Below, in pieces: positions 1 to 64,000 of a stretch of DNA of 64,000 bases; within the stretch, counting starts at the first letter, position 1; each line of letters opens with the position of its first letter. The notes below the pieces were generated by a model. The model saw only the letters and a program-made list of their open reading frames with translations. It ran no database searches and was not told the origin of the DNA. This DNA is from Hemerocallis citrina (Eukaryota; Streptophyta; Magnoliopsida; Asparagales; Asphodelaceae). The translations under genes and the position numbers were made by a program. The DNA is taken from contig CM030363.1 in NCBI GenBank assembly GCA_017893485.1, positions 84,683,230-84,747,229 on the forward strand, read 5' to 3'.

Positions 1-540
1 ATGACTAGACGCTGCTATCACTTAATCCTTATTCCAAAACAAATTGCGATGTGGAGAGAGGGGGGGAGGGGGATTTGCTTCCATTCCCCCCACCCCAACA
101 AGTTGTTGAGTGATTTGTCAGTCTGGTCCTTGTCAAAGTAGTTTGGACCGTTGTCCCTAACAAATGCTCTGCAGCATCATAACGTTGCTATCCCTTCCCC
201 TTCTGCCTTGACAGTGGTGTTAGACAGTAGATTTGGAGGGTGGTACTAGAACGGACAAAGAATGCAATGCGCCTCATGGGTGGGGTTTGCATGTTTAAGA
301 TTACACCACTCCTTAAGAAAGAGTATTTATTTTGCTAAAAAAAGAAAGAGTATTTAAGAAGGAGAGAGATAGAGAGGGAAAATTAATAACCTTATACCAC
401 TCCATACATGTGAAAATGGTAAATGAATAGTTAATTTTGAGTAATATATATGTCTGCATTATAACTATATATTAAGGTAATGTGTCTACCCAATCTCCCA
501 TTCCTTTATTTTGAAATTAAGAAATTAGATTAAAAGTAGG
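1..540. other. Unassigned AT-rich sequence
   Basis: I see no coding signal, terminal repeat or RNA gene here. A G-rich run lies at about 59-72 and short purine runs at 350-380. It may be intergenic or old repeat DNA. Confidence 0.4.
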
Positions 541-1047
541 AATCTCATTTAAACTAGCATGTGCATTTCACACATTTTCATAAAATAAAGCAATAAAAAA
601 TAAAAACCTCAAACTCTCTCCACCCACAATCTCATCCTCTCCCACTTTCAAAATCCTCCCCAACAATCGCCTCCCACACTGCCCCCTCACACGCACGTGC
701 CCTCCACGCATTTGACCCGCTTCCCATGCACCCTCCTTGCCTCGGACTCGCCTCGAACCTCCTGCGCCCTCCTCTTCTCCTAGTTGCCTCCCGCACTCTG
801 AGCCCTCCTCGCCTCTGATGATGCCCCCTCCCATGCAGACTCGCCTTCCTTCCATGCGCCCTGATTGCCTCCAACGCTGCTCTTTCAGACTCGCCTCCCA
901 CGCGCTCTTATCGCCTCTGACGATTCTCGCTCACGTACGAACCTCGCCAAACCTCGAACTCACCTATCATGCTGCCTCCTCCCACACACCATGTTGCCTT
1001 CCTTATCATTTCCGAACCACCACGTTTATCAAGGTAGTATTTTCATT
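541..1047. other. Pyrimidine-rich stretch, not convincingly coding
   Basis: A strongly C/T-rich block (about 605-1000) follows an A-rich run. Open frames exist on both strands at once, and their peptides are dominated by Ser/Pro/Arg or Gly/Arg, as expected from composition alone. The layout (A-rich run, then pyrimidine-rich block, then AT-rich sequence starting with a donor-like GGTAAG) resembles the transcribed leader of the type-2 LTRs elsewhere in the window. I could not align it to them by eye. Confidence 0.3.
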
Positions 1048-1840
1048 GGAATTGGGGAAGAGTATGGGTTGAAGACGGGGGATGATTGCGATGTTGGATT
1101 CAAGAATGAGATTTGGTAAGATTTATTCTACTTTTTCCTTTTTTCTATTACCTCATGCATATTTGAATATAAAATATGTGAAAACCTAGAATTATGTACT
1201 TAATTTCTAGAATCGTGTTTTGCTCATCAACTGTTCAATGAATGCCTATATAAGCACGCAAGGTGTTTGTGAAAATGCTTTCGAGAAATATTGTTTAACT
1301 AAATTAATTGTATCTATGTGTGGTGTATTCATTAATTTCTGAAACCCTAATTTACTACCTGATTTCATTTTTAATTTCTAATTTGTGTATTTGAAATCCC
1401 GAAATTTGAATTTGTGGAAGAGTACTGGTTGAAGACCATGATGATTGCGGTGTAGGATTCAAGAATGAGATTTGGTAATGTTTCTTTTACTTTTTTCCCT
1501 TTTTCTATGGCCTCATTCATATTTGAATAGGAAACACTAGAAACCCTAAAATTCTACTACTTAATTTCTAGAACCGTACTTTGCTGATTAAGTGTTCGAT
1601 GAAATGCCTATGTAGCCGCAAGATATTTGTGAAAAATGCTTTCAAGATATTTTGCTTAACTAAATCATTTGTATCTATGTGTGGTGTATGTATTAATTTT
1701 CTAACCCTAATTTAGTACCCGACTTCATTCAGAATTTCTAATTTGTATTCTTGAAATCCTAAAATTTGGATTTGGGTTAGAGTACGGGGTGAAGATGGGG
1801 ATGAATGTAGTGTCGGATCTAAGAATGATGTTAGGTAAGG
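1048..1840. repeat. ~360-bp tandem duplication (two full units plus a partial third)
   Basis: The segment running from GAAGAGTAYKGGTTGAAGA through ATTCAAGAATGAGATTTGGTAA, an AT-rich stretch and GTGTGGTGTATTCATTAATT recurs from about 1418. A third unit starts at about 1780 and diverges after roughly 60 bp. Units 1 and 2 differ by scattered substitutions and small indels, so this is an old local duplication. Each unit carries a donor-like TTTGGTAA or TTAGGTAA at its conserved start. Confidence 0.7.
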
Positions 1841-2339
1841 AGGGAGGTGGAGGAAGGCAGGGTAAGGTGGACGGAGAGGTTAAGAGAGGTGTTGGAGAGG
1901 GGAACGTCGTGGCAGTCGAGGATGCCAGAGACACGGGAGATGACGGAGGAGTGGCGGGCGGTGTTAGAGGGGTTGTGGATTTGGGATGGGGATGGGAAGG
2001 AGGGAAGGGAAGGAAAGGTGAGGTTTGAGATGGGTCAGGGTCTAGGTATTGCTGGTCATGATGTATACAAAGGTCGGGCTATATGAGTATTTTTTTGGGT
2101 AAATTTCACTAAACAATACCATTGCAGATGTAATTACTCCCAATGCTCTCACAAATTTGTAGAGTTCCATATAATTTTATGAGTCTCAAAATTATTTTTG
2201 TCTATTCAATTTGTACATGGTAATGGAAATCCCCATTCGGACTGTTTGTTGTGCTATTTTTTTGGGCTGTTTTAGTCTCTATTTTGGGAATGTACAGTTC
2301 TTGTTTGAAACTATTTTCCATATATCTGAGAGTTGATGA
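1841..2339. other. Unassigned sequence
   Basis: A purine-rich block (1840-2030) is followed by AT-rich DNA. TTTTTTGGGTAAATTTCACTAAA near 2090 reappears inverted at about 40475-40500, so both may be ends of a shared small element. Nothing else is recognised. Confidence 0.3.
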
Positions 2340-2833
2340 AGGTGATGGTTAAACCGGTCTAATAGAGTGTATTTTTCCTTTATTTGGCTCATCCAGTCCA
2401 AATTGGACTTAGTTTTGGAGCTATTTGGGCTTGGATTTTGGGGCCCTATGGGGCCGGGCTTAGGCCCTTTTTGGGTTGTGTGAGTTCTATTTGGGCCAAG
2501 TTGGGGCTCTGGTTGGGCTAGATTTGAAATTGGATAATTCCGGGTTGTTTTTATGAGTGGTTAAGCTAGGCCTCAACCCAAGTACGAGTTTAATTGCCTA
2601 GATCGGTCCTTTATAACTAAAGACCTAAACATATGAGGATTAAGTTTTTATGATGTTTTAATGATTTGATTTTGAGATCAGTTCATTTTATTCTAAATAC
2701 TATGTAGGATGACTAATTACACAAGTAAGTGCACGTGGTTTGAAGTGCATGCCGGTTGTGCACAAAGTGAAGCATCGAGTAGAATATCTGATAGTGTAAC
2801 TTGGTGAGATCATTGAGGGTCCGGCGCTAGTGC
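2340..2833 (+). repeat. LTR fragment related to the element B LTR
   Basis: This stretch (GGTTAAACCGGTCTAA, GGAGCTATTTGGGCT, TTTTGGGGCCCTATGGGGCC, TGAGTGGTTAAGCTAGGCC, AATTGCCTAGATCGGT) matches, in reverse orientation, the two halves of the LTR split by the insertion at 14459-17870. It is a second, opposite-oriented copy of that LTR family. It stops at 2833, where the next LTR starts, and may resume at 10114-10140. Confidence 0.6.
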
Positions 2834-4180
2834 TATAACATCCTAGAAATTTAAATATGATTTTGAAATTAATAAATGATTTATGATAATTTTTTGTGAT
2901 TTATTAAACATTTTTTTGAAGTTTATCCTTTTTGTGCACGTGCAAAACACAAGCAAATTTTTTTTTGGGAAACAACAAGTCAGAAAATTTATCTGGAAAA
3001 TCTAATCTTTATTAGTAGATAGTAATTCTAAATTTTCTGGATTTTTTTGAATAAAGGAAACTACTTTTGTAAATTTTCGAAAGAAAATGGTTTTTTTTTT
3101 TGTGAAAAGTTGTTTGGACGTGAAATTTGAAGAAAAAATTTGATGGACTGCATTTAGGGCTGGCTAATCAGTAGAAGGCTCTAATAAATTAGATTTTATC
3201 CATATTTGGTTGATTTTAATTGATTTAATTAAATAAATATGTATTTATGCAATTTTGGGATTGTTGGGGGACTAAATTGCAAAACTGCTATAAATCCCTA
3301 AATGTGCAGCCGGCCTATAATAGAGAGCAGCCATCTCTCTGTTTTGGAACACAAAAAATTATATATTATCTTCTTTAATATTATCATCTCTATTATTTCT
3401 TGCAGATGGAGGCTTGAATCTTTGGATTTTCACAAGGACTTTCTTCTTGTTAATATTGTTCTTCATTGATCTTCTTTGAGGTGGGTGGTACTTCCTATCT
3501 CTTAATGTCTTTTTTTTATTATGATGAATCTAGTAGAGATTATGCTAGGGCTTGTTGTGAATTTGTAGATCTATGTCTTAATAGTTTGGTCATGATATAA
3601 AATATTAGATGATAATGTTATGCATGATGAATGAACTTTTAGATGTTTATATGAAATAAAGTTGCAATTTTAATAAGACAATTTGCTGTTTTGATTAGAA
3701 TTAATTTTATGTTTTAGATTCTAGAGTTTTGAAGTGTAAATCCCAGAAAATTAAATTTAATATTTTTGCACGTGCTTTGCATGTAGAAATTTTATGCATT
3801 TTAGTCCCTAAAATTTTCCAAGAGTCATGCACTTTTTTTTCTCATTTTATTTGTCACATTTGTATTATTCATATTTTATTTTAATCCAATAGGCCTAAAT
3901 CTATTTTAAGCCCACTCAAAATTAATTATAAATTAAAGCCAGTCTTTAATTCTACACTTAAATGAATATTTTTACACTTGTCATGTAACAAACACCTAAA
4001 ATTAAATTAATAACAATTAATAAAAGAATATGAGAGTAGTGTGCACATTGGGTGCACGTGCACGTGCCTTGTGCACTAGGGGTTGGCCGACCAATGGAGA
4101 AAGAGGGAAGAGTGGAGAGTGTGTGTGTGTGAGTGGGTAGTTATTTGGGTAGTGGGAGTCATTTCAACCACACAATAACC

Positions 4181-4190
4181 CTATAAATAT
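4181..4190 (+). promoter_or_regulatory. TATA box of the type-1 LTR
   Basis: CTATAAATAT followed by CCCCCTCC and a purine-rich leader sits at the same relative position as GTATAAATACCCCTCCC in the 10609-13957 LTR and the inverted TATAAATA in element A. It is the likely retrotransposon promoter. Confidence 0.65.
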
Positions 4191-5102
4191 CCCCCTCCTT
4201 CAACATGAACAAACAAAAAAAAGATTAAAAGAAAATCAAAAGAGAGAAGAGAAAGAGAGTGCTTGGATTTTTTGGCTAGGGGGGTTTTGGGTTTCACTTT
4301 GCTAAGGAGGAGGAGGTCTTTGTGTTGGAGCTTTGGAGCAATTTTCTAGGAGTTTTTGCTACTTTTGCATCAAGAAAGAGGTGGGTGTTCTTGTTGGCTT
4401 CTAATTTAGTAGAATTTTGCATGCTTTATTTCTATATGAGTAGTTGCTAAATTTAATTGGTATATTGAATGTAGAAACTTTCTAGATTGCATATTATTAG
4501 TTTAATTATTGTATGACTTGTGTAGATGCTTGTTGTGTGCTAATTTTATTGCAGATATCCATGTTAATTAGAAGGAAAGTGCAAGTAGTAAATAGTGGGA
4601 TGAAAGAATAGGAATTTCTAAATTTTCTAATTGATACATGTTAGATTGTTCATGTAAAGGTCAAAATAAAGTATTGTGTGTATGAAACTTTAAAAATTCT
4701 AGTATGATGAAATTGTATGAAAGTAATCTCATTAATGTTAATTTGCATTATATTGGTATAAAGTTTTCCCAAAATAAAATTGGATGAGGAACAATAATTT
4801 ATACAAATCAAATTGTAGAAGCATTAGTAAATTAATGTGATTTTTGGGGATAAAATTCATTATGTTGTTAAAATAATTTTTTTATAAGTTTAATTCGTAC
4901 TAATACTCAGATTATTGAGAAAAGTGTAATCAGGAAGCAATTAGAATAGTTAGTACAAAGCAATTTAGAAATCAAAATTTGTTAAAAGAAGTTAGAAACG
5001 GAGAATTGAGATAAAAGAATTTTAACACCTTTATAATTAGATATGATGTTTGGGTAACTTGGTTAGCACATTATGGGGTTTTCCCTGGCACTCGGCTGCT
5101 CG

Positions 5103-5285
5103 GGTTCGAGCCTTGAGAGGCTCTGTCTTTTTAATAAAATTTGATTTTTATAGAAGAAGCAGTGGAGCAGTACTTAAAGTACTGAGTGTTTCTTTTAAAG
5201 AGCCATGAGAGTGGCCTAGTGGTTAGGGGGCCTGCGGGTTGGTTGACTAGTCTCGGGTTCGAACCTGACCATATCCAGTTTTGAT
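5103..5285 (+). other. Two tRNA-like (Pol III box) segments inside the LTR
   Basis: GGTTCGAGCCT at 5103-5113 matches the Pol III B box (GGTTCGANNCC) and is soon followed by CTTTTT. A second segment from 5202 has an A-box match (TGGCCTAGTGG, 5212-5222) and, about 33 bp later, a perfect B box (GGTTCGAACCT, 5256-5266). TCGGG and CCTGA can pair around TTCGAAC as a T-arm, and a T-rich run follows. The 5' and 3' acceptor strands do not pair, so this is a tRNA-derived, SINE-like piece and not a tRNA gene. Confidence 0.6.
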
Positions 5286-5929
5286 TTTATTTATTTCTTT
5301 TTGGGTTTTCAAGTTATTTAAATTTGGGAAAAAATTATAATATTATTCTAAAATATTATTAAAGCTTTAAGAAACATTTCCACAATATTTATGATATATT
5401 TGTAAGAATTAGAAGTGGTATTCGCATTAAATAATGTGTTGGAGGAATTTTTGAATCCAAATTAAAAATGAGATTTTTGCATGATTAAAGTGGATTAAAA
5501 GAAGAATACAATTTAGACTCAACTTGTTAAATTCGTGGGTATTAATCTATAAGTGAATAGTTCGGGTTTGCCTGCAAGGCTTTAATTAATTCAATCGTAT
5601 TGAAAGTTGAAGTTGGTCACTTCATGTTTTATGAACACAAAGAAAATGAATGTGAAGAATTTATGAACAAAGAATTGAGCTATCTATGATGAGGTTAGAT
5701 GTAACCTATGTGGTCTTGGTTGAGACGGTTGTTTGTTCTAGAGTGAGCGAGACCAAGAATACCAGCAGTTATGATATATGGATTTTGAGAAGTAACCAGT
5801 GCGGGTTTACTTTCTCTTGAGAAGTGGCCAGTGTTGGCTAACTTTCTCAGTGTTTGTTTAAGTCCGGTGGGCAAGCTAAACTCTAGGTCTGAATAACTAC
5901 AATTTAAACTTAAGGACAGACAGTAGTTG

Positions 5930-6215
5930 GTGACATGATGAAACAAGAGCAACGTGAGTTATGGATTCTAGAATGATCCTTGGAGAGAGAGAGTCCCCAG
6001 TATTCCAGGACGATGGATGAAATAAGCCATAGAATGATCCACGGAGTGGGAATGATCTCCAGTATTCTGGGACGAGAGCGTCGCTCATGAGGCATGTGTG
6101 CGATGAGGGTTCCAAAATGACTCGCGGAGAGAGAGAATCCCCAGTATTTTGGGACGATGGATGAAATAGGCTACAGAATGATCAACGGAGAGGGATTGAT
6201 CTCTGGTATTCCGGG
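5930..6215 (+). repeat. LTR minisatellite with GGAGAGAGAGAATCCCCAGT-type units
   Basis: Degenerate units contain a GATTCTAGAATGATCC-like start, GGAGAGAGAG, CCCAGTATTC and GGGACGATGGATGAAATA. They recur at roughly 5960, 6040, 6120 and 6180. Other type-1 LTRs hold unrelated short tandem repeats at the same place. Confidence 0.7.
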
Positions 6216-6774
6216 GCAAGAACCAATACCCGAAGAGTGTCTAAATCTTGTAGTTTCATAGTAGGTTAGATGGCGAGGGATTTAACCCTATAATGTGGAG
6301 TACGTAGGTGCTTACCCTCGGACCTATGTAGAATGGGATGCATAGAATCTGAACAAGTATGCATTAGTGTCATCGTAGTATAAATACCTGTATCAGGCAT
6401 TAAGTCATTGCATACACTAACATCTTTAGGATAGTTACATTTTCTTTTTATGCATTCAAGTTTGTGGTTGCTAAGTCAATGAGATCGCTGTTTTATAGCA
6501 TTGCGTCAATTGTATGCAACTAATGTGTCACAGTTTTATAATTGCAGAACTGGACTTGGCATGGACTTAAAGTCACTATGATGAGTTGTTACAAGACTGA
6601 AGAATGTTTCATTATTGTATATCATGTTGTATTCATTTAAATTCCGCTGCGTTGATGTAAGACAATGTTGTATAATAAAAAAGTTTTAATTTCCTTGTAA
6701 AAGTGTATGAATTGAAGTCAAAGATCCTGTTGTGCTACGAAATACATGTAAATGAAATTCGGGACGTTACAGAT

Positions 6775-6786
6775 TGGTATCAGAGC
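6775..6786 (+). other. Primer binding site, initiator tRNA-Met type
   Basis: TGGTATCAGAGC starts three bases after the LTR end (GTTACA|GAT). It is the standard plant LTR-retrotransposon sequence complementary to the 3' end of initiator tRNA-Met. It fixes the LTR boundary and the plus orientation. Confidence 0.85.
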
Positions 6787-7181
6787 TAACTTTCGACACC
6801 GATCGTGGGTAAGAGTGTGTTAGATGTATGCCTGAGATGGATCTAGCAGATGTACAGGTCCCGGGTAAGGCTGTACTGCTAGCAGGATTATGGTACTCCA
6901 CTCCATGTCAGCTAGAAAGACGATCCTGTGAGGTGGGGCTCGGGGAGTGGTGATTGCACGTGCTTGTGGAGGTGCGTGTGTGATTGCAATAGTCCCACAT
7001 GGGAAAGAGAAATTGGAGATTGAGTGGTTATATAGAATTGCCTGTGATCATAAGGTACCTACAAGCTATAACACCTTTTTTTGAGGCACGTCTATGGTGG
7101 GTAGTTGTTAGGATTTGTTTTGTTCGCGTGTGCGCGCACGTGTAGCCGCGTGTGCAACTGAGTAGAGCTCGGGGCGTTACA
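6787..7181 (+). other. Element C leader, ending in a second LTR-end-like motif
   Basis: This stretch is non-coding. It contains AGTCCCACATGGGAAAGAG, a motif common in plant LTR leaders, and a run of alternating GTGTGCGCGCACGTG. It ends GGGGCGTTACA at 7171-7181, which matches the 3' end of a type-1 LTR but lacks the sequence expected upstream of one. Confidence 0.4.
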
Positions 7182-8029
7182 TGATGGATGTTTGCATGAG
7201 GAATGAATGTGGTCTTGATATTTTTCATGGAATTAGAACTCCATTGTTGTTGTGATTATCATATTAAAAAAAAAGAGAAAGAATGTTATTGATGTTAGAC
7301 ACATGGAAAAACTCATCTTGATTTATGAACTTGTTGTATGACGATGGATTGTATCAAATAATGGGTTAGAAATTATCATGAACATACAAATAAATTTTTT
7401 TGTAGATAAAGATCTAATTTTGGGGTCTATAAAATTGATTGATGATCATGGATCTAACTTGTTGATGAAGGAGATTTGTAGAAATAATTAGAACTTATTG
7501 TATGCTCTTAAATTCATGCTTGATTGATTTTAAAATTTTGATTTTTTCCATGTTTATTCGCTTTTTAATGAAAATATAATTCTTGATGATAACCCTAATT
7601 ATTGATGCATGCAAAGAGTATATGGGAAGAAGCATGCAAAGAGTATATGGGAAGAAATATACACAGAAAATACATTAAATAATTGGGTATAGGGTTTGGA
7701 GGTCAAAACCCCAGGGTAGGGTTCGGGTATTGTTCAAACCCAAACAGCACAGCAGCACAGCAGCCGACGGCTCCTATTTAAATTTTTCGGTTCGTTTTTG
7801 GGTGTTTTCGAGTGGTTATTGAGCGTGGCTTTGCGTGCTACGATTGGGAGACTCTAGTAAACATAAAGAAGTGCATATATATGTGTTTAAACAAAATTTT
7901 ATGAGAGGTTTGATTGAGTTTTGATGAAGTTTCGAAGTTGTTAAATTTCAGATTTTATTTAAAGAACTAGTTCAGTTTATTGATGAATTGGGACTTCTAT
8001 TTTTGTGCAAATGGATTATAAATTTGGCA

Positions 8030-8700
8030 ACACGATCTATGTTTATGGTGTGAATATAAACTCAATTTTTTAGAATTTAATATTCACTTTTAAGTGCACT
8101 GTTTGAAGATCAAAACCATATAACTTTAGGTTTTTGGATAAAAGTTAATTTCCAGAATTTGTTGAATTTAACCCCTTTAAATTAATTTTTTTGACTCCAG
8201 GTTTTTATGGTGAGATCTTTGATATGTGCTGGATTTAAATTATTTTTTTCAGAATTTAATATTTATTTTTGAATGGACTGTTCTTAATGACAAGAAGGTA
8301 TAACTTTCAGATATTTGGATAAAAGATAGTTTTCAGAATTTGTTGAATTTAAACCCTTTAATTTAATTTGTTTGAGTCCAGATTTTTATGGTGAGATCTT
8401 TGATATGTGCTGGATTTAAATAAAAATTTTCAGAATTTAATATTTATTTTTGAATTGACTGTTGCTAAAGATAAGAAGGTATAACTTTCATATTTTTGGA
8501 TGAAAGATAGTTTTCAGAATTTGTTGAATTTAAACTCCTTAATTTAGTTTGTTTGAGTCCAGATTTTTATGGTGAGTTTCTTGATATGTGCTGGATTTAA
8601 ATGATTTTTTTTCAAAATTTAATATTGATTTTAGAGTGTACTATTTTGAAGAACGAAATCATGTAACTTTTAGATTTTGTAAAAATCTATATTTTCGCAA
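8030..8700 (+). repeat. 181-bp tandem repeat, ~3.7 copies
   Basis: ATGGTGAGATCTTTGATATG recurs at 8207, 8388 and (as GGTGAGTTTCTTGATATG) 8569, a period of about 181 bp. Each unit also holds CAGAATTTAATATT, a GGTATAACTTTCA-like stretch and CAGAATTTGTTGAATTTAAA. A diverged first unit starts near 8030. Confidence 0.8.
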
Positions 8701-9124
8701 ATGAAATGTGTTTCCATATATAAAAAGATTTCTTATCGCAGTACTAGTTGATTAAAAGGAATGTGGATAATGAAGAGTATTTTGTATAATTAAACCAAGT
8801 TGGGTTTTGATTTGAGGCTTAGGGTTATGATGTAGACCCTAGAAAGATTGGTTGATGATGATTATGAGTTATGAGACTCTAGAGGTTGAGTGGGACCCTA
8901 GCACACCGAAAAAGTGAGATTTTGTGAAAATTGGCCTGTAGGGCCTTTGTTTTGATTCAGTGGAGTTAAGTCCGGCAGGGTATACAAACTCTAGGGAAAC
9001 TGTGATTCTAATTAATTGAACATCACAAGCATAAGGACATGCACTAAGTTGGGAGTTGTGATAAAACTTGGGCAACATAATTAAGGGCTCTGTTGTTTGT
9101 CGCACAGATGTATTCCGAGGCTGT

Positions 9125-9355
9125 GTATTGTTGTGTCTATCTAGTATGTTCGCACATTGAGGGTCGGCATGCCTATTTGCGGAATGTCTAGGAATGAGAT
9201 GGATTTGGTATGTTCGCGTGTTGAGGGTCGGTAGGCCTATTCATAGAACGTACGGTATATTCGCGCGTTGAGGGTCGGCAGGCCTATTCGCGGAATGTAC
9301 GGTGTATCTGCGCGTTGAGGGTCGGCAGGCCTATTTGCGGGGTACACGGCAGGGA
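9125..9355 (+). repeat. LTR minisatellite, GCGTTGAGGGTCGGCAGGCC units
   Basis: Four units of roughly 50-65 bp contain TTCGCGYGTTGAGGGTCGGC followed by AGGCCTATTCGCGGAATGTA. They are locally GC-rich in an AT-rich setting and lie in the same slot as the minisatellites of the other type-1 LTRs. Confidence 0.75.
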
Positions 9356-9820
9356 GGTGGTTCTCTAGAGTTAGAGCAATGTTTACGGGGTGCTTGCGTG
9401 TTTACACTTATACAACTCTGCAGGATGCATACCGGGACTGGGGTCAATTCACGGAGTGTCTAATCTTGTTTCTGTCACCGTAGTAGGTTAGTTGCATAAT
9501 GAGGGATTGAACTTAATAAAGTGGAGAACGATAAAGGCTTGCACCGGACCTATGTAGTATGGGATGCATAGAATCCGACAAGTATGCATAAGAAATCATC
9601 ATAAGCATTGTGTTTCTTGACTTGTTTTATGCATGCTTGTTTTTTGTTTTCATCTCATACACTTGACACTTAGACTAGCTTCACTTGTTGTTTTGTGCTC
9701 CATTTATTGCTATTCCATGTTCTATTTATTATTGTTTATGCATCATTTATTATTGCTATATTAATATGCATCAAGTTTGTGATTGTGAGATGTAGAGGTA
9801 TCATTATTACTATCGTTGAC

Positions 9821-9840
9821 GTCAGTTGCCTTCAACTGAC
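9821..9840 (+). promoter_or_regulatory. Conserved LTR hairpin
   Basis: GTCAGTTG-CCTT-CAACTGAC is a perfect 8-bp stem with a 4-base loop, followed by ATGCCCAC. The same structure, with a different loop, lies at 13698-13719 and 31682-31703 in other type-1 LTRs. Confidence 0.65.
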
Positions 9841-11132
9841 ATGCCCACTTTTCATTTTATTTCACAGATTTTTGCAAGTGAGTGCCCAATCAAAGTGGAA
9901 GCTTGAATTCAAGGATGATTAAGTGTTGGGTTGTGTTGTAATAAATGTATTTAATTTTTCTGCTGTGCAAATGTAAAAAAGAAATGATGTAATAAAACGT
10001 TTTAATTTTCCTTGTATTTTATACTATGTTTCTGATTGCAATTGAAGTTGATTATGGAAATTGTGCCACTTATTTCTAATTTTTTTTATTGGAAATTCGG
10101 GCACTACAAGTGCCTACGTGGGATCCAGTCTGGTAAGCATTGTAACTCCAGTGTAGGAGTAGGGCAGTGTCTAGCGATGATGGACCCACCCATGTTTATA
10201 CAGATAAGTTCAGAACATGACCACTAGGACTAGGTAAGTTTGTTCATACACATCTATACTTAAAAAATCAGACATTAAGAGGTGAAGTGACAAGGACAAG
10301 GTCGGATGTGAGGTGAGATCCACACTACCCGCGACCGAGAATAGGCCCTAAGGTGCTTAAGGACGTGGGAATAACCCACAGAATGTTCTAAACCAGGGAT
10401 GAGACTCAGGATGGTTGGTAGGGAAGTAAGACTCACAGATCTACAATCGAGGATAGGCCCTAAGGTGCTTTAAGAATGCTGGGATAGGCCCCAAATTCTC
10501 TGGAAATTGGACATACCCACAAATTCCAGGAGAGGGATAGGCCAACGGGATGTTCCAAGATAGGGATAAGACTCAAAATGGTCGGTAGGCGTGGGGTGGG
10601 GCTCACGTTGTAACATCCTATACTTTTTAAATAAATTAAATTTGTTTACACGTGTTTTGCACATGCAATTTAATGTGTGTTTTTGACTTTAAAATTATTC
10701 TTATATCATGAACAAATTTTTTATTTTCTTTTTAAAAGCCTATTTTAATCTTTTGGCCTAATAGTCTAATTCTAGCCCACTTAAATAAATTAATTAATTT
10801 AATTAGAGTGCCCATGGTTTTTAGCCCACCTAATTAGCCCACTAGTTATTTCTAATAATAATTAATACAACTTGTAGTGTAGACTTGATCAAGTAACAAT
10901 TAAATTAACAATTTAATGTACAAACTAATTTGTAGTATGCATAATGAGGCACGGTCCTTGCACAAGCACATGGAATTGATGAGAAGAGGGGTGGCCGGCC
11001 TAGGTCTTGGAGTGGGAGTGATGGAGAGAGTTGAAGGGTGGTAATGTGATGATGGGTAGTTCTTCTAACTCCCTAATGCATCATAGCCTTTCATCTAAAC
11101 TCATCTCAACCCTCCATTTGAGCTTGAGATGT

Positions 11133-11145
11133 GTATAAATACCCC
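11133..11145 (+). promoter_or_regulatory. TATA box of the solo LTR
   Basis: GTATAAATACCCC lies about 525 bp into the LTR, just before a purine-rich leader. It is conserved in position and sequence with the other type-1 LTR promoters. Confidence 0.65.
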
Positions 11146-12301
11146 TCCCTTGTCTTCCGCATTATTTGCATTAGAAATATTTCAAAGAGAAGTGAAAAGA
11201 AAAGAAGCAATTGTGAGGAAAAGAAAGAGTTGTGTGAGAAAAAGATTGAGTGTGTGTGTGTTTGTATGCTCTTGCAACATTGGAGGCCGGCCAAAGCATC
11301 AAGAAGAGGAGGTCTCGGGGTTCACACTAGCAAGGAGGAGAAGGCTCGAGTTTTGTGTCACAAACTAGGAGGAGAAGGGAACCATTCGTGCGTTCAAGGA
11401 GTTTCTTAGGAGTTTTTCTTTTGTTCTTCAATAAGGTGGGTGATTTCCCAAACTTCTAACATAGATGCCATGCTAGGATTTTTAAATTGTGAATATTTTA
11501 GAAACAAGTAGGAAAAGTTGCTTTATACTTGTTTGAAGAGACTAATAAGAGAAGAAACTCTAGTTTATCTACATGAAAAGTTAGTAAAATGAATTGAAAT
11601 GTGTTAATTAAGATTTATTATGATACTTTGTTAGTATATTTGCTTGCTAGAATACATATGAATTGATGAATCAAGATTATATGAAAATTGTGCTTATGAA
11701 TGAATTGTACAATGCAATATATGAAAAATTGTACTCTGAATGAATTGTAGAATACAAGACAATATCTATGGATTGTGAAATTAATTGATTAGTTGTAAAA
11801 AGTGGGTTTTAATTGCACTATATGAGTAATATTATATTCACTAGATTATCATCTATGTTGTCTCTTTGAAACACAAGAAAATGATTAATTTTGTAAAGAT
11901 AAAATTAAATTAAGGGCCTTGATTTTTATTAAAGAATGAAGAGAAATTGTTTAAACACATTGTGAATAAAAGGAAAATTTTTTGATAAAAAGATTCATCT
12001 AAAAAGGAAAATTTTCTATGTCAAAAATGTATTCATGTTCCACCTTTTTAAAGAACTAAAGAGAATTAATCTACCATGTGTTTAAAAAATGAGATTTTGA
12101 CAATCTAAGGAAATATAAGTTACTTTTTCCAAAGAAATATGTTCTAGATAAGATATAGATTTTTATAAGTACAAATTAATAGAGAAAAATCGAGTTGATT
12201 AAAAGAAGAACTAGATTTGGTATAGTTTATACAAAAAATATTTAATTGAGTCCTATACTGGTTAGTCACTCAAAACCTACTTGTCTTCGGGTGCATTTTG
12301 G

Positions 12302-12540
12302 GTGTGTTACTGTAGCTGAGCGGAGCATTTGGTCTTGGGTTCGAGTCTCTGAAGAGACTCTGTTTTTCTAAAATTCGATTTTAATTCAAAACAAAAAACC
12401 AGACTATAAATATACCTCAAGCCTATTCTATATCGGTTAGTCACTCTGGCCTTTCTGGTCGATGGGTGCGTTTTGGGTCGGTTACTGTTCACAGGCGGGG
12501 GTTCGGCTCTGGGTTCGAATCCGGCTATGGCCACTGTTTT
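12302..12540 (+). other. Two tRNA-like (Pol III box) segments inside the solo LTR
   Basis: The first has an A box (TAGCTGAGCGG, 12313-12323) and a B box (GGTTCGAGTCT, 12338-12348) only 14 bp apart, followed by CTGTTTTT. The second has a perfect B box (GGTTCGAATCC, 12512-12522), then CACTGTTTT and a long T-run. Both are introduced by a similar phrase (TGCGTTTTGGGTCGGTTACTGT and TGCATTTTGGGTGTGTTACTGT), so they are tandem copies. The position equals that of the boxes at 5103-5285. Confidence 0.6.
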
Positions 12541-13199
12541 GGAATTTTGATTTTTTTTCTTATCTTGATTTTTTAAAGTGGTTTTAAGCCTACAAAAATT
12601 GAGAAAAAATATAGAATTCTTCCAAAAATACCTAGACTTCATGAAAATTATTTCTGCAATATTGGACTTATTATATTGGGAATTGGAAGCAACTTTTGAG
12701 AAGAAGAAATTAATAAAGTTTCTTAGAATATGATTTTTATTAATTAAAGACAACAAACATTTTTTGAGTGTAAAGAATTTTGGTGTAGAGATTTAAAATG
12801 AGATTTTTTTTGACATGGAAAATTTCAGTAAGATTAAATATGAGATTGTTGTTTAAAACTATGCAATTGTGCATGGAAAATGAAGTAAAAGAAACATGAT
12901 GAAATATGGAATTTGTGAATATGAACTCTCATTTTGATGAACATGAAACGAGTTTGACACTAGAGTTTTAGCTGAATCTTTACATCGGCATGATTGGAAT
13001 TTTGAAAGAGAAATGTGATAAATAAAGACCAAGATTGGGTCATGATTAATGAGTGATGTTTAAGACCAGTGTAGAGGTAACGCTAACTCTAGAGTATTAA
13101 TTTTATTCATGATTCAATTATCTAAGGATTAGACACATAGTGGAGATGTGATGAAAGTAAGAGAAAAATACAAGTATGAGGGCTTCCGTTCTACGGTGT

Positions 13200-13425
13200 G
13201 AGAGTATTCACAGGCTGCCTGTATGATGCATCATGTCATGGCCTGGATACATCTCCGGAATTATCGAGACCATGGCGATGCTTGTGGGGTGTTTGGTGAC
13301 TACGTAGTGCCATTGTTCCATGACGGAGGCGAATTGTCCATAGGTTGTCTGCATGATGCGTAATATCATGACATGGGATTCCCCTCCAGGCTGTCTGGGC
13401 ATGAGCTCGTAACTCATAGAACATC
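13200..13425 (+). repeat. LTR minisatellite, GATGCRTMATRTCATGRC units
   Basis: Diverged units contain GGCTGCCTGTATGATGCATC or GGTTGTCTGCATGATGCGTA, ATGTCATG, a TCCGGAATT- or CCCCTCCAGG-like end, and CATGAGCTCGTAACTCATAG. Related units occur inverted in element A at 20080-20290 and 32010-32225. Confidence 0.65.
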
Positions 13426-13697
13426 TAAGATACTTGCCGTAGTTACCGTAGTAGTTTAACTCAGGGCAAGGGAATCAACCCTACAAGATGATGAACGATT
13501 AAGGGCTTGCCCTCGGACCTATATAGTATGGGATGCATAGAATCTGAACAAGTACGCATTAGTGTCATTAAATATAAATAATTGCATTAAGGACTAAGTG
13601 CACATTCACACACGACATCAATAAGATAGTCCCCTTAGCTTTGTTTGTGACAAGTGTGTGCTTTCTAAGTAAGAGAAATTGATGTATTATATCCTAG

Positions 13698-13719
13698 CGT
13701 CAGTTGTATGCAACTGACG
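13698..13719 (+). promoter_or_regulatory. Conserved LTR hairpin
   Basis: CGTCAGTTG-TATG-CAACTGACG is a perfect 9-bp stem with a 4-base loop, followed by TGCCCACAGT. It lies about 240 bp before the LTR end, as in element A. Confidence 0.7.
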
Positions 13720-14458
13720 TGCCCACAGTTTCTATGCAGGATAAAGTGGATGACAAGATTAAAGAATAAATGTTGCTTAAAGAAATGTTCAAATTGTTAT
13801 TTAATTCATGTGTCATGTTGTAATTTATAATTCTGCTGCGTTGATGTAAAATATTGTTGTATTAAAGTTTTTAATTTCTTGTAAAATTGTACGAAGTGAA
13901 GTGTAAAGATCCTGTGGAACTTTGAATTCAGACTTATTTGGAATTCGGGGTGTTACACACGTTGCTTGCACTTCGTCATACTAGTCACAAGGGGTAGGTT
14001 TTGCATGGCGAAGGACCGAACCCTATAAAGAGGAGAAAACAATTAACATCATGCATTCAGAAACTATGTTGAATAAGCGACATAACTATCTAGACAAACA
14101 CTGCATTAGAAGAAAATCTTGAAGTTTGATTGCACTGTAGTATAATAATCAGTTGTTTTCACCAGTTAGTCGTCTATGCTCACTTATACTATTGCGTGAT
14201 TGTATGTTCTCATTTATATTAATTCTTAATTACTTGTATATTGAAAGACTACTACATGATTGTAGTCATCCTTCAGAGTATTCAGAATACAATCACTTAC
14301 TCTCGATATCTTATCACTAAAACATCCAAAAAAACGAAACCTTTATTAAGGTCTATTAGTTATAAAGCACCGATCTAGGCAATTAAATCCCTAGTTGGGT
14401 TGAGGCCCAGCTTAACCACTCATAAACTCAACCCGGACTTATCGATGTCCAAACCCGG

Positions 14459-17400
14459 TGTGACGCCCCGCTTCCCAAAAGAATACGGAATACGGATACG
14501 TAACAAAAGCCCAGCGAATGATTTTCATCATCCATAAACTGTTCAATAAATCTCTACAACATTCACGAGAATCATCAAAGTCAGAAGCAAAAGAATCAAC
14601 CATATGCACATATGAACCCAAAATACCAACAAGAATACTTGAAACCAAATATATATATCTCAAATAGTCATGATCTGAATAAACAAATGTCTTGGGTGAC
14701 ATTGCCCAAATACAAGAATAAATCCAAGTACAAGAATACAATATTGTTCAAGCAAGCTACAAGAAATAATATTAATAAAATGCAGCACTAATACTTCATG
14801 TCTCCGATACCATCTGGAACCTGTTCTCCAAAATCTGCAATTCAACGAATGCAGGAAAGAGGAAAAGAGAAAAACAAGTACTCATCAATTGCAAGTTACG
14901 GGCTACTTAGAATGTAGGATACAAGCACATGGGGAAACTAACTAGCAACATGGTATAAGTATAATGTCAAAATAAACAACTAGCATGGTAAAGTGAATAA
15001 GTGTACATGACATGAATCAAGTGTCAAGTAGTTAAGTATCATGTAAATAGGCATCAAGTGTCAAGTGTCATGTAATCATGTATCAAGTGTCAAGTTTCAA
15101 GTAATCATGTAAACAAGTCTCATGTATCAGGTAGTCAAGTATCAAGCAAGCATGTATCATGTTCAAGTATCATGTTCAAGTCTTGTAGTGATTACTATCT
15201 AAGTAGCACTTCATGCATCCCACACGACATGGTTGCTACAGCAAACAGTTTTGCTTTAGATTTCATAGTGGACCATAGAGGGTAGTATACTCGGGGACAA
15301 GTCAAGTAATCGAGCTCCAAGCTCCAAGTATCATGTATCATGTATCATGTAATCACGTGTCAAGTTGTGCAAGTGGCAAGTATCGTGTCTTGCGTGCAAG
15401 TGTCAAGTAATAACGTGTCAAGTATCATGTCTTAAGTCATCACGTAGGATCAGTGGATCTCCTTCTGAGTACACGTTTATGAATTATCCACTATTAGATC
15501 TATCCCTTAAATCCCGGCTTGGTTATTTATTATTAATGTCAAACAAACATGTATATGTGCAAAATATATCAAGAATAACATGGCATGATTATGTAACAAG
15601 TGCAAGTTGCAAGATAAATATGTACGAGTGCAAGATATCTCATAAAGAACTAAAATATACAAATCTCAATTTCAGGATAGCAAGACCATACTGTAGTAAA
15701 ACAGTGATTCCCAGTGTTACAAACATCTAAATCTGGATCCATCGGAGGATCTGAATAATAGACTTCCACACGAATCCAGCGAATATAAATAAGTCATATA
15801 TTAATTTACAAAAATATAGCTCAAAACTGATTTGAATACAGAAAATAGATTCAGCCAGAAATCAGGAAAATGAATTCAAGGACAGGAAAACAGCATCAAA
15901 ACTCATTAAATAAATCCACGAAAAGTCTGGGGTATTCCCCTATATGTCCAGTATCTAAATATAAAGTTTCAGAATTTTCCAGTAAAAGTAGATCAGTCAT
16001 CAAAAATAAGAAAGCATCAAGAAATCATAGTTTGGCAAATCTGGAATTCCCAACACTGCTGTACGAAAACTATGATATCTCACAACCAGTGAAACGAAAT
16101 CCAATTCCGCCAAAGGGATATGAAAATAGATAAAATATAATAACTTTCATATTTCACAAATATTTTTCATACAGTAAAAGGAATCATAGTGAAAATAAGG
16201 TTCTTTACAGAACAGCGAGTAAAATATAGTAAGTATTGATTTTATAAACGAGCATGAAACAACACATAAAACTCATCAATAAAATGCACCAAAATTCTGG
16301 GTAATCCCTAACTAGATAAAGAAACACTGACCAGAGTTTTAGATCAAAATATTATATATAACATCAGTATCAAAAACCATTTAGTCATCAAAATCATCGA
16401 AAAACAAAATCGGGAAAAGATCGACATCTCTGTAGTAAAACAGTCATAACTCAATCATACGAAAACGAAATCAAGTATGGTCAGAGGGGTTTGAAAATAG
16501 ACGAAATTCTCTAAAACTCATGTTTTATACCGAAATTAAGATACCGACTTTAAGACAGTCCAAAACAGCAAACAAAACAGATCAGCGATAAAATACAGAT
16601 TTTTCCCTTTAACAACAACTCAACATATATCATACAAAACTTGTTCAAAACACAACCAAACATGAAATCGAATCTACAAAGTATTCAAATATCATAATTT
16701 AGGGTATCTAGCATGTCCACTCCAAATATATCACATGGGTCTCAACCAAATCACGAATTCTCACAAAAGACTCACATACATGATCAAAATCAAGAACGGG
16801 TAAAACCTAAGTTAATTCATGTCCATATTGTGTTGTGAGTCATCTATGGTCAAAATTTCACAATAGAGACAAAACCCATCAAGCATATCACAAACAAGAG
16901 TCGTCTCTAGACCCAACTACACTATAGATGGTATACTTGTATCAAACAAATGAATTGGAGTACAAGTTACTTGCCTTAACCGAAGATGAAGAACAACGAA
17001 AACTAAGAGTAATGAGCAAAACCCACAAACAAAAATCTGCGAATCAACGAATCCAAGCAACTAGAGCGAAAAACTCTACACGAACAAAAATTCCACAAAG
17101 CGAGAGAATAATAATGGCTTGCGGCCACAAGAGAACACCACGAGAGACAGAGGCGAGAAAGTTTGTGGTGTGAGTTGGTCGGGATGGCCAAGGAGAAGAG
17201 GGACTCGGGCTAGGGTGTTGCCGGGAGGGAGAAGGGGGTTGTTGGAGTGGAGGGGGCCGCTTCGGGTCTGCACAGGCCGGGAGGATGGGTGGCGGCCTGG
17301 GGTTGATCGGGTCGGGGTGCTGTGCGGCACAGTCAAGGGGAAAGGAAGGGAGGCCGGGTTGTGGGGATGTGGAGGCTAGGGTAGAGTATTAGGGTTAGGG

Positions 17401-17870
17401 TTTAGAGGAGAGGGGTTTATATATAGGGTTTAGTTGTGGGTTAATGGGTATTGGGTTAATGGGTATTAGGAGTAGTAGTAGGTTTACCAATGGGTTTTGG
17501 GTTTGGGTCAATTAAATAGGAATACAAAAGTATAGGATAACAAATAGGATTGGGGATTTTAATTTGGCTTTGGTAATTCTTATTAGGGATCAAAATAGGA
17601 TTGGAAAAATAGGACAACTAAATCACCACCACCACAAACACCCACGAATAAAATAATAAAATAAAATAAAATAAAGAGACCGAGACCAAAATGAAGGAAA
17701 GATCAAATAATAGAAGAACGAAACAAAAGATATAATCAATCAAACACAAAGAGCTTAAAATGAAATAAAAAGAATATATATTGAAAATAACTCCAATATA
17801 CGGTTCAAAAAAAAAAATACAAAAGAGAAAATACACCCAAAAATGCACAAAATGAAAAACAGGGGTTACA
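14459..17870 (-). mobile_element. Solo LTR, type-2 family (3.4 kb)
   Basis: On the minus strand it runs TGTAACCCCTGTTTTTC...GGGAAGCGGGGCGTCACA and is the reverse complement of the solo LTR at 22666-26200 in order and sequence. Flanks CCCGG (14454-14458) and CCCAG (17871-17875) are a target duplication differing by one C-to-T/G-to-A transition at a CpG. It splits the element B LTR between GTCCAAACCCGG and CCCAGGCCGACTAG. A (CAAGTRTCATGT)-like degenerate repeat fills 15000-15440. Confidence 0.85.
17416..17427 (-). promoter_or_regulatory. TATA box of the type-2 LTR
   Basis: The minus strand reads CCTATATATAAACCCC, followed by a pyrimidine-rich leader. The same order (TATATAA, then a C-rich leader) is seen at about 23330 and 47112 in the plus-strand copies. 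Confidence 0.6.
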
Positions 17871-18877
17871 CCCAGGCCGACTAGAGCCCCAACTCGGCCC
17901 TATAGCCCAGATAGGGCCTAGGCCAGGTCCAGCAGGGCCCCAAAATTCGAGCCCAAATAGCTCCCAAACTTGGTCCAATTTGGATTGGAATTGAGCCCAA
18001 TCAAGGCCCAAATCTGCACTTTCTCTTAGCCCGGTTTAACAACCACCTTAAGAACTCATAACTTGGACAAACATAGAACTCGCAAGAAAAGCACCCACCT
18101 TGATTGCTTGTGGGATAAAACGGCAATATAATTCCCACATAAACGCTCCTACGCAGCGAATCCAAACCTCTCGCACGATCTTCAACTCATGCAAAGCATG
18201 ACACACCACATTACTACTTGTATTTTAAGCCCAAACTAACAAACAAGGATCGAAGATAGATTTAAAGAGTCTTACCTTTTGATGATGACAACCAAAAGCT
18301 TGCTCCTAGCCCTTTCCCTTGGCTCTTCCTCTCCCTCAACCTCACAACTTCTCAATTTAGCAAAGATAGTTTTTAATTTCAGTTGAGGGTTTAAAGCCAT
18401 AAGATAGATGGGACAAATTTTAGATTTTGGGATAATTTTTTGGGACTGTTTTGTGACTGATTTGGGACTGTTTTGGAAGATAATTAAGTGCTTTTTTGGG
18501 AAAGTCAAGGAAAAAGATTGGGGAATTTAAGGAAAAAGATCACGAGATAGGGTAGTTTTAATAGAATCAAATCTAAAATTTGAATTCAAATACCCTTGGA
18601 GAGAAGTCCTTGTGCTGCATGCACGTGTGACTCTACTTCCCATCACCTCCTCCAGATTCGGTTTCCATCACGCCCAAAACACGTGTGATTGCACAACATG
18701 AACGTGATATGTGAAAATGTCACATAACTATTTAAGGCATTGAAATTCTTATATACATTAATTCAACATTATTTAACTTCATAAATAATAATTATTCATA
18801 CAAGGATAACATACAAATGCATGTGTATCATATTTTCAAAAGCAAAATTGTCATTTACCATTTTGTGGAGTGTTACA

Positions 18878-19300
18878 TCACACCCTTCTTAGAAAAAGTT
18901 ATGTCTTCAAAACTTGCTAAGACACAACTCACTGCTTGAAAACACATCCTTCATGCAAAAAGTTGAAGGTACTCTCTCATCATATCTTCCGCCTGCCACG
19001 TATCCTCTTCCCCATCATAATTCCTCCAGAGGACTTTAACATTTGGTATTGTCTTAGTCCTCAACACTTCTCCTTTCTATCCACAATCTGGATCGTGGTT
19101 TCTTCATAAGTCATATCCAGTTGAAGATCTTCCTGTGCTTCAGGCAAGATATGAGTAAAGTCAGGCACTTACTTCTTCAACATCGATACGTGAAAAATGC
19201 TGTGAACTTGAATGAATTCTTCGAGTAATTCCAATTGATAAAACTGTCCTTTCTACTCTCTTTAGGATATCATATAATCCAGTATATCTTACTGAAAGTT
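18878..19300 (-). pseudogene. Element B: 3' end of Ty3/gypsy pol plus polypurine tract
   Basis: Minus-strand frames, with shifts, read KLSVRYTGLYDILKRV, then FHVSMLKK, DLQLDMTYEE, QIVDRKEK and finally LWRNYDGEEDTWQAED. This is the C-terminal end of a gypsy integrase with the chromodomain-like tail of Tekay/Del-type elements. Several frameshifts and stops break it. AAGAAGGGTGTGA at 18878-18892 is the polypurine tract next to the LTR. Everything upstream (gag, PR, RT, most of integrase) is missing; the fragment ends abruptly against unrelated sequence at about 19300. Confidence 0.8.
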
Positions 19301-19502
19301 TACCTCATTACCCAAAAGAGAACCAAAAGTATTAACAGCTCGTCAAAAAAAGAGAAAAAAAAAGAGAAGTGAAATGCAGCAAAATTAGGTAGATAATGAA
19401 AAAATTCAAGAAAGCATGAATTGTCAGAAAGTTGCAAGTAATATGTGCTCAAGATTTTGGAACAAAAGCGCAAGCAATAGATAAACATTATATAGTGATG
19501 TA
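19301..19502 (-). other. Remnant of a host-gene intron (continues at 34640)
   Basis: If element A and one copy of its CATAT duplication are removed, this AT-rich segment is contiguous with the splice donor at 34643 of the RelA/SpoT-like exon. It holds no coding sequence and fits the body of that intron. It ends where the element B pol fragment begins. Confidence 0.5.
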
Positions 19503-19507
19503 CATAT

Positions 19508-22500
19508 TGTAACACCTCGAATTCCAAAACAGACAGAATTCGAAGTTCCACAAGATCTTTACACTTCTTTCGTACAATTTTACAAGAAAATAAATTTTTT
19601 TGTTACATCAGAGTTTATACTTACATTACATATTCACAACGGAAGCAATTTTACAACAAATACATGAATTGAAATGTACAACACTTGAATCATTCTTTAA
19701 TCAACATGTATTCTTTAGTCTTGTTAATCACCTTACCCTGCATAAAAACTGTGGGCGTGTCTGTTGCTTACAACCGACAAAATATTATACACGGCTATCA
19801 TCTCTATGCCAAAATAGTATAACGATTCTCAAATGCTTAAACAAACCACAAAATTGATCACAAACAAAACTACAAGGGACTATCATATAGATGTCGTGTT
19901 GTGCGGTGCGCTTAGTCCTTAATGCAGTTATTTATATTAGATGACACTAATGCGCACTTGTTCAGATTCTATGCATCCCATACTACATAGGTCTGAGGGC
20001 AAGCCCTTAACTGTTCTTCATCTTGCAGGGTTTAATCCCTCGTCATGACTTAAACTACTACTGTAACTACGATAAGTATCCTAGATGTTCTATGAGTTAC
20101 GAGCTCATGTCCAGACAGCCTGGAAGGGAATCCCACGTCATGTCACGACGCATCGTGAAGAACCTATGGAAAATTCAGCCTCCGTCACGGGACATGACAC
20201 CACCCGCAGTCACCAAACACCCCACGAGCATCACCTGTGGTACGGACTCCTGGAGACATATCCACGTCATGTCACGACGCATCGTGAAGACAGCCTCTGA
20301 ATGCCCTCACACCGTAGCTCCGAGGCCCTCATACTCGTGTTTTTCTCTTATTTTCATCACCTCTTCACTATGCATCTAATCCTTAGTTATTTGAATCATG
20401 AACAAAAATCAATTCTCTAGAGTTAGCCTTTCCACTATACTGGTCTTAATCATCTATTCGACATGACCCAATCTAGGTTTTTTCATCTCAAATTTCATTT
20501 CAACATATCTCTTTTCAATACTGGTATAAGACTTAACTATAATCTAGTTCTCAATTTCAATTCACAATCACAAAATCGAGTTTTCACAGTCATAAAGTCT
20601 TTTTCATGATTAACATTAATTTTTCTTTCATGTTCATAGCATTTGTATATTCATGCTAAAAAATCTTTCATAATTCATCATAACATTCAATTTCACTTTC
20701 ATGTACAAACTCATGCATAAACAAAAGAATCCATTTTTTCTAACTTGTCACATTCATAGCTCATTCAACCACCATGAAATTACCGTACTGTCATTTCATC
20801 AAAAATTTAGACTCTCATTGCCAAAACTCAATTAAAAACTCTTTTAAACAAGGCATGTATTTTTCTTTATTCCAGGACAATTTGAACTAATAAAAATAAT
20901 AAGTTCTTGCTTGCCAAAAATAGTCTCAAATCCTTATTCATACTGGGCCACAGGTTATAGAAAGTTCTTTCACGAAAATCCAGATATTAGTTGAAACTTT
21001 AGGGCAGTCGACTGTTAGGACAAGGACAGTCAGCTCTTCTGTGAGGATTTACAACTCGAAAATCAATGGTCAGGGTAGTCGACTGTCACAGTGTAGTCGG
21101 TCGACTGATCCGTAAGGGTTTGACCTTGAAAACAAATAATCATGACAGTCAACTGTTTCAATATAACTGGTCGACTGTTCCGCAAAGATTTGAACTTGAA
21201 AACAAATACTCAGAGCAGTTGACTATTTCAATATAATCAGTCCACTGATGCTACTAGGTTTTTCAAATTCCAAAAATGTTTTTTGTTCTTTTTCTTCTCT
21301 TTTTGAGTTAAAAAATCTCCAGATTTCAAAATGTATAAGATTAAAGCAAGCCAGTATTTTTATAATCATTATTCACTAATAAAACATGCAATTTTGATTT
21401 TATTTTATGTTCTATGTCAATAATTTCGACATTGGGAACAAATCATAGTTGCACACATTTTGAAATATAAATTTTTACAAAAATATTTCATTCCTTTTTT
21501 TTTCATTTATTAATCCATCACATTAACTTAGAACATCAAAAATTTCCTTTCTTGCTACGATGAGATCACTCACAATTAACCAAATCAATTTCACATGAAG
21601 CATTCAATTTTGTCTCATATATATAGATTTTCTTCACACAACATGGTTCTTTAATATCTAGCATGGCAAAACATGATATCTTCTAGCATTTTAACTCATA
21701 TTCTATCAACTGGCAATCACTTCAACACACATCTTCTAAATTACCAATTCATCTCTACATAAGCAACCACAGGCCAATTTCACTTAAGTTTTCGTTAACA
21801 ATTCTATCAAAACATTCCTAGCATGGTATCTAGCTTTAGAAGCATGAGAAACACCCACCTTATATGGAGAGAAAAATCCCAAGAACTTCTAAGAATCTCT
21901 TACAACGAATGAACAAGGCATTCTCCTCCTAGATCAACCGCCAAGTTGTGCCTCTCCTTATAGTGATGCAAGCAACCCGAGCCTCCCTCTTCTTGATCCT
22001 TGAAAATGCCGGCCTCACAATAGCACACAATCTCACAACTCCTCAATTTTTTTGCTTCACTAAAATTACTTCTCTTTTATTTTCTTTCTATTCTTTTCTT
22101 TCAAAAATTCTAAGTGTGAGAATGAAGAGTATAGGGAGGGGTATTTATACAAAATTTTAGGATGAATGTAGGGCTAGGATTAGATCCAATGGTTAGAGAT
22201 CAATGGTCTAGATGAACTAGGAAGTTATGAAAACTACCCATGATGAACAACCACCTCTCCACTACTTCCATCACTCCCACTCCTCCATCTACAATCCGGC
22301 CTATGGGGAAAAGTGTGCAATGCACACCCTAGTGCTTGCACGTGCCACCTAGTGTCCCCATTTACAAATTTGTTCATGTGACAAATTTAATTGTCCATGA
22401 AATGAGTCTACACTACAAGTTAGACCATTTCAAAAGAGAATTAAAGTAAATGGGCTCACTAATGGGCCAAACTAACCATGGGCTTAAAATAATTAAATAA

Positions 22501-25500
22501 TTAATAAATATAGTGGGCTTAAAAAGGACAATTAGGCTTTTAAAGAGAATAATTTTAGAAAAATAAAGAGAACAATTACGATATGAAAATATTTCATACG
22601 AGAAATTATACCAATGAAATCATACGTGCACAACACATAAAAATCACAAAATTTCATAAATCAATTGTAACCCCTGTTTTTCCAAAAATGTATTTTTTGT
22701 GTATTTTCGGTATTTAAAAATTTTTGCAATTTTTTTTCCCGGTTTTCAAATTCTTTTGTCCAGATGTGTAATTGACCCTTCTAGTAAAATCTGTTTTCGA
22801 TCAATTATTTTATTTGTAATTATTTTATATGATTTTTATTTGGTAATACAATTCTTATTATTTCTTTTATTATTACTCTTATTTTTTCTGTTTCTGTTAT
22901 TATTATTAGTAATTTTATTATTTTTATCATTTTCTTATTATTATTATTGTTATTAGTATTATTTTTATTATTGATATTTTGATTGGTTATTAAAAATCCA
23001 CTTCTATTTGCAAATTGTATTTGTAATTACTTCAAATAAATACTATAGTGTAATGTGAATTACATTTTATTATATATCATATTTTTATTGGGTATTTTTA
23101 ATTCTATTGGATTTCTCTTATTTTTTAAAAACCCCAAACACAATATCCAATCAACTAACCAATACCCTATTCTTTAACCCAATTACCCAAAACCCATTCC
23201 CTGTTTATACCCCAAACCCACCTATCTTCCCAATTCCAGCCCAGACCCGTTACCCGTTACCTTTCCCCAACCCGTAACCCAACTCACCTAACCCTACAGC
23301 CAACCCTAATTTCCATTACCCTACTCCTATATAACCCATGCGCCTGTTCGTCTACCCCTCCCCTAGCCGCTTCGCCTTCTCCCACCCGCCGCCTTCTCAT
23401 CCTCTGCCATCGTTCAGTCACGACACCAGGCCGAACCTCCAACCTTCCCTGTTTCCTTCGCACCCACGACCGCCGCCCCGTCTCCTGCCATGCTCCTCGA
23501 CGCCGCCAGCCAGCCAACCAGCCAGCCAGCCCACAGCGCGCTCCCCGCGTGTGTCGTCCCCTTGCCATTGTTCTTGCCGTTGTTCTTGGCCACTTGATTA
23601 TTGGTGTGCGTGCCTTTGGGTTATTCATAGTTCGTTCTTGGTTCGTGATTCTTCGTCGTGCAATCATGATTGTGTGGTTCCCGTTCTTGGTTTGTAGTGA
23701 TTCGTGTTCGTCGTTCGATTGTGTTCGTTGCCGGGAATCCGTTCCTGTTATTCTTATTTGGAATCGTTTTATCGTCGGTTAAGGCAAGTAACTTGTACTT
23801 ATATTCTTTTGTATGATACAAGTCAAAAATACTGCTTATACTGCAGTTGGGTTCTAAAAACAATTCGTGTGAAACCCCTTGTTGATATTGTTTCTATAGT
23901 GATTTGACCATAGTTGCCTTACGACACCATATTGACATGAATTAACTTAGATTTTACTCGTTCTTGATTTGATCATGTATGTGGGATTTTTGTGAGAAAT
24001 TGAGTATTTGTTGAGATCCATGTGATAGACTTGTTTTAGATATGTTAATTACTATATTTCATGATGTTTGGACACTTGGTAGACTCGATTTCATATTTGG
24101 TTGCGTTTGGAACAAGTTTCGTTAGATCTATATTGATTTTTGTTTTTGAGAAAAATCTGTGTTTTGCCGCTATTCTGTCTTGATCAAGACCATATTAAGG
24201 TCAGAATCTTAATTTCAGTATAAAATATGATTTGTAGAGGATTTCATCTTCTTTCCAATCACTCTGACCTTGCTCGATTTCGTTTTCGTAGTGTGAGATA
24301 TGACTGTTTTTCTACAGAGGTGTAGATCTTTTTCAGATTTCGTTTCTTGGTGTTTTTGATGATTAAATTATTTTGATACTTGTGCTACACATATTATTTT
24401 GATCTAAAATTTTGGTAAGTATTTCTAAACTTGATTAGAGATTGCCCAGAATTTTGGTGGATTTTATTGATGAGTTTTATAACCGATTTCATGCTTGTTT
24501 ATGAAAGCTATACTTGCTGTATTTTGCTGTGATTCGTATTTTCACCCTGATTCCTTTTACTGTATGGAAAATATTTGTGAAATATAAAAGTTATCATATT
24601 CTATCTATTTTCATCTCCCCTTGGCGGATTTGGATTTCGTTCTACGGTTTGCGAGATATTTCAGTTTTCGTATAGCAGTGTTGGGAATTCCAGATTTGCA
24701 AAACTATCGTTTCCTAATGTTTTCTGATTTTCGTTGACTGATCTAACTTCACTGGAAAATTATGAAACCTTATATTTTGATACTAGACAGATAGGGGAAT
24801 ACCCCATATTTTTTGTGAATTTATTTATTGAGTTTTGATGCTTTTTTTTACTGTGAATTCGATTTTCTGATTTCTGTCTGAATGTGTTTTCTGTATTCAA
24901 ATCAGTTTTGAGCTATATTTTTGTGAATTAGTATGTGACTTATTTATATTCTCTGGATTCGGTTGGGAGTCTATTTTCTAGACGTTTTAAAGGATTCATA
25001 TTTGCATCTTTGTAACACTGGAAATCACTATTTTACTGCAATGTGGTCTTGCTATCCTGAACTTGAGATTTGGTTATTTCATTCTTTTATGTGTTATCTT
25101 GCACTCGTACATGTTTATTTTGCAACTTGAACTTATTACATGATCATTCCATGTTATTGTTGATATATTTAGCACACCTACATAATTTTTTGACATTAAT
25201 AATAAATAACCAAGCCGGAGTTTAAGGGAAAGATCTAATAGTGGATAATTCAGAAACGTGTACCCGGAAGGGGGCCATGTTTCCCATATTTGGAATTTGG
25301 TATATGATTTGCTTAATTTGGAATTAGGTATATGATTTGAATTATTTGGAATTTGGTATATGATTTGGATTATTTGGAATTTGGTATATGATTTGGTAAA
25401 TTTGGAATTTGGTATATGATTTGGATTACTTGTCCCTGAGTACGCTGCCCTCTATGGTCCACTATGAAATATAAAGCAAAACTGTTTGTTGTAGCAACCA

Positions 25501-26219
25501 TGTAGTAAAAGCTGGGATGCATGAAGTGCTACCTAGATAGTAATCACTACAGGACTTGATACATGATACTTGATACACAGTTACATGATACTTGATACTT
25601 GATCCATGTTTACATGATACTTGTTCACTTGACACTTGATATATGCTATATGATACTTGTTCACCTTACCATACTAGTTGTTTATTTTGACATCATGCTT
25701 ATTCCATGTTATTAGTTAGTTTTCCCCATGTACTTGTATCCTGCATTACAAGCGGCCCGTAACTTGCAATTGACGGGTACTTGTTTTCTCTTTTCCTCTT
25801 CCCTGCAATTGTTAAATTGCAGATTTTGGGGAACAGGTTCTAGACGGTATCGATGACATAAAGTATTAGTGCTGAATTTTATTATTATTATTTCTTGTAA
25901 CATGCTTGAACAATATTGTATTTTGATACTTGAATTTATTCTTGTATTTAGGCAATGTGACCCAGGATATTTGATTTATTCAGATCATGACTATTTGAGA
26001 TTTATATATTTGGATTCAAGTATTCTTGTTAATATTTTGGTTCATATGTGCATGTTGGTTGATACTTTTGCTTCCGACTCTGATGATTCTTGTGAATGTT
26101 GTAAAGATTCTTGAACAGCTTATGGATGATGAAAATCATTTGCTGGGCTTTTGTCGCGTATCCGTATTCCATATTCTCTTTTGGGAAGCGGGGCGTGACA
26201 TCAATTCTAGGGTGTTACA
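19508..26219 (-). repeat. 3' LTR of element A, interrupted
   Basis: The plus strand starts TGTAACACCTCGAATTCC and ends TCTAGGGTGTTACA. It matches the 5' LTR (31432-34634) along its length up to 22665. After the solo LTR it resumes for only 14 bp (26206-26219). GTCGACTG-type repeats lie at about 21005-21250 and a minisatellite at about 20085-20290. The hairpin near 19755 is degenerate in this copy. Confidence 0.9.
22666..26200 (+). mobile_element. Solo LTR, type-2 family (3.5 kb), nested in element A
   Basis: It runs TGTAACCCCTGTTTTTCC...GGGAAGCGGGGCGTGACA and is flanked by an exact 5-bp duplication, TCAAT (22661-22665 and 26201-26205). It interrupts the 3' LTR of A close to its start in the sense direction. 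There is a TATA box at about 23330 (CCTATATAACCC), a C-rich leader at 23340-23550, and a 28-bp minisatellite (TTTGGAATTTGGTATATGAT units, 25285-25425). No internal coding region is present. Frames inside it are compositional. Confidence 0.92.
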
Positions 26220-26234
26220 ACACTCCCTCCTTAG
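26220..26234 (-). other. Polypurine tract of element A
   Basis: The minus strand reads TAAGGAGGGAGTGT directly before the 3' LTR start TGTAACACC. This is the expected plus-strand DNA primer site and fixes the LTR boundary. Confidence 0.75.
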
Positions 26235-26344
26235 AATAGTTCCGTCCTCGGAACTACACTTAAAGAGTGAGAAACAGGAATACAACAAAGAGATAAGAAA
26301 GAAAAGAAAAGAAGATACAAATCACTTAAAGAGCTCAGGATGAT

Positions 26345-27666
26345 CTTTCATCATCCTCTCCTCAGATTCCCAATAGCCTTTTCAACCAACTGGTTTCTCC
26401 AGACTACCTTGACCATCGGTATAGTCTTATTCCTCAAGACTTTCTCCCGACGATCAAAAATCTCAACCGGAAGCTCAGTGTAGCTCAGATCCAACTGTAA
26501 ACCCTCCGGTACTTTAGGCAATGATGACTGGGATCTGGAATGTAACCTCTCAGCATAGACACATGAAAGACATTGTGCACCTGAGACAACTCTTTCGGTA
26601 ACTCAAGCCGGTAAGCATTTTTTCCGATCCTTTTCAATATCTTATACGGGCCGATAAATCTCGGGGCTAACTTCCAACCTCTACCGAAACGAATCACACC
26701 CTTGGTAGGTGAAACCTTCAGAAAGACAAAGTCACCTACCTCAAACTCAAGGTCCCTCCTCCGGTTGTCTGCATAGCTCTTCTGCCTACTCTGAGCATCC
26801 ACCAACCTCTTCCTGATCAGATCGATCTTTTCAGAGGTCTGATGCACAATCTCAGGCCCAAACATCTGTCGTTCTCCAACTTCGAACCAACCAACAAGTG
26901 TTCTGCACTTCCTGCCATACAGAGCTTCGTACAGCGCCATTCCTATACTAGTCTGAAAACTATTGTTATAGGCAAACTCCACCAAAGCTAGATGCCTTTC
27001 CCAACTGCCTCCAAAGTCTAGTACACAACACCGAAGCATGTCCTTAAGAATACGGTTGACTCTCTCAGTCTGCCCATCAGTTTGTGGATGAAAAGCAGTG
27101 CTGAAATCCATCTTGGTACCCAAAGCTGTCTGAAGAATCCTCTAGAAATGCGAAGTAAACCCCGCATCTCGATCAGACACAATGGTCAACGAAACACTAT
27201 GAAGCCTGACAATCTCACCAACATACAGCTCAGCTAATCTGCCCATCGAGGAAGTGAGTTTCGTCGCTAAGAGGTGGACGGACTTTGTTAGTTGATCGAC
27301 TATAACCCAAATTGCATCATTACCCTTGGAACTCTTGGGTAAACCCGTGGTGAAATCCATACTGATGTTATCCCACTTCCATTCCGGAATAGGTAACAGT
27401 TGCAATAATCCTCTGGATTTCTGATTCTCGGCTTTGACTTGTTAACAAATCTTACACCTCGCCACAAACTTGGCCGCATCCCGCTTCAAAACTGACCACC
27501 AGAAATGCTGCTTAATATCCCTATACATCTTAGTACTCCCAGGATGTACAGACAAAAGAGTAGCATGTGCCTCCTGAAGAATACTTTCTTTCAAGTCTGA
27601 CTGATTCGAAACACACAGCCTCTCTCCAAACCACAGCACTCCATCCATGGTCTGGAACTCGGACAA
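26345..27666 (-). pseudogene. Element A integrase (degenerate)
   Basis: The N-terminal HHCC zinc region is visible (HATLLSVHPGSTKMYRD...CKIC). The core has the DDE residues in [21 protein letters not shown] and FHPQTDGQTERVN. The C-terminus continues PTKGVIRFGRGWKLAPRFIG, NVFHVSMLRGYIPDP and VWRNQ. Two stops interrupt it: TAA after CKIC (about 27440), where the family has Gln, and TAG after FTSHF (about 27140), where it has Trp. Both need only one C-to-T or G-to-A change. Integrase normally inserts the element cDNA; this copy cannot make a full protein. Confidence 0.93.
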
Positions 27667-27791
27667 CCTGCCAACCCTGACCTATTCCTTCATCATCTGA
27701 ATCTCTGCATCTTCCATCTGACTTGCGATAATCCTTTCATTCAGCGTTGGTTGGTTGAAGCCTCAACTGAGCTAAAGATGATCCCCAAGCC

Positions 27792-29268
27792 TTACAGAAC
27801 GACTTCAATACCATCCCGATCCAACTCCTCTGCCAGCTGCCTCTGAGTCGTAATCAAACTAGCCAGACTGCTCTTGCGGCTAAGTGCATCAGCAACATTA
27901 GCCTTCCCCGGATGGTACTTAATCTCCGGACAAATGTCCGCAAGCACCTCCAGCCATCTCCTTTGCCTCAAATTCAGATCCTTCTGCTGATAGATGTACT
28001 TCAAGCTCTTGAGGTCCGTGTACATGTTTTAGCTTTTTACCATACACGTAATGTCTCCATTGCTTTAAGGCAAAGATAATCGCATCCAACTCTAGATCGT
28101 GAGTCGGATAATTCTTCTCATGCACTCGTAGTTGCCTAGACCCATAAGCGATCACTTTTCCTTCTTGCATTAAGACACAACCAAGCCCACGATGTGAAGC
28201 ATCACTGTAGACATCGTACTCAACACCTGCTCTAGGCAAAGCTAAAATGGGTGCAGAAGTCAGCCTCTCTTTCAACTCCTGAAAGCTTGCCTCGCACTGC
28301 TCAGTCCACTTGAAGTTCATATTCTTCTTGGTTAGACCAGTGAGCGGCATGGCTATCTGAGCATAGCCCTGGATAAACCTCCTGTAATATCCAGTCAACC
28401 TAAGGAAACTCCTGATTTCCTTCACTGTAGTAGGCCTTGCCCAATCCTTCACTGCCTCTATCTTCTGCAGATCCGTTGCTACTCCCTCCTTAGAAAGGAT
28501 GTGACCTAGGAATGCCACTTCAGATTTCCAGAAATCGCACTTGGATAACTTGGCATACAACTCATGCTCTTCCAGCTTCTTCAAAACTGCTGCCAGATGC
28601 TCTGTGTGCTCCTCCTCCGATTTGGAGTATGCAAGGATATCATCGATGAACACCACAACGAAAGAATCAATAAACGGCCTCATTACTCTGTTCATCATAT
28701 CCATGAAAATTGCAGATGCATTCGTTACTCCGAACGGCATAACTAAGAATTCGTAATGCCCGTATCGAGTTCTGAATGCAGTCTTATGTACATCTTCAGC
28801 TTTTACTCGAACTTGATGGTAACCTGATCGAAGATCTATTTTGGAGAAGACAGCTGCTCCTTGTAGTCGATCGAATGGGTCGTCAATTCGGGGAATCAGA
28901 TACTTATTCAGAATAGTGAACTTATTCAGCTCCCGGTAATCGCTGCACATCCTCATCGAACCATCCTTCTTCTTTACCAAAAGCACTGGCGCTTCCCAAG
29001 GTGACGCACTCGGTTGAATAAAGCCTTTCTCCAACAGTTCCTCAATCTGCCGTTTGATCTCATCCTGCTCCACAGGCACCATCCTATACGATGCCTTGGA
29101 AATTGGTGCACTCTCTGGCTGAATAGTGATGCTGAACTCCACATCACGATGCGGGGGGAACCAGGAAAATCTTCTAAGAATACTGTCGGGTAATCCTGAA
29201 TCACTGGAATTTGCTGCACCTCTGCAGAAACATCCCTCTTGCAGATAGCTTCCACCAGACCAGAACAT
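27792..29268 (-). pseudogene. Element A reverse transcriptase and RNase H
   Basis: RT motifs in order are [58 protein letters not shown] and the catalytic [10 protein letters not shown] (both Asp present). The thumb follows with [10 protein letters not shown]. RNase H starts at [13 protein letters not shown], has [11 protein letters not shown], and continues after a frameshift near 28029 as [11 protein letters not shown] and HPGKANVADALSRK. A second frameshift near 29155, in a run of six G (29153-29158), separates RT from protease. The family carries these domains in one polyprotein. Confidence 0.95.
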
Positions 29269-29651
29269 CTCCTCTTCCCTTGGAAAGTGACTTCAGGTCC
29301 ACCTGGAGCCTTCACTGTTACTGTCTTGGTCTTGCACTCGATGCTTGCACTGTACATCGACATCCAATCAATGCCAATGATAACATCGACTCCCAAGACA
29401 TTCAGCTCGATCAGATCAATCCCGAAAATTCTATCTCCAATCACGATCTCATAGTCCGCATAGTACCGATCAGTGGTTAAAGTCTCCCCTGATGGAGTAG
29501 CTACTGCTAAAACCTTGCCTGGAAATATCTTCAATTCAACTCCCAGAACTTTAGCAAACTTAGGTGATATAAAGGTATGAGAGGACCCAGTATCGAACAA
29601 AACAACAATTTTCTTTCCATTCAAATAAAGTTCTCCTGTTACATAACACAC
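29170..29651 (-). pseudogene. Element A aspartic protease
   Basis: A single-Asp retroviral-type protease with catalytic VVLFDTGSSHTFIS, a flap-region SGETLTT and the second hydrophobic motif DVIIGIDWMS. It would cut the Gag-Pol polyprotein and act as a dimer. The start shown (MCYVTGELYLNGKK) lies downstream of gag. The frame runs into the G-run frameshift at 29153-29158 just before RT. Confidence 0.9.
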
Positions 29652-29708
29652 ACTCGTTACATAACAGTTTACTATAAAAGCGGGAAAAGAGAAACAACAG
29701 AAAACACT

Positions 29709-30739
29709 CTAAACATCCTCCCTTGTATCAGTGATGACGTGATTCACCTCATCAGTGTCAGCTTCAGTCAATGCAAATACTCGCCCTTGCTGGTACGACT
29801 TCTTTCCAACTTGCTGCATTGGTCCACTACGAGTGACATTCTGCGGCTTGGGGCATTGCGACTTGTAATGTCCCGTCTCACCATAGTTGAAGCAAGTCAC
29901 CACAGGAGGTCTCACCCAATTGTTTTCGGGTTTCCCAGCTACGTTGATAGCATTCGCTCCCGTTGGTTTGAACCTCTGGGCTGGCGGCTGTCCCCTGAAG
30001 TTGCCAGAAACTACGGGCCCCTTCCCAACATTCCAGTTGGTCCTCCGATTTTTAATAGCATGGAACTGCTCCATGTCTGCCTCAGTGGCTGCAGCTCGTT
30101 TGACCAGCTTATCAAACCTCCTGATACCGAGGGGTATCATCTTGGATCTCAGACTTGGCCTCAAACCATGTTCGAATTTTCGACCCTTCTTCACCTCATC
30201 CATTACCAATTTGGGCGCGTACCTAGAGAGCTGAGTGAACCTTGTCTCATACTCCCTAACCGACATGCCGCCCTGCTGCAGCGCTAGAAACTCCATGGCC
30301 TTTTCTCCCGGACGTCTGAGGAAAAATAATGACTGCGAAATTCCTCTAAGAATTCATCCCAGCCAATAACAACACCTCCCATCGTCCGCTTCATCTACTG
30401 CCACCATACAACCGCATCCTTCTCGAACTGCAGCGCTGCCAACTTCACCTTGCTGCCCTCCTGAGTCTCCAAGACTTCGAAGATAGTCTCTACCTGCCAG
30501 ATCCAATTGTCAGCCGCGTCAGGGTCTGACTTCCCCTCAAACACCGGTGGTTTCATCCATTTGAATGATTCCACGAGTTTGATTGCTTCGGGTACTGGAT
30601 TCGCAGGCACCCTTCCTTGATTCTGATTCATGGCAACAACATTGAGTGTCTGATAGACCCTCGCTAATTCCGTTTCCAAGTCCAGTCCTTCACCATTTCG
30701 AGCTCCTTTTCTAGCCATATTCTGATGCAAAAATTCCAT
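29709..30739 (-). pseudogene. Element A gag
   Basis: Capsid-type Retrotrans_gag sequence reads PPVFEGKSDPDAADNWI and LAALQFEKDAVVWWQ, then an in-frame TAG at about 30392, then a one-base shift in AAAAGG near 30305, then LALQQGGMSVREYETRFTQL. The nucleocapsid zinc knuckle reads CFNYGETGHYKSQC: the second Cys of CCHC is Tyr, a single G-to-A change on the coding strand, so this knuckle should not bind zinc. The likely start is M at 30739 or MARKGARN at 30718. Confidence 0.92.
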
Positions 30740-30867
30740 TAAATTCGAAGTAGAAAAACATGAATTTTAAATCAACTTTTCATTTCATTGAATTTCAAAC
30801 TTTATACATTCGAATTTAAAACATTCCTTACATAAGAAGAAAGTAGTAAGAAGATACAACAGTCTAG

Positions 30868-31271
30868 TTCCTAAGGTTCCTCTTGGCTTCACGAAGCTCT
30901 TCCCATAGTTCTTCCACTTCCTCCTTCAGTACATCGTACATGTTTTTCCTCTTCTCGAGTTTCCAAACACGATGACTGAGAATTGCAATGCTCTCCTTGC
31001 TCTTCGCACACTGCGCCTGCAGCAGCTCCGCTCTCTCCCACTGAGTCTCAACCTTCCTCTAAAGAGACATAATAAGACTACTCAGAACTGGTTCTTCCTC
31101 GTCGGAGGAATCATCAGATGAATCTGCAGGTGGAGTGATCTTTCGGGACTCAGGCCATTCCTCTTCCACTTCTTCAGGATCTTCTTCATCTGAATCAGCT
31201 TGCCTGGGGTAGTAATCCTCCTCAACAATGTGCAAATCATCATCTCCAGCAGTGTCAAAGTGGTCCACCAT
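30868..31271 (-). pseudogene. Extra pre-gag ORF of element A: acidic, then coiled coil
   Basis: Between the 5' LTR and gag, on the same strand, an ORF starts MVDHFDTAGDDDLHIVEEDY at 31271. Its first ~70 residues are very acidic (DSDEEDPEEVEEEW, DDSSDEEE). An in-frame TAG at 31059-31061 follows LIMSL. The same frame then runs on for about 63 codons as a Lys/Glu/Leu-rich helix (AILSHRVWKLEKRKNMYD, EEVEELWEELREAK) to a TAG at about 30868. It looks like one ~135-residue protein with one stop. It is not a standard gypsy domain and I do not recognise it. Confidence 0.6.
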
Positions 31272-31404
31272 CTTAAAGAAAGGAGGAGAAGAAACATAAA
31301 TCATAGAGAAACACAAATGTAAGTGGCTTACATTTAAATATCTAGACTCAACACACGCTCTAATGTCTACTTCTAGGGCGTCGTTCCTTATAAATTTGTA
31401 CTAC

Positions 31405-31431
31405 TTGGAAGCGTGGCTCTGACACCACTCG
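31405..31431 (-). other. Primer binding site of element A
   Basis: Directly after the 5' LTR the minus strand reads CGAGTGGTGTCAGAGCCACG. TGGTGTCAGAGC differs by one base from the initiator tRNA-Met type site TGGTATCAGAGC seen at 6775. Confidence 0.8.
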
Positions 31432-31681
31432 GTAACACCCCAAATTCCAAAACACACTGAATTCGAAGTTCCACAGGATCTTTACACTTCTTTCGTACAA
31501 TTTTACAAGGAAATAAAAACTTTTTGTTACATCAGAGTTTATACTTACATTACATATTCACTACGGAAGCAATTTTACAACAAATACATGAATTGAATTG
31601 TACAACACATGAACCATTCTTTAATCAGCATGCATTCTTTAGTCTTGTTAATCACCTTACCCTGCATAAAAACTGTGGGCG

Positions 31682-31703
31682 CGTCAGTTGCTTACAACTG
31701 ACG
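31682..31703 (-). promoter_or_regulatory. Conserved LTR hairpin
   Basis: CGTCAGTTG-CTTA-CAACTGACG is a perfect 9-bp stem. The 3' LTR copy (about 19753-19775) has lost pairing by substitutions. Confidence 0.65.
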
Positions 31704-32924
31704 AAATATTATACACGGCTATCCTCTCTATGCCGAAACAGCATAACGATTCTCAAATGCTTAAACAAACCACAAAATTGATCACAAATAGAACTACAAG
31801 GGACTATCCTATGGATGTCGTGTTGGGCGGTGCGCTTAGTCCTTAATGCAGTTATTTATATTAGACGACACTAATGCGCACTTGTTCAGATTTTATGCAT
31901 CCCATACTACATAGGTCTGAGGGCAAGCCCTTAACCGTTCTACATTTGGCAGGGTTAAAAATCTCGTCATGACTTAAACTACTACTGTAACTACGATAAG
32001 TATCCTAGATGTTCTATGAGTTACGAGTTCATGTCCAGACAGCTTGGAGGGAAATTCCACGTCATGTCACGACGCATCATGAAGAACTTATGGACAATTC
32101 AGTCCCCGTAATGGGACATGACACCACCTGCTTTACCAAACACCCCACGAGCATCGCCTATGGTACGGACTTCTAGAGACATATCCACGTCATGTCACGA
32201 CGCATCATGAAGATAGCCTGTGAATACCCTCACACGGTAGCTCCGAGTTCCTCATACTCGTGTTTTTCTCTTATTTTCATCACCTCTTCGCTATGTTTCT
32301 AATCCTTAGTTATTTGAATCATGAACAAAAATTAATTCTCTAGAGTTAGCCTTTCCACTATACTGGTCTTAATCATCTATTCGACATGACCCAATCTTGG
32401 TCTTTTCATCTCAAATTTTATTTCAACATATCTCTTTTCAATGCCGGTATGAGGCTTAACTATACTCTAGTTCTCAATTTCAATTCACAATCACAAAATC
32501 GAGTTTTCATAGTCATAAAGTCTTATTCATGATTAACTTTAATTTTCTTTTCATGTTCATAGCATTTGTATATTCACGCTAAAAATTCTTTCACAATTCA
32601 TCATAACATTCAATTTCACTTTCATGTACAAACTCATGCATAAACAAAAGAATTCATTTTTTCTAACTTGTCACATTCATAGCTCATTCAACCACCATGA
32701 AATTACTGTACTGTCATTTTATCAAAAATTTACACTCTTATTGCCAAAACTCATTTCAAAACACATTTAAACAAGGCATGTATTTTTCTTTATTCAAGGA
32801 CAATTTGAACTAATAAAAATAATAAGTTCTTGCTTGCCAAAAATAGTCTCAAATCCTTATTCATACTGGGCCACAGGTTATAGAAAGTTCTTTGACGAAA
32901 ATCCAGGTATTAGTTGAAACTTCA

Positions 32925-33175
32925 GGGCAGTTGACTGTTAGGACATGGACCGTCGGCTGTTCTGTGAGGATTTACAACTCGAAAATCAATGTTTAGGGTA
33001 GTCGACTGTCACAGTGTAGTCGGTCGAATGATCCGCAAGGGTTTGAACTCGAAAACAAATAATCAGGACGGTCGACTGTTTCAATATAACTGGTCAACTG
33101 TTCCACAAATATTTGAACACGAAAACAAATACTCAGAGCAGTCGACTGTTTCAATGTAATCGGTCGACTGATGCT
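32925..33175 (-). repeat. GTCGACTG palindrome cluster in the LTR
   Basis: Units of about 75 bp contain paired CAGTCGACTGTTTCAATATA and GGTCGACTG, followed by a TTTGAACTCGAAAACAAAT-like link. GTCGAC is self-complementary. The 3' LTR copy is at about 21005-21250, and an independent cluster is at 55747-56081 in another type-1 LTR. Confidence 0.75.
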
Positions 33176-34639
33176 ACTAGGTTTTTCAAATTCCAAAAAT
33201 GTTTTTAGTTCTTTTTCTTCTCTTTTTGAGTCAAAAAATCTCCAGATTTCAAAATGTATAAGATTACAGCAAGTCGGTATATTTATAGCCATTATTGACT
33301 AATGAAACACGCGTTTTTGATCTTATTTTATGTTCTATGTCCATAATTTCAACATTGGGAACAAATCATAGTTGTACACATTTTGAAATATAAATTTTTA
33401 CAAAAATATTTCATTCCTTTTTTTTCATTTATTAATCCATCACATTAACTTAGAGAACATCAAAAATTTCCTTTCTTGCTACAATGAGATCACTCACAAT
33501 TAACCAAATCAATTTCACATGAAGCATTCAATTTTGTCTCATATATATAGATTTTCTTCACACAACATGGTTCTTTAATATCTAGCATGGCAAAACATGA
33601 TATCTTCTAGCATTTTAACTCATAATCTATCAACTAGCAATCACTTCAACACACATCTTCTAAATTACCAATTCATCTATACATAAGCAACCACAGGCCA
33701 ATTTCACTTAAGTTTTCGTTAACAATTCTATCAAAACATTCCTAGCATGGTATCCAGCTTTAGAAGCATGAGAAACACCCGCCTTATATGGAAAGAAAAA
33801 TCCAAAGAACTTCTAGAGAATCTCCTACAACGAAAACAAGGCCTTCTCTTCCTAGATCAACCGCCAAGTTGTGCCTCTCCTTATAATGATGCAAGCAACC
33901 CGAGCCTCCCTCTTCTTGATCCTTGAAAATGCCGGCCTCCTCCTTGGTTGAAGAACACAATAGCACACAATCTCACAACTCCTCAATTTTTTGCCTCACT
34001 AAAATTACTTCTCTTTTCTTTTCTTTCTACTCTTTTCTTTCAAAAATTCTAAGTGTGAGAATGAAGAGTATAGGGAGGGTTATTTATACAATATTTTAGG
34101 ATGAATGCAGGGTTAGGATTAGATCCAATGGTTAGAGATCAATGGTCTAGATGAACTAGGGAGTAATGAAAACTACCCATGATGAACAACCACCTCTTCA
34201 CTACTTCCATCACTCCCACTCCTCCATCTACAATCGGGCCTATGGGGAAAAGTGTGCAATGCACACCCTAGTGCTTGCACGTGCCACCTAGTGTCCCCAT
34301 TTACAAATTTGTTCATGTGACAAATTTAATTGTCCATGAAATGAGTCTACACTACAAGTTAGACCATTTCAAAAGAGAATTAAAGTAAATTGGCTCACTA
34401 ATGGGACAAACTAACCATGGGCTCAAAATAATTAAATAATTAATAAATATAGTGGGCTTAAAAAGGACAATTAGGCCTAGATTTAAATTAGGCTTTTAAA
34501 GAGAATAATTTAGAAAAATAAAGAGAACAATTACGATATAAAAATATTTCATACGAGAAATTATACCAATGAAATCATACGTGCACAACAAGTAAAAATC
34601 ACAAAATCTCATAAATCAATTCTAGGGTGTTACACATAT

Positions 34640-34876
34640 TCACTCTCCCCTTGATGGCACCAAAGCAGCAAGGATTTTTCCTGTATATATACAATGTATA
34701 ACACAAGGCTCCCCTGTCTTTCTGAATTGTCCAAGGTGAACTTTGTTTGCAAATGCAATAGCTTTTTGCACCTAAAATATAAGGAAAATGACATGTTGGA
34801 CAAGGACATGAAAACACAAGCAAGTAACAAAAGAGGATGAACAATAAACCTTAGCATCTTTGAAGACTGGTTAACC
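34640..34876 (-). pseudogene. RelA/SpoT-like (HD-domain) host gene fragment, two exons
   Basis: Exon 34771-34644 translates in one frame to VQKAIAFANKVHLGQFRKTG, EPCVIHC and TGKILAALVPSRG. This matches the start of the HD (ppGpp hydrolase-type) domain of plant RelA/SpoT homologues, whose hallmark is AxxxHxGQxRxTGxPxxxHC. It is bounded by TTTTAG (acceptor) and GTGAATATG (donor). A 78-bp intron (34849-34772) separates it from the tail of the preceding exon, which ends PVFKDAK. Reading frame and intron are kept, so it is genomic and not a retrocopy. Upstream it meets Tat integrase sequence at about 34877, and the rest of the gene is absent. A 14-bp palindrome, ACTGGTTAACCAGT, marks the join. Confidence 0.65.
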
Positions 34877-35400
34877 AGTTACATCTACTCCTTCGAATAT
34901 GAGAGAAAGTGCCATTATCGGTGTCGAGGACCCGAGGGATCCCAAACCGGCAGAATGTGCTTCTAAAAGAATTATTGGGCCTGGTGCTCGATGATGGTAG
35001 CCAAGGGCTCTGCTTCGACCCATTTCATAAAGTAGCTGATAGCCACAGTTAGGAATCACCTCTAACCTGCCGCCTCAGGGAATGGGTCAACTAAATCCAT
35101 TCCCCACAAGGCAAAGGGGGCCGGACTCGCAAGTGGTTTAAGCTCAGCCTGAGGGACGTGTCTGGCCAAAGAGAATTTTTGGCATGGGCCACATTTCCTG
35201 GCAAGGTCGTGAGCATCTTATAGGATGGTCAGCCAATAGTAGCCGTGATTCATTACTTTCCTTAAGAGCGATTGACTCCCCATGTGATAGCTTGCAATCC
35301 CCCATGCACTTCTTCAAGGGCATACTTGGCATCCTCCAGGGTTAGGCATCGGAGGTAGGGTCTCCCATCAGCATTTGTGAATGATCGCTTGAAGAGCACG
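34877..35400 (-). pseudogene. Element G integrase, N-terminal half
   Basis: Frames on the minus strand give the zinc-region tail CGPCQKFSLARHVPQAELKP-like sequence, then GMDLVDPFPEA (first catalytic Asp), YFMKWVEAEPLATIIEHQAQ, and FGIPRVLDTDNGT (second Asp). The sequence leaves integrase right after this and never reaches the catalytic Glu. Frameshifts separate the pieces. Confidence 0.75.
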
Positions 35401-35656
35401 TCATTAACGAGTAGGAACCTTTGGCCCTAACTCAGACCCTTCTTGCTTCGGACGGATGCTGTGGTAGTTCACCGTTTCTTATGAATTTCAAAATCAGATC
35501 CATCCAAGTGGCTGCTTGTGCGGGCAGATCGAGACAGTGGACTTCGGGATTTTTGATGGTAGGTCGGAGGAGGACCTCCACCTGGACTGTGCGGTTGAGT
35601 CCTTTAAAGGAGGACGATGCTAGCTTGTACATGGCATCCGCTTGGTTATTCTACTC

Positions 35657-36490
35657 TCAGGATATTTTGATAATAGTAGCATCTTCAAAGTCTGCCAAGA
35701 GAAGCTTGACGCGTGCCAAGTATTGGACCATCCTGGTATCACGAGCTTCATATTCCCCTCGTACTTGGTTGAAAATGAGTTGGGAATTGCTGAATGCTTT
35801 AACGTGCTTGGATCTGGCCTTCTCAGCTAGGAGGAGTCCGACTATTAGGGCTTCATACTCTGCTTCATTGTTGGATGCTTTAAAGCTGAAGCATAGGAAG
35901 TATTGAAGGATGAAGTTGTCCGGAATGCTTAATATGACTCCTGCCCCACTCCCTTCTTTGCAGGAGGAACCATCCACATAAAGTTCCCATACTGGCTCGT
36001 CCTCGTTGATCTCAGGTACCTCGGGAATGGTGCATTCTGTTATAAACTCAGTGAGGGCTTGCCCCTTGAAATCGGTCCTTGGTTTATAGCTGATGTCATG
36101 CTGACTCAGCTCGATGGACCACTTGATCAAGTGACCGGAACTCTCTGGCTTGTTGAGGACTTGCTTGTGTGAGGACTTGAATGGAGTGAGCTTGGAAGTA
36201 GGGTCAGAGCTTTCGCGCAGCCATCACTAGGGCATAGACCACCATCTCCATCTTGGAGTAGCTGAGCTCAGCATCGCGGAGGACCTTGCTAACATAATAG
36301 ATAGGCCTTTGGGTCCCATCATCCTCCATGATTAGGACGGAGCTAAGCACATGCTCCAAAGCCGCTAAATAGAGGTAGAGAACCTCGTCGGGCTCAGATT
36401 TGCTGAGGAGAGGGAGGTTGGTGAAGTATTCCTTGAGATGAATGAAGGCTTGCTGCTGGGGTTCCCCTATTCGAAGCTCTTTGCCCCCTA
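35657..36490 (-). pseudogene. Element G RNase H regions
   Basis: The first RNase H-like part reads LYLAALEHVLSSVL, PIYYVSKVLRDAELSYSKME and LIKWSIELSQHDISY. The second, in the open frame at 36130-35657, reads WELYVDGSSCKEGSGAGVIL, SFKASNNEAEYEALIVG and NQVRGEYEARD. A second RNase H of this type is diagnostic of the Tat lineage. The active-site Asp of the second domain (YVDGSS) is kept. Confidence 0.85.
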
Positions 36491-36599
36491 AGGGCTTTAA
36501 AGAAAGGGAGTGATTTCTCTCCCAATTTTGAGAGGAAACAGTCGATGGCAGCTAGACGGCTCGTGAGTCTCTGCACTTCCTTAATGTTCTTGGGAGGGG

Positions 36600-37420
36600 C
36601 CATGTTCAAAATTGACTGAATCTTCTTAGGATTCGCCTCATTTCCTGCTGGCTGACTATAAAGTCGAGGAATTTTCCCGAGGTGATGTTGAAGGTGCACT
36701 TTGAGGGGTTGAGCCTCACATTATTCTCCCTCAGGACCCTGAAGGCCTCCTCCGGTGCTTCACATGATCTTCTCCTTGGAGGCTTTTGACGAGCATATTG
36801 TCTACATATATCTCCATGATCTGACCTATCTACTCTTTGAAAACCTAGTTGATGAGCCTCTTATAGGTGATACCTGCATTTTTTAGCCTGAAGGGCATGG
36901 CCGGATAGCAGTAGAGCCCTTTGTTGGTTATGAAAGTTGTCTTCAGGATGTCCAGAGGGAACATCCAGATCTGGTTATAGTCTGAGAAGGCATCCGTGAA
37001 GCTAAGCAGCTCGTGCCCGAACGTCGCATTGATGAGGGCGTCATTGCTCGGGAGAGGGAAAGGGTCTTTAGGCCAGGCCTTGTTGAGGTTGGTGAAGTCA
37101 ATGCAAATCCTCCACTTGTCATTACTTTTTGACCATGATGACGTTGGCCAACCACTTCGGTAGCTGACCTCCTAAATGAAACAGGCGTAGAGGAGCTTAT
37201 CGACCTCCTCCTTCACCGCTTGTTGCCTCTCCGGGGTAAAATTTTGGTGCCTCTGTTGAACCGGTTTGGATTCTGCGTGGACGCTCAGTTTATGCATGAT
37301 GAGATCCTCGGAGATCTCGGGCATGTCCATGAGGGTCCAGGCGAACAAGTCTTGGTTATACCGGATGCAACCGATAATATCTTCCCTAAGGTCAGAGGGT
37401 AGAGCTTTGCTTGGAACCAT
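36600..37420 (-). pseudogene. Element G reverse transcriptase (dead)
   Basis: The pre-RT segment reads MVPSKALPSDLREDIIGCIR, LFAWTLMDMPEIS and PERQQAVKEEVDKLLYACFI. RT continues across frames with WRICIDFTNLNKAWPKD, ELLSFTDAFSDYNQIWM and MPFRLKNAG. The catalytic box reads MEIYVDNMLVKS: the second Asp of YxDD is Asn, a one-base G-to-A change that abolishes polymerase activity in this family. Confidence 0.85.
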
Positions 37421-37930
37421 TTAGTACCGTTTGCTTCAAAGAAGGGGACCTCCTCCAGTTCGTCAACTGGCTCAGTGCCAATTGAGCTCAGCTCGGAAGG
37501 GAGTTCGACTGCGTCGAGGGGAAGGACTGAGCCCCCCATTGTGGCATTGTAGCAGGCCAGTGAGACTTCTTGGTTTCCCTTGACAACCCTGACCTCGGAC
37601 CTAGTCAGGAACTTCAACCTCATGTGGTAAGTAGAGGCCACGGCCTAAAGGAAAGCGAAGCCTGGGTGCCCGAGGATGGCATTGTAGGCAATTTTGACAT
37701 TGACTACCATGAAGAATGCCTTGGTGTGGGAGTTCGGGGCTTTCCCAACCGTGACGTCTAAGGTGATGATTCCCTCAATCTGTACCGGGGTGCCTAAGAA
37801 GTCGTGGAGGGTGTATCCCGCAGGCTTCATTCTCTCTCACGAGAGCTTTAGTCCCTCGAAGGTCGCGAGGAACAGGATGTTAACCGAGCTCCCGTTATCC
37901 ACAAGAATGCGGCAGACCACGTGGTTCGTC
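37285..37930 (-). pseudogene. Element G aspartic protease
   Basis: It reads CRILVDNGSSVNILF (the Tat-type active site, Asp at 37895-37900), then GYTLHDFLGTPVQIEGIITL, VVNVKIAYNAILGHPGF and, after a stop, ASTYHMRLKFLT. At least two stops interrupt it. Confidence 0.8.
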
Positions 37931-37956
37931 AAGCCAAGTCTAATGACTAATGCATC

Positions 37957-39158
37957 TCAGTGAGGGACCCCTACGCCCTCTAGGTCTTTGTTAGAAAAAG
38001 AGACTGATAACCCATGACCTCGAGGGGGAGGAAAATTGTGGACCGAGTTGACATCTCGGACGAAAGCTCTGTCGGAGGAGTTTGAGTCACCCCCCATTGG
38101 TCCACCATTGACGGAGTGGAGGATGGCCATCCTGTTGGAATCCTGCAGTTCTGACTCCACTTCGGGGCTCTTGTTTGTGCCTTGTGGAGGAGGAGGAGGT
38201 AATGGGTTACTCCATGTGAACTTAGTCAGGTACCCTCTTCGGATGAGGGCCTCGATCTCATCTTTGAGAGCCCAACAATTGTCGGTTTCGTGGTCGTGTT
38301 CTCAATGAAATCAGCAATAGAACCTCCGGTCCCTTTTCTTGTTGTTATTGTTGGGCCGTGGGGGATGTCGGGTCAATCCCTCTTCTTTCACCTCCATCAA
38401 GATGGATACACTCGCATTAAGCGGAGTGAATTTGTCAAAGCAAGGGATCAGAGGGGGACGCCTTTGTCCGGATGTGTCTTTCTGGGCCTTATTCCAGACA
38501 TCAGGGTTGTCTGTCTTCCATTTCCCCTTAGCTGGGGACTCTTTCCAATCTTCCGGGTGCAAAGCTTCTTCGGTCCTAATGTATTTCCCGATCTGAAGTA
38601 GGAGGCTGGGAAAAAAGTGGGCAACTTCTTAGTCAAGGAGGCTTCCAGTGAGTTGTGCCCGAAATTATGCCGGAAGGTAGCTGCAGCAACTCTAGCATTG
38701 CTGGAGGAAATTGATTGGACCTCAACGGTAAATCTCCGAACAAAGTCCCAAAGGGATTCTCTATCCTTCTGCTTAAGGTTCAATAGGGAAGCGCTCGTCT
38801 TCTCAGCCTTACGGCAGGTTACAATGTGGGCGAGGAAACTCTCCTCAAGCAGGTCGAAGGAGAAGATCAAGTTGGGAGCGAGCTTGGAGTACCATTCTCG
38901 TGCGGGACCCCGCATCTTGGCCAGGAAAGCACGGCAGAGAAGGGGATCCGAGGTGCTATGAATGATCAGGAGGGTTTTAAGCTCTTCGATGTGATCAGCA
39001 GGATCCGTCTCTCCATTGTATGTTTCAAATGCCGGAGGCTTGAAGCTCCTCAGAATGGGGGCCTCTAGGATGTAGGTCAAGAAAGGCAGCCGAACTGGTT
39101 TGTACCCTTGGTTAGTCTGTCTCCTGTCTTTGCCGATCCGGGCGAGGCAGTCTTCCAT
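37957..39158 (-). pseudogene. Element G gag
   Basis: The capsid part reads FKPPAFETYNGETDPADHIE, AFLAKMRGPAREWYSKL, SLLNLKQKDRESLWDFVRRF. Further down, a zinc-binding-like stretch (FYCxFHxEHDHETDNCWALK) and LIRRGYLTKF appear around 38220-38330, as in Tat gag. The main frame (39158-38448) shifts near 38600. The start at 39158 (MEDCLARIGKDRR) is the first Met in the open frame. Confidence 0.85.
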
Positions 39159-39767
39159 TTCCTACAAATGTTTGAGCACGTTGCCTTCTCGTCCCTCGGA
39201 TCATGTCGACCCGTAGGACTCTTCGTTCCCGATCCCTCTCGAGCGGTGGTCGTTAATATGATGTTCACTTTGAATGCCTAGAGGTCCCCATTCCAAAATT
39301 CTCAGAACTCGTCCCTTGTCATGTGGCCTCCTTCCCCGTGGCCATTTGGGGGTCGGCAATCCCTCTGTGAGCAACTGCACTCCTTCTTCTGACCGTGGGA
39401 GGAAGGATGGTTGTAGCTCGAAGGATGCCCAGAGGGTCCTTCGTTTCTGGACGACTGAGGCGATTTCGGAGTTCTTCCTTGTTCACCTGGTTGTTTATGA
39501 CATTTCAAAGGTCGGGAACCACCGGGGGCTCAGTCCTTCAAGCTACCGAGCGGGAGGCGCTTGGAGTTGGAGCGTGCGGGTGCTCGACCTGTTACTGTTC
39601 CGACCCTTGAGTGACCGCCCAGCAGCGTGACGGACGGGGAGGAGGTGGAAGGTCGACATGACGACCTGTGGTAACGGTTTTCTTAGCCTTAGGGGTGATA
39701 GATGTCTACTACAGTAGAGGGTCTGAGTCAAAGGCTTGGATCTGCGTTCCCACAGACGGTGCCAATC
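39159..39767 (-). other. Element G leader with primer binding site
   Basis: Next to the LTR (39749-39767) the minus strand reads GATTGGCACCGTCTGTGGG, the standard start of the leader in plant Tat-type elements. The rest is decayed leader or gag N-terminus. Overlapping frames on both strands look compositional. Confidence 0.6.
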
Positions 39768-40241
39768 TGATGCTGATATTTTTCGGGTGCGCGAGCAACA
39801 TATAATGAGGTCTTTTGTCAAAGGGAAAACTTTGATATCAGTTGTAGACCTGACCCTGATGTGAGGCTAGTATGAGTGGAGGTGTATGGAGACAATGACC
39901 ACCGAAGAGCTGCAAAAAAGTATGGAACACTGCGAGGATTCCCGTGACAGACCCTCCGATGCTTAAGCTAGTAAACCATGGTTAAAAGATGGATTAAGTT
40001 GTGACAATGGTGATTACCTCCATATTGTAGATGTGGGTCTGTATTTATAGGCCAAAGGGGCTGATCAGGAAGCGATCCAACCGTTAATCCCTTGATTCAG
40101 GGGGATCCGATGGGCTGATTCTTCTTTGGAGGTTAGCACCTGGCAAATGGGCTCGTGGATGACCCACAAGCTGCCACTGGGCCTGCTGTTTAAAGATTTA
40201 GGAGTCCTGAGATATGTGCGGCAATCATACGGTATAGATCA
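39768..40241 (-). repeat. 5' LTR of element G (474 bp)
   Basis: On the minus strand it runs TGATCTATACCGTATG...AATATCAGCATCA and is directly followed by the GATTGGCACCGTC leader. A TATA box (CTATAAATAC, 40041-40050) lies in the middle. The terminal TGAT/ATCA are inverted. Confidence 0.7.
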
Positions 40242-40515
40242 CCCGCGACTTTCACCCTCAAAACCCACGAATTTTGAAATGCAAAATTGTTGAAAATGAG
40301 TATTCATATATATATTTTTTGCAAAAAAAGTCTATACAATACTTTGCAAGGGTAAATTAATCATTTTGCGTCAAAATTAACGGCGTCAGCCAGAATAGGG
40401 TGAAGCACAATAATTTTTAGCCTTAGGGTCATCCGAAAATGTCGAATTGGATTGGGTTATTTGCAAATTGGTGAAAAAAGGTTTAGTGAAATTTACCCGA
40501 ATAAAATATGAGTTT
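40242..40515. other. Short unassigned segment
   Basis: It starts CCCGCGACTTTCACC and ends GTTTAGTGAAATTTACCCG. The two ends are weakly inverted (TTTCAC...GTGAAA), and the right end matches, inverted, sequence near 2095-2115. It may be a small MITE-like element, but no target duplication is visible. Confidence 0.35.
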
Positions 40516-41455
40516 TTTTTCGTAATAGGCCACTTTTGAAAATATTTGCGTTCTTGGGCCAGTTTCGAAACTATTAGTGCTCGTGGGCTACTTTATGCCA
40601 CGTCAGCAGCGACCGCTATTCTCATTAGCGACCTCTATTCTCATTAGCGACCTCTTCATTTTGGAAGTCGATAATGGGAATAGCGGCCTATGTTTTAAAA
40701 TATTTGGAATTTTTTGTTTGCTGTTGCTATTCCCACTAGTGATCTTAGTATATATAAGGTCGCTAATGGAATTAGCGAACTCAAATGAATATACTGAGAC
40801 ACTTAGCGATTTCTAGATAACTTTTGCTCTCTTGGAATTTATTTAAAAACCGAGGTCGCTATTGGGAATAAGGTTGCTACTCCCAGTAGCAACCTTAGTT
40901 GGAAACTCAATCTCCTTATTCTTTGTAAAATTTAGAAAATAGTCACACAACTAAGGCGTTTATTCAGAATAGCGATCTTAGTACAATAAATGTCTCTATT
41001 CTGAATAGCAACCTTAGTACAATAAATGTCTTTATTCCAAATAGCGACCTTAGTACAACTAAGGCTTCTATTCTGAATAACGACCTTTATATAACTAAGG
41101 TCGCTATTCTAAATAGCGACCTAAGTTTCAAAAATAAATTGATTGTTATTTTTTCAGAGAGCAAAAACTCTCTAGATTTTGCTAAGTGTTAGAATACTGT
41201 TCATTAAATGTCGCTAATCCAATTAGTGACTTCATATATGCTTTGGTCGCTACTAGGAATAGTGACAATAAACAAAAAATTTCAAATATTTTCAAACATA
41301 GGCTGCTATTCCCATTAACGACTTTCAAAATGAATATGTCGCTAATGAGAATAGCTGACCGTTGGTGATGTGAAACAAAGTAGTACACAAACGCTAATCG
41401 TTTCGAAACTGGCCTATAATCACAAATATTTTCAAAAAGTTGTCTATTACGGCAA
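40516..41455. mobile_element. Foldback element FB1 (long inverted repeat, TAGCGACC cores)
   Basis: The left end (TAATAGGCCACTTTTGAAAA, ...GGCCAGTTTCGAAACTATTA, ...CTATTCTCATTAGCGAC) is repeated inverted at the right end (GTCGCTAATGAGAATAG, ...TCGTTTCGAAACTGGCC, ...TTTTCAAAAAGTTGTCTATTA). Nearly the whole element is arms. Inside, short motifs such as GGTCGCTATTC and GAATAGCGACC recur many times in both orientations. No transposase is encoded. No clear target duplication was found. Confidence 0.8.
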
Positions 41456-41521
41456 AAAAGGGTTTATGGGGGTATCTGGGTTTTCTATATCATCATCTTC
41501 GGAGGGAGTACTATTCAAACA

Positions 41522-41522
<1 letters not shown>

Positions 41523-41560
<38 letters not shown>
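41523..41560. repeat. Poly-C tract, 38 C
   Basis: An uninterrupted run of C (poly-G on the other strand) sits just upstream of the cupin pseudogene. Such tracts are rare in plant DNA. The exact length is also error-prone in sequencing and assembly. Confidence 0.9.
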
Positions 41561-41562
<2 letters not shown>

Positions 41563-41581
41563 AACAAGAAAAAGGCGTTAG

Positions 41582-42007
41582 CAACCGTCTCCTTCTTCTC
41601 TTCCCTCTCCGGACTTCCCATTCTACCCCCAACATACCACCCAAATTCCCACAAAACTCCCTGCCATCAAAATCTGTGCCAAATTCGACCACACCCTCGA
41701 GGAGATCTACAACGTCCGAGTCGAGCGCGGAATCCCAAAGCAACGCCTCGACGAGCTCGGCATCGACCAGTGATCGACGTGGAACATCGGCAAGTGTCAG
41801 TTTCCGTGGGACTGGCATGTGGATCAGCAGGTCTACGTGGTCAGCGGCGAGGTCAGGGTGATCCCCAAAGGTGCCAAAAGTGGTGATCGGTTCATGTGGT
41901 TCGCTGTTGGTGATTTGGTGCAGTGTCTGAAATGGTTTGAGGCTGATTTGTTCTTTAATGGGCCGTACGAGGAGAAGTTCCAGTTTCTTGCTAATGGATC
42001 GGATTGA
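41582..42007 (+). pseudogene. Cupin_3 (DUF861-type) protein, single in-frame stop
   Basis: One frame reads KICAKFDHTLEEIYNVRVER, GIPKQRLDELGIDQ, a TGA stop (41771-41773), then STWNIGKCQFPWDWHVDQQV, VSGEVRVIPKGAKSG, FAVGDLVQCLKWFEADLFFN and GPYEEKFQFLANGSD, ending TGA at 42005-42007. This matches the plant RmlC-like cupin family (EGEVRVVPEGS, GDLVRYPKWFEADLFFNGPY). The stop stands where the family has Trp (WSTW), one G-to-A change. There is no intron over ~110 codons and no Met at a sensible start; the frame is open only after TAG at 41579. A retrocopy or a decayed short gene is possible. Confidence 0.8.
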
Positions 42008-42072
42008 TGTTTGAGTTGGTATTATTCTGAACAGATTTAGTGAGGTATAATCACAGAATTTCTTGTTTTTAC
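42008..42072 (+). other. 3' flank of the cupin pseudogene up to the foldback target site
   Basis: TTGTTTTTAC at 42063-42072 is repeated at 42963-42972 on the far side of FB2. Sequence after 42972 (TGGGTTCTGTTTTAATTTG) is therefore the original downstream flank of the cupin copy. Confidence 0.6.
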
Positions 42073-42962
42073 GGACTTTTTTTCCGAAATAGGTCACTTT
42101 TGGAAACTAATTCCCAAAATATGCCACTTTCAAAACTAATTTTCAAAATAACTAACGCAATACCCAACTGCAGCCTCTTTGTTTTTGAGGCCGCAGTTCA
42201 CAACTGCAGCCTAAGTTTATATTATATATATTTGACTAATAGGCTCGGGGACTTGGAAAAAATTGCCCAAGTGTAATGTGAAAAATAGGAGGCCGCAGTT
42301 GGGTATTGTGTCCTCGAAACTACATAGGCCGCTGTACCGAACTGCGGCCTCTTCAATTTCGTGGTCGCAGTTTACAACTGTGGCCTAAGCATATATCATA
42401 CATATTTGGCTAATAAGCTCGGAGATTTGAAAAAAAATTGCCCAAGTGTAAAATGTGAAATTTTTTGGCTAATAGGCTCGAAACAACATAGGTCGCAGTA
42501 CCGAACTACGGCCTCTTCGATTTCGTGGCCACAGTTGTCAGTTCACAACTGCGGCCTAAGCATATATCATTCATATTTGGCTAATAGGTTTGGAGAATAA
42601 AAGGTCACAGTCGATAATACATAGGCCACAGTTATATGGTCGATAAGGTCCAGTTCTTAAAACCTTGTAATACCAATTCGACCATATAACTGAGGCTGCA
42701 GTTGTGAATTGCGGCCTCTGTAGTATCGAGGCCGTAATACCAACTCTGGCCTCCTATTTTTTGCATGGAACTTTTTTTTTCAATTCTTCGAGCCTATTAG
42801 CCAAATATGTATAATATATATACTTAGGCCACAGTTATGAACTGCGGCATCGGAATCAAAGAGGTCACAGGGGGGTACTGCGTTGGTCTATTTTGGAAAT
42901 TAGTTTTGAAAGTGGCCTATTTTGGGAATTAGTTTTAAAAAGTGTCCTATTTTAGGGAAAAG
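42073..42962. mobile_element. Foldback element FB2 (long inverted repeat, GGCCGCAGTT cores)
   Basis: The left end (GAAATAGGTCACTTTTGGAA, ...CCCAAAATATGCCACTTTCA, AAACTAATTTTCAAAATA) returns inverted at the right end (TATTTTGGAAATTAGTTTTG, AAAGTGGCCTATTTTGGGAA, ...AAAGTGTCCTATTTTAGGG). The direct repeat TTGTTTTTAC flanks it (9-10 bp), as for MULE-type insertions. Inside are repeated short palindromes such as GGCCGCAGTT-CAC-AACTGCAGCC (42189-42211). There is no coding sequence. Confidence 0.85.
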
Positions 42963-43077
42963 TTGTTTTTACCTGGGTTCTGTTTTAATTTGTTGGAATT
43001 CTGATTATTAAGTTATGATAACTGGAGTCTTGTTAAATTATCTCTTTTGATTTCAGTCATGATAACTATGGTAGCAT

Positions 43078-43440
43078 CAGGGCTAGCCCCCCAATGGAGG
43101 CCAGGGAGGCGGCCGTCTTGGGCCCCAAAATTTTTTGCAATTTTAGGACCCCCCAAAATTTTTCCCTTGTATTTACACATACATATTTTGAGGGTGATTT
43201 TTTTGGGGCTTTTGTTTTTAAAATTAGTACTTGGACTGACTTATTTTAGTTGAGTTTGGATTTGTATAGATATTTTTTTCTCAAATCCCTAAATCTCCAT
43301 CTATTTCTTCATATATACTGGTTTTTAAGAATTGTAGAAAAATTAAAAAAAATTAACAATTTTTTTTAAAAAATAAATTTTGTGTGGGGGCCCCATTTCG
43401 GGAATCCGCCTCGGGCCACCTAAACTGAGAGCCGACCCGG
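43078..43440. mobile_element. hAT-like MITE with perfect 8-bp target duplication
   Basis: The 363-bp element starts CAGGGCTAGCC and ends GGTGGCYC-like, inverted as GCCGACCCGG. It is flanked by GGTAGCAT at 43070-43077 and 43441-43448. The 8-bp duplication, CAGGG-type terminus and lack of coding sequence fit a non-autonomous hAT element. G/C-rich termini surround an AT-rich middle. Confidence 0.8.
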
Positions 43441-43448
43441 GGTAGCAT

Positions 43449-43734
43449 TGAGGTGTTTGAACCCTTTTTGAAGTTGAGATAAATCTTAAGTTGGAGATCG
43501 GAGGTAATGAATGTTAACCAAAGTTAGTATACTTGTAACTCCACTTAAAAGATGATTTTGGTTATCCCAATTTTGTTACTAGACAAGCCCAACAAGCCTA
43601 ATCCACGCATTGTATGTGTGGTGATACCAAATACATTTTCAACATGTTCTCAAGAAGATACAGTTTCCAAATAAAAGGTGTTTGTGCCCCGTATCCTACC
43701 ACCACTTTCTCTAATTCTTTTATACAAGTTTTTG
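43449..43734. other. Unassigned sequence before element F
   Basis: No gene, terminal repeat or known element is recognised. Together with 51298-51356 it forms the flanks of element F. Confidence 0.4.
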
Positions 43735-44147
43735 TGTCAGGAACAGGATTCCTGACTGAGCTAGATCTCGCCATTAATGGGAGAATTGAAGAACTAGGGT
43801 TAGAGAAGAGTAGATTTGGGGAAGAAACTTTAGTTGATTTTTATTGATAATCCAAAAAATTATTACAGGTTGGGATTTACAGGATGGAGCGGTGGCGGTT
43901 ACGCTACAGGACAACCGAATTACAAGACACGTGCAAAGCACACTATTTCTATCTGCCACAACTCTTCCCGCCACTACCCATCAAACTAAAAAGTGTGTAT
44001 CGCACGTAAAAACAAAAACATATACAAAGCTATAAACTGATTCTATGCAAAAACAAGCAGCAGGAGCAATGTCAGCGATGGGTCTCTTATTACTTCGACA
44101 CCTTGATGATCCTCCGATGGTTGCAGGTCACTCCGGCGTCCCTCACA
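43735..44147 (-). repeat. 3' LTR of element F
   Basis: It matches 50887-51297 along its length (GATTCCTGACTGAGCTAGAT, GAAACTTTAGTTGATTTTTA, AATTACAAGACACGTGCAA, GCGATGGGTCTCTTATTAC). The minus strand starts TGTGAGGGACGCC. Confidence 0.9.
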
Positions 44148-44166
44148 ACTCCACCCCCCCAGAAAC
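44148..44166 (-). other. Polypurine tract of element F
   Basis: The minus strand reads TTTCTGGGGGGGTGGAGT immediately before the 3' LTR. Confidence 0.65.
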
Positions 44167-44177
44167 GAACTTGCCCC

Positions 44178-44905
44178 AAGTTTGAAGCTAGGAATTTAAC
44201 TGCGGAGTTCATCCACATCCACTCAAGGAGCACAATCAATACCTGCATTTCTCCATTTTTCAAGCCACTCAATCCCCACTCTAATGTGTGTTTTGAACAC
44301 TCTCCTGTCCAATATAGTTCCAGGCTCATCCTGAGTATTATCAGTAGGAAAATTGCATCTCTGATACCCGCTTCCCAAGCTGCTGGAATGGGTGTTGCAC
44401 CTGTTCTACTCTTAAGAGATGCAATTTTCTTTTCCAGTAGGCTTCCCTTTAATTTCCGAGCCTCGTCTATTTCATCATTCAGTGATTCTACTAAAATAGT
44501 TGCCTTAATAACATACTCAGTTGTAACAACTGTTACTCTTCGAAGTTTGAAGCTAGGAATTTAACTGCGGAGTTCATCCACATCCACTCAAGGAGCACAA
44601 TCAATACCTAGATTTTGTCCATTTTTCAAGCCACTGAATCCCCACTCGAATGTGTGTTTTGAACAATCTCCTATCCAATATAGTTCCAGGCTTATCCTGA
44701 ATATTATCAGTAGGAAAATTGCATCTCTGATACTCGCTTCCCTAGCTGCTGGAATGGCTGTTGCACCTGTTCTACTCTTAAGAGATGCAATTTTCTTTTC
44801 CAGTAGGGGGCTTCCCTCTACTTTCCGAGCCTCATCTATTTCATCATTCAGTGATTCTGCTAAAATAGTTGCCTTAATAACATACTAAGTTGTAAGAATT
44901 GTTAC
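44178..44905 (-). pseudogene. Alanyl-tRNA synthetase C-terminal piece, tandemly duplicated
   Basis: Two copies of about 365 bp (44178-44542 and 44543-44905) lie head to tail. Each reads on the minus strand LNDEIDEARK-like sequence, then SLLEKKIASLKSRTGAT, IPAAWEAGIRDAIF in copy 1 (IPAARE-like in copy 2), as in the helical segment after the editing domain of plant AlaRS. The 3' half of each unit (RMSLELYWTGECSKHTLEWG) does not match AlaRS and is unrecognised. The upstream copy is in phase with the editing-domain fragment at 44907-45300. Confidence 0.65.
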
Positions 44906-44906
44906 T

Positions 44907-45300
44907 CTTCAAACTCCTTTAGCAATTCCCTCCTCAGACAGAAGTGCAAATGCTTCGGCATCTTGAGTGTTTGATATATGAATGCCTCCACAAAGTTCAG
45001 TTGAGTATGATAACAACTGTTTCTTATCTGGATCCACTAGCAGGTATTCAACCTTCCGACCAGCTGATATAATTCTCACAGGATCAAGAAATACTTCTCC
45101 AAACACAGCTCTTAACGCCGCAATCCACTTGGAAGCAGAAAGAGTCGCTTCACTAGTAGATACATCTAACTCTTTCTTAATTTGATTGGCCCACTCCTCA
45201 AGAAGTTCTTCCTCTTTCATCGTATTATCCACCATTTTCATCAAATTGTTGATCATCTGAGCTAAAGCCCATTTGGAGAATTATTTTCTTGGAAACCTTC
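44907..45300 (-). pseudogene. Alanyl-tRNA synthetase editing-domain fragment
   Basis: The frame reads [50 protein letters not shown], then [20 protein letters not shown] and SEEGIAKGV. The family motif is CGGTHxxxT, which helps bind zinc and clear mischarged tRNA(Ala); here Thr is Ile. The match spans several hundred bases without an intron, so it was probably copied from spliced RNA. It ends upstream at non-AlaRS sequence near 45260-45300. Confidence 0.82.
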
Positions 45301-45425
45301 AACCCAAATATGAATTCCTGGGTGCAAGAGAGCTTGCATAAGCTTCCCCAATGGAAAAATTATGTTTTAATAGACCCATAACCAAACTCATATGCGCCAA
45401 GGTCGGAGTTTGGATTTCCTTAAGT

Positions 45426-45738
45426 TAGGGGTGTAAAATGAACAGGACGGTCCGTCGTCCATCAGAGTCCGGCTCGAGAAATGGCCCGACCGTGGACCGT
45501 CCGAACTGTTATACGAATCGAACTTGAACAAATTATTAGGTCCGATGTTTTACCAAGATCGAGCCGGACATAAGTCCGTCTGAGTATTATTACGGTCCGA
45601 TGCTTTACTGAACCGAGTCCGGACTATAAATTTTTTTCCAACCTTGACCGAGCCGGACATAAGCCCATCCGAGTAGAATTTCGTTCCAAGCTTGAACATA
45701 TGGCAGTTTGATCATGTCCGGTCCGATTTACAGCCCTA
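45426..45738. mobile_element. hAT-like MITE (TAGGGGTGTAAA ends)
   Basis: The 313-bp element starts TAGGGGTGTAAAATGAACAG and ends TCCGATTTACAGCCCTA, a near-perfect terminal inverted repeat. GTCCGGCTCG- and GAGCCGGACATAAG-like motifs recur inside. Flanks CCTTAAGT and CCTCTGGT match at 5 of 8 positions, so the duplication is only partly kept. It sits between two captured gene fragments of element F. Confidence 0.75.
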
Positions 45739-45739
45739 C

Positions 45740-46040
45740 CTCTGGTGCTCGCATCAAAGTATCAATTCCATATCTAGCATTTGAAGGAACTCTTGAGTGA
45801 GTTTGATGTGCATTCAAAACAGAATTGTAATGTGAAGGTAAAATCTTAATAGTGGTGTCCATAAACTCTTTTCCAAAATCTAGAGCCACAAGTTTTGGCT
45901 CCTCAATTTCAGAGTTATTTGAATCCATAGTCAAAACACCCTCAGTAGTTACTTTATTCACCCCAAAGTTTGATGCTTCACTTGCACACTTAAGCCTTGG
46001 AACAATATAATATCCCTGCAGCAACCCTTCAACTTTACTT
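45740..46040 (-). pseudogene. Unrecognised captured fragment in element F
   Basis: An open frame reads LQGYYIVPRLKCASEASNFG, SEIEEPKLVALDFGKEFMDT, TIKILPSHYNSVLNAHQTHS and RVPSNARYGIDTLM. Composition and length look like true protein sequence and the strand is that of the neighbouring captured genes. I do not recognise the family. It is either a fourth captured gene or a part of one of the others that I cannot place. Confidence 0.5.
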
Positions 46041-46074
46041 TCCCAAACAATAAAATGATCCCCTTAAACCCATG

Positions 46075-46521
46075 ATAGCATACACAGCTATTTCTATAGC
46101 AGTAATCAAGATGCTACCTTGTGCATTCAATGCCTGAGTATTCTTCAAAAAATGTTGCTCATTAGCAATCATAATCTCAAACCCAGAAGTCAAAAGTATA
46201 GTTTGAAACTTAAGAACAGATTCATAAAAGATGATGTTGAATACACCATCAAATCTAATCGTAGCCTCTGTATTCGAGTGTATTATCTCAAATCCTTCCC
46301 TATTTGATCCTCCACCTAATAATGGCACCAATACATATTCTGTAGGGATATCAAGCCACTGCTGAATCATAGAAGCCCAATGTAATTACGGAAAGATGGA
46401 GTAATAACAAGAACAGAACATGAGTAAGAGATGCATTCTGTAAAAACAATGGTCTGTAGTGTTTTCCAACGTTTATCTCATCACCTAGAAGCACTCTCCC
46501 ACCATGCTGCAATAATAACCA
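46075..46521 (-). pseudogene. SMARCAL1-like SNF2 helicase fragment
   Basis: It reads LLLQHGGRVLLGDEINVGK (family: LLQHGGRxLLADEMGLGK, the Walker A region), VLVITPSFRN, then after a frameshift ASMIQQWLDIP, LLGGGSNREGFEIIHSNTEA, TIRFDGVFNII, and SGFEIMIANEQHFLKNTQAL (family VIADESHFLKN, the DEAH-type box). This is the N-terminal ATPase lobe of the SMARCAL1/ZRANB3-like annealing helicases of plants. Both nucleotide-binding boxes are damaged. Intron-free joining suggests an mRNA origin. It is fused directly to the EBP1-like piece upstream. Confidence 0.82.
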
Positions 46522-46785
46522 AACTCCTTCAACTCTTTTGCAATCAGATGCAGCTGGAACCTTTTGGATAACTTTAGTTACATTCCTAATCTTCTTCCCC
46601 CGACTCACAAGTCTTAAATTAACCTCAGAAGCTGCGTTTGCAGCTGCAATCTCATCAGCAGCCCTCCCAGCGACTGTAACTCCCTGAAGAACATGAGTGC
46701 ATGCCACAGTAGGGAAAACAACATCGTTCTCGATCTTTTTCTTTGCATTATTGTGCACATATGTATCACCCGGTAAAGGCTGCAA
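46522..46785 (-). pseudogene. EBP1/PA2G4-like fragment
   Basis: It reads NNAKKKIENDVVFPT, then THVLQGVTVAGRAADEIAAA, NAASEVNLRLVSRGKKIRNV and TKVIQKVPAASDCKRVEGV. This matches plant ERBB3-binding-protein-1 homologues, catalytically inactive M24 peptidase-fold proteins in ribosome biogenesis and growth control. An internal stretch between FPT and THVLQ (normally about 45 residues) is deleted. The sequence crosses what should be several exon joins with no intron. At residue 88 it switches to the helicase piece. Confidence 0.82.
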
Positions 46786-46795
46786 GAAACTTGTT

Positions 46796-49700
46796 TGTAA
46801 CCCCTATTTTTCTGTTTTGGATTTTATGATATTATATTTTCTTCCTTCTTGATTATTATATTCGAATCTCTTTTAATAATAAATCTTGCTTTTCTTTGGG
46901 CTCATTTATACTCTTTTGATCATTCTGTACTCTTTTGGCTTGAATCCTGCATTTTTGGCACACTAAGAAATTTACTATTTTGTGTTTTGGGTTTATATTG
47001 TTCCGTTATATTCATATCTCATTGATTTCTATTCATTTTTCTCTTTTTTGGATCCTAAACCCATGCCTTTAACCCGTTAACCTGCAACCCAAAACCCAAC
47101 ATCTATTATCATATATAAATACCCCTAAACCCTAATTAATTAATACCCTAATAATCTTTCTCTCTCTTTCCTTAATCCCGCCGCTCTCATCTATCTAAAC
47201 TCCCAACTCTCTCTCATCCTCTGTTGCACCGAGAAACCATTGACCGCTCGACCTTCCTCTACGGCCTTGCCCTCCGCCAGCACCCGCACCAACCTTGCCA
47301 CCCTCATCCTTCCGTCTTCGACCACCGCTGCCTTCCCCGTTCGACTGAGTGCATCCACAATCCCCTTGGCCGAAACCCATCCCCAATAGCCATCTTCATC
47401 CTACAACAAAGAGCACTGTCCTCCTTACCATCTCCACCCCAGCACCGCCCCATCCCTGTTCGCCTTCGCCCTCGACTGCAACCACCGTAAAACTTCCTCA
47501 CATGTTCCCTCCACTGCTCCTCTATTTCTGAAGGAAACAGAGCACCTCCGAACCCATCGCCGAGCACCCCCTCGGAGACCATCCCTCGCCCCTGTCGACC
47601 ATCATCGGGACCCCCGCCTTCCTCCGCTGTGCCAGTCACCGCGCACTGGCCGTCGTCGAGCCGCAGTCGTTGTCGCTCTCTCTCTCCCCTTGTCGTTGTG
47701 TGCTGTTCAGGAGAGAATGGGGGATTTACTATTTTGGAAGGATCTGCTGATTGCTTTTGCTGTAAGATCTTGCACGCTATTTGCACGTGCGTCGTTCGTG
47801 TTTCGTCGCCTGGGATTCTCATCCAGTTATTCTTTATATTCGAATTTATCGTCTAACAGGCAAGTCTCTTCTTGAACCCCTCTATTGTTTGTGTTCAAGA
47901 ATTTGTTGATCCCAGCAAGTAGATCTTTTATCATATTGTTATACTATTTAAATTCCATTGAGTATATCGAGGGTTTACACGAGCTAACTCAAGATATTCT
48001 TGACATCGTGCCTATATCTTTGATCCAAATCCTAGTCCCTATTGCACATTGCATATGGATGTTATGCATGAAAAATAACTAGATCCATGTTATAGAATTA
48101 TTTGATGAATTGAATATGTTTTATTGGATTTGAATTGATGAATTGATTACCATGATTATAAATTGCATCATAAATCTAGAAAACTGCATGTTAATCATCA
48201 AATAGCACTTTGTTTATTTCTTTATCATGAATTATATGCTTGTATGATGTAATTATTACCTATTCATACTAAATTATTTTCTGGCGTGCTGTTTACTTCT
48301 TTTTGTATCAGAGTTTCGACCCTGTTGCTATAGTAATTTGAAAGAACTCTATAAATATGAATTTTATCCCCATGTGTCTATTTTCCAGAACTTTGACGGA
48401 ATTGAATTCTTAGTTATAGTCTGTCAGATATCAGTCTTTTAGTACTGCTAGGTTAAGTTTTCCAGATTCACAATTTCATGCGTATCACCTTGATTTATTA
48501 GTAAACACAACATGTTAACAGTAAAATAAAAATATAAAAAAAATTTGACTGAAACTAGACATGTGTAGGAATCACCCTGAATTTTTTTAGATTTAATTGA
48601 TGAGTTTTCTGACCTAAAACATATATGTGAACTCAATCTATAACCTGCTGCCTGAAAATCTTAAAAGAATAGGAATTTCGACCTAGTTTCTGTAATATTT
48701 ATATGTCGTGTGTATATTCAATGGAACCGGCAGAGAATCTAGTTTCTAGAACTTCTAACGGATCTTTTCTGTAGTAGCGGGAATATCTGTTTTTGTACAG
48801 TAACGTCTTGCTGTCCAGATTGTATGATTTGTGTTGATTTAATATATTTGCTTCTTGCTTTGTCTGTAAAGAGTAGAATTAGTCACACCTAGCATGATAC
48901 AACCTTGAAACCTTCTTGCGTTCTCACATAGGATGAAATAAAATATTAATAAGCCGGGGTATTATGGGTTGACTTGGTAGTGAACAATCAGAAACTGTAC
49001 TCGGTAAAGGCCTTCTTGCTTGCATGGTTTATTACATGGAAGGTGGAGAAATGCTTGTCATTGTGTGATCATGCTATCATGATATCTTGTCATCTTGTTA
49101 CCGAGTATACGATCCGTGAATTTACCATCCGTCTAAAGCGTTCACTGTTTGCATGTGCCGAACCTATGGAATGGGAAGCAGTAGTACATGTACTAGATAG
49201 GTTAATAAAATAATTAATAACTTGCATTTGACATTTCATGCTTGATCCCGTATACAGTCATCAATATAGAACTTAAATTGACATTATTAATTAATGCATG
49301 ATTAAATATAGACTTTTGACATTATCGCCAATCTTTGTCTTTGTCCTTGACCTTGATCCCGTCCCTTATTTTTGATGTACCATGTTTCCTATCATTCTCT
49401 GTTTTCCTCTACTTGCTGTCCATGACTTGCTTTAAGGAAATTATTTTCTCTCTTTTTAGATCACAAGTTTATAGGTACTGAAGGAACATTATCAGAAGGA
49501 GTTGGTGAGCAACGATTCTAGAAGATGGAGCCAAAGATTTCACTACTTGAATTATTTTATGCTATATATCTTTCCTTCGAACTTTGTTATGGATATTATA
49601 CATTGTTTTGGGCTTTTGTCTCAGAGTTTGTTTTTCCAAATATTGAATATTATGTTGGATATTATTATTTGGATTATTTCATCTATTATTGAAGTTGATA

Positions 49701-49851
49701 TTTATTTATATGATTATATTTCCTTGCGTGGTTGTGATTGTTATTCATATTGTTGAGTTGGACTGGTACAACTTATGGATGGTGTTTACATCATTTACTA
49801 GGCCTTCGTTACGTACTCGTATTCCTGTATTTTGGAAAGCGGGGCATGACA
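46796..49851 (+). mobile_element. Solo LTR, type-2 family (3.1 kb), nested in element F
   Basis: It runs TGTAACCCCTATTTTTCTG...TTTTGGAAAGCGGGGCATGACA. Flanks TTGTT (46791-46795) and TTGAT (49852-49856) form a one-mismatch duplication. There is a TATA box (CATATATAAATACCCC) near 47112 and a C-rich leader at 47160-47700, then the AT-rich body and GTCATTGTGTGATCATG. Frames on both strands in the leader (for example 47304-47822) are compositional. No internal region. Confidence 0.85.
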
Positions 49852-49856
49852 TTGAT

Positions 49857-50741
49857 TGAACGGCTCGCATGGGAGGGGCCATCCATTAAGCACTAGTTTG
49901 TCATGATTAGGTATAAGAACTTCCAATTTCATCTTCATGTCATTTCGTCAAACATACAATAGATGTTGAAGATAAGGCAGTTATACCTTTGAAGCATTAT
50001 CACAAACACTTGGTAGGTGATCAACAGATGTTGTTCAAGCTCTTTTAACTCCTTTTGCGGGTTCTTCATTGAGAAACTTGGTGTTGCCACTTTCAGTAGA
50101 CCTTTTAGGTTGAATTTCCTCTAGTTTCTCCACCTTAACTACCAATTCAACCACTCCAACACTCTCTACATTACCAAAAACAACAGCATCTTCATGAAGT
50201 CATTCTTCTCAAGAAATGTGCTCACCTCATTCTGATTCAATTCCGACAAAACTCCCCTGCAATCTTCAATTTCAGTAGGGGCAAATCGGATAATCAACTC
50301 TTTCAAGAATACTGGCCACGAGATGTCATCAATGCAGGGTTTAATATGCCTATAATACCATAAAGTTGCGCTCCCACTTAAACCCAACCAAGCATATTTC
50401 CATTTCTCTGAATTCGGAATCTCATAAAATTCAAGGAAGTGTTTGACTCCACATATCCAATTTGTTGGATCTCCTTCTTTAAAATTTGGAAACTTCATCT
50501 CTTTAAAATTCGGAAACTTCATCTTAATTGGAGCTCCAAACATGCTTCCACTATCACCACACCCCTTCGAATTAACAGAGACGAGGTTAGTGTTAGTTAC
50601 CTCACTGATCAGAATCTGAGGAGGAGCGATCGGGTACAGACAAGGAGCAGGCGGTTGTGGATTTGGTTGTTGTAACATTGACATCATCCCATCTATTCTT
50701 GACGACTCTGCCCCAAATTTCTCTTCCATTTTGATCGACAT
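49857..50741 (-). pseudogene. Element F gag remnant
   Basis: The frame reads KMEEKFGAESSRIDGMMSML near the N-terminus, then KFPNFKEGDPTNWICGVKHF, LEFYEIPNSEKWKYAWLGLS and ISWPVFLKELIIRFAPTEIE. This is the DPxxWI...LGFxxLWYY...F..F pattern of Retrotrans_gag proteins. A short exact duplication (MKFPNFKE twice) is present. Coding-like text continues below 50166 (KNPQKELKELEQHL). No protease, RT or integrase follows; captured genes do. Confidence 0.75.
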
Positions 50742-50870
50742 GCCTCCAATTGTCCATTGAGGTAATCAAGCTGCTTCTCCATTGAATTCATCTATCGTTT
50801 CAACCATCGGATCTCCTCCTTCACGTTCGACGTGCCTCCGATGTCTCGCGATTCGCTGTCGGTGAAAATT

Positions 50871-50885
50871 GGCTCTAATACCACC
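50871..50885 (-). other. Primer binding site of element F
   Basis: The minus strand reads CCTGACA (LTR end), AAGG, then TGGTATTAGAGCC. This is one base from the initiator tRNA-Met site TGGTATCAGAGC. Confidence 0.75.
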
Positions 50886-50886
50886 T

Positions 50887-51297
50887 TGTCAGGGACTGGA
50901 TTCCTGACCGAGCTAGATCCACCATTAATGGGGGAGTTGAAGAACTAGGGTTAGAGAGAGAAGGTTTGGGGAAGAAACTTTAGTTGATTTTTATTGATAA
51001 TCCAAAAAATTATTAAAGGTTGGGATTTATAGGAGGGAGCGATGGCGGTTACGCTACAGGGCAACCGAATTACAAGACACGTGCAATGCACACTATTCCT
51101 ACCCGCCACAACTCTTTCTGCCACTACCCATTCAAACTAAAAGTGTGTATCACACGTAAAAACAAAAATAGATACAAAGCTATAAACTGCAACTGTGCAA
51201 TAGCAAGCAGCAACAACAATGTTAGCGATGGGTCTCTTATTACTCCGGCACCGTGATGATCCTCTGATGGTTGTAGGTCACTCCGGCATCCTTGACA
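50887..51297 (-). repeat. 5' LTR of element F
   Basis: Partner of 43735-44147. The minus strand runs TGTCAAGGATGCCGGAGTGA...CCAGTCCCTGACA. A TATA box (CCTATAAATC, 51024-51033) supports the minus orientation. Confidence 0.9.
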
Positions 51298-51356
51298 TTT
51301 TTCTACAACAACTTGCTGCATTTCGACAAACATGACATCTAAGGATAACAAAAACT

Positions 51357-51892
51357 AGCATTGGTATAGATACCTGAAACTCGAATCCGATTGGGACCCG
51401 ACCCGGACCCGGCATTGGACCGGAACCGACCCGGCCTATCCGGGTCCGGGCCTGGGTCCTAAAATGGGACCCGTTGTACTTTCAGGTACAGGTCCGGGTC
51501 CGTTCAAAAGAGACCCGACCAGGACCCGAACATGGACCCGTTAAAAAAAAACCCAAAAAATTAACATAAAAATAAATATTCTATCCTCATCCCTCACCAC
51601 CTTCCTCCTCAATTCTAAATCTTCCTCTTCCAAACTCAAAACTCATGCATTTTTCTTCTCTCCTATATTCTAAATCCTCCACTCGCCGCCTCCGCTCGCC
51701 GCTCACACTCCCGCTCCTACCCGAACGGGTAGGAATATTTTAATAGGACCCGGACCCAGAACCGGAACCGGTCCTCACGGGTCCGGGTCTGGGTCCAGGT
51801 CCAGGTCCAGGTCCAATTTTTGGACCCGTAGGGGACCTGGTCAAGGTTCGGGTAGTCAAAGACCCAGCCTGACCGGACCCGATACCAATGCT
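51357..51892. mobile_element. MITE-like element with GGGTCCGGGTC-rich arms
   Basis: It starts AGCATTGGTATAGATACC and ends GGACCCGATACCAATGCT, a terminal inverted repeat of about 11 bp. Next to it both arms are rich in GACCCG or CGGGTCC repeats in opposite orientations, with an AT-rich centre that includes a pyrimidine-rich stretch (51600-51720). The flanks (CAAAAACT, TAAAAAAA) are A-rich but not a clean duplication. Confidence 0.6.
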
Positions 51893-51976
51893 TAAAAAAA
51901 CCCACCCAATTTACACCAATAAATCAGTTGTTTTGGCTTTGTCTGGTCACCATCTTTTAGCAGGTCGAACTATTAA

Positions 51977-54512
51977 TGTCATGTCCCGCTCCCCAAAAAG
52001 AATACGGAATAAGGATACGCGACTCAACCCAGCGAATGATTTGCATCATCCATAAGCTGTTCAGGAATCTTTACAACATCTCACAAAATAATCAGAGTCG
52101 GAAGCAAAAGAGTCAACCACACATGCTTAATTGAATTAATAAACCAAAAGAATTTACTTGAAACAAAACACATTAAGCTCAAATAAATCAGAATCTGGAC
52201 AAGATAAAACCCTGGGTCACATCGCCCAAAATACAAAGTAATCATCCAAGTACTCAAAATACATTATTCAAAGCAACAATAATAGTAATACTAATAAGCA
52301 AGAATCCAACACTAATATCTCATTTTGCCATTGTCGTCGGGCAGTTGACCATCCTGATCTGCAATTATAATTGCAGGAGAAGGAAAGAGAAAACAAGGCA
52401 TCATCAATGCAAGTTACTGGCCACTTATAATGTAGGATACAAGTATATGGGAAAGGTAAACAAATAGCATGGAATAATACATCAACAGTAATAACTAGCA
52501 TGAATCAGTAAAACAAAGTCAACTAGCATGATATACTAACAGTACAAATGAATGTGTCAAGTATAGTGTCATATGGCAACTAACAGTGTCCAGTAACAGT
52601 AAGCTCAGTATATCAGTGTAACAGTATAACAGTATCAGTCCAAAAGTATCAGTCTAACAGTATCAGTCTTATGTTCTTACAGTCTTATTTGTATTACTAG
52701 CTAGGTAGCACTTCATGTGCCCCAAAATATAACACATTGTTGTTACAACAAACAGTTTCGCTTTTAGATTTCATAGTGGACCATAATAGGGCAGTGTACT
52801 CATGTATCAGTAACAGTAGCAGTAGTAGTAAAAATAACAGTAACAGTAGCAGTAAAAGTAACAGTAACAGTAACAGTAACAGTAACAGTATGGAACACTA
52901 GCTCCCTTCCAAGTGCACGTTTCCATATTTTCCACTACTAGATCTTCCCTTAAAAAATCCCGGCTTGATAACTTTTATTATGGTTATCAACAGACATGAT
53001 AGTGAATGAAACAGTGTCAAACTAACATGATGCAATCATTATTAGGTTCAGGGAAACAAATAAACATGCATAGATGATATACGGTCACATAAACGAGCAA
53101 AATAGTGTATGTTCATATTCAGGACAGCATGACAGTACAGTACTAAAACAGTGATTCCCATTATTACAGAAATCCAATCTGAATCTGTTGAAGAATCTGA
53201 AAAATAGACTTCCACATGAATCCAACGATTATATATAAGTCATATAGTATTTCACAAAATCATAACTCAAAACTGATTCGAATCCAGAAAATACGTTCAG
53301 CCAGAAATCAGTAAATCATATTCTTGGATAGAAAAACAGCATTATAACTCCTCAAATAAATCCATGAATAATCTAGAGAAATCCCCTATATGTCTATTAT
53401 CAGAATATAAAGTTTCATAATATTCCAGTAAAATTAGTTCAGTAAAAAAAATCAGAAAATATCAAGAAACGATAGTTTGGCAAATCTGGAATTCTCAACA
53501 CTGCTGTACGAAAACTTTAATATCTCGCAAACCGTGAAAAAAAATCCAAATCTGTTAAAGGGAGATGAAAATAGACAAAACAAGCTAATCTTCATATTTC
53601 ATAAATATTTTCCATAAAGTAAAAGGAAATAGGGTGAAAATACGATTCTTTACAAAACAGCGAGCAAAATACAACAAGTATAGCTTTTATAAACAAGCAT
53701 GAAACGACGTATAAAACTCATCAATAAAATTCGCCAAAATTCTGGGTAATCCCTAAATAGATATAGAAAGACTGTACAAAGGTTCAGATGAAAATAATAT
53801 AATTAGGACTAGTATCAAAATAGTTTAATCATCAAAATCATCATGAAACACAATCTGGAAATAGAATACACCTCTGTAGTAAAATAGTCATAACTCACTC
53901 ATACGAAAACGAAATTGATCAAGGTCTGAGAGTTTGGAAAGAAGACAGATTTCTCTACAATTCATGTCTAATAAAAAAATTAAGAATTCTGACCTTAATA
54001 GGGTCTAAAATATAAATCAAAACTGATCTTCGACAAATACAGATTTTCTCTTAAAAACAAAACCAACATAAACCACACGAAACTTGTTCTAATTACAATC
54101 AAACATGGTATAGAATCTACTAAGTGTCCAAACATCATGAAATAGAGTATATAACATATTCACAACCATCATATCACATGGACCTCATCAAACACATAAT
54201 TTCACCTAATTATCTCACCTATATGAATAGATCAAGAACGGTCAAACCTAGTTGTTTTCATGTCGATTTTTGTGTTGTGAGGCAACTATGGTCAAATAGC
54301 ACTATAGAGATAAAACCCATCAAAAATAACACACACACGAGTTGTCTCTAGAACCCAACTATACTATAAGCGGTATTTTCTGACTTGTGTCATACAAAAG
54401 AATTTGAGTACATGTTACTTGCCTTAACCGAAGACGAAAATAAAGAACACCAAGAATAACGGGAACGAATTCCCGGGCAATGAACACAACAAGCAAAACC
54501 CACAAGCGCAAA
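51977..54512 (-). mobile_element. Type-2 LTR, truncated by the next insertion
   Basis: The plus strand starts TGTCATGTCCCGCTCCCCAA and follows the order of the solo LTR at 14459-17870 (AATACGG, CCAGCGAATGATT, GTGGACCAT, TCCCGGCTTG, ..., TTACTTGCCTTAACCGAAGA). It stops at 54512, where a type-1 LTR begins; its upstream (sense 5') part should lie beyond the Harbinger-like element. A (CAGTAA)n/(CAGTAT)n repeat fills 52600-52895. Confidence 0.8.
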
Positions 54513-57139
54513 TGTAGCGCCCCGAATTTCTAATATGAGAGCTTAGAAAATACGTGGCACATTCTCAGTGATCCACTTCAATATAACAATAAACACAACC
54601 AAACACCACTAAGCTTTTCAACATTTATTACAACATAACTTTTACATGTCACAGCGGAAGACTAAACAAACCAAAATTAACTCAACAGGTCTTTACAACT
54701 CAATACTGAACACTTAATAATCCATTTATCCAAAAAAAAGCTAACTCAAGCATCCATTCTCCAACTCTAAGCAATAACCTGCAACAAGTGAGGCTAGAGT
54801 TGAACCCTAACCCCCAAACTAAAGGGGTCAGCCATAAATGGTGTGAGTGGCATAAAAATCAAACAACAACATAAATGAACTTAAATTGTAATGTCCAACA
54901 AGCAATAACCAAAATACCAAATAGAACAACAGGAGATACCAAAACCAAGAGTCAAATGTGGAAACAGGAAATCCGAATGCATAAAGATGAGTCAATAAAA
55001 CACAAATGCTAAATGCTGACAACGATGACTACTAAGAGATGAAGATAAACTATGAGAATTTGCCCATGCTTGATAATCTCGGAAGTAGATCCCACATCTC
55101 AGGTATTTTTTCTGGATAATTCAGGAGATCAACCCACATCTAAACATAGACTCATCATCACAATAATATCCCAAGAGTGTCGCCTCGACTCTGATCATTC
55201 CGTAGGTCAATTCCGCATCTCAAGATAATTACTTGGATAATTAAGGAGACATATCTCACATCTCAGGTTGTCTACCTGGATAATTCAGGAGATAAGTCCC
55301 ACACCTCAAGGTAACCACTTGGATAATTCAGGAGATTAAATCCCACATCTAAAGCCTTACTGAGGTGCATGACTCATGTCCCCTTCGTCATGACACTACT
55401 AGTGCAAGTCCTTATTATTTTTGGTTACTGAACAAATCTCCTAGAGTAGTGTACCCCACCGGACTAAAAATATGAATAACTGAAAATTCGCCTCAATGGG
55501 CCTCAACAAATAACTCAACACCGGTATACTAGGGTCACGTACCTCTAGAGACTCAAAATCAAATATCTAATCAAATATCCACTAAACAAGTGGTTCAACC
55601 GAATATCTCAAAATCACTTTCTTGACTGAATATCTCAAGATCAAATACTGAACAAAATATCTCAAAATCAAATACTGAACAAAAGGTCTCAAATCAAATA
55701 CCGAACAAAATGTCTCAAATCAAATACACAGATCCCTCAGTACCAGTCGACTTATGCTGAGGTAAGTCGACTGTCCAGAGGACAACTCTCCAGAATTTCA
55801 CAAAAATAATCTAAGGCAATATCAGTTGACTAGGGAAAGTCATCAGTCGACTGCTCCGAGACAAATTCCAATAATTCTCAAGAAAATATTCTAAGTATTT
55901 AAGTCGACTGAAAGGTTCATAGGTCGACTGTCCAGAAAGGACTGAACAAATTTTACAATCAGCAGACCAGTCGACTGACAATAGCCTAGGTCGACTGTCC
56001 CGAACAATTCTCAAAGACTGAAGATAATCAGTAGAGTCGTACCAGTCGACTGTACAGTAGGCCAGTCGACTGTCGGCCTACAGTTTTCAAAAATAGATCT
56101 GGATACAGAATTAAACTGAAGATTTCTAAAGAATCATGGTTCATTGTTTATCAAGCAATAGTTCATACACAAGCCAATGATAACTCTCAAATAATCTCCA
56201 ATACGGATACATCACTCATAAATCAATTCCTCAAATCTCAACTTCTCAAGATCTAAATCACTAATCTTCCATTAGGGTTTCTCAGCCAAATTCCTTCCTC
56301 AACTTATAAACAAATCCTGATATAAAATTATAAGATCAAGATGTCTATCATCCGATCACAATATAATCAATCCTTAACATGCTTTCCAACAATACGATTC
56401 CATAGATCAATATTTCCTCAATAAATCTTGATAATTTCTCATACATGGTCCAAATATCATTAAGTGTTCTCATAATCCATATTAAAATGAAAGATCCATA
56501 TCATGCATATAATGAGACAAACGAACAATATCATACCAATCCAAACAAAGAGTAACAAAGATCTCACGCCAATCATCAATCAACAAACAAAACAAATCAA
56601 GCAAAACAAAAACAAACCACTCACTTTGATTTGAAGAAAATCCACAAAAAGCTCTTCTCCTTGCTAGATCCAAAAGTCTCTTCTTGCTCCTCAAACAAAT
56701 CTCAAAAATCTGAATATTCTTGTAAATGACGGCTGGGGAAAGAAATCCCTTATATATGCCGGATTAATATTAGGGTTTTACCCAATTTGCAAAACAATCC
56801 TTTCAAGAACACAACTTTCATATATATCCATTATTCTTGTGAATTCAATAAAACTCCTTTAAATTAGGATCTAATAGAAAATATACTTTTAAACTTCAGC
56901 CAATACTGCTCAAAACGTCCAGAATGCCAATTTTGCATTTCAACCCTTGAAAATGTCAATTTTGCAAATAAGTCCTTCTTTTCTCAAAAATTGCAAATAA
57001 TATCAATTAATTTCAGAAAAATCTGGAAAAATACTACATAAATTCTAAATAATAAATAATGATTTTTCATAAAGAAATCTTAATATTTCAAACTTCTAAA
57101 AAGTCATTTGCACGTGTTTTGCACGTGTACAAAAGATAA
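54513..57139 (-). repeat. Type-1 LTR, interrupted by the Harbinger-like element
   Basis: On the minus strand it ends GAAATTCGGGGCGCTACA at 54513. The visible body (about 2.6 kb) begins TTATCTTTTGTACACGTGCA, typical of the first 50-100 bp of this LTR family. It carries AGTCCGGTGGGGTACAC, a minisatellite (CCCACATCTCAGGT with TGGATAATTCAGGAGA units, 55090-55345) and a GTCGACTG cluster (55747-56081). Its start must lie beyond the window. Confidence 0.8.
55747..56081 (-). repeat. Paired GTCGACTG palindromes in the LTR
   Basis: Five pairs of the self-complementary core GTCGAC (or one-base variants), each pair 20-30 bp apart and pairs 60-75 bp apart, e.g. CCAGTCGACTGTACAGTAGG and GCCAGTCGACTGTCGGCC. 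They occupy the slot where the plus-strand LTRs carry tRNA-like boxes. Confidence 0.75.
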
Positions 57140-57184
57140 GGCTGCGTTTGGTTTGTTGTTTTTTGTTTTCTCGCTGCCTGTTTT

Positions 57185-58975
57185 CTGAAACTGTTTCCTA
57201 AAATGTGTTTTTTGAAAACTGTTTTCTGAAAATGAGAGTGTAAAAACTGTTTGGTAATAAATTTTTTCTGAGTACTGTTCTCTGAAAGCTGTTTTTCTGA
57301 AAAAGAGAGTTTAAAAGCTGTTCGGTTATATTTCTAGCTGAAAACTGCTATCTGAAAGCTGTTTTTGTGAAAAAGAGAGTTTAAAAGCTGTTCGGTTATA
57401 TTTCTAGCTGAAAACTGTTCTCTGAAAGCTGTTTTTCTGAAAAAGAGAGTTTAAAAGCTGTTCGGTTATATTTCTAGCTGAAAACTGTTATCTGAAAGCT
57501 GTTTTTCTGAAAAAGAGTGTTTAAAAGCTGTTCGGTTATATTTTTAGCTGAAAACTATTATCTGAAAGCTGTTTTTCTGAAAAAGAGTGTTTAAAAGCTG
57601 TTCGGTTATGTTTCTAGCTGAAAACTGTTATCTGAAAGCTGTTTTTCTGAAAGACAGAGTTTAAAAGCTGTTCGGTTATATTTCTAGCTGAAAACTGTTA
57701 TCTGAAAGCTGTTTTTCTGAAAGACAGAGTTTAAAAGCTGTTCGGTTATATTTCTAGCTGAAAACTGCTATCTGAAAGCTGTTTTTGTGAAAATGAGAGT
57801 TTAAAAGCTGTTCGGTTATATTTCTAGCTGAAAACTGTTATCTGAAAGCTGTTTTTGTGAAAAAGAGAGTTTCAAAGCTGTTCGGTTATATTTCTAGCTG
57901 AAAACTGCTATCTGAAAGCTGTTTTTGTGAAAAAGAGAGTTTAAAAGCTGTTCGGTTATATTTCTGGCTGAAAACTGTTCTCTGAAAGCTGTTTTTCTGA
58001 AAAAGAGAGTTTAAAAGCTGTTCGGTTATATTTCTAGCTGAAAACTGTTCTCTGAAAGCTGTTTTTGTGAAAAAGAGAGTTTAAAAGCTATTCGGTTATA
58101 TTTCTAGCTGAAAACTGTTATCTGAAAGCTGTTTTTCTGAAAGACAGAGTTTAAAAGCTGTTCGGTTATATTTCTAGCTGAAAACTGTTATCTGAAAGCT
58201 GTTTTCGTGCAAAAGAGAGTTTAAAAGCTGTTCGGTTATATTTCTAGCTGAAAACTGTTCTCTGAAAGCTGTTTTTGTGAAAAAGAGAGTTTAAAAGCTG
58301 TTCGGTTATATTTCTAGCTGAAAACTGTTATCTGAAAGCTGTTTTTGTGGAAAAGAGAGTTCAAAAGCTATTCGGCTATATTTCCAGCTGAAAACTGTTA
58401 TCTGAAAGCTGTTTTTCTGAATAAGAGAGTTTCAAAGCTGTTCGGTTATATTTCTAGTTGAAAACTGTTATCTGAAAGCTGTTTTCGTGAAAAAGAGAGT
58501 TTAAAAGCTGTTCGGCTATATTTCCAGCTGAAAACTGTTATCTGAAAGCTGTTTTGCTGAAAGAGAGAGTTTAAAAGCTGTTCGGTTATATTTCTAGCTG
58601 AAAACTGTTATCTGAAAGCTGTTTTTCTGAAAAAAAGAGTTTAAAAGCTGTTCGATTATATTTCTAGCTGAAAACTGTTATCTAAAAGCTGTTTTGCTGA
58701 AAGAGAGAGTTTAAAAGCTGTTCGGTTATATTTCTAGCTGAAAACTGCTATCTGAAAGCTGTTTTGCTGAAAAAGAGAGTTTAAAAGTTGTTCAGTTATA
58801 TTTCTAGCTGAAAACTGCTATCTGAAAGCTGTTTTGCTGAAAGAGAGAGTTTAAAAGCTGTTCGGTTATATTTCTAGCTGAAAACTGCTATCTGAAAGCT
58901 GTTCTAGCTGAAAACTGTTATCTGAAAGCTGTTTGTAGCTGAAAACTGTTTTCTGAATTAGAGAGTGTAAAATGC
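57185..58975. repeat. 70-bp satellite next to the transposon end (about 22-23 units)
   Basis: AAAGAGAGTTTAAAAGCTGT recurs every 70 bp from 57301 to 58841 with no length change; only substitutions distinguish units. Each unit is TTCGGTTATATTTCTAGCTG, AAAACTGTTATCTGAAAGCT, GTTTTTCTGAAAAAGAGAGT, TTAAAAGCTG. CTGAAAACTGTT and CTGAAAGCTGTT are sub-repeats inside the unit. At the outer end (57185-57290) and the inner end (58890-58970) diverged partial units occur. Confidence 0.95.
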
Positions 58976-59885
58976 GACTAAAAATTGTTCAGATAACCAA
59001 ATGTTGTGTTGGTACTGTAGGAAGAACCACGTAATCCAGTGCTATGCCAAGTCAATATACTGCAGTATCTTGAATGTATTCAGAGAAAACAATACCCATT
59101 TTGTGAGCATACATACAAATTTGAACACTTCCAAGCTGATCAGACCTTTTCAAAGCTCAGAGCATACATAAAAATGAACCAGAATATATTTGATTCAGGT
59201 CTTAATAGCAAACAAAATACAGCAATACAGCAGTAATAGGGAGAACCTTCACAGAAAGCATACATAAAATTTATTCAGCATACATTTGATCCAGGTCTTA
59301 GTAGCATACAAAAATCCATATCAGAGATGGGCATACAGGAATACAGCAATACAGTAAGCATACATCAATACAGTTGTATGCAAACAGCAATACAACAACC
59401 CTGTGAACATCAGGAAAGAGTTATTTTTATTATTAATTTGATTCATTTGATGAATGAAGAAATAGTCGTAGGCTCAGAACTAGCGAAGCATTTACTGCTG
59501 TTGGTGCAGCTCCTAGGCGATGAGCTCAACCAACGACAATCTCCCCATCTCCAACTTCATCCTCATCAGCAATGGCATCACCAAATATTGGTTCTGATGC
59601 TGGTTATGCTTCGCAAAATGCATCTTCATTGCCTAAACCCTCACTGCTAAAAATCCCTCACTGCCTCCAAACAGCAATACAGCAGCATATATGTCGCCAG
59701 CTGCTCAAAAGGCAAAGCAACAACCAGCATCCCACACTACTGGCAGTAAATTGCAATACCTTACAAAAGTAGCTCAGACCAAAAAATAGCTCCCATCCAG
59801 TAAAATGCAGGTTTAATGATGAACTCAGACCCAAAAAAAAAAAACTGATGTTTAAGATTGGAGGAGAACTTAATCTACCTATTTT
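58976..59885. other. Unassigned interior sequence
   Basis: CA-rich sequence with many CAGCAATACAGCA-like and AGCATACAT-like short repeats (59040-59400 and 59660-59700). Plus-strand frames (for example SPAAQKAKQQPASHTTGSK) are low-complexity. I do not recognise a gene. Confidence 0.35.
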
Positions 59886-61918
59886 ACTGATAGTTCCCAA
59901 CCAACCATGGCCAAATACGCTCTAGTAGTCTCAAGGGCATCACACATATACTCCTGTACAGAAGCTCCCTCTTGTTCTTCAGAGAGAAATGCTTCCTCGC
60001 ATGAGGAAGAGCCTGAAGAGAAAATAAATAAGTAAAATATTTCCTTGTATTGTAAATAATGGTATATATATCAATAGATGTCAGTATATTGACAAGTATG
60101 AAGCCAACCGCAGCTTCCTTGTTATGGAAATGCTTCAAGATGGTGTCAATTATTTGATCAGCATGCGAACACAACTTCTTCAGCATGCTCCTGCACAAAT
60201 GACACCTCCCCACCTACTGTTGGAAATATGACTTGATCCTCCGCAATACTACTTGGCACCAAATAAATTAATTTCAAAGAAAACAGTAACTAGGTAGGCA
60301 TTAGATCTATACCCACATTCCTCACCTAGTTGTTCCCCAAAAAAAAAAGCAGACCAATCCACTTTTTATTTTTATTTTCCTCAAATTAGATTCACCAATT
60401 CAAAAGATCTAGATAAACAGATGACTGAAGCAAAAGTCATATATATTATTTATGTAACTTTGTAAGTTTGATTACAATGCAGAATGTAATCTCTCGGATA
60501 GTTTGTCAACAATTTACACAACTCCAAATTTATAGTTATATATAAATAAACTTACAGTTAGAAATTATAACTGGAGCTGAACAATCATAAGAATATGACA
60601 TGAATCAGCCAGGTCAGGTCTATTTAACTTTACTTCTTTATAAAAGTTACTGGTTTAAAAATGAAGAACCATATAATAGACCATTTTGTATCCTGTATTG
60701 GTTTGTTCATTCTAGTTCAATTTTCAATAAGCTGCAAGTGAGTAGCTATCCCAATGTAGTCATTAACACATTTTAAATTTATGTATCCATGTCATTAAAC
60801 CAATATTGAGATAGCATGTATATTAGTCAGCATAAACAACAGAAGCTGACAAAAGTTTAAATAGATTACTACATGTTATGATTCAAGAGAGGAATAAAAA
60901 CAAAAAGAATGTTCTTACAGTTGTTTCTGCGGAGTTTCTGCTCCAAGTATTGCAGTGTATATACTGATATACAAGGTTTCAATGGTCTCAGACGGCAAGA
61001 TGCATTGATTCCTACGAAAGTAAATGAAGTTAGCAAAAAATACTCCTTAATCAAGAAAAAGAATGCGAACAGCTAAAACCAAAAAAGCCTTGTACACCTA
61101 CTAGCATTATACTCATGCACAGGTTAGACCGCCATGTACCAGAAATTGGTAGTTTGAGAAGTACATAAAATTATAACTCCATGACTACCAGATGTTTTGC
61201 ATGCACTTCCTCCCGCAAGCGGGTCAAAATCCAAACTATTTCCAAGATCAAAGCATAAAAGTGCAAATGACTTATCAGTGTATGAAACACAACTATAATC
61301 ACCTCATGATTTCAGATAATTTTAATCTGTACTGGATAACAGAGTTTAAGAGTACAACATAACAAATCTTCCAAGCTATCCTTGAATTTAGGCAGCTGCT
61401 TGACTATTAAATGGCAAGAACTCTGAAAGAAGCTCATAGCTCTTATTGTTCTAGAGTCTGTTTAGACCAGCTGAAATTTCAACATGAAAACCAACTTCTC
61501 TCTTTCGCTTCAATCGATGAATAACATTTTCTGTCTGAGTTACTAAGACCATTTATATCTCCCACACAGAAGATAGAAAGTAACCTCCAACTTCCAGATA
61601 AGCTCAAGATCTATAGAGAACTGATGAATATTGCTTTTATATTTCGATATCAGCTAGTCCAAATAGACAACATCAGAGTTGTGTAAATTGTTGACAAACC
61701 AGTGTCTACATAAGTGACACTCATCAGAGAGAAAGAGGAATCAATATGATTTTTTTAGAATGTATGAAATACATATGGAGAAGAAAAATACCTGTGAAAG
61801 ATGCAAACCTCAGTAATAAATCGGAGTCTCTCATTAAATGCAGACAAATCCGACAAATCTCCAGAAACTTGTATCTTCCTTGCCTCCTGTGCTTTTATGG
61901 TCTCACGGATCATATCTC
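59886..61918 (-). other. Candidate spliced coding segments, family unrecognised
   Basis: Three places look like exons on the minus strand. At 61918-61792, after an AG, MIRETIKAQEARKIQVSGDL and SDLSAFNERLRFITEVCIF end in CACAG|GTATTT. At about 60213-60070, LKKLCSHADQIIDTILKHFH and NKEAAVGFILVNILTS. At 60014-59886, after TTTTCTCTTCAG, SSSCEEAFLSEEQEGASVQE and YMCDALETTRAYLAMVGWEL end SVK and a stop. Helical, non-repetitive composition and good splice sites support a gene or gene fragment. I cannot name it, and I do not see a Myb/SANT motif expected of a Harbinger second protein. Confidence 0.35.
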
Positions 61919-61925
61919 AGTATTG

Positions 61926-62392
61926 CAATATTCCAACAGCTAATTAGTGCCATAATGCATACATTTATATACTCCAAAAGATTTCATATTACAAATCTAT
62001 AATGATGATTGAAGTTACACTGGAGTTATGGTATGCTATAAACTGATGTTTGGTAGACTTTTGATATGTAAATGAGATCAAAAGTGAACCAAGTTTAAAT
62101 AAATCAAAAGTGAACCAAGTTTTCCTGTGCATCGATCATATATATACCCAATAACCTATCATTTCACAATATTTTCAACAGATTTAATCAATTAAATGAT
62201 GTGTAGATTACACTTTGTCCTACATCTTTGAAATCATATGCACACATCCATTTTCCCTGCCAAACAAAGTTAACAGCCATCTCTGATATCATCTCTCAAA
62301 TCATCAATGTTCACAATATCCTTTCTTTCTCACTGCATATACTAGCAAAAAAGGGCCATGTCTTACTCACTGCATAAATCAAAATACATCAA
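61926..62392. other. Unassigned AT-rich sequence
   Basis: No coding signal or terminal repeat is recognised. GATCAAAAGTGAACCAAGTT is duplicated within 62070-62125. Confidence 0.35.
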
Positions 62393-63295
62393 ATGCATCA
62401 TCACTTAAAACCAACGAGGAAAAGTGAAGCTCAGTTAGGATTACTACATCACAAGTAACTCCTACAAATCATTAAATAACTGATTCATAGTGTGCAACTT
62501 CAGAAACATAATCCATCTCATCATCACTTAAAACCAAAGGAGAAAAGTAAAGCTCAGTTCGGATTAATTCATCACAAGTGACTCCTACAATTCATTAAAT
62601 AAATGATTCATAGTGTGCGACTTCAGAAACATAATCCATCTCATCATCACTTAGAACCAGCGAGGAAAAATAAACAACAGTTCGGATTAATTCATCACAA
62701 GTCACTCCTACAATTCATTAAATAAATGATTCATAGTGTGCAACTTCAGAAACATAATCCAAATACATCATCACTTAAAACCAAAGGAGAAAAGTAAAGC
62801 TCAGTTCGGATTAATTCATCACAAGTGACTCCTACAATTCATTAAATAAATGATTCATAGTGTGCGACTTCAGAAACATAATCCATCTCATCATCACTTA
62901 GAACCAGCGAGGAAAAATAAACAACAGTTCGGATTAATTCATCACAAGTCACTCCTACAATTCATTAAATAAATGATTCATAGTGTGCAACTTCAGAAAC
63001 ATAATCCAAATACATCATCACTTAAAACCAACGAGGAAGAATAAAGCTCAGTTCGGATTAATTCATCACAAGTGACTCCTACAATTCATTAAATAAATGA
63101 TTCATAGTGTGCAACTTCAGAAACATAATCCAAATACATCATCACTTAAAACCAACGAGGAAAAATAAAGCTCAGTTCGGATTAATTCATCACAAGTCAC
63201 TCCTACAATTCATTAAATAAATGATTCATAGTGTGCAACTTCAGAAACATAATCCAAATACATCATTACTTAAAACCAACGAGGAAAAATAATGT
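62393..63295. repeat. ~123-bp satellite, seven units with an alternating pattern
   Basis: TAGTGTGCAACTTCAGAAAC (or GCGACTT) recurs at 62489, 62611, 62734, 62858, 62981, 63105 and 63229, spacing 122-124 bp. Units also hold CATCATCACTTAAAACCAA, CAGTTCGGATTAATTCATCA, CAAGTGACTCCTACAATTCA and TTAAATAAATGATTCA. Units 2 and 4 share AAAGGAGAAAAGTAAAGCTC with GCGACT. Units 3 and 5 share AGAACCAGCGAGGAAAAATA with AACAACAG. So a two-unit block was duplicated. Confidence 0.9.
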
Positions 63296-63430
63296 GCAAC
63301 CCCTGTACATCATTGAATTAATTAGTAAAGACAACATCTCAATCATTTAAAAAAATAACTGAAAGTAAAATATGCTTATGAGAATTTATAATAGTAATGA
63401 TACAATGATACAAGTCCATCACAAATGACA
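63296..63430 (-). other. 3' flank of the transposase
   Basis: AT-rich sequence downstream of the transposase stop. It contains runs compatible with plant polyadenylation (AATAAT- and AATAGTAATG-like) on the minus strand. Confidence 0.3.
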
Positions 63431-63997
63431 TCAATGCCTCGCATTCCACATAGCCACAGCAATTTGATCCCTTTTTCTACCCATACGGTTCAATGAGGCA
63501 GCAGACATATCCAATCCCTGAGATGTTGATGGGATTTCGTTATTTTGTTGATGATGACCTAATTCATCATCCGCTCCTTCGACAAAAAAGGTATCATCTT
63601 TGCTATGTCTTCCTATGAAGTTGTGTACGGCACAACAAGCAATTACCATATCCACCTGTTTTGTTGGAGTGTAGTTGGACATAGATTTGAAAATAGGAAA
63701 CCTTTTCTTGAAGACTCCGAAAGTTCTTTCAATGACATTTCGTAGCCTTGCATGTTGCTTGTTAAAAAGTTGCTTATGGCCAGTCGGCGCATTGTTTGCC
63801 CCTTGGAAGTCTTGTGCATGGTACGGCTCGCCTCGGTATGGTGCTAAAAAACCTGGCATATTGGGATAACCACAGTCTACTAAATAATATCTATCATTTG
63901 CCGGGATTTGAAGCAATCCTTGTGATATTGCTGTTTGAATTACACGGGAGTCGTTGGCACTTCCTTCCCATCCCGCATAAACGAACGTGAACATCAT
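63431..63997 (-). CDS. PIF/Harbinger transposase (DDE_Tnp_4), C-terminal part
   Basis: The frame is open into the right window edge, so the N-terminus is missing; M63997 is not the true start. Motifs in order: FVYAGWEGSANDSRV (first catalytic Asp region), YYLVDCGYPNMPGFLAPYRG (second Asp), FNKQHARLRNVIERTFGVFK (catalytic Glu) KRFPIFKSM and CCAVHNFI. This is the DDE_Tnp_4 nuclease that cuts Harbinger ends. The tail (DDTFFVEGADDELGHHQQNN, then RKRDQIAVAMWNARH) matches the usual length and basic end. No stop or frameshift is visible, so this part may be functional. It points toward the terminus at 57140. Confidence 0.93.
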   Translation of the reverse strand: MMFTFVYAGWEGSANDSRVIQTAISQGLLQIPANDRYYLVDCGYPNMPGFLAPYRGEPYHAQDFQGANNAPTGHKQLFNKQHARLRNVIERTFGVFKKRFPIFKSMSNYTPTKQVDMVIACCAVHNFIGRHSKDDTFFVEGADDELGHHQQNNEIPSTSQGLDMSAASLNRMGRKRDQIAVAMWNARH

Positions 63998-64000
63998 TTC

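Follow-up and report, generated by a model that had tools for sequence, protein, structure and literature searches.

A pair of LTRs encloses an element at positions 43735 to 51297 of the window, i.e., the whole 64-kb stretch of DNA that was analyzed, in agreement with the initial annotation, which had placed one element with an LTR pair here. The LTRs are 89.4% identical by BLAST and, over 411 aligned sites, differ at 45 (29 transitions and 16 transversions, with two further single-base gaps), giving a K2P divergence of 0.1195. On the minus strand, the 5′ LTR terminates in CCTGACA at position 50887 and is followed, after 3 bases, by TGGTATTAGAGCC, which agrees at 12 of 13 positions with the plant initiator-Met primer site. 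This primer site, the purine tract, and a weak flanking duplication place the element on the minus strand, reading from 51297 to 43735, in the order 5′ LTR, initiator-Met-type primer site, gag remnant, captured block, purine tract, and 3′ LTR. The features that define an LTR retrotransposon (paired LTRs, primer site, purine tract, and target duplication) are present, the duplication matching at just 4 of 5 positions within a run of T. The BLAST search revealed no further copy of the LTR elsewhere in the 64-kb window. The features of the locus are listed in Table 1.

Table 1. Positions in the window of the features of the element, with the basis for each.
Feature	Position	Strand	Basis
Possible target-site duplication TTTTG, partner TTTTT at 51298-51302	43730..43734	.	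Weak, 4/5, within T-run
3′ LTR, 413 bp	43735..44147	-	89% identity with 50887-51297
Polypurine tract TGGGGGGGTGGAGT	44148..44161	-	Sequence; directly adjoins 3′ LTR
Candidate integrase/chromodomain tail (ILDRR...EWLEKW...DELRS.IPSF)	44175..44405	-	Resemblance; no Pfam match at E ≤10
366-bp tandem duplication (44178-44542, 44543-44913)	44178..44913	.	K2P 0.057
Alanyl-tRNA synthetase (AlaRS) fragment, two stops	44717..45184	-	Residues 690-844 of P0001 (Typha)
Stretch preceding AlaRS piece	45185..45425	-	41-aa part without Pfam match
hAT-like MITE insert, 313 bp, ends TAGGGGTGTAAA/TTTACAGCCCTA	45426..45738	.	Sequence; 8-base flanks alike at 5/8
Open stretch A	45739..46063	-	No match in Pfam, PDB, or protein search
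SMARCAL1/CHR18-type helicase fragment	46071..46530	-	About residues 173-324 of P0059
EBP1/PA2G4 fragment	46522..46749	-	About residues 65-184 of P0128, 82-122 missing
Probable solo LTR, 3056 bp, TG...CA, flanks TTGTT/TTGAT	46796..49851	-	Sequence
Stretch between gag and nested LTR	49857..50165	-	No Pfam match for scanned pieces
gag remnant, 199 codons	50166..50765 (about)	-	Pfam and gag-like stretch of window
Primer binding site TGGTATTAGAGCC	50871..50883	-	Sequence; 3 nt from 5′ LTR
5′ LTR, 411 bp	50887..51297	-	89% identity with 43735-44147

The genes of the element itself are largely gone. The gag remnant matches the Pfam family Retrotrans_gag with an E value of 0.0022, below the curated cutoff, and a gag-like stretch at 30568-30299 of the same window (29% match, E value of 4e-4). 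Families of reverse transcriptase, RNase H, protease, and integrase were absent from the 21 window pieces scanned with Pfam (9 + 2 + 10, of about 40 aa upward, the 3-kb nested LTR being covered at its edges only), and the earlier description of the element as pol-less therefore holds for these pieces. The stretch 44405-44175, beside the purine tract, looks like the terminal part of a chromodomain integrase, although Pfam returns no match for it at an E value of ≤10; within the window, its sole further copy is its tandem duplicate. The element is probably Ty3/gypsy-like. Its gag is weakly matched (Pfam and the gag-like stretch of the window), and the 21 pieces scanned show no pol family.

The place of pol is taken by pieces of host genes. 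A protein search with the EBP1 piece returned 115 proteins at an E value of ≤0.001 (best, 7.9e-16), and those carrying a specific source name were mostly ERBB-3 binding protein 1; human PA2G4 was matched with an E value of 1.1e-5. The piece lacks parent residues 82 to 122, an internal gap of 41 residues. Exon skipping as the origin of this gap found no counterpart among the relatives, the deletion being absent from all 108 of the 115 that are longer than 250 aa. Among the same relatives, P0209 and P0222 lack 105-116 only, and P0234 (Asparagus, 160 aa) is an EBP1-like piece.

The helicase piece aligns colinearly with P0067 (tblastn, 1.5e-37) along some 150 residues; two frame shifts interrupt it, and no insertion exceeds 2 residues. 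Its main part matched Pfam SNF2 only with an E value of 0.11 and a PDB search returned no helicase, so the identification comes from plant relatives, at least 12 of which are of SMARCAL1/CHR18 type among the 120 matches listed of 241. The AlaRS piece was matched by tblastn at 4.6e-54, with 69% identity to the Typha protein across 156 columns, and by Pfam tRNA_SAD at 1.6e-9. At least 108 AlaRS relatives were present among the 120 matches listed, and the PDB search with this piece returned no AlaRS. The counts of relatives for both pieces refer to the best 120 of 241 matches, from a search in which part of the candidates was scored.

All three identified pieces lie in sense orientation relative to gag, and each is internal, with both of its ends within the parent gene. 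The matches to plant proteins exclude a chance origin of the captured pieces and bear out the earlier reading of sense pieces of three unrelated host genes. The fourth piece, which that reading had left unrecognized, is stretch A. A search for it among proteins of about 247 to 786 aa gave 20 candidates, none at an E value of ≤1, and the window contains no second copy. Stretch A is probably a piece of a fourth captured transcript.

Three later events altered the element after its formation: the insertion of what is probably a 3.06-kb solo LTR, the insertion of a MITE-like sequence, and a tandem duplication of 366 bp. The kind and the orientation of the probable solo LTR are judged from its ends. 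The MITE-like insert sits between stretch A and the next piece, and its assignment to the hAT superfamily is by resemblance. The tandem duplication covers the end of the AlaRS piece and the tail, and its copies differ by a K2P of 0.057, versus 0.1195 for the LTR pair. With the later insertions and the duplication subtracted, the original element measured about 3.8 kb. At a rate of 1.3e-8 substitutions per site per year, the LTR divergence corresponds to 4.6 million years, and to 8.5 million years at 7e-9. The insertion is thus several million years old.

The initial annotation had described the pieces as free of introns, and this holds at three inferred exon edges, each of them placed by an irregularity in the gene model of another plant rather than by the parent genes. 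In AlaRS, one edge follows residue 755, where Colocasia P0114 carries 16 extra residues; these are read here as kept intron sequence, and other readings are possible. The second follows LLEK near residue 818, where cassava P0108 departs from the family sequence and stops nine residues on. For EBP1, the edge lies at E167/A168, since sunflower P0230 lacks 168-226. The fragments cross all three edges (two in AlaRS and one in EBP1) without insertion, which makes spliced mRNA templates likely for the captured pieces, as far as can be judged from these alignments. None of the 12 helicase relatives offered a pointer to an exon edge. Two further irregularities were not counted as exon edges: P0109, P0119, and P0120 share an AlaRS gap that begins at residue 672 and ends at 692 or 695, so that the edge it would imply, slightly within the beginning of the AlaRS piece, falls at disagreeing positions, and P0235 lacks EBP1 residues 151-161.

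The EBP1-helicase join is the sole one with both parents known. The end of EBP1 and the start of the helicase fall in the same codons, with no spacer (...KRVEGVWLLLQHGG...), at a common (Glu)-Gly-Val, and the reading frame runs on from one piece into the other. VEGV is found in 102 of the 115 EBP1 relatives and Q(R/Q)(E/D)G(V/I)RF in all 12 helicase relatives, 3 of which have E and 10 GV. When P0128 and P0067 were joined at random (n = 200,000), at least three common residues occurred in 0.13% of the joins and at least two in 1.1%, the latter figure being the fairer one if the helicase parent had D, as most of its relatives do. A spacer-free join at common residues fits template switching. Stretch A and the AlaRS piece also share one frame, with stops in between.

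In our view, this locus very likely holds a non-autonomous LTR retrotransposon from a flowering plant, probably Ty3/gypsy-like, in which nearly all of pol has given way to internal pieces of the spliced mRNAs for EBP1, a SMARCAL1-type helicase, and AlaRS, with a fourth transcript as a further probable source. Host mRNAs would have been co-packaged in the virus-like particles of an autonomous relative, where reverse transcriptase may have jumped between templates at short identities, either once or across several rounds. The resulting chimera, which retains LTRs, primer site, gag start, and purine tract, could then have been copied in trans. Template switching at microsimilarities between retrotransposon RNA and cellular RNA is described in a review (PMC5408686).

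Two other routes could have brought host sequences into the element. Helitrons and other DNA transposons often combine several genes, and a helitron or Pack-MULE might have assembled the block from genomic pieces before it became embedded in an LTR element. In maize, they capture gene fragments more often than LTR elements do, a survey giving 1194 and 462 captures for helitrons and other DNA transposons versus at least 189 for LTR elements (PMC2774510). Against this, the three inferred exon edges are free of insertion, every piece is in sense with gag, and no terminal inverted repeat of the kind that marks a Pack-MULE surrounds the block: within 44178-46795, exact inverted matches reach no more than 15 nt (44714/44781, near one end and with arms 67 nt apart), in a search for exact matches that diverged ends could escape. 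We consider assembly by a DNA transposon quite unlikely. Independent LINE-type processed pseudogenes, inserted successively into one old LTR element, would also account for pieces that apparently lack introns, and other kinds of later insertion did occur in this element. Against this, EBP1 and helicase meet without a spacer at common residues, each identified piece is internal to its gene at both ends, and the longest A-run on the element's strand of the block 44178-46795 is 7. We regard this origin as highly improbable.

A different question is whether the captured pieces serve the element or the host as a hybrid open frame, as reported for the chimeric gene of Bs1 (PMC13317346). EBP1 and helicase are in frame across their join, and stretch A and AlaRS share a frame, though stops intervene. 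The two stops in AlaRS and the two frame shifts in the helicase speak against such use, which we consider unlikely. A neutral simulation with nucleotide distances between 0.09 and 0.16 produced 2.4 to 4.1 new stops in 295 codons, so the number of stops does not point to constraint; the 295 codons are themselves unfit for a test of constraint because they were picked as open stretches. The captured pieces today look like decaying pseudogenes.

Returning to capture from host mRNAs by an LTR retrotransposon, the fragments also carry an indication of when it may have occurred. In raw amino acid differences, the fragment branches measure 0.259 for AlaRS (154 columns), 0.291 for the helicase (133), and 0.314 for EBP1 (80), whereas the own branches of the compared genes range from 0.018 to 0.192. 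Simulated neutral drift at half the LTR divergence gave 0.113, which is below all three fragment branches, and the excess over drift is largest for EBP1; this excess may include the neighborhoods of frame shifts and gene conversion between the LTRs. Because the fragment branches exceed the drift since insertion, capture is probably older than insertion. This comparison suggests that the chimera predates the present insertion, in which case it would have been copied in chimeric form one or more times. In a tree of AlaRS, the fragment branch was 0.59, against a median of 0.083, with a placement that lacks support and 3 of the 5 nearest rows being monocots; the three-point comparison gives a smaller excess over drift than this tree branch.

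It is conceivable, if doubtful, that a heritable chimera family had joined mRNAs of four or five host genes (EBP1, helicase, A, the unassigned stretches, and AlaRS) in one lineage before the insertion and spread as a multi-gene retro-vector; such a family would exceed Bs1, with its three genes, in the number joined. Among the 115 EBP1 relatives, in a search that covers annotated copies, none matches the helicase piece 46385-46071 at an E value of ≤0.1, and QHGG occurs in none of them.

The element is a multi-gene transducing LTR element of the Bs1 kind, now degenerate, and this kind is known but rare. Small size and the loss of most of pol, both features of Bs1, are likewise found here. The initial annotation had cited Bs1 of maize as a case of single-gene transduction, which proved mistaken: according to a 2026 review (PMC13317346) and a further paper (PMC7264820), Bs1 transduced segments of three host genes. 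The contrast drawn there between Bs1 and a much rarer multi-gene chimera fails, Bs1 itself being multi-gene; the rarity of the multi-gene kind stands.

LTR retrotransposons that capture genes in maize, rice, and sorghum contain host gene fragments, as here (PMC2774510 and PMC3726574). The maize survey reports 425 intact elements with gene fragments; “under the conditions employed,” none of them combined pieces from two or more standard nuclear genes (PMC2774510). Bs1, being from maize too, shows that this is an undercount. A search of the literature at the level of titles and abstracts, with subscription literature mostly outside it, found no other multi-gene LTR elements. Chimeras of the TRIM Veju and of BARE-2 are likewise ascribed to abnormal template switching in the 2026 review (PMC13317346); the partners there are unidentified DNA or another retroelement, whereas here they would be several host mRNAs.

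As in Bs1, an LTR element contains segments of several unrelated host genes. The genes differ, being those of a proton ATPase, a xylan endohydrolase, and a beta-1,3-glucanase in Bs1 and those of EBP1, a helicase, and AlaRS here, and the present element has in addition a probable fourth piece and several later insertions. A hybrid frame is reported for the chimeric gene of Bs1 in the same review (PMC13317346), whereas the present element shows no sign of a translated one. Another multi-gene case with other genes would show that serial switching from one host mRNA template to the next is no one-off accident, and the sequences of the joins render this mechanism testable against sister copies and parent mRNAs.

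BLAST comparison within the window showed that a long repeat occurs in three related copies, which are about 71-87% alike and may be LTRs from a single family. The copy next to the element, the LTR retrotransposon carrying captured gene pieces, starts with TGTCATGTCCCGC. The same search revealed two 3.2-kb repeats (93% identity), which are possibly the LTR pair of a large element with one of the copies of the long repeat inside.

Just outside the element lies a MITE-like structure made of nested repeats, some inverted and some direct, whose cores resemble GGCCGCAGTT. The sequence just past the element's 5' LTR is rich in GGACCCG and contains internal repeats. Two tandem arrays were also observed.

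Repeat features of the window
Feature	Position	Description
3.2-kb repeats	19509-22669; 31432-34624	direct orientation
3.2-kb repeat, partial copy	12909-13956	reverse-oriented
Long repeat	14459-17012; 23768-26205; 51977-54459	
MITE-like structure	42080-42960	
GGACCCG-rich sequence	51390-51870	
Tandem array	57206-58903	70-bp unit, 24.3 copies, matches 93%
Tandem array	62390-63292	124-bp unit, 7.3 copies; 247-bp period also fits

An EBP1-like fragment is also annotated in another genome, that of Asparagus officinalis, where the 160-aa protein P0234 could represent an independent EBP1 retrocopy or pseudogene.
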